This document shows positions 1 through 64,000 of a stretch of DNA of 64,000 bases, piece by piece. The notes beneath the pieces were generated by a model, which was given only the letters and a program-made list of their open reading frames with translations, ran no database searches and had not been told where the DNA came from. The DNA comes from Dawidia soli (lineage in GTDB: Bacteria > Bacteroidota > Bacteroidia > Cytophagales > Cyclobacteriaceae). The translations under genes were made by a program, and so were the position numbers. The stretch spans positions 1-64,000 of the forward strand of contig NZ_JAHESC010000028.1 of NCBI RefSeq assembly GCF_018598185.1, in the 5' to 3' direction. Within the stretch, counting starts at the first letter, position 1. Each line of letters opens with the position of its first letter.

Positions 1-120
1 CCCCCCCCCCCCTTTTTTTTTTATATTCCGCCGCCCCCCCCGTCCTAAACACACCCCCCCGGGGGGCCGCGGCTTTTTTTTTTATAATGAGTTTTTTTTT
101 TGGGGGGCCCCCCCCCCAAC
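1..120. other. Low-complexity homopolymer stretch, probable contig-end artefact
   Basis: The window opens with long runs of C, T and G (C12, T10, repeated C7-C10, T10, G6) that alternate with almost no complex sequence. Nothing else in the window looks like this. Such alternating runs are typical of low-quality read ends at an assembly edge. No gene is called here, and the 149 bases between this stretch and the first gene hold nothing recognisable. Confidence 0.7.
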
Positions 121-268
121 GACCCCAGGCATTTTTTGCTCGCTCCGACCGCCTTCCACACCCATCCCTATACCCACACGCATCACCCAATCGCACGGAT
201 GTACGAATAGCAAGAAACAGGTTTTATCCTTGTTGTGAGGGCGCCAGCTTTGTATCAAAAAAACAGCT

Positions 269-982
269 ATGCATCACGTCAGCAGTCCTTCCATTTTATA
301 CTTCGGTACGCCGGTTGTATTGGTCAGTACGCTCAATGAAGATGGTACTTCGAACCTGGCTCCGATCTCGTCGGTATTCTGGCTTGGGTATCGTTGTATG
401 ATTGGTTTGTCGGCGGTGTCGAAGACCACCGAGAACCTTTTGCGTACGCGCGAATGTGTATTGAATCTTCCCTCCGTCGAGCAGGCCGCGGGTGTGGACC
501 GGCTGGCCCTGACGACCGGCTCGGATCCTGTGCCGCCGGGGAAGGCGAAGCGGGGTTATCGGCATGAGCCCGATAAATGGCGCCGGTCGGGTTTTACGCC
601 GTTGCCGTCCAACGTAGTGGATACTCCGCGCATATACGAGTGTCCCGTGCAGCTGGAGGCGTCGCTGGCGGCGATCCATCCGATCGGTGCGGATGCGGGC
701 GCGGCCCATATTCGTATCCTGTCGTTCGAGCTGAAGATCCTGCGGGTTCACCTCCACGAGTCCATCCTCGCCGAGGGTCGACCCGACCACGTCGACCCCG
801 ACAAGTGGCGGCCGCTGATCATGAGCTTTCAGCAGTTCTACGGTTTGGGAGAGCGTGTACATTCCTCTACGTTGGCGCAGGTGCCCGAACATTTGTATCG
901 CACAGCAGATACCGAATCGGCCGCTGTTCAACAGGCAGGCGCCGGAAATTTTTCATACCGGGTGAAATCCGCTTCCATGTAA
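269..982 (+). CDS. Flavin reductase-like, FMN-binding split-barrel protein
   Basis: This 237-residue protein resembles the flavin reductase / DIM6-NTAB family, whose members bind FMN in a split beta-barrel and use it for reductase or oxygenase-partner reactions in the cytoplasm. The visible match is the N-terminal half: an early segment PVVLVSTLNEDGTSNLAPIS (residues about 14-33), then a core strand around MIGLS and the segment ENLLRTRECVLNLP, which are the usual flavin-contact strands. No signal peptide or membrane segment is seen. The specific partner or substrate cannot be told. The gene is followed 77 bp downstream by the ABC exporter on the same strand. A longer frame-shifted reading of the same DNA upstream of the exporter is a shadow. 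Confidence 0.75.
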   Translation: MHHVSSPSILYFGTPVVLVSTLNEDGTSNLAPISSVFWLGYRCMIGLSAVSKTTENLLRTRECVLNLPSVEQAAGVDRLALTTGSDPVPPGKAKRGYRHEPDKWRRSGFTPLPSNVVDTPRIYECPVQLEASLAAIHPIGADAGAAHIRILSFELKILRVHLHESILAEGRPDHVDPDKWRPLIMSFQQFYGLGERVHSSTLAQVPEHLYRTADTESAAVQQAGAGNFSYRVKSASM

Positions 983-1059
983 TATTCCGGCGCAATAGAA
1001 GCGGCTCACGGGGAACGTTTCTCCTGACCTTTGTGTCAACACGCCCAGGAGAAACAACC

Positions 1060-2862
1060 ATGAAAAACCCCTACTTTTCCCTGCTTGCCAAAGCATGGAA
1101 ATATGCCCGCCAGGAGAAAGGACGCTTCGCGCTGATCTACGGGCTCTTTGTCCTCGCTAACATTACCATTGCCATGAATCCGCTCTTCTACGGCTGGTTC
1201 ATCGACTCGCTGCAGCAGCAGGGCGCCGACATCCTGAAGCAAGGCTGGATCTATGCCCTGGGCTTTCTCGGCCTGCGGTTGCTGGAGTGGGCTTTTCACG
1301 GTCCGGCGCGTGTCATGGAGCGAAAGCTGGCGTTTAACCTGAGCCGTAACTTCATCGACGAGCTTTACCACAAGGTGCTGCACCTGCCCGTGAAGTGGCA
1401 CCAGGACAACCACAGCGGCTCGACGATCAGCCGGCTGCGCAAGGCGCACGAAGGCCTGCGCGACTTTTTCCAGCACGGCTTTATTTATTTCTATTCCTTC
1501 GGAAAGTTCTTCTTTTCGTTTGCCGCCATGTTGTATTTCTCGCCGCTGTTCGGCACCATCGGTGTGCTGATCGGCGTCCTGACGGTCTTTATCATTGTAA
1601 AGTTCGACAAACCTTACCTGCACAGCCTGCGCGAAACCAACAGTCGCGAGCACGAGGTGTCTTCCACACTTTTTGACAGCCTCTCCAACATCGTGACGGT
1701 GATCACGCTGCGCCTGGAGAAGAGCATGCAGAACAGCTTTATGCAGAAGGTGGCGGCGGTGTTCCCGCCCTTCCGCCGCAATGTGGTCATCAACGAGTGG
1801 AAATGGTTCGTGGCGCAGATGATGGTGGGACTGATCTATGCCACCATCACCGTAGGCTACCTGTACCAGCATTGGACTGCCGGCCAGCCGTTCCTCATCG
1901 GCGGCCTTGTCGTGCTGCTCGGCTATGTGAACCAGTTCACCAGTGTCTTTAACGACATTGCGGCCCAATACACGCAGATCATCAAATACAACACCGACGT
2001 ACAGAACGTTGCCGACATCGAGCGCGCGTGGGACGAGAAGCATACACCGGAAGAAAGCACGCTGCCGGCACAATGGAACGAGATCACGATCCGGCAGCTG
2101 ACTTTCACCCGCGCCAACGACCTGACACTGGGCCGCGCCACGGGGCTGGACAACGTACACCTGCGCATCCCGCGCGGCAAACGCATTGCCCTGATCGGCG
2201 AAAGCGGCAGTGGCAAGAGCACCTTGCTGGCTACGTTGCGGGGGCTCTATACACCGGCGCCCGGCGTGCAGACGGTGATCGATCAGACAGAGGCGGTACC
2301 GTTCACCAGCCTGGGCGGCACGGTAACGTTGTTCCCGCAAGACCCGGAGATCTTCGAAAACACGATCCGCTATAATATCACGCTGGGGCTACCCTTTAGC
2401 GAAGAAGATGTGATGGCGGCCTGCGAGGCGGCCCAGTTTGCCGACGTTGTGCGCACCCTGCCGCACGGGTTGGAAACGAACATCCAGGAAAAAGGTGTGA
2501 ACCTTTCCGGTGGTCAGAAGCAACGGCTGGCGTTGGCCCGCGGCATCCTGGCCGCCCGTTCCAGCAGCATCATTCTGATGGACGAGCCCACCAGCAGTGT
2601 GGACCCTCGCACGGAGAAACGCATCTATAGCGCCCTGTTCCATACCATGCAGGACAAGGCCGTGATCTCGTCGCTGCACCGCTTGCACCTGCTTACGGAG
2701 TTTGATTACATCTATATTCTGCGCAATGGCGCCGTGATCGAAGAAGGAACTTTTGAAGAGCTCAAGCGAAGTAGCCTCGTGTTCAACGAGCTGTGGGCGC
2801 ACCAGGCTACGACGGCCGAGCTGACATCGCCTGCTGTCGATGAAATATCGGCGGCCGGGTAG
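1060..2862 (+). CDS. ABC exporter, fused membrane and ATPase domains
   Basis: The 600-residue product is a half-size ABC exporter: six-helix membrane domain (about residues 15-310) then a nucleotide-binding domain. Walker A GESGSGKST lies near residue 380, the Q-loop in FPQDPEIFENTIRYNI, the signature LSGGQKQR near 480, Walker B ILMDEPTSSVDP near 504, and the H-loop histidine in ISSLHRLH. All catalytic residues are present, so it should be an active inner-membrane exporter, probably as a dimer. The substrate is not evident. The reading frame stays open 161 codons further upstream, but ATG 1060 is chosen because it is preceded by AGGAG at 8-nt spacing and gives a normal family start. It converges with the next gene, the two stop codons being 6 bp apart. 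Confidence 0.9.
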   Translation: MKNPYFSLLAKAWKYARQEKGRFALIYGLFVLANITIAMNPLFYGWFIDSLQQQGADILKQGWIYALGFLGLRLLEWAFHGPARVMERKLAFNLSRNFIDELYHKVLHLPVKWHQDNHSGSTISRLRKAHEGLRDFFQHGFIYFYSFGKFFFSFAAMLYFSPLFGTIGVLIGVLTVFIIVKFDKPYLHSLRETNSREHEVSSTLFDSLSNIVTVITLRLEKSMQNSFMQKVAAVFPPFRRNVVINEWKWFVAQMMVGLIYATITVGYLYQHWTAGQPFLIGGLVVLLGYVNQFTSVFNDIAAQYTQIIKYNTDVQNVADIERAWDEKHTPEESTLPAQWNEITIRQLTFTRANDLTLGRATGLDNVHLRIPRGKRIALIGESGSGKSTLLATLRGLYTPAPGVQTVIDQTEAVPFTSLGGTVTLFPQDPEIFENTIRYNITLGLPFSEEDVMAACEAAQFADVVRTLPHGLETNIQEKGVNLSGGQKQRLALARGILAARSSSIILMDEPTSSVDPRTEKRIYSALFHTMQDKAVISSLHRLHLLTEFDYIYILRNGAVIEEGTFEELKRSSLVFNELWAHQATTAELTSPAVDEISAAG

Positions 2863-2868
2863 CTTGTG

Positions 2869-5241
2869 CTATTCGTCCTTCAATGACTTGGCCGGGTTCG
2901 TGAGCGCGGCTTTGATCGACTCATAGCTTACGGTGAACCAGGCGATGAACAGCGCCACGACGAAGGCAAAGGCGAAGATGGTCCAGTCCAGCGAGATGTG
3001 GAAGGCAAATCCTTCCAGCCAGCGGGTCATGGCATACCAGCCTATCGGGGCGGCTACGAGCATGGCGATCAGCACCGGTTTGGTGAAGGTGGACAGCAGC
3101 AAGTAGACCAGGTGCGAGAGTGACGCGCCCAATACTTTCCGGACACCCAGCTCTTTGGTACGGCGCTCGGCCAGGAAGGCCGACAGGCCGTACAACCCCA
3201 GGCACGAGATGAAGATCGCCAGCACGGCAAAGATGTTGAACAACCCACCCAGGCGTTGCTCGGCCCGGTACATGTTGTCGAGGTCCTGGTCGATAAATTT
3301 ATAGGAGAACGGATACTCCGGGTTCAACGTCTGGCAGATCCGCTCCAGCGCTTTGATGGTATTCTCGGTTTCGCCGGGTGCTGTGCGCACGACGGCGGCG
3401 CCGCCCCAGGTGTTCAGCCGAAGGATCAGCGGCTCGATGGGTTGCTGGATCGGTTTGAAATTAAAGTTCTTGACCACGCCGATGATCACACCTTTGTTGC
3501 CCCACAGGGTCAACGGCTTGCCTACCGCTGTTTCGACGTCCATGCCCATCGTGCGAAGGGCGGACTCGTTGACCAGGTAGTTGGACGTATCGGCTTTCGC
3601 CTCTTTGGAAAACCCGCGGCCGTCGAGCAGGGTGACTTTAAAAACATCGAGGAAGTTTTCGTCGATGGCCATGTTGCAAAAGAGTGGCTGCGAGCTTTTG
3701 TCTTTTCCCTCCCACTCTACCGACACGGTACCGTTCACCACGTTCGTGGGCAGGTCCTGCACGACGGTATAATGCTGCGTCAGCGGTTCCTGCTCCAGCG
3801 ACGTGCGCAGGGTTTGATACTTGGACCACAGGTCGCCCGTCATCGGTACGTAAACCAGGTTCTCTTTATCGTAGCCCAGGTTGCGGCTTTGAATAAACTT
3901 CAGCTGCTTATATACTGCCGCCGTGCCCACCAGCAGAATGATCGACACCGAGAACTGCAGCACCACCATGGTGTTCCGGAAAAAGCTGCTGGCTGCGCCT
4001 GTCTTCAGATTTCCTTTTAGCACCGTTGCCGGCATAAACGACGACAGGAAGAGCGCGGGATAACTGCCGGCCAGCAGGCCCGTCAGGAAAGTAATGCCCA
4101 GCAGGCCGGCCACCAGTTTGACGTTGAGCAGGTCGATGCTCAGTTGTTTTCCCGCCAGGGTATTAAAACCCGGCAGCGACACAAACACGATGAGTACGGC
4201 CAGGATCAACGAGACGACCGAGATCAGCGAGGACTCTGCCAGGAACTGCCGGATGAGCTGCGCGCGCATGGCGCCGGCTACTTTGCGCAAGCCCACTTCC
4301 TTTGCGCGGCGGGCCGAGCGGGCGGTCGCCAGGTTCATGAAGTTGATACACGCCACCACCAGAATGAAGACGGCCACTACAATGAAGATATATACATACT
4401 GTATGTTGCCGTGGCCGGGCAGGTCGGCCAGGAAGCTGGAGCGCAGGTGAATGTCCTTGACCGGCTGGAGGTGAAAGTCTACCTTCAGCTCCTTTTCGTT
4501 GGTGCGATAGAGCGTGGTGATCTGTGCTTCCAGTTTCGCCAGCCCTTCGGGGGAGGTGTCGGCCTTGTCGTTCAGTTTGATATAGTTATAGAAATTAAAA
4601 TTGTCCCAGACCCGTTCTTTCAGGTCGCGGTCTGTGCGGGCCAGGAAGGACATGGGAATGACAAAGTCGAACTGGAGGTGTGAGTTTGACGGAACGTCCG
4701 CCAGCACGCCCGCCACGGTAAAGTCGTCTTTATGATTTTGGCGGATGGTCTTGCCCAGGGGCTCTTCGTTTCCAAAGTATTTCCTGGCCATCGACTCGGT
4801 AATTAAAATGCTTTCGGGATTCTTAAATGCATCGGCCGGGTCGCCAGCCACGAGCTTAAAAGAAAACATCCGGAGGAAGGTGGAGTCGGCAAAAAAGATC
4901 CGCTCTTCTTCAAACATCTTGTCGCCCACCTGCATGAGCTCTTTTCGAAGGCCGTTCAAACGCACCGTTTGCTCGACCACGGGCACCTGCGCCTGCAGGG
5001 CTTCGGGAAGGGGCGCAGGCGTCACGGCAGCGTGAACGTCCATTTCCGACAGGCTGGCCGTGAGGCGGTAGAGCCGGTGTACGTCTGTGTGAAACCGGTC
5101 GTAGCTCAGCTCATCCCGAACCCACAGCAGGATCAGGATGCTGCATGCCATACCGATCGCAAGACCGGCAATGTTGATCAGCGAGAAGCCCTTGTGCCGA
5201 CGCAGGCTTCGGAAGGCAATTTTTAGATAGTTATACAGCAT
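2869..5241 (-). CDS. MacB/FtsX-type ABC transporter permease
   Basis: This 790-residue protein is the permease type that Bacteroidota carry in many copies: an N-terminal helix (about 20-42), a periplasmic MacB core domain, an FtsX membrane domain (about 285-400), a second helix near 425, a second periplasmic domain, and a second FtsX domain (about 670-785). It ends in NPAKSLKDE, a characteristic C-terminal tail. Such permeases pair with a separate ATPase and are linked to export or mechanotransmission across the envelope, but no matching ATPase lies next to it. The neighbouring exporter is on the opposite strand and already has its own ATPase domain, so the two are probably independent. Confidence 0.9.
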   Translation of the reverse strand: MLYNYLKIAFRSLRRHKGFSLINIAGLAIGMACSILILLWVRDELSYDRFHTDVHRLYRLTASLSEMDVHAAVTPAPLPEALQAQVPVVEQTVRLNGLRKELMQVGDKMFEEERIFFADSTFLRMFSFKLVAGDPADAFKNPESILITESMARKYFGNEEPLGKTIRQNHKDDFTVAGVLADVPSNSHLQFDFVIPMSFLARTDRDLKERVWDNFNFYNYIKLNDKADTSPEGLAKLEAQITTLYRTNEKELKVDFHLQPVKDIHLRSSFLADLPGHGNIQYVYIFIVVAVFILVVACINFMNLATARSARRAKEVGLRKVAGAMRAQLIRQFLAESSLISVVSLILAVLIVFVSLPGFNTLAGKQLSIDLLNVKLVAGLLGITFLTGLLAGSYPALFLSSFMPATVLKGNLKTGAASSFFRNTMVVLQFSVSIILLVGTAAVYKQLKFIQSRNLGYDKENLVYVPMTGDLWSKYQTLRTSLEQEPLTQHYTVVQDLPTNVVNGTVSVEWEGKDKSSQPLFCNMAIDENFLDVFKVTLLDGRGFSKEAKADTSNYLVNESALRTMGMDVETAVGKPLTLWGNKGVIIGVVKNFNFKPIQQPIEPLILRLNTWGGAAVVRTAPGETENTIKALERICQTLNPEYPFSYKFIDQDLDNMYRAEQRLGGLFNIFAVLAIFISCLGLYGLSAFLAERRTKELGVRKVLGASLSHLVYLLLSTFTKPVLIAMLVAAPIGWYAMTRWLEGFAFHISLDWTIFAFAFVVALFIAWFTVSYESIKAALTNPAKSLKDE

Positions 5242-5435
5242 AGGTACTCGTATTGTGATTCGACGCCTCAGACGCCGGGAAGGTTACAGGCCTACCCCGG
5301 ACCCAAAAACCGGGCCGGACGCAGTCTATGCTGTTGAGATGCGAAATTAACGATCAGGGTTGCACGGCCGGTAACATTTCGTACAGGGGCATGTTCGGAA
5401 ACGAACAACCCGATCAACGCTGGAGGTCCGCTCCG

Positions 5436-6524
5436 CTAGTTACAACCGGTGTATTCGTAGGTAACGGTTGATGTGCTCTCCACTCCCCCCAGGCTGTTGG
5501 TGGTCGTGAGCGTGTAGCCGGTGGGAAAGCCTTTTGCATTATAATCATAGACGTAAAGACTGGAGGACCTGTTTTGAAAGGCTGTTATTTCCGCATTCGG
5601 TTCGAGATATGTTGCCCGGGTGATATTGTGCACGTAGATAAAATTCGGCCGGGTACCGGGAATATCGGGGTGGCCCTTCGGTTGCGGATAGGTGTACCGG
5701 TTCGGGTTCTCGCGGGTGTCATATTCGTAGATCGTTCCGGACGAAGGCTTGCTGTTGATGTAACGCTCTTCCCTGGCCAGCTGGCCGTCGGAAGTATATT
5801 CATAGCGGAACTCGTCGGTGCCTCCACCCCAGGTCTCGATCGATTTGGTCAGCCACCCTTTGTCATTATATTGTAAGAAGGGTGACGAGACGTTTCCGGC
5901 GCCATCAGTCTCTGTTATTTTCTGGATGATGTTGCCGTTATAGGTAATGGTCGTCGAGCTGTTGTTATAGGTATTGGAAAATTTGATCAGTTTTCCGGCG
6001 GCGTCGTATTCATATTGAAACTGGTAGTTGGTAGGCTTGCCATTATCGATGCTGGCCGTCACTTGTTTGATGAGGCGGCCATTCTCATAGGTGCATTCCT
6101 GGTTGGTCGACGAATTCGAAGTCACCCCGTTCTTGTCCTTCGAATTATACTGCCGCACCGTGCGGAGCAGAAAGCCGTCGGCGTCGTACTGCATGCTGGT
6201 GCTCGATGTGCTGGTGGGTTTTGCGCCGTCGTTATACGTGTAGTTGTATTGAACGGTGTTCTCTATTTGATTGCCTTTGTCGTCGTACTCATAGGTGAAC
6301 ACCGCCGTGTATGTGTATCCGTCCGGGGACCCGATATTCGCCTGCGTTGTGTTCGTTTCCTTCACAACCCGGCAGGCGGGCTCCTCCACCGAAGGCTCCG
6401 CGCCATCATCGTCGCTACACGATGTCGCGACGCCCAGCCCCATGATCAAAAGAACCGAAAAGAACCGCGCAAGGCCTGCGCCAGCGTGGCCCCGAAGAGC
6501 CTGTGTAACACCTGCTGTTTTCAT
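5436..6524 (-). CDS. Lipoprotein with YD-like repeats
   Basis: The 362-residue protein begins with a hydrophobic segment ending in a lipobox-like VATSC (Cys near residue 36), followed by an acidic SDDD, so it is probably a surface or periplasmic lipoprotein. The rest is made of repeats of about 20-25 residues built on Y-x-Y-D-x-x-G-x-x or Y-E-Y-x-x-x-G, as in RHS/YD-repeat and related Bacteroidota wall proteins. No toxin or enzyme domain is visible at the C-terminus. It stands alone between a permease and a divergent small lipoprotein. A function in binding or surface structure is possible but cannot be assigned. Confidence 0.7.
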   Translation of the reverse strand: MKTAGVTQALRGHAGAGLARFFSVLLIMGLGVATSCSDDDGAEPSVEEPACRVVKETNTTQANIGSPDGYTYTAVFTYEYDDKGNQIENTVQYNYTYNDGAKPTSTSSTSMQYDADGFLLRTVRQYNSKDKNGVTSNSSTNQECTYENGRLIKQVTASIDNGKPTNYQFQYEYDAAGKLIKFSNTYNNSSTTITYNGNIIQKITETDGAGNVSSPFLQYNDKGWLTKSIETWGGGTDEFRYEYTSDGQLAREERYINSKPSSGTIYEYDTRENPNRYTYPQPKGHPDIPGTRPNFIYVHNITRATYLEPNAEITAFQNRSSSLYVYDYNAKGFPTGYTLTTTNSLGGVESTSTVTYEYTGCN

Positions 6525-6694
6525 AACTCCGTATTTTCCAGCAAAGGTAGCGGGGGGCCGGACGTGGGGCTATAACCTTTTTGGGTAGTGCGGCACAAGT
6601 TCCCAACCGACGGTATTACAACTTCTTTTTACTTCCAGGTGTCTAAGGGCAATAAGATCCTGTATTATATTCAACATCCAATCACTATTTTCCT

Positions 6695-7141
6695 ATGAAA
6701 AGAATTCTTGTATTCCTCCTTCCCGCCATGGTTGCGATTGCTTGTGAGGAAAAGGCCGGTGGCTATGAAGTTGACAATGGCTGTGGCCTGGAGCTAAAGC
6801 TGGTAAAAATGACCTCTTCCTGGACCGGCGACGAGAGCATCGGCGCTAAACTGGAGTGGCAGGAGACGATCGTCCTGTCAAACGACAGCACGTTTTTAAA
6901 ACGCCGCAACCATGACGGCACGACCTACGAGGCAGCAGGCCGCTATGCCTATGTGACCTATGACGACAGACGATATGTCGAGCTGACCTACGACCCACGC
7001 GAAAATAATATCCGCACAAGCTGCCTCCCGAACGAGCTCATCGAGGTGACGTCGTCCAGGCAATACAAAAACATTTCCTGGCAGGCCTGTGATGGGCCGG
7101 TGCTGGAATATGAGGCCCATGCTGCCCGTTGCGGTGAGTAA
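6695..7141 (+). CDS. Small lipoprotein of unknown function
   Basis: The 148-residue product has a short Lys-Arg start, a hydrophobic core and a lipobox VAIAC with Cys at residue 17, so it is predicted to be lipid-anchored. The mature part is mostly beta-rich and polar and contains further cysteines (in NGCGLEL, RTSCLP, WQACDGP and the C-terminal RCGE), which could form disulfides outside the cytoplasm. I recognise no family with certainty; the layout resembles small lipocalin-like or META-like lipoproteins. It faces the giant T9SS gene tail to tail, with a perfect inverted repeat between them. Confidence 0.65.
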   Translation: MKRILVFLLPAMVAIACEEKAGGYEVDNGCGLELKLVKMTSSWTGDESIGAKLEWQETIVLSNDSTFLKRRNHDGTTYEAAGRYAYVTYDDRRYVELTYDPRENNIRTSCLPNELIEVTSSRQYKNISWQACDGPVLEYEAHAARCGE

Positions 7142-7166
7142 ATGACAAGAATCTGTTCGCTTTTAA

Positions 7167-7226
7167 ATCCGTCAATAGTTATCTGTTGATAGTACGATTA
7201 CTATCAACAGATAACTATTGACGGAT
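7167..7226. terminator. Perfect 28-bp inverted repeat, 4-nt loop, between convergent genes
   Basis: Arms 7167-7194 and 7199-7226 are exactly complementary, with loop CGAT. It lies 26 bp past the stop of the small lipoprotein and 2 bp past the stop of the giant gene. The position fits a bidirectional terminator or a 3'-end stabiliser, but there is no U-tract on either side, and the length is well beyond a typical terminator stem. It is therefore called as a terminator by position only. Confidence 0.55.
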
Positions 7227-7228
7227 AC

Positions 7229-10200
7229 CTACTCCACCTTCACCAGCTTAACGACCGTTGTCCTGTCCTTCTGCTTGATGAGCGCCCAGTATACACCGGC
7301 GGGTTGCGCTTCGAGGTGAGCAATATAGACGGACTGATCGGAACGGCTGTTTATCTGTAGTTGCTGCACCGGCTGGCCGAGGGCGTTGATGAAGACGATA
7401 TCGAGGTCGTAAGACGGTTTGGCGGTGAATTCAAATTGATATTTTCCGGTGCTGGGATTGGGATAGATCCGACATTTCCAGTCTTTACCTTCGCCATCGG
7501 TCGAGGTCACGACGACCTGGAGCACGTCGGAGGCTGAAAGGCAACCATTGTTATCCGTGAGCTCCACATAATAACTTCCCGACTCCGGGAACGGGAGCAT
7601 CTGGCCGGATGCACCGTCGATGGGGAGTCCATCCTTATACCAGGTATACGAGGTCGACGCGACTGCTTCGAGGTAGGTGCCTTTATTGGTAAGCTGGTTA
7701 TTTTCCATGCGCGGATAGTCCTCTACCCGGATGCTGTCCGCCAGCTCGCAGCCTACACTGTCGGTTACATAAACCTTATATTCCCCGGGTGAGCTTACGG
7801 TAATGGTCCGGCCTTGCTCGCCGGTGGACCATACCTGGCTTACATAGTTTCCACTGGCGGTAAGCGTGGCCATGGCGTCTATACATTTGTACAACTGGTC
7901 TGTATCGTTGATCAACGCCGGAAGGTTGGCCTGCTTGCTCTCGACGCGGAAGGTATCGACCTTCACACACCCGGATGTATTGCGGAGCTCGACGATATAG
8001 CTTCCGCTATCATACACGGTTTTAGTATAGCCGGTGGTGGTATCAAACCACGTAGCGGATGCCAGCTTGCTGTCTACGCTCAGCAGGGCGGGGTCTCCTT
8101 TTTTGCAGATCAGCTTAAGCGGGTCGATGATCTCCGGTTTCAATACGGCCATGGCCCGCCATACGGTGTCGATACAGCCTACGGCATTGACCGTCGATAC
8201 GCCAAACAGCGCGGTGGTGGTAGTATCGTACGCGGCCGGGTTGAACATGTTCTTGTCAATGCCGAATCCGAAATAGTTTTTGCCGTCCGAAACATCCAGG
8301 GGTACCAACCCCTGGTCGTAACAGTAGGCGTCGAACGTGAACGGCAAATTATATTCCGAATCGACAACATCCACGGTGGCGCTATCGGTGGATACGCAAA
8401 TGCCGTCGACCATCTCGTGATATACTTTATGCTCTCCCAGATCGGCGGCGTTCACATTGAAATAGGGTATGTTGTTTTCCACATACACCTTCTCTCCCGA
8501 CCAGGTACCGCCGGTGGTAACGGCTTCCAGCCTGACGCGTCCTTTGTTGGAACAGATCGCGCCGCCGGTCTGGATGGTGGCATCGGGCACGTTGCCTTGG
8601 ATGCGTACGGTTTGCGCCGCGGAGTTCACGCAGCCGTCGACGGTAACCGTACGGGTGATGGTATGTGTGCCGGCCTGCGCGAGGGCGGCGTTGAATGTGG
8701 CACCGCTTATGCCGGGGCCGGTATACACGCTATGGGTAGCGTCGAGCTTCAGAACAGGGTTGTTGATGCAATAGGCGGTGTCGATAAACGCTTCCACGAT
8801 CGGCGTTGCGTAAACTTCCGTCGTCAGTGATGCTTTGGCGGGACAGCCGAGCGCATCATCATGATAGACATACGAAAGGGTATGCGCGCCGAGCCCGGCT
8901 TTTGAGGGATAAAATTTCCCATCCACAAGCCCATCGCCTACCAACACGCCGCCGGCGGGTGAAAACGTCAAGGGCTTTCCGGAAAGATCATATTCACAAT
9001 ACCCGGCATTCAACCCGGCAAACGTGACCTTGGGTGATGGATTGACCTGGAGGAAAAACTCCCGGCGGAAGATGTCGTTGTTGCAGGGGCTCTTCACGGC
9101 ATACATGTATTGCCGCTCATCACTCTCCTTTACATGGGGAATCCTGAAAATACTATCCGTCGACAAAACGATCATTTCAAAAGTCGTAGGATCAAAATAC
9201 GACCATTCATACACATACGGCCCGGTGCCGCTCATGCGTGGGTTGATCTCCACATCCGATCCTTCACAGAATTCCACGCGGTGGCTGAAGCCGTTCAAAG
9301 GGCTTTCTTCTTTTCCAACGGTAACCTGGCTGATGCAATAGCCGCGGTTGCCGGAATTATCGATGGCGGTCCACGTGATCTGGGAATATCCTACCGGCAG
9401 GAATACTTCGCTGTCTACGGGGCCGATGTCATTGAAGATGGTCTGCAGACCGCTTCCGCCCCAGTCATCCACCTCGGGCACAGGCAGCTTTACCCTGGCG
9501 CCACAGATGGCGTCTTCCAGGTCGAACTTGTACGGCTGGCACATCACGTTGGGAGGCATCTTCTCTGCCACAAACACATTGAACCGACAGGTATCTGTTT
9601 TTCCGGATGCATCGGTGATCAGGTAGGTCTCCGTCGTTTTTCCTGCGGGGAACGTAGCGCCGCTTCCTTTTCCGGAAATGAGCACGGCGGTTACTCCGGC
9701 GCACGATGTACGACCCGGCACGTCGTACCACACTACTTTGGTGAGGTCGTTATCCGACATGACCACCACATCGGGCGGGCAGCTGTAAAACTGTGTTTGC
9801 GGGCTGGAGTTTACCACGATATTGAAACGGGTGGTATCGGTGTTGCCGGCGCCGTCTTTGGCGACATATATCTGGGTGGTGATGCCTACGGGAAAGAGAT
9901 CGCCGCTGTTCAATCCTTTCAGACGGGTAATGGTAAAACACGTGCTGTTGTCTGTAGCGACGGGTGTGGCGAAGCTGATTACCTTACCGCAGATGTCACT
10001 GGTCGTTTCGGTGATGTCGGGGACGTCGGTAAATGCCGGGGCCGTATCATCCTGTACGGTGACCGTAAAGGTAACGGCGTCGGTATGGGTGTTATCAAAG
10101 GCGATATACTTTTGCACGGTGGTGCCGACCGGAAAAACCGAGCCGCTAGGCAAACCGGCCGTTCGTTGCAAAAAGAAGTTGGTGCAATTATCCATGACGA

Positions 10201-13200
10201 CCGGCTCGGGAAAGGTGACCTCCTTGCCGCAGGCGCCATCGTCCAGGGAAACGACGATGTTGTCGGGCTGGACAATTTTCGGGCCGACGACATCGATGAC
10301 ATTTACGTTGAAGGAGCAGGTGGCGCTTTGGCCCGACACTGTAGCCCGGTAGGTAACGGTGTGGGGACCGGGCACGAATGTATCACCTATGCCTTTGGCC
10401 GACTCCAGCGTCCATTGCAGACAGCCATAGAAGTTATTTGCTTCGGGCAGCCGGGTGCTCAGTACCGCGCCGCAAAGCCCGGGTGTGGTATAGATCTCTA
10501 CATTCGGCGGGCATGTAACGGTAAGCGTGGTATTGTCGATCACGGTTACGTCGAACTCGCAGGTGGCGGTGTTGCCATACGCATCGCGGGTCCTGTATAC
10601 CTGGTGGGTTACGCCCACGGGGAAGAAGCCGCCGGCGGAGCCGGATACAAATCCCGTTGTAGGTGAAAAGCAACTGTTATCGGTGGCGGCGGGTACCGAC
10701 AGGGTGATCATCGTGCCGCAGATGGCGGGGTTGATAAACTCGGTACGGCTGGGCGGGCACGCGGTAAACTGCGGCGCTTCGGTATCGGTAACGGTGACAT
10801 TGAAGCCGCAGGTGGCGATGTTTCCATTGGCGTCTGCGACCTTGAATACCTGCAGCGTCGTTCCCATGGGGAATACTGCGCCGCTGGCCAGGCCCATGAC
10901 GCGGTACGGTGTATAATAAGAACCGTCGTTGTCATGCGCATCGGCCATGGCAAAATTCACGACGGCGCCGCAAAGCCCCGGATCATTGGCCACGGTTATG
11001 TCGGGCGGACAAACGATGGAGGGCGCTTCAAAATCAGAGACGGCTACCGTGATGACGCACGACGCCGAGTTTCCGGATGGATCTTTGGCGACATAGGTCA
11101 ACGGATAGGTGCCCAGTTTAAAATAGGACCCGCTGCCCTTACCCTCGGCGGCTACGGTTACGCTGCCGCTATTGTCGAGCGCCACGGGGGTTGCAAACGT
11201 TACGAGCGCTGAATCCGTGCCGGGCACGGCATAGGCGGCGGGGCGGATGTTCCGGCAATCGATGGTGGGCGAGATGGTATCCAGCACGGTGAGCTTGAAC
11301 GATGCGAAGCCTGTATTGTCGCTTTCATCCGTGGCCTTCCAGACCTCGGTGGTGGTGCCGATGGGGTGCTCGCCGGACTGGCCGAATCCCGATACAAAGG
11401 TGCTGGTGAGGACGGTGGTGCAATTGTCGGTCGCCAACGGTGCGTTATAGCCTGTAAAGACGGTGCTCTTGTCCCGCGCTACGTAATAGGTGATGTCGGC
11501 TGCCTGCAATTTTGGCGTCTCGGCATCTTTCACGACAATGTTCTGCTCGAAGGTGGTGGTATTGCCGGCGGCGTCTGTCCAGGTTTGCCGGATCACGTTG
11601 TTACCTACCTGGAAAATGCTGTCGGTTTGCGAACCGCTGATCATGAATACATCGGCGTATCCCTGGCCCTGGAGGGTGATCATCTCCGGTATGGCACCGG
11701 TCAGCACAGGCATGGTGGTACATTTATCCAACGCCTGGGCGAGGGTAAAAGCATAGTACGCGCCGCACGCTCCCGGCTCGCTGGTGAGCTCCTTGTAGTT
11801 GGCGGGTCTGCTGGCGATGATAGGAGGCGCTACATCGTGAACGGTGATCGCTATGGGGTAATCCAGGAAATTGCCGGACACATCGGTATACCGCAAGGTG
11901 TCGACGGTTGTGCCGACGGGGTAGTAATGGTTTGCGGGCATGTGTCTGACCTTGACGGAGACATACGGATTACAATTGTCTATCGCCTTGGGATAGTCGT
12001 ATAGATAAAATGCATTGCAGCTACCGTTGTCCGCGGCCAGATCGCGTTTGACGTTGTCGCTGATGATCACCGGGGGGTCTGTCTCCCTATAAAGCCTGAC
12101 TTCCTGCACGTCGTCAGAAACGCAATAGATGGGGTGACCATTCTGGTAGTTGGTGCTCACCTTTCTGACATAATACGAGGCCGACGCGGCCCCAAACGGG
12201 ATGGCCGGTTTGAACGTAAAAGATTGCCGGGGAGAACCGTCGTTTAAAAATCCACCGGTCTTGGACGTGCCCTGATAATAAAATCCATAGAGCATGCCGG
12301 CTTCATAATCGGGCGTAAGGGTAGTTTCTGTTCCATTGCAGATGCCGGTTATATCCGGGATGGCAGGTCTGCCCTGGGGCAATGAAAAAACATAATTCCG
12401 GATGGAATCCGATTTCGCCGAGCAGCCGTCGGCATTGGTACGGGTTACAGAGTACCACCCGGCCGCTTTGATATACGTCACTTTGGACGTGCTGCCGTTG
12501 GACCAGCGAAACTGGTCTGTCTCGTTCACGGGGCTGGTTATGGCGTATTTACTGGAATCGCTTCCGTAGCAATACCACAAGCCATTGTTGGTCTTTTCGA
12601 TGGCGGGTTTGCTTACCGCCGATACGCGCACCGTTTTATACTGCGGGGCGCTATAGCCGCAACACAGGTCGTACGCCTGAAATCCAACGGTGTAGGTTCC
12701 CACGCCGGTCGGAAGAAACGCTATGTTTTTCTTATCGGAACTGTACACTACGGTTTCATTGGCATCAAACACCTTCCACAAATAAAAAGCGCTGGTCTCA
12801 GTTGTAGAAGCCTTCAGGGTATCGCCCTGGCAAAGCACCGCGGGAACATGGAACGCGGGCAGCGGCCGGATGGTTTTAATGTGTACATCCGGTTGAGGGT
12901 AGGGATACGTTGCCGGGGTTACATAGTATACTTCCAAACGGCCGGTGTCGGGCTCTGCGATCTGCACCTCGCTCATGTATTGTGTAAAGGTGGTGCCGGA
13001 AGGTTTGTCGTTTATAAAATTGACCTTGTTGTATTGCGTCCCTACGTGCTTGCCGATGAGAAAGCCATCTTTATCACCCGATGTATACAGGGTAATCACG
13101 GAGTTGGTACACGCGGTAGACACATCGGCCATTACGAATGCGCTGGGTTTGTTCGTCACACCGATCTTGACGATGCTTCTGCCGTTGCTGCCGTGCTGTC

Positions 13201-14896
13201 CGCGGCTGCCGTCGCCACCTTTACCGCCCTTGCCGCCTTTGGCACCCTGGTGGCTCCATCCGCCGTCGCTTACCGGTCGTCCCATCATGCCGAGGCCGCC
13301 GTCGCCGCCCTTGCCGCCAAAACCTCCAAATCCGCCGCCGCCACCTTCGCCGATGGTATAAACACAATTTTTGTCGACCACATTTTTACACATGGGCATA
13401 AAGATGCCGATGGAAGCTCCGCCGCCATGACCGCCGCCGCCGCCTTCTCCCCCTTCGCCACCGGCGCCGCCACGGCCGCCTTCGGTCGAGCCGTTTACGA
13501 CCTCGGCGTGGCACACGTCATCGCCACCGATCAGTGTAATGGCCTTGTTGAACACGCCCAATGCTTTCGCCGGGAGGTTGTAATCACCCATGCCGGGTAT
13601 GGGTATTTGCGGTATTACACCGAGGGTGCGAATTCCCCCGGCGCCACCGCCGCCGCCACCGCTACCGCCCGCACCATCGCCACCATTCGCGCCATAGCCG
13701 GGGATATAGTAGTAGTTGATGTCGTCGTACGGATAGATCGTCTGATCGGAGTAGTCGATACCGTTGTAGCTATTGGTGCCGTCCTGTCCATCCTCACCCG
13801 GGTCGGGCGTGGGGTCTTTCTGCTCACCGCCAACGGAGGGCAACGAAAGCAGGGATAAAAGCTCGCCGGCTAAATTCACTTTGCTTTTGTAGTACTCATA
13901 GTAGCAATCCATCTCGCAGTTATCACCGGCTTCACCGCCGAGGCCGCCATTTTTTCCGCCGCGGCCTCCTTTGGGCAACGGGTATTCTGCCGCGCAATAG
14001 GTGGTGGCAGACGTGACGGTGCTGGGGCAGTCGAGACAGCGGTAATAATCCTGAATGCGTCCGCCCGCGCCGCCGTCGCCGCCGGCCCTGAACTCGTACG
14101 ATTGTTTGAGCTCTTCACTGGGTCGTTGCTGGTAAACGGGAAGGTTGGGGTCATACACCGTCTTGCCGGGTACGTAGTAATAAGCCTCCGCACCATTCCG
14201 CCCCTGGTATCCATAAAGACCTTCGCCGCCGCTATCGGTAACAATCTGGAGATTGATCAGGTATATGTTTTCACTGCCCCTGCCGAAAATGGCGTAGACG
14301 CTTTTTCCATCGCCGTATCGTTCGCCGTAGGAGACCATGTCTTCCCAAAAGCTGTTACGCTTGTGGACCTCCAGGGTAAAATCTTTCAGGGTGATGTTCG
14401 ACACGGTATCGAGCCTGATGCCGATGTAGTGCCCTACCACTACGGGCTTGTTGTCGGAAGTCGTGGTTTTCACTTCTTCACCGGGAGGCGAGATCGACAG
14501 CACGCAGTTACCGGTCTTGCTTTTTTTCCAGATGCCGTTGGTCACATCAAAGTTTCCGTCGACAGTCACGCCGGAAGGAATGTACAATGTCCGGTTGATG
14601 GCGTAGGTGCCGGTGCTGAGCTTGATGAGGTGTCTGCTGGTATCGCTTTCACAAATGGCGAGCGCGGTCAATAAACCGGCAGGCGACAACCTGGTACCCA
14701 TGCCGACGCCCTCGGGCGTGACGTAAAGCGCATCGTCATCCAGGCAGTCTTGCGCCTGGAGCCACTGCGCCGATAAGGTCATCAGAAAAATGACGAGGAT
14801 GAGCGGCTTGCGCAGCGATGGATGATCGGCAGCATGGGAAAGCCGGAAGGTGTGTTTTTGCTCTTGCCGCGAGCGTGTACTTGTAGAAGCCAGCAT
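7229..14896 (-). CDS. Giant T9SS-secreted HYR-repeat surface protein
   Basis: About 2555 residues. After a signal peptide (hydrophobic core LILVIFLMTLSAQWLQAQ) comes a beta-helix-like region (GTYAINRTLYIPSGVTVDGNF, SNITLKDF). Next is a long segment with several Gly-rich stretches (GGxGGxGG runs), an Ig/PKD-like region, and about eleven HYR-type repeats of 80-100 residues. These are recognisable by FPVGTT, D.nGN.atC.F.V.V.D..aP and CPP at the joins. The C-terminus (IYPNPSTGKYQFEF to VKLVKVE) is a type IX secretion sorting domain. HYR repeats are immunoglobulin-fold modules linked to adhesion, so the protein is most likely exported and held at the cell surface as an adhesin or filament. ATG 14896 is preferred over 14956 because it shortens an unlikely leader; a later start is possible. 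Confidence 0.85.
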   Translation of the reverse strand: MLASTSTRSRQEQKHTFRLSHAADHPSLRKPLILVIFLMTLSAQWLQAQDCLDDDALYVTPEGVGMGTRLSPAGLLTALAICESDTSRHLIKLSTGTYAINRTLYIPSGVTVDGNFDVTNGIWKKSKTGNCVLSISPPGEEVKTTTSDNKPVVVGHYIGIRLDTVSNITLKDFTLEVHKRNSFWEDMVSYGERYGDGKSVYAIFGRGSENIYLINLQIVTDSGGEGLYGYQGRNGAEAYYYVPGKTVYDPNLPVYQQRPSEELKQSYEFRAGGDGGAGGRIQDYYRCLDCPSTVTSATTYCAAEYPLPKGGRGGKNGGLGGEAGDNCEMDCYYEYYKSKVNLAGELLSLLSLPSVGGEQKDPTPDPGEDGQDGTNSYNGIDYSDQTIYPYDDINYYYIPGYGANGGDGAGGSGGGGGGAGGIRTLGVIPQIPIPGMGDYNLPAKALGVFNKAITLIGGDDVCHAEVVNGSTEGGRGGAGGEGGEGGGGGHGGGASIGIFMPMCKNVVDKNCVYTIGEGGGGGFGGFGGKGGDGGLGMMGRPVSDGGWSHQGAKGGKGGKGGDGSRGQHGSNGRSIVKIGVTNKPSAFVMADVSTACTNSVITLYTSGDKDGFLIGKHVGTQYNKVNFINDKPSGTTFTQYMSEVQIAEPDTGRLEVYYVTPATYPYPQPDVHIKTIRPLPAFHVPAVLCQGDTLKASTTETSAFYLWKVFDANETVVYSSDKKNIAFLPTGVGTYTVGFQAYDLCCGYSAPQYKTVRVSAVSKPAIEKTNNGLWYCYGSDSSKYAITSPVNETDQFRWSNGSTSKVTYIKAAGWYSVTRTNADGCSAKSDSIRNYVFSLPQGRPAIPDITGICNGTETTLTPDYEAGMLYGFYYQGTSKTGGFLNDGSPRQSFTFKPAIPFGAASASYYVRKVSTNYQNGHPIYCVSDDVQEVRLYRETDPPVIISDNVKRDLAADNGSCNAFYLYDYPKAIDNCNPYVSVKVRHMPANHYYPVGTTVDTLRYTDVSGNFLDYPIAITVHDVAPPIIASRPANYKELTSEPGACGAYYAFTLAQALDKCTTMPVLTGAIPEMITLQGQGYADVFMISGSQTDSIFQVGNNVIRQTWTDAAGNTTTFEQNIVVKDAETPKLQAADITYYVARDKSTVFTGYNAPLATDNCTTVLTSTFVSGFGQSGEHPIGTTTEVWKATDESDNTGFASFKLTVLDTISPTIDCRNIRPAAYAVPGTDSALVTFATPVALDNSGSVTVAAEGKGSGSYFKLGTYPLTYVAKDPSGNSASCVITVAVSDFEAPSIVCPPDITVANDPGLCGAVVNFAMADAHDNDGSYYTPYRVMGLASGAVFPMGTTLQVFKVADANGNIATCGFNVTVTDTEAPQFTACPPSRTEFINPAICGTMITLSVPAATDNSCFSPTTGFVSGSAGGFFPVGVTHQVYRTRDAYGNTATCEFDVTVIDNTTLTVTCPPNVEIYTTPGLCGAVLSTRLPEANNFYGCLQWTLESAKGIGDTFVPGPHTVTYRATVSGQSATCSFNVNVIDVVGPKIVQPDNIVVSLDDGACGKEVTFPEPVVMDNCTNFFLQRTAGLPSGSVFPVGTTVQKYIAFDNTHTDAVTFTVTVQDDTAPAFTDVPDITETTSDICGKVISFATPVATDNSTCFTITRLKGLNSGDLFPVGITTQIYVAKDGAGNTDTTRFNIVVNSSPQTQFYSCPPDVVVMSDNDLTKVVWYDVPGRTSCAGVTAVLISGKGSGATFPAGKTTETYLITDASGKTDTCRFNVFVAEKMPPNVMCQPYKFDLEDAICGARVKLPVPEVDDWGGSGLQTIFNDIGPVDSEVFLPVGYSQITWTAIDNSGNRGYCISQVTVGKEESPLNGFSHRVEFCEGSDVEINPRMSGTGPYVYEWSYFDPTTFEMIVLSTDSIFRIPHVKESDERQYMYAVKSPCNNDIFRREFFLQVNPSPKVTFAGLNAGYCEYDLSGKPLTFSPAGGVLVGDGLVDGKFYPSKAGLGAHTLSYVYHDDALGCPAKASLTTEVYATPIVEAFIDTAYCINNPVLKLDATHSVYTGPGISGATFNAALAQAGTHTITRTVTVDGCVNSAAQTVRIQGNVPDATIQTGGAICSNKGRVRLEAVTTGGTWSGEKVYVENNIPYFNVNAADLGEHKVYHEMVDGICVSTDSATVDVVDSEYNLPFTFDAYCYDQGLVPLDVSDGKNYFGFGIDKNMFNPAAYDTTTTALFGVSTVNAVGCIDTVWRAMAVLKPEIIDPLKLICKKGDPALLSVDSKLASATWFDTTTGYTKTVYDSGSYIVELRNTSGCVKVDTFRVESKQANLPALINDTDQLYKCIDAMATLTASGNYVSQVWSTGEQGRTITVSSPGEYKVYVTDSVGCELADSIRVEDYPRMENNQLTNKGTYLEAVASTSYTWYKDGLPIDGASGQMLPFPESGSYYVELTDNNGCLSASDVLQVVVTSTDGEGKDWKCRIYPNPSTGKYQFEFTAKPSYDLDIVFINALGQPVQQLQINSRSDQSVYIAHLEAQPAGVYWALIKQKDRTTVVKLVKVE

Positions 14897-14955
14897 AGGT
14901 TGACAAAAATGTATTAAAGCCAACCTAAAGGTACTGGAGATCGCTAACGGCATCA

Positions 14956-15000
14956 ATACCTGACGTCAGGTATCGGCGCATAACCGACTATCGGTCAGGT
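14956..15000. promoter_or_regulatory. Palindromic operator candidate before the giant gene
   Basis: The 18-bp sequence ATACCTGACGTCAGGTAT (14956-14973) is a perfect palindrome. A second inverted repeat, ACCGA-CTA-TCGGT, follows at 14983-14995, and the half-site TCAGGT occurs again at 14995-15000. All lie between the response regulator stop (15021) and the giant gene start (14896). NarL/FixJ-type regulators bind such palindromes, so this may be where the adjacent regulator acts. A hairpin role in RNA is an alternative, but no T-run follows. Confidence 0.45.
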
Positions 15001-15020
15001 GATTATCATTCGATCCAGCG

Positions 15021-15650
15021 CTATATTTCGAAGATAAATTTGATGAACTCCGCTTCTCCTTTCAATCCCACTTTGAGCTTGATGTTTTTGCGGTGAGTTT
15101 CGACGGTGTAGAACGAGATGTTCAGCTTTTCCGCAATCTCTTTTGTTTTCATGCCGGCCTTGATGAGCTGGATCACCTCGAGCTCGCGGTTGGAGAGCTT
15201 CAGCTTTTTCAGAAAATTGTCGTCAGCATGATTACTTTCGGCATGGGGCGCCGGAAAATGAGCGCCGCCGGCATACACGTCACGGATGGCCTGCACGACC
15301 TCTTCGGACGAAGCTGTTTTGAACACATAGCCCCTGGCGCCAATGCTTTTAAACGAATCGATGTGCCGCTCTTCGTTGTACATGCTCAGGATCAGGATCT
15401 TCAAATCGGGATTTACGCCGAGCAATAACCGGGTGAGCTCGATGCCATCGAGGTGGGGCATGTTGAAGTCCATCAATACGACATCGGGCGCTAATTTCCG
15501 CACCTGGTCCTTTGCTTCGCGGCTGTCATATACCTGGGCGAGCACGTCAATCGTCTGCTCGGGGGCGAGCATGGCCTTGAGGCCGTCGTTAAACAAGCGG
15601 TGGTCGTCGATGATCACGACCGTTACTACTTCAGTATGCTTCTTTTCCAT
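15021..15650 (-). CDS. LuxR/NarL-family response regulator
   Basis: This 209-residue cytoplasmic protein has a receiver domain (VVIIDDHRLFNDG; phospho-acceptor Asp in VLMDFNMPHLDG; conserved Lys in VFKTASSEE) and a C-terminal LuxR-type helix-turn-helix (LSNRELEVIQLIKAGMKTKE, then the recognition helix TVETHRKNIK). It should be phosphorylated by the kinase encoded directly upstream, whose last 20 bp overlap its start, which implies translational coupling. ATG 15650 is chosen over an upstream in-frame ATG at 15725 because it gives the standard receiver start and this overlap. A likely target is the palindrome just downstream of this gene, in front of the giant surface protein gene. Confidence 0.9.
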   Translation of the reverse strand: MEKKHTEVVTVVIIDDHRLFNDGLKAMLAPEQTIDVLAQVYDSREAKDQVRKLAPDVVLMDFNMPHLDGIELTRLLLGVNPDLKILILSMYNEERHIDSFKSIGARGYVFKTASSEEVVQAIRDVYAGGAHFPAPHAESNHADDNFLKKLKLSNRELEVIQLIKAGMKTKEIAEKLNISFYTVETHRKNIKLKVGLKGEAEFIKFIFEI

Positions 15651-17466
15651 ACGGGATCTCGATGATGACCAATGTGCCTTTGTGATCGCTTTCAATGGTG
15701 AGCGTGGCCTGGATATAGGCCACACGGTGGCGGATGTTCTTGAGGCCGATGCCTTTTTCGTGCGTGCCGCTGCCGTTCTTCATGCCGGTGCCGTTGTCTT
15801 CCACCATCACTACGAGGCTTTCTTCCTGATAGATGAGCTGGATCATCATGTCGGAGGCCTTTGAATGTTTTATACTGTTCGTGATAAGCTCGTTGATAAT
15901 GCGGTATACCACGAGCTCGGTTACGGGACTGAGCTTTACGGCGGCACCGGTCTGGCTATACTCAAAGCGGATGGCGGGATGGCCTTTGAACTTGTTGACG
16001 GTCTGTCGCACGATATCGGTCAATGCGTAGGTTTCAAAGTCCACGGGCATGAGGTCGTGACTGATGTTGCGGATGTTTTTGATGATGTCATCTACTTCTC
16101 TTTCAATCAGCTGCGGATCGCCCTGCTGGCTGAGCATACTCTTTACGGCGGCCAGCGAATTGCCCACGTCGTCATGAAGGTCCTGGGCAATGCGTTTGCG
16201 TTCGGCCTCCTGCACGGTAATGATCTGGATCTGCGCATTGAGCTTGTCTTTGACGTGCCGGGAGGAATTGATACCGAGCCCGATGACCATACACAATATT
16301 TCAACGACGGGGGCGATGAAAAATATATCGGTTCGCTGATTCACGCCCTCGATGATCTGAAGGTCGGCGAGCATGAGGATGGATGCTGCTACCAGCGTAA
16401 ACAGAAATCCGGCCATGTAAAAATAGATGACGACCTGCCGCTGTGCTACCTGGATGAACATGGTGTATAAAATGTAGGCATCGATAAAAAACAAAATATA
16501 GTAAGACCAAAGGCTGATGGCCTGCCGCAGGGCATCGGGTATGGGAAGCAGCAGCGTAACGGAGGCTGCGCAGCACAACATGCCGCTGCCGAGCCCGAGC
16601 CAGTAAACCCAGCGCTGCCGGTGCTTTTTAAGCGCCAGCAACTCGACGGTAAACAGGATGTGCCAGCCTGCGATCCAATAATAAAAAACCATGCTCAGGT
16701 TGTTGACGAGCTTTTGATATGCGGCAGCGTGTTTGAAAAAGGCATATAAAAACCCGGTGTCGGCCGAGATGAGCAGCAGAAAGCTGAGGCAATAAATGCT
16801 GTAGTAGATATAGATCTTTTCATGGAGAAAAATAAACATGACAATGCCGGTAAGGCCGGCCAGCACACAGATGCCTGTTAGGGCGCTGATAAAAATAATG
16901 AACAGGGTCTCGTAATTCCGGTAATGGTTTTCCTGCTCGAGACTCAGCACGGCGGCGTGTCGTGCAAACTTGCGCATCGTGAATAAATAAAAGGCGACGG
17001 TTTCGTTCTTGGCGATGGAAACGGGGTGCGCAAAATACAGGGAATAAAATGTGCGGTCTTTGATGTTTTGAAAATGGCCGGTGAGCGGATATTTTATGAG
17101 CTCGCCGTTTTGCCGCTGCATATACAACTGTACGGTGTCCACCCGCGATTGGTGCACTTTGAGGATCCAGTTTGCGTGATCCGACGTATTCCGAATCCTG
17201 AACTTACACCATCCCGAGGGACGCGAAAAACCGTATTTGACTTCCTGGTAATAGGCATTTTTCGTAAAAGCTCCGTCGGGAGCAGCCATCACCCGGGCGA
17301 TATCATCGATGCCGGCGCGCGGATCGTTGAAAATATAAACATGGGGATTGACAACGACCTGTTCTTTGTCGTTCTCCACCGAAATCACCTCCTGGCTATA
17401 GGTGGAGCCATACGATAGCAACAGAAGCAGCACGATCCCTGCCAGCACGCAACGGCTGTTTTTCAT
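15631..17466 (-). CDS. 7TMR-DISM sensor histidine kinase (HisKA_3 type)
   Basis: The 611-residue protein has a signal peptide, a periplasmic 7TMR-DISM extracellular domain (about 45-160), a seven-helix membrane block (about 185-390), a HisKA_3 dimerisation domain with the phospho-histidine in RIAQDLHDDVGNSLAA (near 420), and a HATPase domain (N-box NELITNSIKHS, G-boxes EDNGTGM and GIGLKNIRHR). This architecture is common in Bacteroidota and pairs with LuxR-type regulators, here encoded immediately downstream with a 20-bp overlap. The ligand of DISM domains is often a carbohydrate or other small molecule, but it cannot be read from the sequence. It probably controls the giant HYR-repeat protein gene downstream. 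Confidence 0.92.
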   Translation of the reverse strand: MKNSRCVLAGIVLLLLLSYGSTYSQEVISVENDKEQVVVNPHVYIFNDPRAGIDDIARVMAAPDGAFTKNAYYQEVKYGFSRPSGWCKFRIRNTSDHANWILKVHQSRVDTVQLYMQRQNGELIKYPLTGHFQNIKDRTFYSLYFAHPVSIAKNETVAFYLFTMRKFARHAAVLSLEQENHYRNYETLFIIFISALTGICVLAGLTGIVMFIFLHEKIYIYYSIYCLSFLLLISADTGFLYAFFKHAAAYQKLVNNLSMVFYYWIAGWHILFTVELLALKKHRQRWVYWLGLGSGMLCCAASVTLLLPIPDALRQAISLWSYYILFFIDAYILYTMFIQVAQRQVVIYFYMAGFLFTLVAASILMLADLQIIEGVNQRTDIFFIAPVVEILCMVIGLGINSSRHVKDKLNAQIQIITVQEAERKRIAQDLHDDVGNSLAAVKSMLSQQGDPQLIEREVDDIIKNIRNISHDLMPVDFETYALTDIVRQTVNKFKGHPAIRFEYSQTGAAVKLSPVTELVVYRIINELITNSIKHSKASDMMIQLIYQEESLVVMVEDNGTGMKNGSGTHEKGIGLKNIRHRVAYIQATLTIESDHKGTLVIIEIPYGKEAY

Positions 17467-17611
17467 TACAGCAAGATATTATTATTGAACAAATAGTGCC
17501 AGTCTACCGGTTATATTGGATCTCCCCTTAGAAAGCTAATAGCCCCATTAAGTCCTGGTATTAACAAACCGGCAACCACCGCCACTTCGGGAAAAGCCGA
17601 GAGGTCCGGAC

Positions 17612-17645
17612 ATAAAAAAACCTGACTTCATTTCGAAATCAGGTT
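17612..17645 (-). terminator. Rho-independent terminator after tRNA-Arg
   Basis: On the minus strand the sequence AACCTGATTTC pairs with GAAGTCAGGTT (one G-U pair) around a 5-nt loop and is followed by seven T residues. It begins 7 bases after the tRNA 3' end, so it should end the tRNA transcript. Confidence 0.8.
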
Positions 17646-17651
17646 CTTTTG

Positions 17652-17723
17652 TAGTCCCGGCAGGAATCGAACCTGCATCTTCAGAATCGGAATCTGAAAT
17701 ACTATCCATTGTACTACGGAACC
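17652..17723 (-). tRNA. tRNA-Arg(CCG): tRNA-Arg, anticodon CCG
   Basis: The 72-nt minus-strand sequence folds as a full cloverleaf. The acceptor stem is GGTTCCG with CGGGACT, and the D stem is GTAC with GTAT. The anticodon stem is TCAGA with TCTGA around loop TTCCGAT, which gives anticodon CCG (codon CGG, arginine). The T stem is GCAGG with CCTGC around TTCGATT, and the discriminator base is A. The CCA end is not encoded. A terminator follows directly. No phage or integrase gene is seen next to it. Confidence 0.95.
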
Positions 17724-18066
17724 AAAAACACCGGAAAATAGCGAAAAATCCGATGATGGGGTGCAAAAATAGAAAAAGCTGGCAATCCATCACAAAAAAT
17801 CACACTTTTTATGGCCTCCGGCGCCTTAAATGGGCTCATACGTCCTACCTGGAATACCCGGACATGCAAAGCAAGGGCTACCGCCGAGGAGCTATCAATG
17901 CGCCCAACCCCTGTCCGAGCCAACGGCCTTGACTCCATACAGACACTGGGGCATCCTTGCAGCATCTGCCTCCTGATCCAGCACCCGGCTGCCCAAACAG
18001 ATGATATATGATTATTTGTAGCAGGTACGAGGTGGACTATGTATAATAACGAACGAGTAAATAAAA
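17724..18066. other. Gene-free stretch upstream of tRNA-Arg
   Basis: About 340 bp between the tRNA 5' end and the next terminator. Short frames exist on both strands, but none has family features, a credible start or a signal peptide. It should contain the tRNA promoter near 17724-17770; no clear consensus is seen. I see no integrase gene and no direct repeat of the tRNA 3' end. Confidence 0.5.
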
Positions 18067-18108
18067 CAAAAAACGGCCTGAGCCCGGTACAGTACCGAAA
18101 TCAAGCCG
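18067..18108 (-). terminator. Rho-independent terminator after the propeller-like lipoprotein gene
   Basis: On the minus strand, CGGC-TTGA-TTT-CGGTA pairs with TACCG-GGC-TCAG-GCCG around loop CTG, with one small internal loop, and is followed by TTTTTTG. It lies 64 bp past the stop of the lipoprotein gene on the same strand. Confidence 0.8.
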
Positions 18109-18171
18109 CTTAATCATTCGAAATCAGTCTCACCTCTGGGGTCACTCAGACTGAGTATCCTCTTCTTACGG

Positions 18172-19317
18172 TTAAAACGTGTAGTTCGGAATGAATGCCA
18201 GGGAGTTATACTGGTTTTCATTGTTTTCGCCTAACGTAGCCACATAGGTAATAGTAGCGGAAGCAATATTGATCTTCACGAAGTAGGTCTTCTTAAACTC
18301 CTGGCTATACAATGTGCCATACACCTCGCCCGCCGGGCTTTTCGCCATCGTTCTCAAATAAATGTAGCCGCCGGAAAGATCGTCGGAAAAACCTACCAGG
18401 TCCATCATCACCGATTCGCCTACAAACACACCTGCGTTTGTTACCCGATCAATGATCACTTCACCCTCGTTAGCATTCTCGCCGTTGGCAATCTGGAATT
18501 CGCCAGCAGCGGCATCGTAGAGCATACCCAAAGCACAGCAAATGTCGGCTTGTGCGGTTTTTGCAGAGCGGCCGCCGTCGGTGCCAAATTTCACTACACC
18601 ATTTCCGTCTCCATTGAAATCACCAATGGCAATCAGGCTATCGTCCGCAGCAACAGCCCAGTTCACGACAGCGTCCCAAACGTCTGCGCCGTTTGCACCA
18701 TTGTTCTCGTTGATTCGCGTCGCGACTTTCGTCGACGGGTTGATCGTGTACAGGTATCCACCCATGTCGGTGTTAAGGCTGGCATAATACAGGCCTTTTT
18801 TATAGTGGTAGACAAATCCTCTTACACTTGTAAGGGCTGCGTCAGCGTACATCGGCGTAAACGCCTCAGTCAATTCACCGGTGCTCGGATTTACGGCGAA
18901 AAATTTGCCATTCGCACGGTGGCTGGTGACCAGTGTCATCTTGTCGGTTACGGTTACCTGCACCGCGATGTTCGCACTGACAACAAATTCGGCTACACCG
19001 TTTTCAATGGCCGTCGGGGCTGGAGAAGATCCTGTCCAATCGATGTCAAAATCATCTGTTGTCAAATCCGTCGTACCGTTGTTCAGTTTCACGAACACGT
19101 GGACGTTCTCCCCGATGTTGGCAGGCACGGTAGCGCTGTAATTTGCTCCATTGTCTACAGAGTACAGCAAACGCAAATTACCGCCCATGGTGTACGCATC
19201 GCCATCGATGTCTGTCGTCGGAATGTTAAAGGTGGGCTTGTCGTCATCGCTGCAGGAAGAAAAACTAAATGCCGTGGTAGCAAGGGCTGCAAAAAACAGT
19301 AGTCTGGTTTTTTTCAT
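18172..19317 (-). CDS. Lipoprotein with beta-propeller-like repeats
   Basis: The 381-residue protein has a lipoprotein signal (FSFSSCSDDD, Cys near residue 22) with the SDDD sequence typical of Bacteroidota lipoproteins. An Ig-like N-terminal part (about 40-125) is followed by a region of repeating strands such as GKFFAVNPSTGEL, GGYLYTINPSTKVAT and KKTYFVKINIASATITYV, which looks like a small beta-propeller of the type that reads 'value at step n'. Conserved Asp/Gly clusters (GDFNGDGNG) may bind calcium. No enzyme motif is visible. It is a single-gene unit with its own terminator. A ligand-binding role at the cell surface is an inference only. Confidence 0.7.
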   Translation of the reverse strand: MKKTRLLFFAALATTAFSFSSCSDDDKPTFNIPTTDIDGDAYTMGGNLRLLYSVDNGANYSATVPANIGENVHVFVKLNNGTTDLTTDDFDIDWTGSSPAPTAIENGVAEFVVSANIAVQVTVTDKMTLVTSHRANGKFFAVNPSTGELTEAFTPMYADAALTSVRGFVYHYKKGLYYASLNTDMGGYLYTINPSTKVATRINENNGANGADVWDAVVNWAVAADDSLIAIGDFNGDGNGVVKFGTDGGRSAKTAQADICCALGMLYDAAAGEFQIANGENANEGEVIIDRVTNAGVFVGESVMMDLVGFSDDLSGGYIYLRTMAKSPAGEVYGTLYSQEFKKTYFVKINIASATITYVATLGENNENQYNSLAFIPNYTF

Positions 19318-19848
19318 AAATAAAATTGTTTATAGTCTCTAGGTTAAAGTGTCTAATATCTACTTACTAAATTTTCTAAAAACGATTGATCCGACGCGCC
19401 GATGAAATCCTCTGGAGGCATCGTTGTGCTGTTTCGTTATCTCCTTTTGTAGCTTATCATCCATGAAAATACGTTACTTGCAGCTCCCTACGAAGCGCCA
19501 TCATTAAAAAAGTAGGATTGAGCGCATCGGTACTGCGATGTGCAGTTGCGCATATGCTTCGTGGGCAAGGACACAAGGTCACCGAAGCGGAAACGATCGT
19601 TCATTCGACCTTCCCGACAGAAGTAACCACCAGCTATGCCGTGGGCCGGTGCAGTGGCGGGCCTTCAGAGCGATGTGAGAGGGCTCGTTCAATTGTGCCA
19701 AGGCGACTTAATACGATAAAAGCGCCATTTCAGGCAATTTTTGGCATTGTCGAAGCGCTGGCTCGATGTTCCAGGCATTCGGAAATTCCGGGCACGAATA
19801 CCTTGGGAGCAATCGAGATGTACTCCGCATCGAATAAGGTGCAATAAC
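19318..19848. other. Gene-free stretch, nothing supported
   Basis: About 530 bp. The first part should carry the promoter of the minus-strand lipoprotein gene, but no exact TAnnTTTG is visible. A 109-codon plus-strand frame at 19518-19847 and a minus-strand frame at 19689-19871 have unusual composition, no recognisable domain and no sign of selection, so neither is called. Confidence 0.5.
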
Positions 19849-20481
19849 TCACGATAAATCTCCCAACTCACTTCCTTTTATTTGTGGCACATAGCCTGCG
19901 CGAAAAGCGTTTACGATTGAATCTGGTGTCAGGACTGTCAGCATGGAAGCTTCAGGCACAGCGATGCCATTTTCGTAACCAAAGGGGGTCCACCGATGCA
20001 GTTTCCCTTTGTTGAAAAGATACGGATCGCCATTCATTAGTATAAATGTTCCGTCCGGAATGTCAGAAGACAGACGTTGGTGCATTACCTTTTTCTTCTC
20101 ATGCGTGATCCGCTCTCCGTGTATGATCGCGTCAATTTCATTTATGGACGTCGACATGATAAAATTATACCGCGGGTTTCCCCGTATCCAACAGGACTTA
20201 AAGTTTTTTGCATCGTCTCTCCTGCATTCGAAACAAGGTCGATGACCGGCAGCAAAGGCGGTGGCCTCATCCAGGAAAAAAAGCTCTGTCCATCGACCAG
20301 CCGTCATTACCGTTCTTTTTCTTCCTTTAAACTCCAACACACACGTGATCCAAGCCTTATGTTTAAACGTGTGAGTAATTTCTTTTTGTTCATTATGTAT
20401 CACACCACGATTGCCCATGAAGGCCCCACGCGCGCTGGTTTTAATGATTCTTCCCAACGGGTCAACACGATTCTGAAGCAT
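19849..20481 (-). CDS. Conserved uncharacterised protein with GHRPCxxCRR motif
   Basis: The 210-residue protein matches a widespread but functionally unknown bacterial family. It starts in the usual way (NRVDPLGRI, then GAFMGNRGVIH), has WITCVLEFKGRKR and TELFFLDEATAFAAGHRPC, and carries the hallmark GHRPCFECRR near residues 79-88. The Cys-x-x-Cys with His could be a metal site, loosely like the zinc site of Ada-type proteins; that comparison is mine and weak. No signal peptide or membrane helix is present, so it should be cytoplasmic. Length is near the family norm and the start is natural. Confidence 0.75.
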   Translation of the reverse strand: MLQNRVDPLGRIIKTSARGAFMGNRGVIHNEQKEITHTFKHKAWITCVLEFKGRKRTVMTAGRWTELFFLDEATAFAAGHRPCFECRRDDAKNFKSCWIRGNPRYNFIMSTSINEIDAIIHGERITHEKKKVMHQRLSSDIPDGTFILMNGDPYLFNKGKLHRWTPFGYENGIAVPEASMLTVLTPDSIVNAFRAGYVPQIKGSELGDLS

Positions 20482-20492
20482 GTCCTGAAATT

Positions 20493-20527
20493 AAAAAAAA
20501 GGCCTCAGATCGCGATAATCTGAAGCC
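20493..20527 (-). terminator. Rho-independent terminator
   Basis: On the minus strand GGCTTCAGAT pairs with ATCTGAGGCC (one G-U) around a 7-nt loop and is followed by eight T residues. It lies downstream of the membrane protein gene ending at 20696 and upstream of the GHRPC gene start, separating the two minus-strand units. Confidence 0.8.
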
Positions 20528-20695
20528 TCTTTTCTGCCTGACTGGAAAGGAGTCGAGATGTCCTCGTCGCGGCCGTCGGTTAGTTTACCAGTGCAAGCTG
20601 ATTGTCCCCCATATAGGCCGACGTGTTTTCCGCCAGGTGAAATTCCACAGTCGGTTCACTTTAGCGCAGACCGTCAGACTTCGTTACCATCCTAC

Positions 20696-21178
20696 CTAGC
20701 GTATCTTTCCTTCTCCGTTCGTGTAGTCGATAACCTGTACCCCCAGCTGTGCGGCCAGGCTTTCTACTTGCTTCACAAGCAGACGTTTGCTCTCCCGTGT
20801 GACAAGGTGTAGCTTTTCGGTTTCCGAAAAACGTAAATAAGCATCGTACACGTCTTTCTGCAGGGATGTTGTGTAAACCCGTGCATACATATTCTGAACC
20901 GTGCGGCTCTTTTTCATGAACAGGTATTCGATTTTCTCGAACGAGGCCATCTTACCGTGCTTAATTCCCATTATCCAAACATAGTCGCGGTACACGCGTC
21001 GATCGAGGTCGATCATCAGCCGGTAGTGTGTGGTAAAGATCAGTACACCGCCGATCAACAAGGATAGACCGATCAGAAAATGAAAAAAAATCACCACCAC
21101 AGCTGAAAACGCCAGCGCGATGCCCATGACATTTAGTGTCCACGGGAAAAAGAGAGACGTCTTAACGTCGATTTTCAT
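20696..21178 (-). CDS. Small membrane protein with PH-like C-terminal part
   Basis: The 160-residue product has two adjacent membrane helices in its N-terminal third (LNVMGIALAFSAVVVIFFH and LIGLSLLIGGVLIF) and a cytoplasmic C-terminal region of about 100 residues with alternating strands (RVYRDYVWIMGIKHGKMASF, EKLHLVTRESKRL). That layout resembles bacterial PH-domain membrane proteins, but the match is only structural by eye. ATG 21178 is chosen over a start 36 codons upstream, because the extra residues are polar, Arg-rich and of unusual composition. Function unknown. The gene has its own terminator and no operon partner. Confidence 0.6.
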   Translation of the reverse strand: MKIDVKTSLFFPWTLNVMGIALAFSAVVVIFFHFLIGLSLLIGGVLIFTTHYRLMIDLDRRVYRDYVWIMGIKHGKMASFEKIEYLFMKKSRTVQNMYARVYTTSLQKDVYDAYLRFSETEKLHLVTRESKRLLVKQVESLAAQLGVQVIDYTNGEGKIR

Positions 21179-21338
21179 TTGAGTCAATACTAAACACCTG
21201 AATCCGATGTTCCGAAGCCGGGTAACCGATGTTGAATTTAGTGAAAAATCCATTCGGTCACCGTAATTCCTCCGGCGTGGTTCCAATTTGCATTTGATCG
21301 CTCCTTTTGGGTAAATTTAACTTAGGGTGCACGAACGT

Positions 21339-21353
21339 TATTGTACAACAATA
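21339..21353. promoter_or_regulatory. Small inverted repeat upstream of the alpha/beta hydrolase
   Basis: TATTGT-ACA-ACAATA is a perfect 6-bp inverted repeat with a 3-bp spacer, ending 28 bp before the start of the hydrolase gene. It could be a regulator operator, but such short AT-rich repeats also occur by chance, and no regulator gene is adjacent. Confidence 0.25.
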
Positions 21354-21381
21354 GTAGATACCCGTCTCAACCAGCAATAGA

Positions 21382-22227
21382 ATGATAAAAAAAGGTATCG
21401 CATTGGCTTTAATCACGATTCAAATTCTCTTGCCTTGTTGTAATACCGGGACAGATAACATTGAATACGGCTCAAATGATGGCAAGCAGTTGATCATCTT
21501 CAATAAAAAGATATACTACGAAGAATATGGTCAGGGCACTCCCCTGATCCTGCTTTCCGGTGGCGGACTTAACAGAAGCATTAAAGACTTTGAGAATTGT
21601 ATTCCCGGCCTTGCCAAACACTATAGAGTTATCGCGCCAGACACACCTGGGCAAGGGAGATCCGAGCAGGCCGACACCTTGACCTATGGTGTATTGTTAG
21701 AATTCTCGTCCCGACTGATTGATTCACTAAAAATTGATAGTGCCTATGTCATGGGTTGGAGTGATGGAGCCATTACGGGAATTCTACTGGCTGAACGGAG
21801 GCCCGACAAGATTAGAAAAGTTATTGCCGTAGGGGCTAATAACGGACTAAGGCGCGCTATCCCACCCGATATCCCAATTGACTCCGTCTACCCGATGACC
21901 CTGGACTACTTTGAAAGAACCAACAAAGAATTGATCGAGCGATATACGAATACGCCTCCTGGAAAAGATTGGAAAAAATATATGAACGATGCAAATGCCA
22001 TGGTTTATCAAAAAGAATCATACTTCTCTGACTCGATTTATGGACGAATCAACATTCCGGTTATGATAGTGCTTGGTGACCAGGACGATATAATAGTAGA
22101 ACATGGATTGGAAATGCATCGCCTTATAAAAGGCAGTCAGTTTTGTATTTTGCCAAATACGACCCATGAAGTTTTTGCCGAGAGGCCTGACCTCATTAAC
22201 AAGATTGCAATGGACTTTTTTAAGTAA
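21382..22227 (+). CDS. Alpha/beta hydrolase, probable lipoprotein
   Basis: This 281-residue protein begins with a hydrophobic segment and a Cys pair (ILLPCCNTG), so it is probably exported and lipid-anchored. The alpha/beta hydrolase fold is clear: oxyanion-region LLSGGGLNRS, the strand RVIAPDTPGQGRS, the nucleophile elbow GWSDG (Ser near residue 131), an acid candidate in LGDQDDII (near 233) and the catalytic His in NTTHEVF (near 259). The triad is complete. The substrate is unknown; the sequence is closest in shape to proline-iminopeptidase or carboxylesterase-like members. It is AT-richer than the flanking genes. Confidence 0.85.
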   Translation: MIKKGIALALITIQILLPCCNTGTDNIEYGSNDGKQLIIFNKKIYYEEYGQGTPLILLSGGGLNRSIKDFENCIPGLAKHYRVIAPDTPGQGRSEQADTLTYGVLLEFSSRLIDSLKIDSAYVMGWSDGAITGILLAERRPDKIRKVIAVGANNGLRRAIPPDIPIDSVYPMTLDYFERTNKELIERYTNTPPGKDWKKYMNDANAMVYQKESYFSDSIYGRINIPVMIVLGDQDDIIVEHGLEMHRLIKGSQFCILPNTTHEVFAERPDLINKIAMDFFK

Positions 22228-22283
22228 TAATTTATGAAAGCCATGCGGTCCAAGCCTGTGTTCCAGGTTGTGGGAGCTTAAAC

Positions 22284-23174
22284 TCACCGTCTCGCAGCCC
22301 ATTTCGCATACAGGTCCCGCAACGACGATTCATTGCTGTAATAGTGAAAGAATTCCGGCTTGCTCAAAATAGAATTTTCGTAAAGCGCAAAGGCCTGATT
22401 TTTCTCGCCCAGCTTCATAAGCAATTCCAGGTGATTTAATAAGGTATTGTAAAAGCCTCCGATGTGACGCATGTTATACGACTCGACTTTCTGATAGCCG
22501 ATCCAGTCGAAGTCGGGGTAGTTGAACTTCCGGAAGAAATAATAATCCTGTCCGTTAAACTTCGGCAGGCGTTGGAGCGCCGACGCGGGATCGCCTTTAC
22601 CCGTCATGCGCATAACGGCGAGCCGCTGCAGGCATGCGTTGACGACGAACATCACGAACATAGCTTTTTCGGTCTCGTCCCGTAGGCCCAGCGTTTCCAG
22701 GTCGAAATTGCGGTTGCTTAAATCTATCGTATTATATAGCATGCCGAGACCGGAAGCTGCCCGATAATAATAATTATCCACCAGCCAGCGGCGGTCGATC
22801 TTTTCCTGCGACAGCCAATCGATTATCTGCTCGTTCGTCTTACGGGATGAGTCAGGCGCAATTTTGTTGTAGTGAAATTCCCGGACTACATACCAATACT
22901 CCAGTTCTTCGTCACTGGGTACGGTAAGATGCTCGGTGTTTAAAATTCCTTCGGTGCCCTCCTGGACGACGATGAGGTGATCAACAAAATGTTGAAACCT
23001 GGCAGGGATCGTATTTCGCAACTCCTTTAAGCCTCCCGCCCCGGCTTGGGGTGAACCTGCGTTGTAGTTCGAGACAATAAGGATCAAGGCGTCTTTTTCC
23101 TCATTTGTCAAACGTAATTGGCCGAAGACGTTAATCGAAAACAAGACACAGAGAACGGCGAACAAGGACTTCAT
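22284..23174 (-). CDS. Secreted helical protein of unknown function
   Basis: The 296-residue protein has a clear signal peptide (MKSLFAVLCVLFSINVFGQ). The mature part is almost wholly helical, with aromatic-rich segments (YWYVVREFHYNK, YYYRAASGLGMLYN, YFFRKFNYPDFDWIGYQ) and a C-terminal helix pair that looks TPR-like (FYNTLLNHLELLMKLGEKNQ). No catalytic motif is seen. It sits 212 bp downstream of the siderophore receptor gene on the same strand, beyond a weak terminator. A periplasmic accessory role to the receptor is possible but unproven. Confidence 0.6.
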   Translation of the reverse strand: MKSLFAVLCVLFSINVFGQLRLTNEEKDALILIVSNYNAGSPQAGAGGLKELRNTIPARFQHFVDHLIVVQEGTEGILNTEHLTVPSDEELEYWYVVREFHYNKIAPDSSRKTNEQIIDWLSQEKIDRRWLVDNYYYRAASGLGMLYNTIDLSNRNFDLETLGLRDETEKAMFVMFVVNACLQRLAVMRMTGKGDPASALQRLPKFNGQDYYFFRKFNYPDFDWIGYQKVESYNMRHIGGFYNTLLNHLELLMKLGEKNQAFALYENSILSKPEFFHYYSNESSLRDLYAKWAARR

Positions 23175-23328
23175 AACATTTTTTTTAATTTATATCAATG
23201 CTTTATAATCAAGTGAGTTGCGATATTCCTCTTTTGACTTTTTCCGTTATCGGCATGCCTGTAAGAAGCGGAACATCGATCTATTTTTCTTGAAGGAACT
23301 AAGATTATAGTATAAGAATTTGGAAAGG

Positions 23329-23367
23329 CAAAACAAAGAAGGCGGTCTCGAAAAGTGAGCCAGCCTT
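23329..23367 (-). terminator. Possible terminator after the TonB receptor gene
   Basis: On the minus strand AAGGC-GG-CTC pairs with GAG-CC-GCCTT with two bulges around a 7-nt loop, followed by CTTTGTTTT. It begins 19 bp past the receptor stop. The stem is imperfect and the T-run is interrupted, so the call is tentative. Confidence 0.4.
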
Positions 23368-23385
23368 CCTTGTGAGGAGAATACC

Positions 23386-25830
23386 CTAAAACTTGTAAGC
23401 AACAGTTGCCGTAAAGTTGCGTTGTTTTTGCGGGTTTACAGACCAGTAACCGATGTAGTACTGCTCATCTGTAATATTGTTTACGCTAACGTTAACGCGG
23501 TATTTTGTGGCATTGTAGAATACGCTACCGTTCAGCAGCGTGTAGCTTGGCAGGTCAAACGTACCTGTTACGCTGTTGTCGACAACGCGGTATTTGCTTG
23601 CATAATTGCCGCCGATACCCACGCCGAGGTTTTTGAGGATGCCACTGCTAAACCGGTATGTGGCCCAAAGGTTGACCTGGTCGGACGGCCCTTGTCCGCC
23701 GGATGCACGACCGACCTCGTTGTAGAAATCTGTCGAATTTTCCGGGTTGGGTTCTACCACCTTGTTGGAATTATGGCTAAAGCCGGCGATCAGCTCAAGC
23801 CCCTGAACCAGTCGTGCATTCAGATCGATCTCAAAGCCCTTGCTGCGGATGGCGCCGGTTTGCAGTCCGTTACCGGCGGGGCTATCCACAACCCGGTCGG
23901 ATACTTTGATCGTGTAATAGGAGGCCGTGGCAGAAAATCTCTCTGAGAGATTTGTTTTTACTCCGAATTCAAATTGATTGGCATGTTCCGGTTTATATGA
24001 TCTCACTTCGCCTGTAGGCTCGAGTGTTTCTTCATCGTAAACGGCCCTTGGTTCAACATTCACAAATGCATTCATGTAATTCGCAAATACCGATACTTTG
24101 TTTAAGACGGGTTGGTATTGCAAACCCAGTTTGGGTGATATGGAAAACTGCGTATTGTCGTCATCCGGGTTCGATCTATCGCCGTTCGAATCGAAATGGT
24201 CGGCACGCAGGCTTACCATTGCCGAAAATTGCGGCATAAAACTGATCACATCGGATACATACACGCTCGCGGTGCTATTGACAATGTCTGAAAGTACTTC
24301 GCCTGTTGGACCGACCAATGCGTCGACTGCGCTACGCGTCAGCGGTATAGGCGCTTCCTCACGCACAAAATTGCCATCCTCATCGACGATCACGTCTCCG
24401 CCTATTTCGCCTTGTGGCGTTACCCTACGGCCTACACCGTAGCCGCTACCTTTATCCACTGCGTTACGATGGTAATAATCAAGTCCTATCAACAAACGGT
24501 TACGCAATCCACCTATCTTAAAATCGCCGTTAAAATTTTGCTGGATGTCGATCGTTTTCATGTTGTAATCAGCCACATGAAAGCTCAGATCAAAGTATTC
24601 ATCGCTCGGGTTTTCATCGTCATAGATGTAGCTGTAAATACCTTCCGATTTAGTACTTCCGCCGGATAGTATCGTTTGCGACTGCCACTGATCCGATATT
24701 TTGTAAACGGCCTGCGCCTGGAAATTCAGCCTCGGGTTTTTCGTGGTCAGATCGTCATCGGTAAAGGAGAGTTTGGGATTGAGGTTAAGCGATTCGATGC
24801 TGGTAAAAGGAAGCGGATTTGCCCTGTCTGTATGAAAAAATACAGGCGCTACCGCGCGTTTCTCGCTTAGTATCTCAGCCATTACGGTAAAGCTGAGCCT
24901 GTCGTTAACTTCCCATGCCAATGATGGTGCAATGAAAAAGGATTTCTTAAAGCCCGCATCCTGAAAACTTTCCTCGGTATGATATGCCGTATTCAATCGG
25001 AACGCTATCTTTTCGGTTTTGCTCAGGGGGGTATTTACATCAACGCTCACCCGGTGCAGGTTGAAGCTGCCGATGTTATAGGCTAGCTCGCCGCTAAAGT
25101 TGTCAAATATGGGTTTCTTCGTGATCGTGTTTATCAGCCCCCCGTACGAGTAGGTTGTACCACCAAACAGTGTTGCCGACGGGCCTTTTATTACCTGAAT
25201 TTCCTCCACATTGGCGATGTCCAGGTTGCCATTGGTTAAGCCCGGCACACCGTTGGTTAAGGACGGCTGGGCGTCAAATCCACGCAACGCGAAATAGGCT
25301 CCGCCGTCACCTTCGCGGCCGGTTGATTCCCACGTACGCGAGATGCCCGGTACGTTGCGAAAGGCATCATCATAATTTACAATGCCCTGTTCCTTTATCA
25401 GCTCGGCTGGCACCGAGTTGTATACCTGGGGGTTCTCCAGATCGGCTAGCGGCATTTTTGCTACAATGGTCGTATTCTTTGTCTTGAACGCCGATACGTT
25501 GACCTCTTGCAGTAGGGCCGAGCTTTCTGACAGTACAAAATCTATGGTGGCGACGCTACCGGCGGTAACTGTTACGCTTTGCTCCCTCTTCTCCACCCCC
25601 ACACCGCTTGCGACGATTACGTAGCTCCCGGCTTTAATGGATTTAATGAGATAACTGCCCTTTTCATCGGTAGTAGTGCCGATGGTAGTACCTTTTACGA
25701 TTATAGACGCCTGGGTAACGGGGGTATTGTCCGACATTTTTACGTTACCGCTAATGGATCCGTTTTGGGCAAAGGCACTAAAGGCGGGCAGCATCAGTAA
25801 TAGCATGTAACAGCGTAATTTTCTTATCAT
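23386..25830 (-). CDS. TonB-dependent siderophore-type outer-membrane receptor
   Basis: The 814-residue product starts with a signal peptide, then a carboxypeptidase-like regulatory domain (SISGNVKMSDNTPVTQASII, about 25-115). A plug domain follows (about 140-240; VPGISRTWES, EEIQVIKGPSATLFG), then a 22-strand barrel ending in the required aromatic residue (TVAYKF). The plug and barrel match siderophore receptors of the FhuE/FpvA type. Ligand is likely a ferric hydroxamate or similar chelate, imported with TonB energy. ATG 25830 is used because the in-frame upstream codon gives a longer, unlikely leader. A Fur-like box and a -7 TAGTTTTG lie upstream, fitting iron repression. Confidence 0.9.
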   Translation of the reverse strand: MIRKLRCYMLLLMLPAFSAFAQNGSISGNVKMSDNTPVTQASIIVKGTTIGTTTDEKGSYLIKSIKAGSYVIVASGVGVEKREQSVTVTAGSVATIDFVLSESSALLQEVNVSAFKTKNTTIVAKMPLADLENPQVYNSVPAELIKEQGIVNYDDAFRNVPGISRTWESTGREGDGGAYFALRGFDAQPSLTNGVPGLTNGNLDIANVEEIQVIKGPSATLFGGTTYSYGGLINTITKKPIFDNFSGELAYNIGSFNLHRVSVDVNTPLSKTEKIAFRLNTAYHTEESFQDAGFKKSFFIAPSLAWEVNDRLSFTVMAEILSEKRAVAPVFFHTDRANPLPFTSIESLNLNPKLSFTDDDLTTKNPRLNFQAQAVYKISDQWQSQTILSGGSTKSEGIYSYIYDDENPSDEYFDLSFHVADYNMKTIDIQQNFNGDFKIGGLRNRLLIGLDYYHRNAVDKGSGYGVGRRVTPQGEIGGDVIVDEDGNFVREEAPIPLTRSAVDALVGPTGEVLSDIVNSTASVYVSDVISFMPQFSAMVSLRADHFDSNGDRSNPDDDNTQFSISPKLGLQYQPVLNKVSVFANYMNAFVNVEPRAVYDEETLEPTGEVRSYKPEHANQFEFGVKTNLSERFSATASYYTIKVSDRVVDSPAGNGLQTGAIRSKGFEIDLNARLVQGLELIAGFSHNSNKVVEPNPENSTDFYNEVGRASGGQGPSDQVNLWATYRFSSGILKNLGVGIGGNYASKYRVVDNSVTGTFDLPSYTLLNGSVFYNATKYRVNVSVNNITDEQYYIGYWSVNPQKQRNFTATVAYKF

Positions 25831-25850
25831 AAGTTGGGGGTTAGCGGGGC

Positions 25851-25882
25851 CAAAACTATTATTTATAATAATTCTAAACAAC
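25851..25882 (-). promoter_or_regulatory. Promoter with Fur-like box for the siderophore receptor
   Basis: The minus strand carries TAGTTTTG (25851-25858), an exact Bacteroidota -7 box, with TTGT as a possible -33 element 19 bp further upstream. Between them lies TTTATAATAATTCTAAA (25862-25878), an 8-1-8 inverted repeat with one mismatch, of the 7-1-7 Fur/PerR-box type. It would block the promoter when bound. This fits iron control of the receptor directly downstream. Confidence 0.5.
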
Positions 25883-26082
25883 ATTTTTAACGAACATGGA
25901 CAAATTTTACGCGAGCTATTTCGCTGAAAGGCGGTTATTTGACAGTTCTGCCATTTTCGGACCCCCGGTACTGCAGGGCGTAGGCGTATGCAGCAACGTT
26001 AGCCTATCCATCCTGAAAAGCTAACTCTCTGAGCTCGGCTCCTTTGTATTTGAAAGATTCTCCGTAGTTCTTTGCGGGCAAT

Positions 26083-26385
26083 ATGAAAGCAACAGAAGGA
26101 CAGTTCGACGTCATCGACAGTTTTGCCATTCGGGCCCGGAATGAATCTTATCTGATCGGACTGATAAGAACCGGCACTGTAAAAGAGGGCTGGTTCCTCA
26201 ATATTCCCTTAAATGGAAGTCTTGCTTTAACGGTTAGGGTCAGTCGAATTGAAGAAATCGAAATAGCCGGTGAGAAAGGGAAGATCTATACGCTTCTTGT
26301 CGTTCAGGGGGATGACTCCGATTTGATTCTTGATCTGAACGTTGGCAATGAAACGCTTGCGGTAACGATCGATGGGATGGATTGA
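26083..26385 (+). CDS. Small protein resembling translation-factor domain II
   Basis: The 100-residue product aligns by eye to the beta-barrel domain II of elongation factors such as EF-Tu: FDVIDSFAIRARNESYLIGLIRTGTVKEGWFLNI has the F..vds..i.gr....G.i..Gtv..G order. There is no GTPase domain, so it cannot be a full factor. It may be a stand-alone barrel with a binding role. The gene is AT-richer than most of the window and lies alone between the receptor promoter and a minus-strand unknown gene. Confidence 0.6.
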   Translation: MKATEGQFDVIDSFAIRARNESYLIGLIRTGTVKEGWFLNIPLNGSLALTVRVSRIEEIEIAGEKGKIYTLLVVQGDDSDLILDLNVGNETLAVTIDGMD

Positions 26386-26418
26386 TTTTGATGTTCGTGC
26401 CGTTTCTAAGATAGTTCT

Positions 26419-27018
26419 TCAACGAAGTTTGTAGAGTTCCTCAACCTCTTCCCGAGAGAAGTATTTACTAAAGAGATCACAATAGGAAAAGTAAGCTATA
26501 CACTCGCCAAATTTTAGAATTTGTGATTGCGGTATCTTCCTCTTTTGAAGACATTTCTTCAAAATCCCAAGTCGGGTGATTTCGTCTTTTTCTATTATCT
26601 CCTCGATGAGCAACAATTCGCGTTCGGAGAATCGTCGTTTCACTGTGTCTAAATCCTTCATGAACGCCCAATCTTTTCTTGCAGCCATTCCAATATCTAC
26701 CCTTCGAAATCGACCTTTCGACAAGGCGAATTGCAGCTCATCCCTTCTTTCAAAATCGATATTGTTACATCTCAGTTCCGCCCAGAACTTTTCGACATCG
26801 ACCCCGATACATTCTCTCCAGTATGTTAGGATGCCATTGGTCAGAGATTTCATCTGCGCAAGGGTCAATTTGCTTTCAAGTTGTTGACAACAACCTCTCG
26901 AAAAGTTCAAGAACGCTTCCTTCTGTGAATTGTCAAGGCGGTTGGAATCCGTCAGGATACGATCTTGAATTTTAATCATTTCCATGATTTTGTCCTTGTA
27001 TTGTAGTCTGTCGTCCAT
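26419..27018 (-). CDS. Cytoplasmic protein of unknown function
   Basis: The 199-residue product has no signal peptide or membrane helix. It is highly charged and largely helical, with EFW-like segments (CIGVDVEKFWAELRCNN) and a C-terminal stretch rich in Lys and Glu. I recognise no family. The gene is AT-rich (about 43% GC by eye) compared with about 55% in the next gene, so it may be recently acquired. ATG 27018 is used; a TTG two codons upstream is the other option. It lies tail to tail with the small barrel gene (34 bp apart). Confidence 0.55.
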   Translation of the reverse strand: MDDRLQYKDKIMEMIKIQDRILTDSNRLDNSQKEAFLNFSRGCCQQLESKLTLAQMKSLTNGILTYWRECIGVDVEKFWAELRCNNIDFERRDELQFALSKGRFRRVDIGMAARKDWAFMKDLDTVKRRFSERELLLIEEIIEKDEITRLGILKKCLQKRKIPQSQILKFGECIAYFSYCDLFSKYFSREEVEELYKLR

Positions 27019-27100
27019 CCTCAATTAAACAACGGCACGCAGCTTTTGATATTTCCAATGAGCGGATCCATCTCAATCATTTTATGGCCAGGTCCGCCTT

Positions 27101-30100
27101 TTATTTCTCCTCTTTCAAGGTGGCCAGAAAACTGATGACATCCCGGATCTCCCGCTTTGTCAGGAGCGATCCCATGGGAGGCATGCTGGATGCCGCATTG
27201 GTGCGTTTTACGATCTGATCTTTGCGGATCACCGTATCGGGTTTATTACCCACCTTCACCATAATATCTTCTTCCTTTTCGCCTTGTAAAATACCGCTTA
27301 CTTTTTTACCGTCTTTCAGCTCGAGCATCACGGTGGCGAAGCCGGGCGCCAGGCGGGCGTTGGGCATGACAAGCGCTTCCAGGAGCTGCTGGCGCGTAAG
27401 GCGTGTGGCGACACCGTTCAGACGGGGACCTGCTGTGCCGCCCATATCGTCGTACGAATGGCAGCGAATGCACTGGGCGGTCTGATGACTGAAGAAAATG
27501 CGCGACCCGCGTTCCGGATCTCCGCCGAGCAGGCTGCCGGCAAACAGGGCTTTTACGGTATCAGACGATGACGCGGCGGCGATCTTTTTCAGCTGTGCGA
27601 TGAGCGGCTGCGAATGTGTACTGTCAATCGCTTCTTCCAGCTCCAGGTATACTTCGGGCGGAAGTTTTCCCTCCGCACGTTTCACGAGCAGCCCGTCGAA
27701 GACGCTTTGTGTATGCTTCAATGGCAGCGTGGCCAGGGTAACGAGGGCGGCCTGTTTTTCTTCCGGTGTTTTAGTATTGATCACATCGCTGAGCAGCGAC
27801 ACCATCAATTCCTGCGGTATATTCATTTTCGGCAATACGTCCAGTCCCGTTACCCGCACGCTCTTGTCTTTGTCGGCCAGCGCGATGCGGATCGCTTCGC
27901 CGATCTGTTTATCGCCAAGGGCTGTCAGCGCCAGCAGCGCTTCTACGCGCACATTGGCCTGGTTGTCCGTTTTCAGCCTGGCCAGCAATTGGGCCGAGGC
28001 GCTTTCGATGTGAAGCTTGCCGATGGTTTTGACGGCCGCCTGGCGTACACCGGCGTCTTTGTCCGATGTCAATCGCGCGAGTGCTTCGGCTGCTTTCGCT
28101 TTTACAGGGGCAGGGGCGCGTTTTACCTCGCCGCGATACCGACCGTCTACCCGGTCAAGCACCGAAGGCTTGGCCCAGGTGCCGAGCGCTGCCAGCGCTT
28201 CGGCGCGCATGGCTGCCGGCGCACCTTGTCTGCCTGCGTAGGCGATCAGGTTCTGCAGGCTTTTGTCTGTGCCCACGCGCAGGTTCGCGCCGATCGCGCG
28301 GCGCAGCAATGCCTCGCTGGTAAAGACTGTAGTGGCCAGCACGTCGCCCAGCGCGGGCAACGCCGGTTCGATGGAAAGATCGTCGTTGATGGCCCGGGCG
28401 GCTTCGGTAACAATAAACTCGTCGCGGTCTGTGAGGAATCTGGCGATCGAAGGGTCGCGCATCCGGCGCAATGCTACCACGGCTGCGATACGCACCGCGC
28501 GTGAAGCATCGGTCGAGAGCCCCGCCACAGGCTCAGCCTGTCCGATGCGCGCCAGCGCGAGGCTCCCGGCGTGGCGCAGGTATGCATCTTCGTCGTTGTT
28601 GGTCCGTAAGAGCTCGATGATCGGGTTGATGGCCGGCGCGTAGGCAATCCTGCCAAGCGCTTCGGCGGCAAAGAACCGGGCACGGCTGTAGTCGTCTTTT
28701 AGCAGGGGCAACAGGGCTTCACCGGCCTCTTTGTATTTAACATCTCCCAGCCACTTGGCCGCTTGCGCGCGGATCTCAGGGTCACTGTCTTTCAGCAGCG
28801 GTAACAGCAGTCTGGCGTGTTGTATATCTTTTCTCGCAAACTGGCTGATGCCCCAGATGGCGTTTACCCGTGCCAGCTGACTGGCTGTCTGCGTGATGTT
28901 TGCCTGGAAGACGCGGATTCCGGCGTCACCGCGTGTAGCCAGCTCGAACTGGGCCTTCTGGCGAACGCGCATGTCTTCGCTTTTCAACAGGGTGGAGAGA
29001 CGCTCGTCATCGTACTTCGCAAAATCGTCGCCCAGCAATCGCTTGACCTCCTGTCGCGCCGGAGTATCTCCCCCTTCGGCGTCGAGCTTCCATACCCGGC
29101 CATAGTCTTTCGTTCCCCAGCCGTCTATCCAGTCGGCCAGGTACATGGCGCCGTCCGGGCCGAAGTCTATTCCTGTTGCCAGGATACCGCCGAGGATCAT
29201 CTTGCTTTCCGCCAGCTCGAATGTTGCGCCCTTCGGTTTCAGCTTGAAGGCGTGGATGCCCGAGCGCGCCGGGTTGCCGACAAACTCGCCGACAAAAAAT
29301 GTATTCTTCCAGGCGGGGCTCAACGCCAGGCCCGGGTTGTATAACATGCCCGTGGGGCCGTTCACGAAGTTCTGAATGGGAGGCAACATATAGGCCGCCT
29401 GTCCTTCGAACCTCGGCACATACATTTTCTCGTCCATCCATACCTTGTACGTATTGTTGTCGGGGTCCCGGTACTTGCCAAACTGCCAGTTGATGCGCCA
29501 GCCGGTATCCGAGCCGTCGACGATATATACCAGGCGCTCGCTTTCGCCGGGATGATCGCCGTCGTTGTCGACACTGATGAGGTTGCCGTATTCGTCGAAG
29601 ACAAATTCGTGGGTATTCCGGTTGCCGTAGGCAAACACTTCGAAATCGCTGCCATCGGGGTTGGACCGTACGATCACACCACTGTTGGGATGCTCCCATT
29701 TCTTCCCGTCGGCGCCTTTACCACTAAAGCCGATGTCGCCGATCTGCCAGTATATCTTTCCTTCCGGGCCCACTTCCAGACCCGACATACCGTGGCCTGA
29801 GAACCCGGGATGAATGCCATACCCGTGCGAAATCGACGTCTTCTCGTCCGCCAGCCCGTCGCCATCGTTGTCTTTGATCCGCCAGAGGTCAGGGCCTATG
29901 CCGACGAACAGGTCGTCGCCATGCTTCAGCACGCCGCCGGCCGCATCCGTCACGACTTCGTTGAAATCTTCTACCATCCGCTGTGAAAGGTCGGCCACAC
30001 CGTCGCCCGATACATCCTCGAGCCGGTAAACATGCTCTTTTTCCACTGTCATGTCGCGCCAGTCGTGTGATCCGTCGCCGTTGAGATCGGCGAGCCATTC

Positions 30101-30535
30101 GTTGTTCTTGCTGTTTTCCGGAGCCAGCACGCGTTTAAAGAACGCGAGCTTATCATCGACGCTTTGCAGCTGGATCGACCCGATCTCCCAATCGCGGTGC
30201 GCGCGGATATCGAATTCCGAGTTTTTCTGCCGGTTGGTGCGGGTATAATACAGGTGGCCCTGATCGTCGACATCGATCGACACCGGGTCTGCTACCAACG
30301 AGTCTACGCCCCATAGGTGCAGCGTGAGGCCGTCGGCGATCTGCGGGGTCACCTGCGCCTCGATGGCCTTTGCCAGCCGGGCCGTCTCCTGCGGTTCCAT
30401 TCGGTGGATCCGTTTATCGGCGTCTCCGCCCTGCTGTTTACCCTGACAACCCGCCAATAACAGCACGATGGTTACCCACAGAACAGGCGCGTATGCGGTT
30501 TGCCGGCGGGCCGCCGGCGAGAGAGGTAATTTCAT
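27101..30535 (-). CDS. Beta-propeller/HEAT/cytochrome c dehydrogenase-like lipoprotein
   Basis: About 1144 residues. A lipobox LLAGC (near 29) anchors it in an envelope membrane. Residues about 60-500 form a beta-propeller with Ca-binding-like DGDG repeats, as in PVC-type membrane-bound dehydrogenases related to sorbosone/glucose dehydrogenases. Residues about 530-960 are HEAT repeats (IRAQAAKWLGDV, ARFFAAEALGRI). A cytochrome c domain follows with CIRCH near 1021 and a Met ligand candidate in SSMPPMGS. The three-part architecture suggests an enzyme passing electrons to its own haem. The sugar or alcohol substrate is not evident. It is an isolated minus-strand gene; a second propeller/cytochrome fusion lies at 37959-41651. 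Confidence 0.85.
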   Translation of the reverse strand: MKLPLSPAARRQTAYAPVLWVTIVLLLAGCQGKQQGGDADKRIHRMEPQETARLAKAIEAQVTPQIADGLTLHLWGVDSLVADPVSIDVDDQGHLYYTRTNRQKNSEFDIRAHRDWEIGSIQLQSVDDKLAFFKRVLAPENSKNNEWLADLNGDGSHDWRDMTVEKEHVYRLEDVSGDGVADLSQRMVEDFNEVVTDAAGGVLKHGDDLFVGIGPDLWRIKDNDGDGLADEKTSISHGYGIHPGFSGHGMSGLEVGPEGKIYWQIGDIGFSGKGADGKKWEHPNSGVIVRSNPDGSDFEVFAYGNRNTHEFVFDEYGNLISVDNDGDHPGESERLVYIVDGSDTGWRINWQFGKYRDPDNNTYKVWMDEKMYVPRFEGQAAYMLPPIQNFVNGPTGMLYNPGLALSPAWKNTFFVGEFVGNPARSGIHAFKLKPKGATFELAESKMILGGILATGIDFGPDGAMYLADWIDGWGTKDYGRVWKLDAEGGDTPARQEVKRLLGDDFAKYDDERLSTLLKSEDMRVRQKAQFELATRGDAGIRVFQANITQTASQLARVNAIWGISQFARKDIQHARLLLPLLKDSDPEIRAQAAKWLGDVKYKEAGEALLPLLKDDYSRARFFAAEALGRIAYAPAINPIIELLRTNNDEDAYLRHAGSLALARIGQAEPVAGLSTDASRAVRIAAVVALRRMRDPSIARFLTDRDEFIVTEAARAINDDLSIEPALPALGDVLATTVFTSEALLRRAIGANLRVGTDKSLQNLIAYAGRQGAPAAMRAEALAALGTWAKPSVLDRVDGRYRGEVKRAPAPVKAKAAEALARLTSDKDAGVRQAAVKTIGKLHIESASAQLLARLKTDNQANVRVEALLALTALGDKQIGEAIRIALADKDKSVRVTGLDVLPKMNIPQELMVSLLSDVINTKTPEEKQAALVTLATLPLKHTQSVFDGLLVKRAEGKLPPEVYLELEEAIDSTHSQPLIAQLKKIAAASSSDTVKALFAGSLLGGDPERGSRIFFSHQTAQCIRCHSYDDMGGTAGPRLNGVATRLTRQQLLEALVMPNARLAPGFATVMLELKDGKKVSGILQGEKEEDIMVKVGNKPDTVIRKDQIVKRTNAASSMPPMGSLLTKREIRDVISFLATLKEEK

Positions 30536-30798
30536 ATTTCAGCTTGAGTATAGTTGTTCGCAACGACCAAGATAATAAAATAAATCCCACAAGACCTTCG
30601 GGAACAATCCTGATTCCGCCAGATTGTTAATTATTATCTTGTAACCAGACAATGAAGACCAGCGCCGTATGTGAATTGCCCCGGCCTCGGACGCCTTGAA
30701 TTGCCGGCGAGTTTTATTGAAAGGGGTCACATAGGGGATGAACGGCAGATTGTCCGTATATTCGTTAAAACAGGTTGGCATCAACAATTCATCAGCTC

Positions 30799-30806
30799 AG
30801 GAGGAG
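30799..30806 (+). promoter_or_regulatory. Unusually strong Shine-Dalgarno sequence
   Basis: AGGAGGAG lies 10 nt before the start of the eCIS-cargo-like gene. Bacteroidota genes usually have little or no Shine-Dalgarno pairing, and no other gene here has one this strong. It supports the start at 30817 and hints at a foreign origin or a need for high expression. Confidence 0.6.
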
Positions 30807-30816
30807 TTAAATAGCT

Positions 30817-32064
30817 ATGAAGACTCACGCAGAAAAAGCAACGGAAAATAAAGGTCAATTGCATCGCGCTTCCGATAGATCAAATCCAAAAGGCTTTCAA
30901 TTTCCAGACAATCGACCGATCGCGTTTGTTCAAAGACGGCTTCAGCAGACAGCGAATAACAGCGCCCGGTCAAATTATATCAATCAGTTTCGGTTAATGA
31001 AAGAAAACAGCGAAGGCTGTAACCCGCGGAGTCCTGCAGAAAAAGTTACGCAGTTTAAATTGTATACCCGGAAAACGACTGGAGAAACGAATCCGGCTTC
31101 GCTGGAAATCCTGAAAGAAAAAATAGATAACGACTTGTTTTCGCTTTATGAAAACAAGCTACTTGATTTTGCTATGGATAATGAGGATCATATATTCAAT
31201 CTAAACAGTTCCGACACGATCGATCGGAAAGACGTGCAGGCTGTAATGAATGCGTGGCCTGTAAAAAATGATCACCCCATCGTTTCGGATTCGCTTGTCA
31301 AGGACATTATCTCAAAAAAGCAGCAGCTGAAACAGGATCCCAATAAAGCAGCTATCCCCTGGAAACCGATGACCGAGTTGGGTCCGATCATGTTGCATAC
31401 AAGAAAGAATTTAATCCCCGCATTAGAAACGTCTGACGAGGCCAAAAAACAGATTATGGCCGGGTACGAGAATTTATGCCAGAAGATCGGAATGCAGTAT
31501 AATGGAAAAGTAACCTCGTCCAATGCCACTTTCCTGGAACAATGGGCTTTAACTTCTGCGTATTTGAAAATGGGTATACCCGTATGGGAAAGCGACTTAA
31601 AGTCAACCAAACAAACCAGGGAAAATCTGGGACCCCACAAACTGCGAGGGTCTAACAGTGTGTTTAAAGAAGAGGCTGCCAATAAAGTCTTAGATGGTAA
31701 GGAGCCCGGCTTTTATGCTTTTGTGGTACCCCTCAGCTTTCCCTTTAAAAAGAAAATTATGATCGGTCCAAAGCCGAACATAGCCACTACGCATCTTCCG
31801 ACTGAATCGGAGGGCCATAGTGCCTTGTCGACTAAAGACAATCGAAAACAAACAAATGCAGGAGTAATAAAAGGCGTCCTCTTTGCCGGTCAGGTAACAC
31901 TCGGAAAAGGAGGCCAGGTGATAGCTTGGACCAACGATTCCGGCCACTATAAAATCTCCCGAAAAGGCGACTCAGGTAAGGGTGATAACGCCGGCGTCCT
32001 GACCGGAAAAGCTCTCGATGCCATGGGCTTCCCGTTCCCTATTGAAAAATACAAAGACATATAG
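30817..32064 (+). CDS. Putative eCIS cargo/effector-like protein
   Basis: The 415-residue product has no Sec signal. Its N-terminus (residues about 27-52) reads FQFPDNRPIAFVQRRLQQ followed by TANNS. This resembles a leader I recall from many DUF4157-linked or other eCIS-associated proteins of Bacteroidota and cyanobacteria (pattern DNRPEAxxQRKLQEMANNS). Residues about 75-300 are helical and unrecognised. The C-terminal domain has a conserved-looking GHSAL, GVLFAGQVTLG and WTNDSGHYK, the last like a W-x-N-x-SGHY motif I associate with ends of secreted polymorphic proteins. Enzymatic activity unknown. The gene is AT-rich (about 40-45% GC) and stands alone: no eCIS structural genes are in the window. 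The effector role is inference. Confidence 0.55.
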   Translation: MKTHAEKATENKGQLHRASDRSNPKGFQFPDNRPIAFVQRRLQQTANNSARSNYINQFRLMKENSEGCNPRSPAEKVTQFKLYTRKTTGETNPASLEILKEKIDNDLFSLYENKLLDFAMDNEDHIFNLNSSDTIDRKDVQAVMNAWPVKNDHPIVSDSLVKDIISKKQQLKQDPNKAAIPWKPMTELGPIMLHTRKNLIPALETSDEAKKQIMAGYENLCQKIGMQYNGKVTSSNATFLEQWALTSAYLKMGIPVWESDLKSTKQTRENLGPHKLRGSNSVFKEEAANKVLDGKEPGFYAFVVPLSFPFKKKIMIGPKPNIATTHLPTESEGHSALSTKDNRKQTNAGVIKGVLFAGQVTLGKGGQVIAWTNDSGHYKISRKGDSGKGDNAGVLTGKALDAMGFPFPIEKYKDI

Positions 32065-32122
32065 ATTCAAGTTCCATTGATCCAGTCACGCCGGCGGTCC
32101 TAAGGCTTCCTCAAATAATTTT

Positions 32123-34282
32123 TTATTTCGTCTCCACCCTTACACGGCCGCCGTTCCTGAACACGTCATGTGGTACAAAGTACCCTTTAACGGTCTTTCC
32201 GTCTACCTGGATCTTGCTGATACCCCGACCCTTGCCTTTTCGTTCAATCATCAGCGTTTTACCATTGGGCTGTCGCCACGCTACCTTTTCGAAGATGGGC
32301 ACTGTTACAATGTATTCCGGGTCGGTTGCCGAGAAGGGATATACTCCAAGCGCGCAGAACACATACCACGACGACATCTCGCCGGCGTCATCCATTCCGC
32401 ACAATGCAAGACCATCGTCGCCGATACCATAGAGGTCATTCATGATCTGATCGATCCTTTTCTGCGATTTTTCGGGTTTGCCGATGAAATGATAGGCGAA
32501 TGGTGCTTCGTGGTCCGGTTGGTTGCCATGACAATATTGCCCAATCATAGATTCCACGTTCCTGGCGATGTGTTTGGGATTCCACGGCAATGTGAAAAGA
32601 GAATCCAGCTTCGACTCGAAGGCAGCGTTCCCTCCGTACAGAGCGATCAGGCCAGGCATGTCGTGCGGCGCATAGAATGAGACCTGCCATGCGTTTGCCT
32701 CCCGGTACATATACTCATAGTACGGATATTGAGGATTGAAATTCTTAACCCATTCACCGCTTTCCAGCCGGCCACGCATGAACCGCGTAGCGGGGTCGAA
32801 TACATTTTTGTAGTTTTTCGACCTGCGCATCATTACCTTATAGTTTGCTGTGTCTCCCAGTGCCCGGGCGAGCTGTGCAACGGAGTAGTCGTCATACGCA
32901 TACTCAAGGGTTTTGGAAACACCGGCCTTTGCTTTCGTTTCAACGTGCGGCTTCGCGATGTCAGGATCGGATATGTAACCCTTCTCGATGTATTCGGTAA
33001 TGTGAGGCCGCGTGCCGCCTTCCTCGTTGGCGTTCCGCAGCAGTAATTGATACGTACCTTTCACATCAAAGTCTGTAATACCGCGCAGGTATGCCCCTGT
33101 GATGGAGGATGCCGCATGATCTCCGTGGAAGAATGTCGGTATAAAACCTGTCTTGTCACCTTTGTCTTTGAGCGATTTGATCACATCCAGCGCGACGCGG
33201 GGCGATACTATTTCCAGCAGGACATCTTTGTTGCGATAGGTATCCCACAAGGACGGCTCTGTGTAGTAATTAAAGTCGGCCCGTACAACATTGCGTTTCA
33301 CGTCCATGTATTCTCCGTTGACATCGCTTCGCAGGGCCGGCCAGAGCAGGGAGCGATAGAAGCAGGAATAGAACATCGTTCTTTGCTTTTGCGTGCCTCC
33401 GGTCACCTGTATGGTGGAGAGCATGGTCTCCCAGGTCTGTTCTCCTTTCTTATGGATCTGGTCGAATGATTGACTGCCGATCTCCTGCTCAAGGTTCTTT
33501 TTTGCGTTCTCCACACTTACAAAAGATAAAGCGATTCTCATCTCCACGGGTCCGGCTGTTCCATTTTTTAGGTGCAGCATCGAATAACCATCCGGCCCCG
33601 GGTTGTTCTGCACGTCCAGTTTTTCAACTTCTGTATTGAGCACGGCATAAAAAAAGATCTTCTCTCCGTGTGTGGTCTGATGCCCCTTGACGGCTGTAGG
33701 ACCATCCTGTTCAATCTTCCAGTCGACCACCTTGTTGTTCGCGCGTGCCAGGTCGAAAACGATCTTCCGATCGGTGTTGGTTTTATAGATATACCGGTGG
33801 TAGCCGCACCGCAGCGTGGACGTTAGCGCGACGTTGATGTTATAGTCATCGAGGTAGACTTCATAGTATGCGGGCGATGCTTTTTCGCGCTGATGATTGA
33901 AGTGCGATCCGGATTTGTATGAAAGACTGCGGTCTCCCGAGACCGGCAGTACCGGGATGTTACACAAGTTCCAATGGCCCTTGTTGGTGTGCGTGAATCC
34001 ATAAATGATGTTGTCCTCATATTCATATCCCGCACCCGAGCCGTATTCTGTCATAGGGCTCAGCTGAACCATAGCGTTGGGCAACGAGGCGCCCGGGAAC
34101 ACCAATCCGGCCCACGACCGCCATCCTTCCGGCAACTTGTAGCTCAGAACAGCCGGGTCGGTCAGGGGTGCCGTTCCAATGAAAGGGTTTACATAGGTAA
34201 CATAACGGTCTGTATTCTGGCTGAAACACGTAGCGCCAGAGAGTAAGAGGCAAACTGCCACGGATAAAAATCGATTGAGCAT
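32123..34282 (-). CDS. GH92-family alpha-mannosidase
   Basis: The 719-residue protein is a glycoside hydrolase family 92 enzyme, calcium-dependent exo-acting alpha-mannosidases used by Bacteroidota on N-glycans and mannans. Visible family features are the signal peptide, VNPFIGT and FPGASLPNAMVQLSP at the start, GYEYEDNIIYGFTHTNKGHW, the middle SLWDTYRN, and the C-terminal GDDGLALCGMDDAGEMSSWYVFCALGVYP, which matches the catalytic-domain block of the family. It acts outside the cytoplasm. ATG 34282 replaces an apparent TTG start 3 codons upstream. It diverges from a propeller histidine kinase with a 14-bp palindrome between. Confidence 0.92.
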   Translation of the reverse strand: MLNRFLSVAVCLLLSGATCFSQNTDRYVTYVNPFIGTAPLTDPAVLSYKLPEGWRSWAGLVFPGASLPNAMVQLSPMTEYGSGAGYEYEDNIIYGFTHTNKGHWNLCNIPVLPVSGDRSLSYKSGSHFNHQREKASPAYYEVYLDDYNINVALTSTLRCGYHRYIYKTNTDRKIVFDLARANNKVVDWKIEQDGPTAVKGHQTTHGEKIFFYAVLNTEVEKLDVQNNPGPDGYSMLHLKNGTAGPVEMRIALSFVSVENAKKNLEQEIGSQSFDQIHKKGEQTWETMLSTIQVTGGTQKQRTMFYSCFYRSLLWPALRSDVNGEYMDVKRNVVRADFNYYTEPSLWDTYRNKDVLLEIVSPRVALDVIKSLKDKGDKTGFIPTFFHGDHAASSITGAYLRGITDFDVKGTYQLLLRNANEEGGTRPHITEYIEKGYISDPDIAKPHVETKAKAGVSKTLEYAYDDYSVAQLARALGDTANYKVMMRRSKNYKNVFDPATRFMRGRLESGEWVKNFNPQYPYYEYMYREANAWQVSFYAPHDMPGLIALYGGNAAFESKLDSLFTLPWNPKHIARNVESMIGQYCHGNQPDHEAPFAYHFIGKPEKSQKRIDQIMNDLYGIGDDGLALCGMDDAGEMSSWYVFCALGVYPFSATDPEYIVTVPIFEKVAWRQPNGKTLMIERKGKGRGISKIQVDGKTVKGYFVPHDVFRNGGRVRVETK

Positions 34283-34323
34283 AGTGAGCAAAATTCTGGG
34301 TTGTTCTTCCGTTCAAAGAAGTG

Positions 34324-34337
34324 TAATTTCGAAATTA
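34324..34337. promoter_or_regulatory. 14-bp palindrome between divergent GH92 and kinase genes
   Basis: TAATTTCGAAATTA is a perfect palindrome 42 bp upstream of the mannosidase start and within the divergent intergenic region. It is a plausible operator for one or both genes. Nothing shows which regulator binds it. Confidence 0.35.
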
Positions 34338-34540
34338 ATGTGAAATTGTTTTAGATGCAACCTATGCCAGGCGATCCTGAATCTTCGTGTCGTCACCAAG
34401 CTCGATTTGTTTCAAAAAAGTCTGCATTGTCGCGTTACATCCGGGAGAAAGTCGTCGTAGCAGCAATGGCTAACTTGCTCGCCACACGTTATCTTAAATC
34501 TTTTCATTATATTAAATTAGCTAAACAAGTGAACGGAAAA

Positions 34541-37500
34541 ATGCCGAGAAAAGCCCTGGGGATCTTTTGTCTGTTGGTAGCCGCCCTTATCGGCCTCCCC
34601 GCGGAGGCGCAGGAACCTGTCTCGCAACTTTTCTTCAAGCGGCTATCGGTCGACAAGGGGCTGTCCCAGGCCACCATCAACGGTGTCTGCCGGGATCAGA
34701 AGGGGTTTGTCTGGTTCGCTACCGAAGACGGGCTTGACCGGTATGACGGCAACGAGTTCCGGGTTTACCGGCATGTGCCCGGCGATACGACGTCGCTCAG
34801 CCACAATGTTGTTCATTTCGTACAGGAAGACCCGCTCGGAAATCTTTGGATCGGAACCGTCGATGGCCTGAACTACTTCGACCGCTATACCGAAACATTT
34901 AAAACGTACAACCTCCCCAACCGGCCCGGCACCATATACCTCGATGCCATTAACGACGGCAACAGAAACCGCCTCTGGCTGGCCGCGGGAGTCGGGGGCG
35001 TACGCTATTTCGATCTCGCCACGCACACCATTCACGACATGGAGCACCCTGCGCTGAGCAAGATGACGGTTTGGACGATCGAACAGCTTGGTGACAGCCT
35101 GCTCCTGGGTACCTTGGGCAACGGCCTTCAGTTGTTCAACCTTAAAACGAACGTTCTCTCTACGCTCGCGGACTCGGCCTACAACGTACGTGCCATAACC
35201 GTGACGGACGAGGCGATCTGGTTTGGGACAGAAGGTAACGGGCTTGGCAAAATAGACCGGCGCACGCATGCGCGGTGGAGCTTTAAACGCGACAATGGGG
35301 CTCTCAACAACAATGACGTATGGGCCATTGAAGAAACGAAGCAGCATGCGTTGTGGATTGGAACCGATGGTGGCGGCCTCAACATCGTTGACGCCACAGG
35401 CAAAAGCTTACAAACCTGCGTCTACTCCGAATTTGACGAGCGCAGCATCGGCGCCAACACGATACGATCGATATACACCGACGCGGAAGGCAACACGTGG
35501 CTTGGAACCTACAACGGCGGCGTGAGTTATCATGCACACATGCCGATACAATTCCGCTGGTATAAAAAGGAATTCGACAGCGCCAACTCCCTCCGCAACA
35601 ACTCCGTCACAGCCTTTGCCGAAAGCGCCGACAGCACGGTATGGATCGGAACGGACGGCGGCGGCTTGCACAGCTTTAAGAACGGTATCGTTAACCGGAT
35701 AACGCTTCCCCCTCCCTTCGAGCATGTAAAGGTCGTAATCTCCATTCTCGCAGATGAAACGGGTTTGTGGCTGGGAACATTTCAGCATGGGCTCCTGCAC
35801 CGGGACGCGCACGGAAACTGGGAACAGTATCGCCACATCCGCGGAGACAATACGTCGTTGTCGAACGACATCATTTGGACCCTCGTCCGGGACCCGTGGG
35901 GCGACTTGTGGATCGGAACCGACCGTGGCATCAACAAGTTCGATGCCCGCCAAAAGATCTTCTACAGCCTAGACAACTATCCTCCCGGAAATATCCGGAA
36001 ACTATTCAATAACAGCCAGGTACAAACCATCCTGAGCGGCGTCGACTCTACGCTCTGGGTGGGCTCCTACGGAAACCTTACCGGATACCGGCCCGCGACG
36101 GACAGTGTGTTTGAAGTACAGGCCCACCTGCCGGGTGTACGAAATCTGCGTGTAAAGGCACTGCAACAGGACGGCAACAGTCTTTGGATCGGAACCTATG
36201 GCAATGGGCTGCTTCGTTATGATCTAAAAGACCGGCGGTTATCCGTGCTGGATGAACCCGACGGGCTTCCGAACAATGTGATCCTCGCGATAGAAAAAGA
36301 AGCCAATCACAACCTCTGGTTAAGCACAAACAAAGGGCTTGTACATCTCGATCTACCCGACACGATCTTTACCGCATTTGACGCAAACTATGGCGTGCAG
36401 GGCATCGTGTTCAATCGCGGAGCATCGATCAGGCTGCGGGACGGCCGGTACATGTTTGGTGGCTCCAATGGCTTCAACATCTTTACGGCGCAGCCGTTCG
36501 ATTTCAACCACGCCGATCTGCATGTCGCCTTTACCGACTTGCTGCTGGCAAACACCCGTGTGAGGCCCGGCTACAGGCTTCTGCCCAAAAGCATTACGGA
36601 GACAGAGGCGATCACGCTGCCCTATAGCGAGTCGCACTTTATCTCGTTCACCTATTCTGCCCTCAACTATATCGCTCCCGAGCGCATCCGCTACAGTTAC
36701 AAGCTTGACGGCTTCGATACCACGTGGATATCTACCATGGGGCATAATCTCACGTTCACGAACCTGGACCCCGGCCACTATACATTGCGCGTGCGCGCGT
36801 CGTACAATGGCCATACCTGGGGCCCGGCGGCAAGCATCACGATCCATGTGCAAACCCCCTGGTGGCGCAGCCTGTACTTCAGACTGTTGGTGCTGGGTAC
36901 GATCGTGCTGCTTACCTATGGTGCTTACCGATACCGTGTGCGTTGGCTCCAGGCACGTAAACGAGAGCTTGAGCAGCTCGTACATGCCCAGAGTCGTGAA
37001 ATATCGGAGCAGAACCACCACCTGGCCGCTCAAAACGAAGAGCTTCTACAGCAGAATGAAGAGGTCTCGGCGCAAAAAGAAATGATTGCGGCACAATACG
37101 TCCTGCTGGAAGAGACGCAGCAGGAATTGCAGCACATCAACGAGTCGCTGGAAAGCCAGGTACACCAGCGTACAGAAAAACTGAACGAGACGATCGTACA
37201 GCTCAACAAAACGATAAAGGAGCTCGATGCCTTTGTCTATAGCGCATCGCACGACCTGGTCGCCCCGCTCAAATCCGTACTCGGTCTTGTAGGCCTCGCG
37301 CGGCTTGAGCACCCGAGTGATGAGCTGTCGCTATACCTGACGCAAATCGAGACCAGCGTTGAAAAGCTCGAGAATCTGATACAGAGCATGATCCAGTACT
37401 CGCGCAATACAAGGTTCCAGATCGCGCAGGAAGCTGTTAATCTTTACGACCTGATCCAGGAATGCATCGCCGGCGTCAGGTTTATGCCCGGTGCAGCATC

Positions 37501-37900
37501 TGTTATTTTCCAGGTAGACATTTCTCCGCAGCAAATCGTGACCAGTGATCCGCGGCGTCTTAAGATCATCTTTGATAACCTGATCACCAACGCCATTAAA
37601 TACCAGGACCCGGACAAGGAAATGCACATAGTGCAGCTCCGTTTTGAAAGCGGGAAGACCTCGTGGTCGCTGGAAGTCCGCGATAATGGCATCGGCATAA
37701 AAGACAAGCACCTGAGCCGGATATTCGAAATGTTCTTTCGCGCGACCGAACGTGCACAAGGCTCAGGACTTGGCCTGTACATTGTGCACGAAACGGTAAA
37801 CAGGCTCTACGGCAACATCCACGTCTCCTCGGAGTTTGGAGCGTGGACGCGCTTTGTCGTTACGATACCCTATAGCGACGACTATGTAAAACAGGAATGA
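34541..37900 (+). CDS. Two-component propeller histidine kinase without receiver or HTH
   Basis: This 1119-residue sensor has a signal peptide and about fourteen two-component-propeller blades (residues about 25-700; each has a W-G-T-D-G-G-like turn such as LWIGTDGGGL or VWIGTDGGGL). A Y_Y_Y Ig-like domain follows (about 704-771), then one membrane helix (about 778-800), a coiled coil (about 803-886), a HisKA domain with His near 903 in SASHDLVAPL, and an HATPase (N-box DNLITNAIKY, G-boxes NGIGI, GSGLGLY). It differs from classical hybrid sensors of glycan loci in that it ends after the HATPase, with no receiver and no AraC domain. Its response regulator must be encoded elsewhere. ATG 34541 is preferred over the longer 34355 start, which adds an implausible 62-residue leader. 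Confidence 0.88.
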   Translation: MPRKALGIFCLLVAALIGLPAEAQEPVSQLFFKRLSVDKGLSQATINGVCRDQKGFVWFATEDGLDRYDGNEFRVYRHVPGDTTSLSHNVVHFVQEDPLGNLWIGTVDGLNYFDRYTETFKTYNLPNRPGTIYLDAINDGNRNRLWLAAGVGGVRYFDLATHTIHDMEHPALSKMTVWTIEQLGDSLLLGTLGNGLQLFNLKTNVLSTLADSAYNVRAITVTDEAIWFGTEGNGLGKIDRRTHARWSFKRDNGALNNNDVWAIEETKQHALWIGTDGGGLNIVDATGKSLQTCVYSEFDERSIGANTIRSIYTDAEGNTWLGTYNGGVSYHAHMPIQFRWYKKEFDSANSLRNNSVTAFAESADSTVWIGTDGGGLHSFKNGIVNRITLPPPFEHVKVVISILADETGLWLGTFQHGLLHRDAHGNWEQYRHIRGDNTSLSNDIIWTLVRDPWGDLWIGTDRGINKFDARQKIFYSLDNYPPGNIRKLFNNSQVQTILSGVDSTLWVGSYGNLTGYRPATDSVFEVQAHLPGVRNLRVKALQQDGNSLWIGTYGNGLLRYDLKDRRLSVLDEPDGLPNNVILAIEKEANHNLWLSTNKGLVHLDLPDTIFTAFDANYGVQGIVFNRGASIRLRDGRYMFGGSNGFNIFTAQPFDFNHADLHVAFTDLLLANTRVRPGYRLLPKSITETEAITLPYSESHFISFTYSALNYIAPERIRYSYKLDGFDTTWISTMGHNLTFTNLDPGHYTLRVRASYNGHTWGPAASITIHVQTPWWRSLYFRLLVLGTIVLLTYGAYRYRVRWLQARKRELEQLVHAQSREISEQNHHLAAQNEELLQQNEEVSAQKEMIAAQYVLLEETQQELQHINESLESQVHQRTEKLNETIVQLNKTIKELDAFVYSASHDLVAPLKSVLGLVGLARLEHPSDELSLYLTQIETSVEKLENLIQSMIQYSRNTRFQIAQEAVNLYDLIQECIAGVRFMPGAASVIFQVDISPQQIVTSDPRRLKIIFDNLITNAIKYQDPDKEMHIVQLRFESGKTSWSLEVRDNGIGIKDKHLSRIFEMFFRATERAQGSGLGLYIVHETVNRLYGNIHVSSEFGAWTRFVVTIPYSDDYVKQE

Positions 37901-37958
37901 TTCAGCCTTCTGCTTCAGGAGCGTTGCTTGCGGCATTCTTCCATAACACGGCATTCCC

Positions 37959-40900
37959 TTACTTCAGCTCTTTGATCTTGACATTCCTAAAAGACACCTC
38001 GTTACCGTGATCTTGCAGCGCGATATGTCCCTTACGGGCTTTACCAAACCCGGGCATATCTTTGAATTTGCTTTTCAATACCATCTCGTCCCACTGCTTT
38101 GTATGCATATCGAAGTGAGCGATCTGATAGCCGTTCAGCCAAAACTGACAGTTGCCGTTGTTTACGATCAGGCGCGCGCTATTCCACTCCCCCGCCGGGT
38201 TTACCGCTACAAATTTGCTTTCTATCAGATCATACAGGTCGCCGGCGCGGTGCTTTTTAATCCGGGCATCGGGGTGACAGAGATTGTCCAGCAGTTGCAT
38301 CTCGGGCCCGGTCTCCCAGGGGTGTTCAAAGTCTTTTGAGTTTACGACATTGAACAGGATCCCGCTATTACCGCATTTCCCGATTTTCCAATCCAGCGCC
38401 AGCTCAAAGTTCTCGTACTCGCGGGCAGTGGTGATGTCGCCACCTTCAAGCTCACCTGCCTTACCGGATCTATTCAAGGTCAGGACACCGTTGCGCACCT
38501 GCCACGCGCGCCCTGCGCTTCCTCCTTTGAATGACTGCCAGCCGGCTGTCGTCGCGCCGTCGAAGAGCAGCTTCCATCCTTCTTTTTGCTCTTGCTCGGT
38601 CAAGGTATTCGGCAAAGGAGCTTTCGCCGGATTTTTAAACCCGGGTGCTCCTGCAGGAATGCTGTTGAGTGTATACCATCCTTCTGTTGCCCACAAGTTC
38701 CTACCCGTAGTACTTCTGAAAATCCCTTTCAGGCGGATATACACGACGTGCCCCGGTTGCATGCCCTCGATCTCCAGGAATACTTTCTTCCGGTCGGGGG
38801 AAATATTGACCGATTTCACGGCCAGGGATTTTTCGTCCAGCTTCGGACCACCATAATCTGCCGTAGGCTTGTAGTACCATTGTTTGACCTCATAGTCTGT
38901 CGCCGAGGCGCCATCGGCCGCTGCGATCGGCTCGGTCATTTCAATTTCCATTCCGTTTGACCGGGCCCTGACCGCCAGCATTTCGAAGGCAGGATCACCG
39001 GTCCAGATCAACTTCTGAAGTCCGAACCACTTGCCGCCCGCATGCGCCCAGTTGCCGGGGTTGCCGATCATACCGGCGTATAGCGCGCCGTCGGGTCCCC
39101 ACACAGCGCGGTTTACGCCGCCCTCCAACCCTTGCGTAAACCGGAATACAACGCCCTGCATATTGCCGTTTACGTTTTCCATAAACACGCGCTTGAATCC
39201 GCCATGTGTCACTTCCCCATGGAGCATCTGCCCTTTATAAGGACCTACGCTGATCGGAACGGGCTGACTGGGCGAATTGCCTATCTCGTCCTGCGGAAGC
39301 CACACGACGGGCAGCTTCTCCGTTAATGAAGCCGTGCCTGCCGGATCAACCGAACGCGATCCATACCAGGAGCCGGGAGTGATATGCAATACCTTGCTGG
39401 ATGGAAGCCAATCGCCCTGATTATCGGTAACAAACAACTCCCCGTCGGCATTGAAATTGATCCCGTTCGGCGTGCGAAGGCCACTGGCGATGAATTCGTG
39501 ACGGCCGTCTTTCTTGGAGATCTTGATCACTTTTCCGCGGTCGGGAATCTGAGGCTGTGTACTGGCCCCACCGGGATTGATCGCCGTCGCCAGCGCGGCA
39601 TAGAAATATCCGTCCTTATACGCCAGCCCAAAAGCGAACTCGTGAAAGTTAGCGGACACCTTCCACCCGTTGCATACAGCCTCGTATCGATCTATTATTC
39701 CGTCACCATCCGTATCGAGCAACCGGGTCAGCTCGTGTTTCTGCAACACGTAGATGGTATCGTTTATCACTTTTATCCCCAGGGGTTCGGCCAGGCCGGA
39801 CGCGATGCGGGTCACTTTGATCTTCTCGGGAGCGTGGCGCGTAACGCCTTCGAGCTTGTATACCGGCCCCGTCGAATCCCAGGTACAGAGGATCAGGCTG
39901 CTGTCGGACAAGAAATCCATTCCCCCCACCTTCGGCTCGAAGGAAGACGGACGTGCCTGTTCCAGTGTAAAGGATGGGTGCACGCCGGCTTCGTCGCGCT
40001 GGTCGCCGGGAACGCTGCGTACCAGCTCACGGATCGGCACGTAAGGGATGGAGCGTTTGAAATGGGATGTCGTATGACCAAGGTTCTTTTCGTCGATGAC
40101 GGCAAACTTACCGGTATCGTGCATAGCCCATTGCAGCGACAATGCCAGGCCACCACCGCCCTGGTAAAAGATGATCTCCACAGGGTGCTTTCCTTTCTTC
40201 AGCACGATCTCGGCTTCCCGGGCCTGCGTGGCGTGAAAACCGTCATTGTCGATCAACAGCTCGTTGTCGAGCCACATGCGCGATCCGTCATCACTGACCA
40301 GGCGAAACACGAAATTGTCATCTTTTTCTATGGTAATAAACCCTTTTATATGCAAAAGCATATTCTCCCGCGATTTCGGGGCATTCTGAAAGCTCTCTTC
40401 GTTGAAATGAATGGACGGCGCCACCGCTGTATAAATGGGATCGGCGTGCTGGGGCAAGTCGTATAAATTACCTGTTGCCGACTCGATCGAATAGAGCGAT
40501 ACCGCCAGGCCGGAGTAATCCTTATTCTTCTCTCCTTTTTCAAACTCGTTCTTTTCATCCAGGCCAACCTGGATAAAGGGCGCCGCCACGCCGATACCAT
40601 TGTCGGACGCCGGCTCATTTCCCATGGTTTCACCATCCAGGGATAACACATACGAGACCATCTTGACGGCGTCCGGCTCCATCAGGTCCGGGTGCGGAGA
40701 CATCGGAACGGCACCCCAATTGCCCGAACCGCCCGTAATCACTTTATCGGCCAGCATTTTAACGTTTGCCTCGGTAAAAGCATATTTTTTAGAAATGTCC
40801 ACATAGGCCGGCCCCACGGTCTTGACCTTTTCGTTGTGACAGGTTTTGCAATCGGACGTTTCGATGAGTGCTGCTCCTTGCGTCAGGAGGTCGCCAGGCT

Positions 40901-41651
40901 GAGCTTCTTCCTTTTTATCGGTCCGCTCTTCAAATCCAGGATGGAAAAATACCTGGAGGTCCGTGTTATCATTTTCCTTCAGGAGCACCTCTACCTCGGC
41001 CTGGTATGTTGTGCCGTCCTGGCTCTTTATCTCTCCCGAGCGGATAACGCTTACATCACCGCTGCACGTGTAATCATCGGCCCCCTGCATATTGGAAAGC
41101 AACGTCCTAATCTTGACACGTGTACCGGCCGGTGCGCTCACCACGCGGAATGTCCGGGCCAGTCCCGGCTGATCCGCTTTCGGGTCATACTCCGGGCTTT
41201 CATCCACCAGGATCTCACCGCCCCCTTCATTTTCCAACTGGAAATGAAAGGTGACTTTGTTGCCTTTTATACTATAACCACGAAACTGTGGCACAGCCGG
41301 GAAATCCTTGCCGTCGCGCACCAGATACCAGAATGTGCTCCTGGCAGACTGCGTAAAATACGCGTATCCTTTCGTAGAGGGTTGCGGGCCGTGATGGGTG
41401 GTATAAACTGCACCATCAAATACTACGCCGCCTTTCCACGCCTTGTATAACTGACACGATTGTGCATCGTAGCTCACATACAGATTGTCGTGTAACGCCA
41501 CCGTGATCATTCTCGGCCGGTCGTCCAATACAGATCGAAACACCCAAGGATCGCGTGGTCGCTCGACCCTATTTCCAGATTCACAGCCAGCCATTACCGA
41601 AAACAGCAATGCGACCCATACGCCAGTTTGAACTTTGCTAATTTTTGCCAT
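37959..41651 (-). CDS. Cytochrome c / PA14 / propeller / 3-keto-disaccharide hydrolase lipoprotein
   Basis: A 1230-residue lipoprotein (lipobox Cys near 23). Domains in order: an N-terminal beta-rich region; cytochrome c with CKTCH near residue 268 and a Met candidate in VPMSPHPD; a PA14-like carbohydrate-binding domain (about 410-510; GFITIEKDDNFVFRLVSDDG, RMWLDNELLID); a sorbosone/glucose-dehydrogenase-type beta-propeller (about 550-900); an Ig-like segment; and a C-terminal 3-keto-disaccharide hydrolase domain (DUF1080; LLFDGATTAGWQSFKGG, about 1017-1229). Such domains join oxidation of a glycoside to cleavage of the keto-sugar. This suggests stepwise breakdown of a glycoside in the periplasm. 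It lies downstream of the SusCDE operon, after a repeated leader element that also precedes susC. Confidence 0.85.
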   Translation of the reverse strand: MAKISKVQTGVWVALLFSVMAGCESGNRVERPRDPWVFRSVLDDRPRMITVALHDNLYVSYDAQSCQLYKAWKGGVVFDGAVYTTHHGPQPSTKGYAYFTQSARSTFWYLVRDGKDFPAVPQFRGYSIKGNKVTFHFQLENEGGGEILVDESPEYDPKADQPGLARTFRVVSAPAGTRVKIRTLLSNMQGADDYTCSGDVSVIRSGEIKSQDGTTYQAEVEVLLKENDNTDLQVFFHPGFEERTDKKEEAQPGDLLTQGAALIETSDCKTCHNEKVKTVGPAYVDISKKYAFTEANVKMLADKVITGGSGNWGAVPMSPHPDLMEPDAVKMVSYVLSLDGETMGNEPASDNGIGVAAPFIQVGLDEKNEFEKGEKNKDYSGLAVSLYSIESATGNLYDLPQHADPIYTAVAPSIHFNEESFQNAPKSRENMLLHIKGFITIEKDDNFVFRLVSDDGSRMWLDNELLIDNDGFHATQAREAEIVLKKGKHPVEIIFYQGGGGLALSLQWAMHDTGKFAVIDEKNLGHTTSHFKRSIPYVPIRELVRSVPGDQRDEAGVHPSFTLEQARPSSFEPKVGGMDFLSDSSLILCTWDSTGPVYKLEGVTRHAPEKIKVTRIASGLAEPLGIKVINDTIYVLQKHELTRLLDTDGDGIIDRYEAVCNGWKVSANFHEFAFGLAYKDGYFYAALATAINPGGASTQPQIPDRGKVIKISKKDGRHEFIASGLRTPNGINFNADGELFVTDNQGDWLPSSKVLHITPGSWYGSRSVDPAGTASLTEKLPVVWLPQDEIGNSPSQPVPISVGPYKGQMLHGEVTHGGFKRVFMENVNGNMQGVVFRFTQGLEGGVNRAVWGPDGALYAGMIGNPGNWAHAGGKWFGLQKLIWTGDPAFEMLAVRARSNGMEIEMTEPIAAADGASATDYEVKQWYYKPTADYGGPKLDEKSLAVKSVNISPDRKKVFLEIEGMQPGHVVYIRLKGIFRSTTGRNLWATEGWYTLNSIPAGAPGFKNPAKAPLPNTLTEQEQKEGWKLLFDGATTAGWQSFKGGSAGRAWQVRNGVLTLNRSGKAGELEGGDITTAREYENFELALDWKIGKCGNSGILFNVVNSKDFEHPWETGPEMQLLDNLCHPDARIKKHRAGDLYDLIESKFVAVNPAGEWNSARLIVNNGNCQFWLNGYQIAHFDMHTKQWDEMVLKSKFKDMPGFGKARKGHIALQDHGNEVSFRNVKIKELK

Positions 41652-41696
41652 TGATTGATAAAAGAATGATACACAGATCACAAGGAAAAATCACCC

Positions 41697-41727
41697 CTTG
41701 ATGTCTCCGATGTTTTTTTTAAATTTG
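41697..41727 (+). promoter_or_regulatory. Candidate promoter for the first repeat-element RNA
   Basis: TAAATTTG (41720-41727) fits the Bacteroidota -7 box TAnnTTTG exactly, and CTTG at 41697-41700, 19 bp upstream, is close to the -33 TTTG. A transcript would start near 41733, right where the 120-bp repeat begins (GGTTTTAG). This supports plus-strand transcription of the repeat. Confidence 0.4.
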
Positions 41728-41730
41728 ATT

Positions 41731-41852
41731 GGTTTTAGTTCATGAAAATGGACATAACTGTCCTGACGGTTTGGATACGAGCGGCAATTCATAGTCAAAC
41801 CCAGGGATCTTAATGCAAGTCGGTGATGTTCCAACATCACCGATTTTTTTTT
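41731..41852 (+). ncRNA. Repeated element copy 1, candidate small RNA
   Basis: A ~120-bp sequence also found at 48981-49101 (about 80-85% identity by eye, including an identical 19-base block AGCGGCAATTCATAGTCAA). It ends with TCGGTGATGT-TCCA-ACATCACCGA, a perfect 10-bp hairpin at 41820-41843, and a run of nine T, so on the plus strand it has the end of a rho-independent terminator. No plus-strand gene precedes it within 3.8 kb, so it should end its own short RNA. The element begins 80 bp upstream of the minus-strand 1230-residue lipoprotein start and would run antisense to that gene's leader. Alternatively it holds a minus-strand promoter (TTGACT, 15 bp, TATCCA). Confidence 0.5.
41820..41852 (+). 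terminator. Rho-independent terminator of repeat copy 1
   Basis: A perfect 10-bp stem (11 with a minimal loop) at 41820-41843 is followed by nine T residues at 41844-41852. This is the strongest terminator in the locus, yet no annotated plus-strand gene uses it. Confidence 0.75.
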
Positions 41853-42041
41853 GTATCTATCTACCTCATAGGAAGTTAGCATCAAATGAACATACGTTGC
41901 CGCCCCTTTACCCATAAGCGCCGGTGTCAGCATACTTTACTATCCATATAGTACACGAACCGGCAGATTTTTACTCTTTCCCATCAAAAAAAAGTAGCGG
42001 CCACAGGTATGAGCCCCTCGATAGGATATACCCACTACGAC

Positions 42042-42069
42042 AAGTGGGCGCCCGGTCAGGCGCCCACTT
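42042..42069 (-). terminator. Hairpin past the SusE-like gene
   Basis: AAGTGGGCGCC and GGCGCCCACTT form a perfect 11-bp GC-rich stem around a 6-nt loop, 55 bp past the SusE-like stop. No T-run follows on either strand. A second, mutually exclusive stem (CCCAC 42031-42035 with GTGGG 42044-42048) overlaps it. It may end or protect the susCDE transcript. Confidence 0.5.
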
Positions 42070-42123
42070 ATACAGATCAACGTTTCAGCAGCTGTTCTGG
42101 CTCACGGCTCCCGCCCTGAGAGA

Positions 42124-43617
42124 TCACTGCTTCACAATGGAAATCGTTTCTTTCAACTGGTTGACGGTGATGGTATAGGTGCCTTCTTCACCTGCCTTCA
42201 ATTTGAACTTATTAACCGACGTACCGGTAGACGTAAACGACAACTGCGTCGCCGTTATGCCTGCACCGGACGTTGGTGCGGCAAAGAACGTGGTATTCGA
42301 GGCCTCTGACGACACCGGGAACGTAAACTGGCCCCGTCCGGCTGCGTTGAGCTCGCCGGTCCATGTAAATACGTACGGATCGTCCGGATCTGCGGTCATC
42401 GCGATAGCATTGGCCGGATCCCATCCCGCGGACGTTGCGTCGCCAAGGATATAAAGCTGGTCGAACGGCACATACTTCATGATCCGTATGGAACGGTTCG
42501 CGCCGATATTGAGAATGATCTTATAGGGCCCCGCATCGACAACGTCCCATTTATTATCCGGCGTTGCTTTTGCATGGAGATTGACATCGGTGCTGGTGAC
42601 GGCTCCGTTATCTACGGGAGGCATGTAACTATCTACGCTCCAGTTACCGGTACCCGTCATGATTTTGAATTTGCCGTTTGTCAGAACCTCGTTATACTTA
42701 AACTGGTAGATATTGGTGGGATCGGCCGCCATTTCATTGGGGTTGTCTTTGTTCCATCCATTGGGTGTTGCATCTCCCACGATCCACATTTTTGTGTATG
42801 CCGCAGGTGTGACATCCTTCGAGGTCGGCGTGGCCTTAAACATAACCGGATTGGATTTAACCACTTTATCACTGATGATCACACTCGCGGTGACCTGTGC
42901 GGTAACATCGGCGGTTTTACCGGCCTCTATTCTCAATTTATCGATGAGGAGGTTATTCAGGTCAACATGGGTAAACTCTTTGCTGACATCGGTCAATACA
43001 TCGACTGTTGTAGTCCACGTACCCGCTGTCAGAACAATCTTGTACTCAATAAACAAGCTCTTGGCCGTGGCCCACGCCAGAGTAACCGCTTCGCCGGCAG
43101 GGTTCGCCAGGTCGGTGTATACTTCCGTCTTCGAAACCGACAGCGTTACATCGTCGAGGGCCGGCTCGGGTACTTTGGGCGAGGGTGTCACAACGACCGT
43201 AATCACATTGGACAAGCTACTTTTAGTACCATCCGTAACGTTCGCAACAACAACGACATCCACGCTTGCCGGTTTTCCGATTTCAAGCCCTAGGTCATCC
43301 ACCATTATTTTATTAAAGGCTGCATGGATGAACTTCCGGCTGACCTCGGATAAAACGTCTACCGTATCAGACTTTCCATTCGCAGTAAAAACCAACTTAT
43401 ACTGAACAAGAGAGCTCTTTTCAGCGTGCCATGAAAACGTAATTACTTCGTCTGTCGGTTTGTCGTAATCAACGACGACCTCAGCTTTCGAAGCTGATAA
43501 AACGCCGACGTCTATCGGCACCTGGCGTGGATCATCATCACTGCAGGAAAACAATGTCACTAACAACAGTAGCGTCGCCGCATAATAAAAGCGGTTTATA
43601 TAGTTATTATTTTTCAT
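42124..43617 (-). CDS. SusE/SusF-like outer-membrane glycan-binding lipoprotein
   Basis: The 497-residue protein has a lipobox (VTLFSCSDDD, Cys near 25), two N-terminal SusE-type Ig-like repeats (about 35-145 and 155-270, each starting LSASKAEVVVD or LSVSKTEVYTD and containing W-x-A-x-K-S), and two C-terminal carbohydrate-binding-like domains (starting MWIVGDATPNGW and LYILGDATSAGW). This is the SusE layout: surface glycan binding that assists the SusC/D importer. It is the third gene of the minus-strand operon after susC and susD, 99 bp from susD. Confidence 0.85.
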   Translation of the reverse strand: MKNNNYINRFYYAATLLLLVTLFSCSDDDPRQVPIDVGVLSASKAEVVVDYDKPTDEVITFSWHAEKSSLVQYKLVFTANGKSDTVDVLSEVSRKFIHAAFNKIMVDDLGLEIGKPASVDVVVVANVTDGTKSSLSNVITVVVTPSPKVPEPALDDVTLSVSKTEVYTDLANPAGEAVTLAWATAKSLFIEYKIVLTAGTWTTTVDVLTDVSKEFTHVDLNNLLIDKLRIEAGKTADVTAQVTASVIISDKVVKSNPVMFKATPTSKDVTPAAYTKMWIVGDATPNGWNKDNPNEMAADPTNIYQFKYNEVLTNGKFKIMTGTGNWSVDSYMPPVDNGAVTSTDVNLHAKATPDNKWDVVDAGPYKIILNIGANRSIRIMKYVPFDQLYILGDATSAGWDPANAIAMTADPDDPYVFTWTGELNAAGRGQFTFPVSSEASNTTFFAAPTSGAGITATQLSFTSTGTSVNKFKLKAGEEGTYTITVNQLKETISIVKQ

Positions 43618-43716
43618 ACATGATTCTTTATAGGTCAGGTATAGTGAGTTCTAATTGACGTCTGAAGACTACCCTGGCTTGGCAGCAAACCCGGGTAGTC
43701 TCTCATCGGTCGTTCA

Positions 43717-45558
43717 TTACCAATAGGGGTTTTGAACCAGGTTGGGATTCTTATCAATTTCGGATTGAGGGACGGGAAACCAGTAGTTCTTCTTGGTAAA
43801 CACGCGTTTCTGATACACCGTGCGCTTATAGAAGGCGTTGGCGTTGTTGGGATCATCCGATTTTTCCTTGCCGAAGAAATTCATGCCGGTAAAATCTCCG
43901 GCCAAAACCTCTTCTCCGATCTTCCATCGGCGTATATCACTGTAGCGAATGCCCTCACAGTTGAGCTCTACGCGTCTTTCGCGACGGATAACCTCCCGCA
44001 TGGCCGCCTGACCCGGGTCGGCCGCCAGGGCCGGTACGCCGGCGCGCTCGCGGACCAGGTTTAAATACGTCAGAACATCGGGGTGGCCTGGATCGGTCTC
44101 ATTCAGGGCTTCTGCGTAATTGAGGTACGCCTCCCCCAGTCGGTAGAGAATTCCCGGCCGGTACGGATTTGTTCCATTCCGTGGATCATAGTCCGGGTGA
44201 ACCTTCTTACGAACCAGGTAGCCATTCTGCGGCGCATCCCATGTCGGCCCGCCATCCGGCTGATCTAAGAAGAAGTTCGTTTTCCGGTTCTCGCGACGGT
44301 GCCACTCCTCATTAAACATGACCGAGATATAAAAGCGGGGCTCGCGGTTACAATACATATTATAGGTACCTGCCAACGTCACCTTGCCCACGCCGTTAAC
44401 TTCGTCCCATTTTGTGTTGCGTACTTCGTCTGCTGCCGAAAAACCGTTTTCAACATATCCGGACGCCGGATCTGTGATCGGCAGACCGTTCTTCATATAA
44501 AAGGCATCGACCAGCGACTGGGTGACACCCAACCCGCCGTTACCACCGGTGCCGCGGGGCTGAGCATGCTTGTCATACTCCGACGAATTCACATCCGGCC
44601 GGGCAAACAGGATCTCTTTATTGCCATCGATCGATTTCTTAAACATCATGTTCTGGTACGAGAGGAATGGGTCGATGCTGGCATCGTCGTTATACTCGTA
44701 ATAAAGCTTGTGGCCCGCATCATGTGCCTTCTCGATCAGTAGTCTGCAAGCATCGGTTGCACGCGTCCATTTACCGGCGTCATAGCTGGAATTGTATAGT
44801 GCCACACCTTTGTCGTTTATGAAGTCTGCATAGTCGGGATTACCGTTGACGAGTGGACTGGCTGCAAACAGCAGCATGCGCGCGCGCACGGCCAGGCACA
44901 TGATAGAAGTGGCCCTGCCAAATTTGCTATTATTGGTATACGCCGCCGGCAGCTTTGTAGACAGGTCTAAAAGCTCGGCATCGATCCAGCTGATCACGTC
45001 ATCAAAAGGAGTCTGGCCCAGGAACAATTCTTCCGGCGGGGCATCGGTCTCTGTCAGGCCTGTATTAAAGGGGATAACGCCGTACATTTCTGTCATGAGC
45101 CAGTAGTAGTAGGCGATAAGGAATCGTGCTTCATATTTCATGAGGTCGACTTCCTCCTGTGTGACCTTCTGTGCATCGTTGGGCTTGACGTTATCCAGAA
45201 AGATATACGCCGATCGGATACGCTTCGGTAATACGTCCCAGTAATTGGGCTCGGTGTTGCCGGGCGTCCAATTCCCTTGTTGCCGGTCCACTACCCACCA
45301 GCCGAATTGCGCCCACCGGTAAGAAGGGTTCAGGTCGTCAGACAATGGGTCGTAGCCTATATGCCGGGTAAATCCCCAGTAAGGGTCGGGAATACTGGAA
45401 TAAATGCCGGCCAGCCAGTCCTCCGTGCGCACCTTGTCGTTAAACACCATTTCCAGTGTAAGCTGGTCGTCAGGTTCCTTGTCCAGGAAATCCGAACACG
45501 ACACAGCCGCCACAAGCAAAACAGCCAGTAATATATTCTTCAGGAAGTTCATACGCAT
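43717..45558 (-). CDS. SusD/RagB outer-membrane glycan-binding lipoprotein
   Basis: The 613-residue lipoprotein (lipobox VAAVSCSDFL) is a typical SusD. It has TPR-like helices in its N-terminal half and the family C-terminal block EALNETDPGHPDVLTYLNLVRERAGV, RRERRVELNCEGIRYSDIRRWKIG and the end motif VPQSEIDKNPNLVQNPYW. It forms the lid of the SusC channel and binds the substrate at the surface. The gene follows susC with a gap of 18 bp, so they are co-transcribed. ATG 45552, two codons downstream, is an equally likely start. Confidence 0.92.
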   Translation of the reverse strand: MRMNFLKNILLAVLLVAAVSCSDFLDKEPDDQLTLEMVFNDKVRTEDWLAGIYSSIPDPYWGFTRHIGYDPLSDDLNPSYRWAQFGWWVVDRQQGNWTPGNTEPNYWDVLPKRIRSAYIFLDNVKPNDAQKVTQEEVDLMKYEARFLIAYYYWLMTEMYGVIPFNTGLTETDAPPEELFLGQTPFDDVISWIDAELLDLSTKLPAAYTNNSKFGRATSIMCLAVRARMLLFAASPLVNGNPDYADFINDKGVALYNSSYDAGKWTRATDACRLLIEKAHDAGHKLYYEYNDDASIDPFLSYQNMMFKKSIDGNKEILFARPDVNSSEYDKHAQPRGTGGNGGLGVTQSLVDAFYMKNGLPITDPASGYVENGFSAADEVRNTKWDEVNGVGKVTLAGTYNMYCNREPRFYISVMFNEEWHRRENRKTNFFLDQPDGGPTWDAPQNGYLVRKKVHPDYDPRNGTNPYRPGILYRLGEAYLNYAEALNETDPGHPDVLTYLNLVRERAGVPALAADPGQAAMREVIRRERRVELNCEGIRYSDIRRWKIGEEVLAGDFTGMNFFGKEKSDDPNNANAFYKRTVYQKRVFTKKNYWFPVPQSEIDKNPNLVQNPYW

Positions 45559-45576
45559 TCTGTTAAGATGTTTAGC

Positions 45577-48500
45577 TTAAAATTCCAGGTTGATTCCAGC
45601 GGAGAAGGATTTCATGATCGGATACCGGAAACCATTGCCTGTATTGATTTCCGGGTCCCAGAGATCAAATTTTGAAAAGGTCAGGAGGTTGTTGCCAGAG
45701 ATGAAGATCCGCGCACTCTTCGCACGCGCCTTCTCGGCAAATTCCCGTGGCAGGCTGATCCCGATTTCAACATGTTTCAGCCGCAGCATACTCATGTCGC
45801 GGAGCCACCAGGTAGACGGCCGGTTGTTATTGCCGGCACTCTGAAAGGATGCCCGGGGCCAGAATGCACTCGGATTCGGGTTGTCTACTGTCCAACGATC
45901 GGTCAGCACGGTTTCATACACGTTGCCCGCAGCACCGCCGCCCGAGCCCGGCAGAAAGAAGTCGCCTCCTAATACCCTATACGTTCTGGCATTCCCCTGG
46001 AAGAAAAATCCGAAATCGATGTTCTTGTATCGGGCGTTAAGACCGAATCCGTATACGATCTGCGGGTCGACGGTTCCCGTTAATGTAGTCTGATCGATGT
46101 TCGTAATGGCACCGTCACCGTTGAGGTCGGCATATTTGATATCCCCGGGACGGACCGGACCGAGCTCGGCTCGCGGCAACGTGCTGACCAGTACACCATT
46201 TTCAATGTCGGCAAAATCAGCATTGGTATATAAACGCTCTGCTACATAGCCAAAATTCTGATCGACCGATTTACCGGTCCTTGAACGATAGGTTCCGATC
46301 ACCGCCGGAGCCTCATCTTGCTCAACAATTTCATTTTTGGCGTAGGTGAATGTGCCTTGTCCGGAAATAAACCAGTCTGATGTCAACTGTTTATCGGCGC
46401 TCAGCGAAAGATCAACACCGTGATTCTTCACTTTGCCATAATTGGCATTCGGTTTTTCTACAAAGCCCGCCGAGCTGGGTATTGTCTGGCGCTGCATAAA
46501 AATGTCTTTGCGCTCTTCTTTAAAAAAGTCCACTTGAAGCAATACACTGTTCCAGAATCCCAGCTCTACCCCGAGATTTGCTTTGGTCACCGTTTCCCAC
46601 GTAAGATTCGATACGCCCTTGATCCCTTCCTGCCGGCCGGCTCTGTGGAAGTCGTTGTTAACACCCCAGCGATAGTCGTCGGTCTCGCCGATGGTGGAGA
46701 TGTAAGCATAGCGTATGAATCGATCGTTTCCCACCTGACCGAGGGAGGCGCGGATCTTCAGGCGCGACACAACGTCTTTGATAGCTGACATAAATTCCTC
46801 CTCTGTCGCGACCCAGCCCAGGGCCATGGAAGGAAAAAAGCCGAAGCGGTTGTTCTTTGATAAATTTTCAGATCCATTGTATCCGAAGTTCGCTTCCGCA
46901 ATATATTTACGCTTGAACGAGTAGGAGGCACGCGCAGCCATGCCCTGAAAGCGAAACGGCAATCTGTCGCCATTGTCATAATTCCGCTGGTTGTACAACA
47001 ACAGACCGTCCAGATAATGGTTACCGATGTTGTGGCTATAGTTGAGGCTACCCTCGATATAAACGCTTTTATCGCCAAACTCCGCCTTCGTCTCACTATT
47101 CAAAAATACCTGGCCGAACCGGTCGATATCCAGCATCAATTCCCCGTTTTCATCGCGGCCGGTGGTCGGCTTGTAATAATCCGGATCCTTTTTGCGCACC
47201 ACGCTGTTGGCGGTATAGCGATCAAAAGAAAATAGCACACGGCCGCTCAAGCCGGGAACAATCGCATCCATAGCTTGCTGAACAGAAAAAAGCGACTCGA
47301 TCTTGCTGGTATTGCCGCGTTCATATCCGGTTTGTGTCGCCACGGACCAGGGATTAGTCCGATCCGCATTCACCCGCGGGATCTCACCACTGGAGTATTG
47401 GGTCGGGTGGACATGCGGCGCTGTTTGAAACGCCTGATCAAATAAAAAGTCCATGGATTGCGGCGGGCGGTTCGTCTCCTGCAAATAACCGCCGATGTTC
47501 ACCCGCAGCAAAGTGGTAGGGGTAACATCGAGATCTACGTTGGAGCGGATGTTATAGCGTTTTAATTTCATCGACGAATCCCATTCCTGGTTGGGATCGC
47601 GTGCGACAATGCCGCTCTCGGCATAATGTGAGCCCGTAATGGCATAGCGCAGGAAATTGGTACCGCCGGAAGCCGTTAAATTGATCCGGCTGTTTGACGC
47701 GTTCTCCTTCGTGATCGCATCCAGCCAGTTCACGTCCGGATACAGGTCCGGATCGACTTTGTTGCGTGTGTTGTTGATCCGGTCTTCCGAATAGTTGGGC
47801 AGCTGGCCCTGATCCTGCGATATCTCGTTCATCAGCTCCATGTAATCGGCCGCCCCGATGAACTTGGGCAGTTTTACCGGGCTCGTAACACCCTGCTCAT
47901 ACCGCAACACAATAGAGGGCTTGCCTACATCGCCCCGCTTGGTATTGATGAGCACCACACCGTTGGCACCACGCACGCCATATACGGCGCTGGCGGATGC
48001 ATCTTTTAAAACCGACACCGACTCTATTTCTGCCGGATCGATGGTATTCAGCGAGCGCTCAACACCATCCACCAGCACCAGTGGCGTACGGGAGCCGGCA
48101 AACGTAGAGATGCCACGGATCCAAAAATTCGAATCGTCATAGCCGGGTTCGCCCGAGCGTTGTACACCGATAATGCCCGCAACCTGCCCGGCAAGATTAT
48201 TACTCATCGACCGCGTGGTACCATACTGAAGTTGTTTTTGAACATTGACCGACGAGATCGCTCCCGCACTGGTATATTCCTTCTGCGTACCATAGCCGAC
48301 GATCACCACCTCGTTCAGGGCAGCCACGTCGGTCGTCATCTTCAAATCCACAGAGGCCTGATCACCCACCGAGAGCTCTTCCGTCTTATAACCGATAAAA
48401 GAAAAAACAAGAATGTTCCCCTTGTCTGCCCCGGCGAGGGAATACCGGCCATCGGCATCCGTGACGGTACCGATCAATGTGCCCTTGATCGTAACGCTCA

Positions 48501-48972
48501 CGCCGGGAAGCCCCATCCCTTCTTCATCGGTAACGGTCCCTGTGATCGTTTGGACCAGATTGATCGTGGGGGCTACCTCGGCCGTTTTTTCCCCAGTGCT
48601 TTTAACACTTTGCTTCGTTAAGATGATGTAGTCTCCCAGCAGCCGGAACTGTACATCCTTGGGAAATATACCTCTGAGTACATCCGACAGTTTTTCGTCG
48701 GTGTAGTCATCCGAAACTCTTTCGTCAACAGAAATCGTTTGCGGGTTATAGGTAAATTTTATGGCGACCGATTTTTCGATCTCCAATAAAATCTGCTTAA
48801 TCTTTTTACCTTGAGTATTAACGGATATGATCTCATCCAACACGCTCTGTCCGTATGCCTTGGTGGGCCTCGCAGTCACCACACCCGATACTAAAACTAT
48901 GAGCAATACCTGTAATACTGTAAGTCTCATAATTGTCAAAATCAAACCACGCTGTGTCTGACGTGTTTTCAT
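45577..48972 (-). CDS. SusC-type TonB-dependent transporter with STN domain
   Basis: The 1131-residue outer-membrane transporter has a signal peptide, an STN signalling domain (about 45-115; LLEIEKSVAIKFTYNPQTI), a carboxypeptidase-like regulatory domain (about 140-220; GTVTDEEGMGLPGVSVTIKG), the SusC plug (LNEVVIVGYGTQ, VLKDASASAVYGVRGANGV) and a barrel ending in SAGINLEF. The STN domain talks to a FecR anti-sigma factor, and exactly such a FecR/ECF pair lies upstream, so substrate binding should induce the operon. A 120-bp repeated element begins 8 bp upstream of its start. Substrate unknown. Confidence 0.93.
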   Translation of the reverse strand: MKTRQTQRGLILTIMRLTVLQVLLIVLVSGVVTARPTKAYGQSVLDEIISVNTQGKKIKQILLEIEKSVAIKFTYNPQTISVDERVSDDYTDEKLSDVLRGIFPKDVQFRLLGDYIILTKQSVKSTGEKTAEVAPTINLVQTITGTVTDEEGMGLPGVSVTIKGTLIGTVTDADGRYSLAGADKGNILVFSFIGYKTEELSVGDQASVDLKMTTDVAALNEVVIVGYGTQKEYTSAGAISSVNVQKQLQYGTTRSMSNNLAGQVAGIIGVQRSGEPGYDDSNFWIRGISTFAGSRTPLVLVDGVERSLNTIDPAEIESVSVLKDASASAVYGVRGANGVVLINTKRGDVGKPSIVLRYEQGVTSPVKLPKFIGAADYMELMNEISQDQGQLPNYSEDRINNTRNKVDPDLYPDVNWLDAITKENASNSRINLTASGGTNFLRYAITGSHYAESGIVARDPNQEWDSSMKLKRYNIRSNVDLDVTPTTLLRVNIGGYLQETNRPPQSMDFLFDQAFQTAPHVHPTQYSSGEIPRVNADRTNPWSVATQTGYERGNTSKIESLFSVQQAMDAIVPGLSGRVLFSFDRYTANSVVRKKDPDYYKPTTGRDENGELMLDIDRFGQVFLNSETKAEFGDKSVYIEGSLNYSHNIGNHYLDGLLLYNQRNYDNGDRLPFRFQGMAARASYSFKRKYIAEANFGYNGSENLSKNNRFGFFPSMALGWVATEEEFMSAIKDVVSRLKIRASLGQVGNDRFIRYAYISTIGETDDYRWGVNNDFHRAGRQEGIKGVSNLTWETVTKANLGVELGFWNSVLLQVDFFKEERKDIFMQRQTIPSSAGFVEKPNANYGKVKNHGVDLSLSADKQLTSDWFISGQGTFTYAKNEIVEQDEAPAVIGTYRSRTGKSVDQNFGYVAERLYTNADFADIENGVLVSTLPRAELGPVRPGDIKYADLNGDGAITNIDQTTLTGTVDPQIVYGFGLNARYKNIDFGFFFQGNARTYRVLGGDFFLPGSGGGAAGNVYETVLTDRWTVDNPNPSAFWPRASFQSAGNNNRPSTWWLRDMSMLRLKHVEIGISLPREFAEKARAKSARIFISGNNLLTFSKFDLWDPEINTGNGFRYPIMKSFSAGINLEF

Positions 48973-48980
48973 AAATAATA

Positions 48981-49101
48981 GGTTTTAGGTCATGAAAATG
49001 AACTTAACTATCGCGGAAGGATTGGATACGAGCGGCAATTCATAGTCAATCCCCGTGATTGTAATGCAAGTCGATGGTGTTCTGACATCACCGATTTTTT
49101 T
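48981..49101 (+). ncRNA. Repeated element copy 2, candidate small RNA antisense to the susC leader
   Basis: The second copy of the 120-bp element, in the same orientation as copy 1, lies 8 bp upstream of the susC start codon and 51 bp past the FecR stop. Its terminal hairpin (TCGATGGTGT with ACATCACCGA) has one mismatch and one G-U pair and is followed by T7 on the plus strand. A -7-like TAAATAAT precedes it, less perfect than for copy 1. A plus-strand transcript would be antisense to the susC 5' leader, as described for DonS-type RNAs at ECF/FecR-controlled loci in Bacteroides. Alternatively it is the minus-strand promoter region of susC. Confidence 0.45.
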
Positions 49102-49151
49102 CCGAGTATTTATTATTTCATAGGCAATTCATTTTTTAAGTGGGTTGAAGT

Positions 49152-50240
49152 TTATTGACAGCCAGCACTATTGATGACAACATTCGCATCAATGATCTCA
49201 TAGCTGGCGCCAATTGTTTCGCATATTATTTTGAGCTTGTCCCGCAAGGATTCCGATCCCAGCGGGGCGGTTATATAGCAATTCTTCATAACCTCCTCGT
49301 TGAAGATTATTTCCACGCCATAGGCAGATTCAATCGTCTGAAACGCTTCCGCGATCGGCGCATTGTCAAATGCAAAATCGCTGGGTGCAATCTCGGTCGA
49401 GCCCAAAAACTCAGGAGATTCGATCAACGTCTTTTCAAACTGATGATTCTTTCTTTCGTATGTAACCTGCTGATTCGGCAGGAGTATGACCCCGCCCAGT
49501 TTATCATTATGTTTGACAACCTCTGTCGGCGCCGAGACCGACACCTTACCCGTCTTCACCGATACGAGAACCTTCTCGCCATTTTCCGGAGACTCCACGT
49601 GAAAGCTCGTTCCCAATACTTTGACCACGACTTCATTGGAATGAACAATGAAAGGTTTGTAGGGATTCTTCGTCACATTAAAAAAAGCTTTGCCCAGCAT
49701 GTATACCTGGCGCAAAGAATCTTTTGAAAATCCTTTCTTATACTTCAGCTTGCTTTTGCTTTCCAGCACGACCGTGCTTCCGTCTTCCAGTCGGATCTCA
49801 AGCGGTTCATCGGTATCGTTCATCCGCTCGACAAAGTCGTCGCCCTGTTGATTATATGCAGACAGCGGCTGATCAATCCGGATCAACCGTGGCTGGAACC
49901 AAAACACCGCCGCGGCTGAAAGGAAAAGAACAGACGCCAGGGCTACCGCCCAGATCTTTTTTGAGACCGTCTGTTCAGGAGAACGCCCCGCATTTGCCTC
50001 TACCCGGTCCTGGATGTTGGCCCACATAGCATCGACCTGCGCGCTGTCGTACGCTGTCTCTTCTGCTGCTTTCAGGTTAAGGACCAACGCCCGGGCCTTT
50101 TCAGCTTTTTCCTTTATTTCCGGGTGCGTGGAGATATATAGATCCCAATACTTTACAGCTTCGGGATCTGATTGTTTGACCCAATCTATAAAGCTTTCAT
50201 TTGAAGCAAGATCTTCAACGGTTAAGTTTTTGTGGTCCAT
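49152..50240 (-). CDS. FecR-family anti-sigma factor
   Basis: This 362-residue inner-membrane regulator has a cytoplasmic N-terminal part that holds the sigma factor, one membrane helix (KIWAVALASVLFLSAAAVF, about 85-105), a FecR domain (about 130-240; LEIRLEDGSTVVLESKSKLK, GKAFFNVTKNPYKPF, VKVLGTSFHVESP) and a C-terminal DUF4974 domain (FDNAPIAEAFQTIESAYGVE) that contacts the STN domain of the partner SusC. It lies between the ECF sigma gene (78 bp upstream) and susC, the standard Bacteroidota order. Confidence 0.93.
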   Translation of the reverse strand: MDHKNLTVEDLASNESFIDWVKQSDPEAVKYWDLYISTHPEIKEKAEKARALVLNLKAAEETAYDSAQVDAMWANIQDRVEANAGRSPEQTVSKKIWAVALASVLFLSAAAVFWFQPRLIRIDQPLSAYNQQGDDFVERMNDTDEPLEIRLEDGSTVVLESKSKLKYKKGFSKDSLRQVYMLGKAFFNVTKNPYKPFIVHSNEVVVKVLGTSFHVESPENGEKVLVSVKTGKVSVSAPTEVVKHNDKLGGVILLPNQQVTYERKNHQFEKTLIESPEFLGSTEIAPSDFAFDNAPIAEAFQTIESAYGVEIIFNEEVMKNCYITAPLGSESLRDKLKIICETIGASYEIIDANVVINSAGCQ

Positions 50241-50318
50241 TCGGGCGTATTGTAGTTCTACTTGCTAAGCGCTTTCAAACTTATAGTGCACGAAATGGGT
50301 CGGTTTTACTCCCCTAAC

Positions 50319-50909
50319 TCAAAAAAAATTTAGGAAAATGAAAAAACTGGTAACAGATACCTTGAGATTAACCTTGAGCTTGCGGATGGCCTGAAATATG
50401 AAGTTAGCGGCCGACTGGTAGTTTACGCCCATGATCTTCGCAATTTCCTCGTTTGAAAAGTCATGGTAATAGCGAAGATTGATCGCTTCCTGCTGTCTTT
50501 TAGGCAGCTGGCTGATCAGCGCGCGGAGGTTTTCCATTTGTTGCGATTGCACCTCAAAGCGGATCAATTTGCTTTCATGCGACGGCGAAGCGAGATTTTC
50601 AAACAGATCAAGATCGAGCGTATTGGTAAAATCGTTTGACTTTGTGTTCCGTTGAATTTTGTAGCGAAGCGCTTTGAATAAATAGAATTTGATGGAATTG
50701 GGCTCAGTAATGCGCTCCCGGGTATTCCACAATTCAAAAAACAGATCCTGAATGCTGTCTTCTACCAGCGTACGGTCGCCTGAGATCTTGCTGCCATAGT
50801 TAAGCAACGCACCGACATAAAAACGGTACAGTGCAGCAAATGCAGCCTTGTCTCCGTCTTTAAAAGAGCGCCAGATGTTATCGTCGAGCTGCGTATCGCC
50901 TTTGGACAT
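50319..50909 (-). CDS. ECF sigma factor of the FecI/SusC-associated type
   Basis: The 196-residue product has region 2 (FAALYRFYVGALLNYGSKIS, then VEDSIQDLFFELW) and region 4 (LPKRQQEAINLRYYHDFSN, EEIAKIMGVNYQSAANFIFQ) and no other domain. It should direct transcription of the susCDE operon when released by FecR. The longer frame starting at 50990 begins with TTG and adds 27 unlikely residues, so ATG 50909 is used. The repeated 120-bp element next to susC and upstream of the 1230-residue gene may carry its target promoter. Confidence 0.92.
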   Translation of the reverse strand: MSKGDTQLDDNIWRSFKDGDKAAFAALYRFYVGALLNYGSKISGDRTLVEDSIQDLFFELWNTRERITEPNSIKFYLFKALRYKIQRNTKSNDFTNTLDLDLFENLASPSHESKLIRFEVQSQQMENLRALISQLPKRQQEAINLRYYHDFSNEEIAKIMGVNYQSAANFIFQAIRKLKVNLKVSVTSFFIFLNFF

Positions 50910-51073
50910 GCTACACAGGTTAGGGGTACTTCTACGCAATTTAGAATAAAGATCCGTTTCCGCAAACGTTTTTTGCCGACAATCACCCAAAGCATCGGCA
51001 TCAAATAATATAATGAGCGGGTATCATACTTCCGCTCGCTTCCACTATTTTTAATTATTATCTAAGCTTACAC

Positions 51074-51955
51074 ATGAAATCCCTTCATCTCCTGGGTGCT
51101 CTCATCCTGGCAATCACGTCGTGCCAGGCGCCACCTCCCAAAGACAATATACCGCCGATGATCGGTTATATAGAAGTGGCCGATATTATCCGCGGCCTCG
51201 CGGGTCCTCTTGTGCTCGATCTCAAAAATCCTGTATCGGGCAAACAGGTTGTTGTCGTAGGTTGTCCTCATTCAACAGATACTACGGGCAAAGAATTTGA
51301 TTTGATGGAGATCTATTTTAGACACCTCCGTCCGGATATTGCTTTCAATGAAGGCGGCCCTGTATCCGACAGTGTTCATTTTTCTTCGCGAAGCGAAGCG
51401 ATCTTACGCGACGGTGAAACCGGGTATCTCAAATTCCTCTGTGATCAGGCCGGGGTCAAAATGGTCGATGGTGATCTGGCAGCGAAAGACGAGTTCGCAG
51501 CAATGCTCCAGGATTATCCCCGGGAGGATTTGTTCCTCTATTATACTATTGAACGATTTATGTGGCCCGCTAAATTTGGCGCAAACGGCAATCAATCGTT
51601 CGAGTCTGCATACGACGGCTTCATAAATGACTATTTAATAAAGAATGGATTTCCAGTAGAGGCGTCGCAAAAAAGCCTGATGTATTTTCAAAAGCTGTAC
51701 AGCGAAAAAACAGGCCAACCGTTCGATCGTGATACATTTGATATTTCATGCTTCAATTTTTTGAGTGACAATGGCAAGTACTGCGAACTCGGAAGAGCCT
51801 CCAAGGTTATCCGCGATAAAGCCCTTTTAAAAAAGATCGAAAATGCACTGGAACACTACGACCGGATCTTCGTTGCTTTTGGCGGTGCTCATGTGATTGC
51901 GTTTGAGCCGGCCCTCAAGCAACTTGTGTGGCAAACAAACGCGGTCACAAACTGA
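51074..51955 (+). CDS. TraB/TIKI-like lipoprotein
   Basis: The 293-residue product has a lipobox (AITSCQAPP, Cys near 16). The conserved points of the TraB/TIKI/EreA fold are visible: VVVVGCPHSTD (His near 66), IAFNEGGPVS (Glu), and a C-terminal FVAFGGAHVIAF with the second GxH-type motif. These families are metal-dependent hydrolases or proteases, some cleaving peptide pheromones or Wnt, and the closest named relatives are erythromycin-esterase-like. A specific substrate cannot be given. It sits between the ECF operon and the fructan locus sensor, on the plus strand, with no clear partner. Confidence 0.6.
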   Translation: MKSLHLLGALILAITSCQAPPPKDNIPPMIGYIEVADIIRGLAGPLVLDLKNPVSGKQVVVVGCPHSTDTTGKEFDLMEIYFRHLRPDIAFNEGGPVSDSVHFSSRSEAILRDGETGYLKFLCDQAGVKMVDGDLAAKDEFAAMLQDYPREDLFLYYTIERFMWPAKFGANGNQSFESAYDGFINDYLIKNGFPVEASQKSLMYFQKLYSEKTGQPFDRDTFDISCFNFLSDNGKYCELGRASKVIRDKALLKKIENALEHYDRIFVAFGGAHVIAFEPALKQLVWQTNAVTN

Positions 51956-52117
51956 TAGGATGCCGGGCGATCCATCCCAGGAATCGCACATCAGAGGTTG
52001 CCGTTAACACCACTGAGCACGCGGTTCAGAGGTCTATGCCATTCCCGCGCACGCAATTCAATCGAATGAACTGCTCGTATTCGCATTTTTCGTAGCTTTA
52101 GAGCATAACGACGCCCC

Positions 52118-54895
52118 ATGCTCAACGCTACACTCACCCGGACCTTTGCACTCCTGCTGTGGTCACTCAGTCTCCTCTCCTGCCACCAGGACCCGGAGGA
52201 TCGGCAGTACACGATTGGTTTTTCGCAATGTACCGGCGGTGACGCCTGGCGACGGCAGATGCTGTCGGCCATGAAGGGTGAGCTTCTCTTTCATCCGGAG
52301 ATCGACCTGCAATACCGGGACGCGCGCGGCGACAACGCCAAACAGATCAGCGATATCCGCGACCTCGTCAAGAATGGAATCGACCTGTTGATCGTGTCCC
52401 CTAACGAGGCCAGCCCCATCACGCCCGTGGTGGAAGAAGTTTTTAAAATGGGCATTCCCGTCATTGTTGTCGACAGAAAGATCAGCTCCAGTTTTTATAC
52501 CGCCTATATCGGCGCGGATAACTACGAGATCGGTAAGCTGGCAGGGTCCTATGTTTCCGAGCTGCTGGGAGGAAAGGGCAAACTCATAGAGATCTGGGGT
52601 TTGCGTGGATCAACACCGGCCGTAGAAAGACACAAAGGATTCATGAGCGCATTGTCAGGTTTTCCGGACATCGATATTGTACACGAGTTCGATGGCGCTT
52701 GGGAGATCGACACTGTCAAACATGGCCTGGGGGCAACGATCACACAAGCACCTGCGGTAGACCTGGTGTTTGCACACAACGATGTAATGGCGTATGGCGC
52801 CTATGAGGTGTTTAAAGAAAGTCGACCGGACAACGATACAAAGTTCATTGGTATAGATGGTTTGCCGGGGCCGGCGGCGGGTATCCAGCTCGTGGATGAC
52901 AAGATCTTATCCGCCACGTTCCTCTACCCCACCGGCGGTGAAGAGGCCATTCGCACGGCCGGCAGGATCCTGAAGAAGGAGCACTTTGATAAAGACAATA
53001 TGCTGCTCAGCACGGTCATCGATCCGAAAAATGTGCGCGTCATGAAACTGCAAACCGACAAGATCTCGAGTCAGCAGGCGGATATTCTGCGGCAGCAGGA
53101 AAAAATCAATGAGCAGGTCAATGCCTATACCAAGCAGTCTGTACTCATTTATATATTGCTGGCCAGCCTGGTGGCAACCATCATCGGCGGTGCTGCCGCC
53201 ATCCTGGCCTGGCGTGAAAAGAACGAGATAAACCGGCAGCTCGAAGCGAAGCGAAACCTGATCCTCGAGCAGAAGAACGAGATTGCGGAAATGGCCGAGA
53301 AGGCAGAGTTGGCCACACAGGAAAAGCTGAAGTTCTTCACCAATATCTCGCACGAATTCAAAACGCCGCTGACATTGATCCTCGGCTCGATCGACGAGAT
53401 CATTTCCAAAAACACCCCCGACAGAATAACGTCCACCGACAACCTTCGCCTCATCCGCAAAAATGCTGTCCGGTTGTTGCGGCTCGTCAACCAGCTGATG
53501 GATTTCCGGAAGATCGAAGACCGGAAAATGCTGCTGCGGGCCAGTGAGCTGGATCTCGTGGCGTTCATCGAAGACGTCATGGCGGCATTCCAAAAGACAG
53601 CTTCCCGACGGAACATCCGGTATACATTGCTTGGCCATGCCGACCGGCTTCCGGTATGGTTTGACCCTGATAAGCTCGACAAGGTCATCTTTAACCTCCT
53701 GTCGAACGCATTTAAGTTCACCCATGACAATGGAAAAATAACATTGACCATTTCAGTGGACGAGCCCGCCAGGAATGCGATCATTTTTGTGGAAGACAAC
53801 GGCGTGGGCATGTCCAGGGAAGATGCCGATCACGCTTTCGACCGTTTCCACACCGGTGAGCATTCCGCCGGAACAGGCATAGGACTGTCGTTATCAAAAG
53901 AGTTTATGGAGCTGCACCACGGCAGCCTCCTGTTGACCAGCGAGCCGGGAAAAGGCACGCGCTTCTGTATTGTGCTGCCACTGGGCAAAGCGCATTTGTC
54001 GGACAACGAAATTGCCACCCGCGACCGCGCGTTTGTACACGACGTCGACCACGAGGCCATTGCCGAGGATATACATCTGTCCACTGCCGACAACGACAGT
54101 GAAAACGATCTTACTATTAAGGAGCACACCGTTCTTATTATAGACGACAACCAGGAAATGCGTTTCTTCATCCGGAAGAAGCTGCAGCCGCACTATAATA
54201 TCCAGGAAGCACAGGACGGCGTTTCGGCTCTTGAAAAAGCGTTCAGCACCGTCCCAGACCTGGTCATTTGCGACGTCATGCTGCCCGGCAAGAGCGGCAT
54301 TGACGTGACCACCACCTTGAAAAATGACCTGCGGACTTCCCACATTCCGGTGATCATGTTGACGGCGCGAGGCTCTATCGAGCACAAAATTGAAGGTGTA
54401 AAGACAGGCGCCGATGAATACCTCACCAAGCCGTTCGTGTTTGAATACCTCAGCGAACGCATTAAGGCCCTGCTCAGGAATCGCAAGCTACTGCGCGAGC
54501 ACTACATCCACGGCCTGAATGTCAGCACCGTCACCACCGCCCCCGGCAACCTCGATCGCAAATTCATCAACGACTTTACCGCCCTGATCGAAAAGAACGT
54601 GGCCAATGCCGACCTGGGCGCCAACGAGATTGCCCACGAGCTCGGCATGTCCCGTGTGCAGGTATACCGCAAGGTCAAGGCCCTGCTGGGATTCAGCATC
54701 AACGACTACCTGGTGAACGTCCGGCTTCAGAAAGCAAAATACCTGCTGCTGAACACAGACAAAAGCGTTGCGGAGATAGCCCAGGAGGTTGGGTTCTCAT
54801 CGCCGGCCTATTTCTCCACCATCTTTAAGAACAAAGTAAAACAGCCCCCTACCGAGTTCAGGTCCAATAAGATGAGCCTGCACACCCCGAATTGA
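52118..54895 (+). CDS. Hybrid two-component sensor with periplasmic sugar-binding domain
   Basis: The 925-residue one-protein system has a lipobox-like start (LLSCHQ), a type I periplasmic sugar-binding domain (about 28-330; TIGFSQCTGGDAW, FAHNDVMAYGAY), a membrane helix (about 345-370), a HisKA domain (phospho-His near 412 in NISHEFKTPLT), HATPase (N-box NLLSNAFKFTH, G-boxes DNGVGM, GTGIGL), a receiver (Asp in VICDVMLPG, near 720) and an AraC-type DNA-binding domain (about 833-920). In Bacteroides such a PBP-type hybrid sensor (BT1754) binds fructose and controls a fructan locus. The genes directly downstream here are a fructose porter, a GH32 and a fructokinase, which supports the same role. 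Confidence 0.93.
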   Translation: MLNATLTRTFALLLWSLSLLSCHQDPEDRQYTIGFSQCTGGDAWRRQMLSAMKGELLFHPEIDLQYRDARGDNAKQISDIRDLVKNGIDLLIVSPNEASPITPVVEEVFKMGIPVIVVDRKISSSFYTAYIGADNYEIGKLAGSYVSELLGGKGKLIEIWGLRGSTPAVERHKGFMSALSGFPDIDIVHEFDGAWEIDTVKHGLGATITQAPAVDLVFAHNDVMAYGAYEVFKESRPDNDTKFIGIDGLPGPAAGIQLVDDKILSATFLYPTGGEEAIRTAGRILKKEHFDKDNMLLSTVIDPKNVRVMKLQTDKISSQQADILRQQEKINEQVNAYTKQSVLIYILLASLVATIIGGAAAILAWREKNEINRQLEAKRNLILEQKNEIAEMAEKAELATQEKLKFFTNISHEFKTPLTLILGSIDEIISKNTPDRITSTDNLRLIRKNAVRLLRLVNQLMDFRKIEDRKMLLRASELDLVAFIEDVMAAFQKTASRRNIRYTLLGHADRLPVWFDPDKLDKVIFNLLSNAFKFTHDNGKITLTISVDEPARNAIIFVEDNGVGMSREDADHAFDRFHTGEHSAGTGIGLSLSKEFMELHHGSLLLTSEPGKGTRFCIVLPLGKAHLSDNEIATRDRAFVHDVDHEAIAEDIHLSTADNDSENDLTIKEHTVLIIDDNQEMRFFIRKKLQPHYNIQEAQDGVSALEKAFSTVPDLVICDVMLPGKSGIDVTTTLKNDLRTSHIPVIMLTARGSIEHKIEGVKTGADEYLTKPFVFEYLSERIKALLRNRKLLREHYIHGLNVSTVTTAPGNLDRKFINDFTALIEKNVANADLGANEIAHELGMSRVQVYRKVKALLGFSINDYLVNVRLQKAKYLLLNTDKSVAEIAQEVGFSSPAYFSTIFKNKVKQPPTEFRSNKMSLHTPN

Positions 54896-55104
54896 AACGA
54901 TTTTAGAAGGATGTAACAATAGTAGAAGCCGCCGACGGCATTTCTCTGTTCGAATTTGTATCGACAACCAGCAAGGGGCCGGTGCTGCATACGTTTGTAA
55001 CGGTTTCTTTTCCAGCGAGCGAATGATCCAATTTTGAAAAAGGTTGGTACTTCATCGCAAACCGGATTGCGGCCGCGCCGATACTTTGCGTGAAACTTCT
55101 CGCA

Positions 55105-56472
55105 ATGAAAAAGGTTCTTACTTGGTCAGTGATCGCTGCATTTGGCGGTTTTCTTTTTGGGCTCGACACAGCCGTTATTTCGGGTGCCGAGCAAAGTGTG
55201 CAGCGGTTGTGGGACCTGAGTGCATTTGAGCACGGGTTCACCGTGTCCATTGCGCTTATCGGCACCGTGATCGGCGCGATGTTCGGAGGATATCCCTCCG
55301 ACCGGATCGGGCGGCGTAAAACATTGTTTTGGATCGCCGTGCTCTTCCTTATCTCCTCGCTGGGCTCTGCGCTGGCCATCGATTGGTCCACCTTCCTGAT
55401 TTTCCGTTTTATCGGCGGCATTGCCGTAGGGTGCTCGTCCGTAACCGCTCCCATGTACATCAGCGAGATCTCGCCGGCTTCACACCGCGGACGGCTCGTT
55501 GCCATGTTCCAGTTCAACGTAGTGCTGGGCATCCTCATCGCCTTTGTTTCCAACTACCTCTTACAAGATGTCAACGCCAACGCCTGGCGATGGATGCTGG
55601 GCATCCAGGCTTTCCCGTCGGCTGCATTTTTGGTGGCGGTCCTGTTCATACCCGAAAGCCCCCGCTGGCTGATCTTCAAGAAAGGCGCAATCGAGGAGGC
55701 AAAAAACATTCTGCAGCAGATCAATCCGGCGCAGGCCACGGCCGAGCTGCAGGCTATTCAGCAATCCGCCGGCCGGACCGCTACCGGCGAGCGGCTGTTC
55801 TCCCGCAAATATGCATTCCCGATCGCGCTGGCATTTCTCATCGCATTCTTCAACCAGGTGTCGGGCATCAACGCCATCATATACTATGCGCCCCGCATCT
55901 TTGAAATGACCGGCATGGGCGCCAGCGCAGCGTTCCTGTCAAGTGCCGGCACCGGCCTGGTCAACTTCGTTTTTACCCTCGTCGCCATTAACGTGATCGA
56001 CCGGTTTGGAAGAAGGCGACTGATGCTGATCGGCTCTGTCGGGTTGATCATCACACTGGCCATCGTGGCAAGGGCTTTCTATCTTTCTGACTTCGGCGGG
56101 TTTATCGTGCCCCTGAGCTTGTTCCTCTACATTGCCTTCTTTGCCTTTTCACAAGGAGCTGTTATCTGGGTCTTTATTTCCGAGATCTTTCCCAATGAAG
56201 TACGTGCTCAAGGCCAGGCACTGGGCAGCTTCGTACACTGGTTCATGGCGGCGGTGATCGCGTTCAGCTTTCCCTATATTGCCGGAACACTGGGCGGCGG
56301 CAATACATTTCTCTTCTTTGCTGTCATGATGGTTCTGCAGCTGGTATTCGTGATCAGGCTTATGCCCGAAACACGCGGCAAGACGCTGGAACAGGAAGTA
56401 GTGCCGAACGAACGAAGCGCGCACGACGAGACGCCACAACTTGCACAAAAAGGCTCCGGAACGGGCAACTAA
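55105..56472 (+). CDS. MFS sugar porter, probable fructose importer
   Basis: The 455-residue protein has twelve membrane helices and the sugar-porter signatures: DRIGRRKT after helix 2, PESPRWL, NQVSGINAIIYYAPRIF in helix 7, DRFGRRRLM, and PETRGKTLEQ at the end. It should move a hexose across the inner membrane, most likely fructose released by the GH32 encoded next. ATG 55105 is chosen over GTG 55090; both are plausible. The gene starts 209 bp after the sensor gene and is followed by GH32 25 bp downstream, so the two are one operon. Confidence 0.9.
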   Translation: MKKVLTWSVIAAFGGFLFGLDTAVISGAEQSVQRLWDLSAFEHGFTVSIALIGTVIGAMFGGYPSDRIGRRKTLFWIAVLFLISSLGSALAIDWSTFLIFRFIGGIAVGCSSVTAPMYISEISPASHRGRLVAMFQFNVVLGILIAFVSNYLLQDVNANAWRWMLGIQAFPSAAFLVAVLFIPESPRWLIFKKGAIEEAKNILQQINPAQATAELQAIQQSAGRTATGERLFSRKYAFPIALAFLIAFFNQVSGINAIIYYAPRIFEMTGMGASAAFLSSAGTGLVNFVFTLVAINVIDRFGRRRLMLIGSVGLIITLAIVARAFYLSDFGGFIVPLSLFLYIAFFAFSQGAVIWVFISEIFPNEVRAQGQALGSFVHWFMAAVIAFSFPYIAGTLGGGNTFLFFAVMMVLQLVFVIRLMPETRGKTLEQEVVPNERSAHDETPQLAQKGSGTGN

Positions 56473-56497
56473 AAAACAGAAGCAAAAAACTAAACAC

Positions 56498-58231
56498 ATG
56501 AGACATATACTTTATACCGTGTGCTGCATGGCCTTCTTCTACGGAGCGATTGCGCAAGCACCCTCCGAGGTTAAAAAGATCAAGATCAGGAAAGGCGACC
56601 TGTACCTGAACTTGCCCGTCAACGCAGCCGACCCTTCCGTGGAAGCTACCATTACCCTGGATGGAAAGCCGCTCGACAGGTTCACGATCCACCTCGCCAA
56701 AGGAACACCCCAGTTCTGGACATACTTTGACGTATCGGCCTACCAGGGCAAGACACTCCAGATCGCGCTCAAGGAAGGCGATGGTAAAGCCATCGCAAGC
56801 GGCCGATTGAACAATGTAGTGGCTGCACCTGCCTATCCCGGTCAGGACAGTGTCTACCACGAGAAGGGCCGCCCGCAAGTGCATTTCTCTTCGCAACGCG
56901 GGTGGATCAACGACCCCAACGGGCTGCTGTATCACGACGGCGAATACCACCTGTTCTTCCAGCATAACCCCTATGGGTGGCCCTGGGGGAATATGCACTG
57001 GGGCCATGCTGTCAGCACCGATCTTCTCCATTGGAAGCAACTGAAAGAAGCGATCTTTCCCGTGGTGAAAGACGGCGTTGTGAACGACGCTGCATTCTCG
57101 GGTACTGCTACCGTTGACCCCGACAATACCGCCGGCTTCCGCAAGAACGGCGTCGATCCGATCATTGCCGCATACACCAGCACCGGGCGCGGCGAGTGCC
57201 TGCAGGTGAGTTATGACAAAGGCCGGACGTTCGAAGATTATGCCGGCAACCCCGTCGTAAAGCACCGCGGCGAAGGCCGTGATCCGAAAGTATTTTGGTA
57301 TGCACCCGGCAAACATTGGGTAATGGTGGTGTGGGACGCGAGCGTTCCCAAAAAAATGAGCCAGGGACCGGAGGTCATGGTGCGCGAGCATTCCATCTAT
57401 ACTTCGCCCGATTTAAAACAGTGGACGTACCAGTCGGGAGTGGAAGGGTTCTTTGAATGTCCCGATCTTTTCGAGCTGCCCGTAGAAGGTAAGCCCGGTG
57501 TAAAAAAATGGATTATGTACGACGCAAACGGCCGCTACGTAGTGGGCTCCTTCAATGGCAAGGCATTCACCGTAGAGCAGCACTTCACAAAATACGAGCA
57601 CGGTGGCGGCTACTTCTACGCAGCACAAACGTTCAACAATGCCCCAAACAACCGAAGGATTCAAATCGGCTGGGGACGCGATATTACACATCCCGGTATG
57701 CCGTTCAACCAGGCCATGCTGTTCCCCACGGAGCTTACACTGAGAATGAGCGACTCAGGTTATCGCCTGTGCCCTACCCCCATCCGGGAGATCAATACCT
57801 TGCACAAGAGCAGCCAACGTGTGAACGATCGCATGGTTACCGCCGGTAGCAATGCCCGTGTAACGGTAAGCCCGGATGCCCCCGTTCACATCGTAGCCGA
57901 GTTCGAGCGTGGCAACGTGCCGATGGTGTTGAATATATTCGGATACGAGCTGCGGTTTGACAACGAATGGACCTTTTCCGCCACCACCGGCAGAAACGAG
58001 TCGCCTGTACTCTATGCTCCCACGGATGCCACCTTCAAGATCGAGGCTATTGTCGACAAGAACATGCTGGAGTTTTTCATCAACGATGGAGAGCTGTATT
58101 ACGTAACGGCGTTCACCGGCAGAAAGAACGACAACGTGGAAGCCCAGGCAACCGATCGCGACCCCAACCGCAAGTTCCTTGTCCGGAAGCTGGAGGTTCA
58201 CGAGCTCAATTCAATTTGGACCACGAAGTGA
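56498..58231 (+). CDS. GH32 fructan beta-fructosidase
   Basis: The 577-residue secreted enzyme (signal MRHILYTVCCMAFFYGAIAQ) has a short N-terminal beta domain, the five-bladed GH32 catalytic domain and a C-terminal beta-sandwich. The catalytic triad is complete: nucleophile Asp in WINDPNG, transition-state Asp in GRDPKVF, acid/base Glu in FFECPDLF. These enzymes cleave fructose from sucrose, levan or inulin. Exo action on fructan is likely; levan versus inulin preference cannot be read. It is flanked by the MFS porter and the fructokinase on the same strand. The true start at 56498 gives the signal peptide; the longer frame overlaps the upstream gene. Confidence 0.93.
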   Translation: MRHILYTVCCMAFFYGAIAQAPSEVKKIKIRKGDLYLNLPVNAADPSVEATITLDGKPLDRFTIHLAKGTPQFWTYFDVSAYQGKTLQIALKEGDGKAIASGRLNNVVAAPAYPGQDSVYHEKGRPQVHFSSQRGWINDPNGLLYHDGEYHLFFQHNPYGWPWGNMHWGHAVSTDLLHWKQLKEAIFPVVKDGVVNDAAFSGTATVDPDNTAGFRKNGVDPIIAAYTSTGRGECLQVSYDKGRTFEDYAGNPVVKHRGEGRDPKVFWYAPGKHWVMVVWDASVPKKMSQGPEVMVREHSIYTSPDLKQWTYQSGVEGFFECPDLFELPVEGKPGVKKWIMYDANGRYVVGSFNGKAFTVEQHFTKYEHGGGYFYAAQTFNNAPNNRRIQIGWGRDITHPGMPFNQAMLFPTELTLRMSDSGYRLCPTPIREINTLHKSSQRVNDRMVTAGSNARVTVSPDAPVHIVAEFERGNVPMVLNIFGYELRFDNEWTFSATTGRNESPVLYAPTDATFKIEAIVDKNMLEFFINDGELYYVTAFTGRKNDNVEAQATDRDPNRKFLVRKLEVHELNSIWTTK

Positions 58232-58244
58232 TCAGGATTATAGC

Positions 58245-59135
58245 ATGAGCATTCGTTCTTTAGCATACGGCGAGATCCTGTGGGATATCATCGAGGGCGA
58301 GCCCTTCCTCGGAGGGGCACCTTTTAACTTTGCGAGCCACCTGGCGCGGTTTGGTGCCACGTCGGCTATCATTTCACGCCTGGGCCACGATGACCTCGGC
58401 CGAAAAGCCGCTGCCAGGGCCGTTCATCACGGTGTAGACACACGCTACATACAGCAAGACGCTGCACTACCGACCGGAACAGTCGAGGTCATCTTACAAC
58501 ACGGCCAGCCCGACTATATCATTTTCGAGAACGTGGCCTACGACAACATCCGGTATCCGGAATTTGCGGAGAAGGTGAATGCCGCCAGCTTCGACGTGTT
58601 CTACTTCGGCTCGTTGATCCAGCGAAACGTTGTCTCTGCGCAAACGCTGAAAAACATACTGACCCACCACCGGTTCCCCCACATCTTTTACGATGTCAAC
58701 CTGCGTAAAGGTGGATATTCAAAAAACATCATTGGCGATTCGCTGGCCAGCTGCACGATCCTGAAACTAAACATCGACGAGGTGCCCGTGGTATCAGACC
58801 TGATCTTTGATCGGTCACATGATACGAAGACATTTGCCGAGCAGATCTGCGAAAAATTTGCGATTGCCGTCGTCATCATTACAGCCGCAGACAAGGGGTG
58901 TTTTGTTTTTCACCAGGGCGTCTTGCACGCCGTCGAAGGCGTTCAGATCGAGCTCTGCGATGCCATCGGCGCCGGTGACGCATTCAGCGCGGCGTTCGTC
59001 TACAGTTATGTAACGGGCAAGAACGTTGCAGAAGCCGCCCGGATCGCCAACCAGATAGGTGCCTTTGTTGCCAGCAGGAAAGGCCCTATACCCGATTATC
59101 CGGACGAGATCATTCGACTTGTCACGGGCGCCTGA
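58245..59135 (+). CDS. PfkB-family fructokinase
   Basis: The 296-residue cytoplasmic kinase has the PfkB fold. N-terminal GEILWDII and GGAPFNFASHLARFGA bind the sugar, and the signature DAIGAGDAFSAAF (near 245-257) holds the catalytic Asp. It should phosphorylate fructose from the MFS porter to fructose 6-phosphate. The start 13 bp after the GH32 stop gives a normal N-terminus; the longer frame beginning inside GH32 is out of place. A terminator follows 28 bp after the stop. Confidence 0.92.
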   Translation: MSIRSLAYGEILWDIIEGEPFLGGAPFNFASHLARFGATSAIISRLGHDDLGRKAAARAVHHGVDTRYIQQDAALPTGTVEVILQHGQPDYIIFENVAYDNIRYPEFAEKVNAASFDVFYFGSLIQRNVVSAQTLKNILTHHRFPHIFYDVNLRKGGYSKNIIGDSLASCTILKLNIDEVPVVSDLIFDRSHDTKTFAEQICEKFAIAVVIITAADKGCFVFHQGVLHAVEGVQIELCDAIGAGDAFSAAFVYSYVTGKNVAEAARIANQIGAFVASRKGPIPDYPDEIIRLVTGA

Positions 59136-59163
59136 TCTATCGATATAATCAGCGTTCATACAT

Positions 59164-59194
59164 ATACCCCGCCATCCGGTGGGGTATTTTTTTT
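59164..59194 (+). terminator. Rho-independent terminator after fructokinase
   Basis: ATACCCCGCC and GGTGGGGTAT form a 10-bp stem with one G-U pair around loop ATCC, followed by eight T residues. It ends the porter-GH32-fructokinase unit and separates it from susC. Confidence 0.85.
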
Positions 59195-59486
59195 GTACTT
59201 ACCGCTCATCACCGCTGTTACTCACACCGCTTCGCCGATACGCCAACACGTATTCCCACGCTCCGGCCTCTTACATCTTGCTTCCGGTTTTGTTACTCCG
59301 CTTCATGATACAAAACTCCAAGGATGTATCAATTTCAAAAGCCCCGGGCTCCCGAAACAGCAGTAAAACGATTTAGAAAAGAAGATTCTATGCAATCGTT
59401 GGCGGTATTTACAGGCGATGCATGCGCTTGATCCAATAGTGAAAAACCTTGATACAAGACGGAACATCGATCGCGGGTGGGTGCTA
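59195..59486. other. Intergenic leader region upstream of the second susC
   Basis: About 290 bp without a gene. It holds AAACGATTTAGAAAAGA (59366-59382), similar to AAACGATTTTAGAAGGA just after the sensor gene (54895-54911), both ahead of fructan-locus units. No long hairpin or second repeat is seen. Confidence 0.35.
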
Positions 59487-59494
59487 TACTTTTG
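59487..59494 (+). promoter_or_regulatory. -7 promoter box of the second susC
   Basis: TACTTTTG fits TAnnTTTG exactly, 45 bp upstream of the susC start. No clear -33 TTTG lies 19-21 bp upstream, which would suit a promoter that needs activator help, as expected under the hybrid sensor. Confidence 0.45.
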
Positions 59495-59539
59495 ATCGTC
59501 CTAGGTACCCTTAAACACAACCCACAAACTCTAAAACCC

Positions 59540-62500
59540 ATGAATGTAAGAACTCTACTAGCAATGCTTCTCACCTTCGCGATACCGCGCCTGGCCCTGA
59601 GCCAGGCGATGGTGACCGGAAGGGTAACAGAAGCCGGCTCCGGTCAGGCTTTGCCGGGGGTGAACGTTTCCATACAGGGAACCACGTCGGGAACGGTGAC
59701 TGACGCCGACGGAACCTTTGCAATAGCGGCCGCTGCAGACAATGTGTTGTTATTCTCCTTTATCGGCTACAAAACGATAACGGAAAAAGTAGGCGACAGA
59801 TCGACCATTGACATCGAACTACCCGCCGACGTTTCACAGCTGGACGAGATCGTCGTTACCGGCTACTCCACGCAAGAAAAGAAAGATCTCACCGGCGCGG
59901 TATCCGTGGTAAAAATGACGGAGATCAAAGACATGCCCACCGCAAACCCCATGCGGGCGTTGCAGGGCCGCGTGCCCGGCGTGACCGTTACCGCCGACGG
60001 TTCGCCGGGTGGTGGTGCCACGGTACGGATCCGAGGTATCGGTACGCTTGGCAACAACGATCCGCTCTATATAATCGACGGTATGCCTACCAAGAATGGA
60101 CTCGAGCAGATAAACCCGGCGGACATCGAGTCCATGCAGGTTCTAAAAGACGCTTCCGCGGCCACGATCTACGGCTCACGGGCGGCGAACGGCGTGATTA
60201 TCATCACGACCAAAAAAGCGAAAGCCGGATTCAGTAAAGTAACATTCAATTCTTCGCTGTCCACCCAGCGCTATACCACGCAGCTCGACATGCTCAACAC
60301 CCAGGAACGCGCCCGCGTGTATTGGCAATCGGCCGTGAACGATGGTGTCGACCCCAGCAATCACCAGATCTACGACTTCGATTGGGAGATGGTAGACGGA
60401 GTGCCCGTACTGAACCAGGTCATCCTGCCCGAGTTCATCGACGCCCAGCAAACGATGCGGCCGGCCGACACCGATTGGTATAAAGAGATCGCTCGCACGT
60501 CGTTGATCCAGTCGTACGACATCTCCATTGCCAACGGCGGCGATAAAAGCAGTACCTTCTTCTCGCTGAGCTATTTCGACAATAAAGGTATTATCAAAGA
60601 GTCTCAATCGAAGCGTTATACCGCACGATTGAATTCAGAATATAATTTCTTTAACAAGAAACTGAAAGTGGGCGAAAACCTCATGGCCACCCATTTTGTG
60701 AATACACTTATTCCCATAAACGATGTGATGTATACCGCCCTGGTGCAGCAAACCCTGGTACCGGTGCATACCGTTACGGGCGGCTGGGGCGGACCGGCGC
60801 CCGGCATGAATGACCGCCACAACCCCGTACGACTTATCGACGACAACAAACAAAATAAAGGGTACTTCGTCCGGCTGATGGGCAATGCATATGCCGACCT
60901 CGAAGTGATCCGCAACCTTCATCTCAGAACAAGTTTTGGTATAGATTACCAGACAAACTATGAACGCACCCTGCGTAAGTCGTATGTGTCAGGTTTTCTT
61001 TCAGACCCCTCTAACCAGGTCAATACCAAACAAGATGTCGGCGGCAACTGGGTGTGGCAGAATTCGCTGACCTACGATCTCGACCTCAGCCGGAATACCT
61101 TCAATTTCCTGCTGGGCTCGGAAATGATCCGGTATGTGGGGCAGGACTTCTGGGCATCACGCAGAGGATATGCGCTGGAAGAGATCGACTACGCTTACCT
61201 CAATCCCGGGTCGTCGAACAAGGATAACGGCGGCGGCGGCTCCAGCAACGCATTACTGTCGCAATTTGCCAAAGTCAACTATTCCTACGACGACCGGTAC
61301 CTGGCGTCTGTCACCGTTCGGCGGGACGGCTCGTCGCGCTTCGGCAGCGACAACCAGTACGGCATCTTCCCGGCATTCTCTCTTGGCTGGAGGCTAAGCG
61401 AGGAACAATTCATCAAAGAGAGCATTCCCGTGGTCAGCAACCTCAAGCTGCGTTACGGCTGGGGCAAGACCGGCAACCAGGAGATCGCCAACAACGCCAC
61501 CAACACCTTGTATGAGTCTGTCTATGCCACCGACGGTGTCTGGAATTTCGACCGCGGCACGGCCTACGACATCGGCGGCGCCGGTACGGGCCAGCTACCG
61601 GCCGGCTTTGCGCTGATCCAGCAGGGCAACAGCGGCCTGAAATGGGAGACATCCATTCAATCGAACTACGGCGTCGACTTTGGATTTCTCGACGAGAAGA
61701 TCGCGGGCTCGGTTGACTACTTCGTCAAAAAGACCTCCGATATCCTGATCGAGCCCGCCTACCTGGCCGTTATCGGCGAGGGCGGCAAACGATGGGCGAA
61801 CGGCGCCTCTATGGAAAACAAAGGCATCGAAGTACTGCTCTCCTACAGCGAGACGATCAACGACCTGAGCTTTACCATAACCGGCAACATCTCCACCTAC
61901 CGCAATAAGATAACAAAGCTCCCCGACGAGATACTGGGCTCCTACCCCGGCAACGGCACCGACAAAACGATCTTAGGGCGTTCCGTCAATTCGATCTTTG
62001 GCTATGTGGCCGACGGAATATTCCAGTCTCAGGCCGAGGTCGAAGCACATGCCGCGCAGGTAGGCAAAGGCATTGGGCGCATCCGGTATAAAGACCTCGA
62101 TGACAACGACGAGATCAACGACCGCGACCGCGACTACATCGGCGTGAAAGACCCCAAGTTCAGCTACGGCCTGAACGCATCGGTTACCTATAAGAACTTC
62201 GACCTCAATTTCTTCTGGCAGGGCGTGAAGGGCAACGACGTAGAGAACTCCTACAAAACGCTAACCGACTTCCCTACGCTGTGGGCCGGCAGCAACTGGG
62301 GCCGCCGATCACTCGATGCCTGGACGCCGCAGAATCCGAATTCCACCATCCCGGCCGTGACACTCGTCGATTCAAACAACGAGGGCCGCGCGTCTACCTA
62401 TTTCGTCGAGAAAGGCTCATATCTCAAACTACGGAATGTACAGCTGGGCTATACCGTAAAAGGTCTGGCCGGGAGCGGTGTTCAAAACCTCCGGTTCTAT

Positions 62501-62623
62501 GTGCAGGCCAACAACCTGGTAACCATCAAAAGCAGATCGTATACGGCGCCCGACCCCGAAAATCCGGGGAACGCGTATCCTATACCGGTCATATATACCG
62601 GCGGCCTTAACTTATCCTTCTGA
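59540..62623 (+). CDS. SusC-type TonB-dependent transporter, no STN domain
   Basis: The 1027-residue outer-membrane transporter has a signal peptide (LLAMLLTFAIPRLALSQA), a carboxypeptidase-like domain (GRVTEAGSGQALPGVNVSIQ), the plug (LDEIVVTGYSTQ, VLKDASAATIYGSRAANGV) and a barrel ending in TGGLNLSF. Unlike the SusC at 45577-48972 it lacks an STN domain, which fits control by the hybrid sensor instead of ECF/FecR. It should import fructo-oligosaccharides together with SusD encoded 18 bp downstream. Confidence 0.93.
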   Translation: MNVRTLLAMLLTFAIPRLALSQAMVTGRVTEAGSGQALPGVNVSIQGTTSGTVTDADGTFAIAAAADNVLLFSFIGYKTITEKVGDRSTIDIELPADVSQLDEIVVTGYSTQEKKDLTGAVSVVKMTEIKDMPTANPMRALQGRVPGVTVTADGSPGGGATVRIRGIGTLGNNDPLYIIDGMPTKNGLEQINPADIESMQVLKDASAATIYGSRAANGVIIITTKKAKAGFSKVTFNSSLSTQRYTTQLDMLNTQERARVYWQSAVNDGVDPSNHQIYDFDWEMVDGVPVLNQVILPEFIDAQQTMRPADTDWYKEIARTSLIQSYDISIANGGDKSSTFFSLSYFDNKGIIKESQSKRYTARLNSEYNFFNKKLKVGENLMATHFVNTLIPINDVMYTALVQQTLVPVHTVTGGWGGPAPGMNDRHNPVRLIDDNKQNKGYFVRLMGNAYADLEVIRNLHLRTSFGIDYQTNYERTLRKSYVSGFLSDPSNQVNTKQDVGGNWVWQNSLTYDLDLSRNTFNFLLGSEMIRYVGQDFWASRRGYALEEIDYAYLNPGSSNKDNGGGGSSNALLSQFAKVNYSYDDRYLASVTVRRDGSSRFGSDNQYGIFPAFSLGWRLSEEQFIKESIPVVSNLKLRYGWGKTGNQEIANNATNTLYESVYATDGVWNFDRGTAYDIGGAGTGQLPAGFALIQQGNSGLKWETSIQSNYGVDFGFLDEKIAGSVDYFVKKTSDILIEPAYLAVIGEGGKRWANGASMENKGIEVLLSYSETINDLSFTITGNISTYRNKITKLPDEILGSYPGNGTDKTILGRSVNSIFGYVADGIFQSQAEVEAHAAQVGKGIGRIRYKDLDDNDEINDRDRDYIGVKDPKFSYGLNASVTYKNFDLNFFWQGVKGNDVENSYKTLTDFPTLWAGSNWGRRSLDAWTPQNPNSTIPAVTLVDSNNEGRASTYFVEKGSYLKLRNVQLGYTVKGLAGSGVQNLRFYVQANNLVTIKSRSYTAPDPENPGNAYPIPVIYTGGLNLSF

Positions 62624-62641
62624 AATTAAAGACACCATAGC

Positions 62642-64000
62642 ATGAAAAGAATACTACAGTGGGCCTTTGTCATCACCTGCCTGGTGGTGACGTCCTGCGA
62701 CGATTTCCTGAATCAAAAACCACAAGGCTTTGTATCGGGCGACGACTTGAACACACCCGAAAACCTCGAGAAAATGGTCATCAGCGCCTACGCCCTGCTC
62801 GGCAGCGACCACTGGCCCTTTGTAGCCGCGCTCTGGCCACAGGGCAGCGTGCGAAGCGACGACGCATATAAAGGCGGCGACGGCCCGAACGATCAGGCAG
62901 AAATGCATGCCTACGAAGTATTTGCCTTGAACCGGATCGACAACCCGCACATTGACGTAACCTGGTTTCGGTTATATGTAAACATTTCCAGAGCCAACGA
63001 CGCGTTGAGGCGGTTGAACGAAGTTGAAGAAGCAACCTTTGAGCAAAAAACCATACGGCAGGCGGAAATGCGTTTTCTGCGAGGGCACTTTTATTTCAAC
63101 CTGAAGATCCTCTTCAAATACATGCCCTATATCGACGAGACCATTCCCAAGGACCAATACAACACCATCTCGAACGATGTCTATTCCAACGACGAGCTGT
63201 GGTCCAGGGTAGCGGACGATTTCCGGTTTGCCGCAGAAAACCTTCCCGACGAACAATCAGAACCGGGCCGGGCGAATAAATACGCCGCCAAAGCATACCT
63301 CGCCAAAACGCTGCTCTTCCAGGCCTATCAGCAAAATGAACAAAACCAGGTGACCGGCATTGACCAGGCAAAACTGGAAGAAGTAGTAGCGCTGTGCAGC
63401 GAGCTGGAAGGCGTATATAGCTTACACGAAGATTTCGCCCAAAACTTTCTCGAGGAATCTGAAAATGGCACCGAGTCGATCTTCGCTATTCAATATTCCA
63501 AAGACGATGCAACGCCGCTCGGCAGAATAGACTGGAGTCACAAGCTCAACTACCCCATGAACCCCGAGTTCGGCTGCTGTGGATTTCACGCTCCCAGCCA
63601 GAACCTTGTCAACGCTTTTAAGACCGATGCGAACGGCCTTCCCCTGTTCGATACGTTCAACGATGAAGATGTACGGGCAGGAACCGACGATTTCCAAACG
63701 TTCACATTCGATCCCCGACTGGATCATACAGTGGCGATCCCCGGCCACCCGTATAAATACTCCCGCTATACGTTCGCCAACGCATGGGTACGCTCGCCGC
63801 AGATCTACGGCTATTACATGAGCTTAAAAGAAACCGTGTCTCCCGACGACGCCTCGTTTCAGAAGGCGCCGCCTTTCATGTCGAGCGCTAAGAACTGGGA
63901 CATCCTGCGTTACGACGAAGTATTGCTCTGGCGAGCGGAAGCACTCATCGAGCTCGGCCGGCAGGACGAGGCCCTGCCCTTTATCAACGCCCTGCGAAAA
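62642..64000 (+). CDS. SusD-like lipoprotein, truncated by window end
   Basis: The frame opens with ATG 62642 and stays open for 453 codons to the window end. It has a lipobox (LVVTSCDDFLNQKP), TPR-like helices, and YDEVLLWRAEALIELGRQ near the current end, a SusD hallmark. The protein should continue for about 100 more residues. It is the substrate-binding partner of the SusC just upstream, and may be followed by further GH32 or surface glycan-binding genes outside the window. Confidence 0.92.
   Translation, partial: MKRILQWAFVITCLVVTSCDDFLNQKPQGFVSGDDLNTPENLEKMVISAYALLGSDHWPFVAALWPQGSVRSDDAYKGGDGPNDQAEMHAYEVFALNRIDNPHIDVTWFRLYVNISRANDALRRLNEVEEATFEQKTIRQAEMRFLRGHFYFNLKILFKYMPYIDETIPKDQYNTISNDVYSNDELWSRVADDFRFAAENLPDEQSEPGRANKYAAKAYLAKTLLFQAYQQNEQNQVTGIDQAKLEEVVALCSELEGVYSLHEDFAQNFLEESENGTESIFAIQYSKDDATPLGRIDWSHKLNYPMNPEFGCCGFHAPSQNLVNAFKTDANGLPLFDTFNDEDVRAGTDDFQTFTFDPRLDHTVAIPGHPYKYSRYTFANAWVRSPQIYGYYMSLKETVSPDDASFQKAPPFMSSAKNWDILRYDEVLLWRAEALIELGRQDEALPFINALRK

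Follow-up and report, generated by a model that had tools for sequence, protein, structure and literature searches.

A sequence of about 122 nt occurs twice, in the same orientation, in an ECF/FecR locus of Dawidia soli, and we consider it probable that its two copies have taken on different roles. Copy 1 would be a working antisense RNA gene and copy 2 mainly a susC leader with a fading antisense gene, and the RNA of copy 1 would repress both leaders. The copies lie at 41731-41853 and 48981-49104 of the 64,000-nt stretch analysed here (the window). They are 82-85% identical (BLAST alignments of 82% over 149 nt, E 4.6e-34, and 85% over 124 nt, E 7e-34), in keeping with a sequence-only reading that had judged a repeat of about 120 bp, at both of these positions, to be 80-85% identical by eye. 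The longest run common to the copies is a 28-nt core on the plus strand, at 41771-41798 in copy 1 and 49022-49049 in copy 2.

Organization of the locus

The genes of the locus are on the minus strand and were assigned by Pfam matches: an ECF sigma factor (50319-50990), the anti-sigma regulator fecR (49152-50240), the TonB-dependent transporter susC (45577-48972; Plug and CarbopepD_reg_2), susD (43717-45558), a susE-like gene (42124-43617) and a gene for a protein with 3-keto-disaccharide hydrolase, PA14, DUF7133 and cytochrome c domains (37959-41651; keto-hydrolase below). Each copy of the element stands before a minus-strand gene start, as first noticed: copy 2 lies between fecR and susC, immediately preceding susC, and copy 1 lies some 80 nt ahead of the keto-hydrolase start codon. 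The hairpin and T-run reported at the plus-strand end of both copies are likewise present (T9 at 41844-41852, T7 at 49095-49101). The pair is also found in two relatives, Parachryseolinea silvisoli and Pseudochryseolinea flava; the gene after copy 1 is the keto-hydrolase gene in P. silvisoli, as in the window, and a second susC in P. flava. A BLAST search of the D. soli genome (98.5% complete) gave, after both copies and the hairpin's own reverse complement, a best match of only E 0.6, and thus no third copy at that sensitivity.

A coding role for the element was rejected, because ATG frames are unlike between the copies and no peptide is common to both; comparison of ORFs found none on the plus strand shared by the copies. 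At the Rfam gathering score no family fell on the element, the only match being a tRNA elsewhere, and none was found in loci L020 and L021. With E values up to 10, the region 41500-49500 gave a single match, outside the element and far below its gathering score.

Copy 1 carries a conserved predicted antisense promoter

The exact -7 box TAnnTTTG that had been reported before copy 1 was found at 41720-41727 of the plus strand as TAAATTTG, which gives copy 1 a predicted main-sigma promoter of its own in the antisense direction. The box is placed at -12 to -5 in the available part of its published description, and we accordingly set +1 of copy 1 at 5 nt past the box. The predicted RNA of about 122 nt (41732-41853, plus strand) ends at a strong intrinsic terminator (41817-41852, plus strand; T9), listed with 13 pairs in a scan for consensus terminators.

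The exact box is present in copy 1 of all three species, with 8/8 positions identical in P. silvisoli. The susC start codon beneath it is gone in two of them, ATG having become AAA in the window and ATA in P. silvisoli. Adjacent to the box, what appears to be a relic of some 11 codons from the N-terminus of susC (41689-41720, minus strand) now forms the upstream part of the predicted copy 1 promoter; 30 of the 31 nucleotides at 41689-41719 match P. silvisoli. Between genome G000 and P. silvisoli, the formerly coding stretch plus box is identical at 38/39 positions and the RNA region at 115/126, compared with only 23/37 and 29/51 in the stretches that flank them. By this comparison the predicted antisense promoter and RNA of copy 1 form a conserved island, although the susC start codon has been lost in both species.

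Antisense modules in fecR-susC gaps

The 80 nearest named FecR loci yielded 67 usable fecR-susC gaps, in a survey in which the covariance model described below played no part. An antisense intrinsic terminator was found in 49 of these gaps and a sense terminator in 4, where shuffled sequences predict 1.95; the gaps of the D. soli genome itself gave 11/15 and 0/15, respectively. The -7 box lies antisense over the in-frame ATG in 42 of 76 FecR-linked susC genes but in just 2 of 619 other ORFs, a rarity for which we rejected a translation signal as the source of the start-codon box. Of 51 boxes in these regions, 44 coincide exactly with the start codon of susC. Where a locus has both signals, the terminator ends 105-131 nt from the ATG in 33 of 34 cases. 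These data suggest that, in the sampled relatives, ECF/FecR-susC loci commonly have such an antisense module, and they supply a signature for searching by sequence only: CATAnnTTTG over the start codon with a terminator at a distance of about 120 nt.

The sequence-only reading had proposed that a covariance model built from both copies might find matches antisense to susC leaders. This held in two more genomes of the genus, with antisense matches in fecR-susC gaps. It held in part in the rest of the family: among the eight other genomes with any match, four had one antisense in a fecR-susC gap and four had none in that context. Matches L059, L061, L063, L064 and L071, from outside the genus, had no susC or FecR by tblastn, and we regarded them as terminators occurring by chance; L062, L069 and L070 fell on the reverse strand of previously counted elements. 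The agreement of model and gap survey supports the proposal of a plus-strand antisense RNA gene of the DonS-like kind. A further repeat of the gap was seen in 4 of the 67 loci within the flanks fetched, some of them short; L072 and L073 represent the present module, and L111 and L121 are other repeats.

The two copies are not equal

Copy 2 (48981-49104, plus strand), which lies antisense across the 5' leader of susC, retains the susC start codon and, in the window, its T7 run. Its -7 box is imperfect in all three species, being TAAATAAT in the window (48972-48979, plus strand) and TAAATTTA and TAAATTTT in the relatives. Terminator hairpin energies in the three species are -15.7, -15.3 and -15.1 kcal/mol for copy 1 and -8.4, -10.8 and -4.5 kcal/mol for copy 2; the stem of copy 2 contains a mismatch, and the consensus terminator scan does not list this copy. 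The earlier picture of two equal paralogues gives way on these grounds, and we prefer a single active RNA, complementary to both leaders, to a working pair. The asymmetry is drawn from three related species, and hence from few independent events. As 14 of the 67 loci, including L072 and L073, have neither an exact box nor a terminator, the state of copy 2 is not by itself unusual. Copy 2 may still be transcribed, and is probably a weakened antisense gene as well as a trans target of copy 1. From the DNA itself, the module, its class, its orientation and the asymmetry of its copies are apparent.

Over the whole element, identity is 0.76-0.77 between copies in one genome and 0.68-0.77 between lineages. 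Within-genome identity is thus not above that between lineages, and only the core argues that complementarity has been maintained. Set against grouping by lineage, an old duplication stands unrejected (AU p 0.069).

Folding, pairing and competing explanations

Folding z-scores were -3.15 for copy 1 and -1.66 for copy 2, with -3.13 and -1.28 for the reverse strands, so the fold alone does not assign a strand. Of 40 pairs, 6 are changed on both sides, a number reached in 7 of 500 shuffles; covariation was 0.158 against 0.112, and none of the 500 shuffles reached it. Computed without RNA-internal structure, the trans duplex of the susC leader with the copy 1 RNA has an energy of -155.5 kcal/mol; among 14 other susC leaders in the genome, the best gives -64.5.

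In the same calculation each RNA pairs best with its own leader (-226.4 and -230.6 kcal/mol, compared with -155.5 and -149.9 across copies). This is what two independent cis-antisense RNAs would give, each repressing only the gene that it overlaps, with the identity of the core a relic of duplication; boxes with one mismatch do occur together with good terminators in 9/67 loci. Such independence, however, sits poorly with the imperfect box and weaker terminator of copy 2 in three species, and with a copy 1 that has kept its antisense promoter despite having no susC start codon and lying some 80 nt away from the start of the keto-hydrolase gene. We regard it as a somewhat unlikely account, though one to be taken seriously.

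Two other explanations dispense with an antisense RNA. The element could be a minus-strand promoter and structured 5' leader of an ECF regulon, with the core as promoter and the plus-strand terminator incidental. Such a promoter would be common to two operons of one locus, the core on the minus strand resembles TTGAC...CGTAT by eye, CCTATGA lies upstream on that strand in both window copies, and the reverse strand folds equally well. It is nevertheless improbable, given that terminators are antisense rather than sense (49/67 vs 4/67), that the core spacer shifts by 1 nt between lineages, and that in copy 1 conservation is seen on the antisense promoter side (38/39) but not on the side upstream of the minus-strand leader (29/51). 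A functionless repeat left by a susC duplication would account for the second susC behind copy 1 in G001 and for the susC fossil at the window copy, yet it would hardly leave the RNA at 115/126 and the promoter side at 38/39 identical, against 0.57-0.62 in adjacent non-coding stretches, or pairs changed on both sides; we give this even less credence. A sense motif, AACCC...TATGA, was dropped as an ECF promoter since by eye its spacing ranges between about 5 and 19 nt. No sense promoter is claimed, and a supposed loss of the sense -35 at copy 1 was dropped with it.

Relation to known RNAs

DonS-type cis-antisense RNAs of Bacteroides PULs were reportedly described by Cao et al. in 2016. In the available text of three papers, DonS-type RNAs are antisense to the susC 5' region in Bacteroides PULs (PMC7366714, PMC11697453, PMC9723704), and the available portions of published descriptions give them lengths of 78-128 nt; their mechanism is called unknown in a 2025 paper, as far as its available text goes (PMC11697453). 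The RNA of about 122 nt predicted for copy 1 is within that range, a likeness drawn from the position and length given in those portions; the terminator of copy 2 is weak. Copy 2 is antisense to a susC 5' region in an ECF/FecR locus, whereas copy 1 is not at susC in the window and P. silvisoli, and we therefore name copy 1 a derivative that would work like the DonS type and not a plain member. The module differs further in its host group, in being duplicated within one locus with one copy at a non-susC gene, and in the unequal decay of its copies.

FopS and GibS of B. thetaiotaomicron are also multicopy sRNAs. According to the available text of PMC11697453, FopS RNAs repress susC mRNAs in trans, are about 65-70 nt long with a single-stranded 5' seed, comprise 14 members (9 intergenic, 4 antisense and 1 from a 3' UTR) and are deposited in Rfam. 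By those lengths the element described here is longer (about 122 nt). It had no FopS/GibS match in Rfam with E up to 10, in a release whose inclusion of the FopS model is unconfirmed.

A possible route from cis to trans action

We infer transcription, repression and trans action of the element, by the following steps. Main-sigma RNA polymerase would read the plus strand from the -7 box, which ancestrally would also have been the susC start codon, and would stop at the terminator about 120 nt away; judged from the sequence, a transcript from box to terminator would be complementary to most of the susC leader. The module would then have been copied to the second site in the locus. There the copy 1 RNA may silence the keto-hydrolase leader in cis, matching it perfectly provided that this leader begins upstream of the element, and susC in trans, through an 82-85% match and the identical 28-nt core, which lies in a hairpin. 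Both leaders would be repressed while the inducing glycan is absent, a possible coordination of import and enzyme.

That a cis-antisense pair may split to give a trans sRNA is a general idea, and the course proposed here would be the same: duplication, after which each copy loses the function of one of its strands. We know of no described case in Bacteroidota, and make no claim that none is published. More tentatively, and with rather less than even confidence, we suggest that this is a cis-antisense RNA turning trans: the susC copy would keep the target and lose the RNA gene, the other would have lost the susC start and kept the RNA gene, one RNA would tie a distant enzyme gene to sugar import, and in about half of the sampled FecR-linked susC genes the start codon would also act as the -7 box for an antisense RNA to that same gene. 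If a start codon does double in this way, translation start and antisense transcription could not evolve apart. The locus is relevant to the origin of trans-acting sRNAs, itself an open question. Gut Bacteroides are known to have DonS-type RNAs, and this duplicated locus would allow cis and trans action to be separated by deletion of one copy.

Micro-ORFs were found in many of these susC leaders (any micro-ORF in 54 of 67 gaps, every ATG in a gap being counted, so that the share is itself no test). From sequence and class statistics, one such micro-ORF, MK*, lies upstream of susC at 49113-49121 and another, MR*, upstream of the keto-hydrolase gene at 41861-41869, both on the minus strand.

Identification of the repeated element

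An element of about 120 nt had been read from the sequence as occurring twice, each time before a minus-strand gene, and as a possible family of DonS-type antisense RNAs; we located it by BLAST and in the sequence at 41731-41853 (+; copy 1, before the keto-hydrolase gene) and 48981-49104 (+; copy 2, in the gap between fecR and susC). The copies are 82-85% identical by BLAST, their longest identical stretch being a single run of 28 nt (the core). No third copy was detected at BLAST sensitivity in the organism's own genome (7.48 Mb in 122 contigs, 98.5% complete). On the plus strand both copies end in a hairpin with a T-run, and an exact TAnnTTTG, the -7 promoter box of a predicted plus-strand RNA, is found at copy 1 (41720-41727) and not at copy 2. 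Copy 1 folds with a z-score of -3.15, better than 200 of 200 shuffles, and copy 2 with -1.66, better than 189 of 200. The reverse strands fold nearly as well (-3.13 and -1.28, respectively), so the strand is assigned by the T-run and promoter box and not by the fold.

Antisense RNAs of this kind are already known. Passages of the published work report DonS-type RNAs at 15 loci in B. fragilis and place TAnnTTTG at -12 to -5 (PMC9723704), mention PUL-associated antisense RNAs (PMC10994844), and describe the FopS sRNAs and call the mechanism of repression by DonS unknown (PMC11697453). A literature search, not aimed at exactly these points, returned no report of a duplicate, a split or an overlap with the start codon.

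The gene behind copy 1 (37959-41651, -) encodes a large protein with 3-keto-disaccharide hydrolase, PA14, DUF7133 and cytochrome c domains; a second protein with DUF7133/HEAT/cytochrome c lies at 27104-30535. The adjoining locus (52118-62620, +) encodes a periplasmic-binding hybrid two-component regulator, a sugar transporter, a GH32 protein, a PfkB kinase and another TonB receptor, and is, judged by these parts, perhaps a fructan locus.

The element in related genomes

The pair is present in three of seven genomes of the genus, own included, with the copies 5.9 to 7.3 kb apart, and BLAST with copy 2 against 295 family genomes found it in the same three only. Copy 1 precedes the keto-hydrolase gene in Parachryseolinea silvisoli as in the window; in Pseudochryseolinea flava the gene pair behind it is a second susC/susD. 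Here a regulatory module appears, from the sequence, to have been placed ahead of a different transporter. The module there includes the first susC codons (L073, 16436-16621; L021, 5584-8625), and the second susC is only about 35% identical.

The six sequences (two copies in three species) fit a single plus-strand structure of 40 pairs, with 90.3% of cells paired versus 87.5% in shuffles. Six pairs are changed on both sides versus 3.2 in shuffles (7 of 500 reach 6); the central helix holds five of them and the terminator one, the 5' helix none. The covariation score of 0.158, versus 0.112 in shuffles, was reached by no shuffle of 500 and exceeds that of slid versions, this support being flattered because the structure was derived from the same six sequences.

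At E <= 1, a covariance model built from these sequences matched 13 of the 295 genomes of the family. Besides the three that carry the pair, these are two further members of the genus (E 6.7e-6 and 5.7e-5) and eight other genomes (E 0.003-0.3). The question raised in the sequence-only reading, whether such matches lie antisense to susC leaders, was answered affirmatively for both genus genomes and four of the eight others (G136, G096, G050 and G030), which match antisense in the fecR-susC gap, and negatively for the remaining four. In G030 a sense-strand match to the same hairpin is slightly better (E 0.17 versus 0.28 antisense).

Antisense terminators and promoter boxes in fecR-susC gaps

The model is biased toward elements like those it was built from, so gaps were then surveyed without it; the counts are uncorrected for kinship. 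In the own genome 39 FecR matches gave 30 analysed loci, from which 2 without FecR by tblastn, 6 without SusC and 7 with gaps <90 nt were excluded; antisense terminators (relative to susC) occur in 11 of the 15 gaps left, sense terminators in none, and in four an exact box coincides with the start codon. Among the 80 best FecR relatives listed from named organisms, which sample the vicinity of the FecR in the window, SusC follows in 77 and the gap is at least 90 nt in 67 of these; 49 of the 67 gaps carry antisense and 4 sense terminators, where shuffles expect 1.95. A phylum sample of best matches (30 loci, from 30 of 59 matching genomes) left 21 usable gaps, one from the own genome, with 7 antisense terminators (7/15 in the own class, 0/6 outside it) and no sense ones. 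At many loci the antisense stems resemble each other by eye across genera (GGTnATG...CAT.ACC), a likeness that perhaps exceeds the needs of termination.

In many loci the box is placed over the susC start codon. Among the 80 best listed relatives, an exact box lies at the first ATG, taken as start, in 29 of 67 loci (40 with at most one mismatch); when any in-frame ATG is allowed, the first T of TAnnTTTG stands opposite the A of the susC ATG in 43 of 77, and 44 of 51 boxes in the surveyed regions are exactly so placed. Box and terminator are both present in 34 of 67; the distance from the ATG to the hairpin end is 105-131 nt in 33 of these loci and 148 nt in the remaining one. The sense counterpart of the box, CAAANNTATG, scored at in-frame ATGs among the open frame's first 70 codons, occurs in 42 of 76 FecR-linked susC genes versus only 2 of 619 other ORFs (at least 200 codons, same loci), which rules it out as a general translation signal.

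Divergence of the two copies

Copy 1 has the exact box in all three species and terminators of -15.7, -15.3 and -15.1 kcal/mol. At copy 2 the boxes read TAAATAAT, TAAATTTA and TAAATTTT, the terminators reach -8.4, -10.8 and -4.5 kcal/mol, and the T-run is broken in two of three species. Three near relatives with a single model match (L074, L076 and L087) have an exact box and a terminator. Since exact box and terminator are both absent in 14 of the 67 loci, the state of copy 2 is by itself unremarkable; the weight is carried by the exact box retained at copy 1 despite a lost start codon. The stretch before copy 1 in the window and P. silvisoli has the appearance of a susC fossil, some eleven codons long, in which the ATG has become AAA and ATA, respectively, while the antisense box keeps 6/6 fixed letters. 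Between these two species fossil and box are identical at 38 of 39 positions and the RNA stretch at 115 of 126, versus 23/37 toward the keto-hydrolase gene, 29/51 upstream of the micro-ORF and 121/200 in the rest up to susE, which argues that the antisense unit with its promoter is what is kept. In the same comparison conservation of copy 2 leans the opposite way, less sharply: 31/33 in the susC codons, 105/124 in the RNA (terminator 33/41), 8/10 in the box region and 23/30 upstream of the micro-ORF.

The copy 1 RNA is predicted to pair with its own leader at -226.4 kcal/mol and with the susC leader at -155.5, versus -64.5 at best among 14 further susC leaders from the same genome; that it may act in trans on susC is a plausible, if tentative, reading. 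Three substitutions and one inserted base, the same at both copies, set the core of the P. flava lineage apart from that of the other two species, a pattern that fits homogenisation, repeated duplication or selection for complementarity. Whole-element identity within one genome (0.76-0.77) is no higher than between lineages (0.68-0.77), and a tree cannot separate the histories of the copies (old duplication, AU p 0.069).

Micro-ORFs in susC leaders

A micro-ORF recurs toward the leader's 5' side at FecR-linked susC genes. The 49 loci with an antisense terminator were scanned from the fecR stop to the hairpin (<=60 nt). An ATG occurs in 39 of 49 (43% expected in shuffles), and in 39 of 39 the one closest to the hairpin starts an ORF no longer than 10 codons (46% expected), counts that overstate the independent cases because many loci, Niastella and others, are closely related. 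When the whole gap as far as the hairpin is taken, such short ORFs follow 60 of 72 ATGs (21 of 28 in the own genome); the figures are 93 of 203 for other gaps between co-directional genes and 24 of 43 for fecR-susC gaps that lack an antisense terminator. A literature search on leader micro-ORFs found nothing apparently related. The window has MK-stop in the susC leader (49113-49121, -; copy 2) and MR-stop upstream of the keto-hydrolase gene (41861-41869, -; copy 1); a ribosome on the micro-ORF would sit beside the point where antisense pairing ends. MIKLPP-stop is shared by six loci that show synonymous changes and changes of the stop codon, and the micro-ORFs of gaps L072-L151 are often preceded by GCCT.
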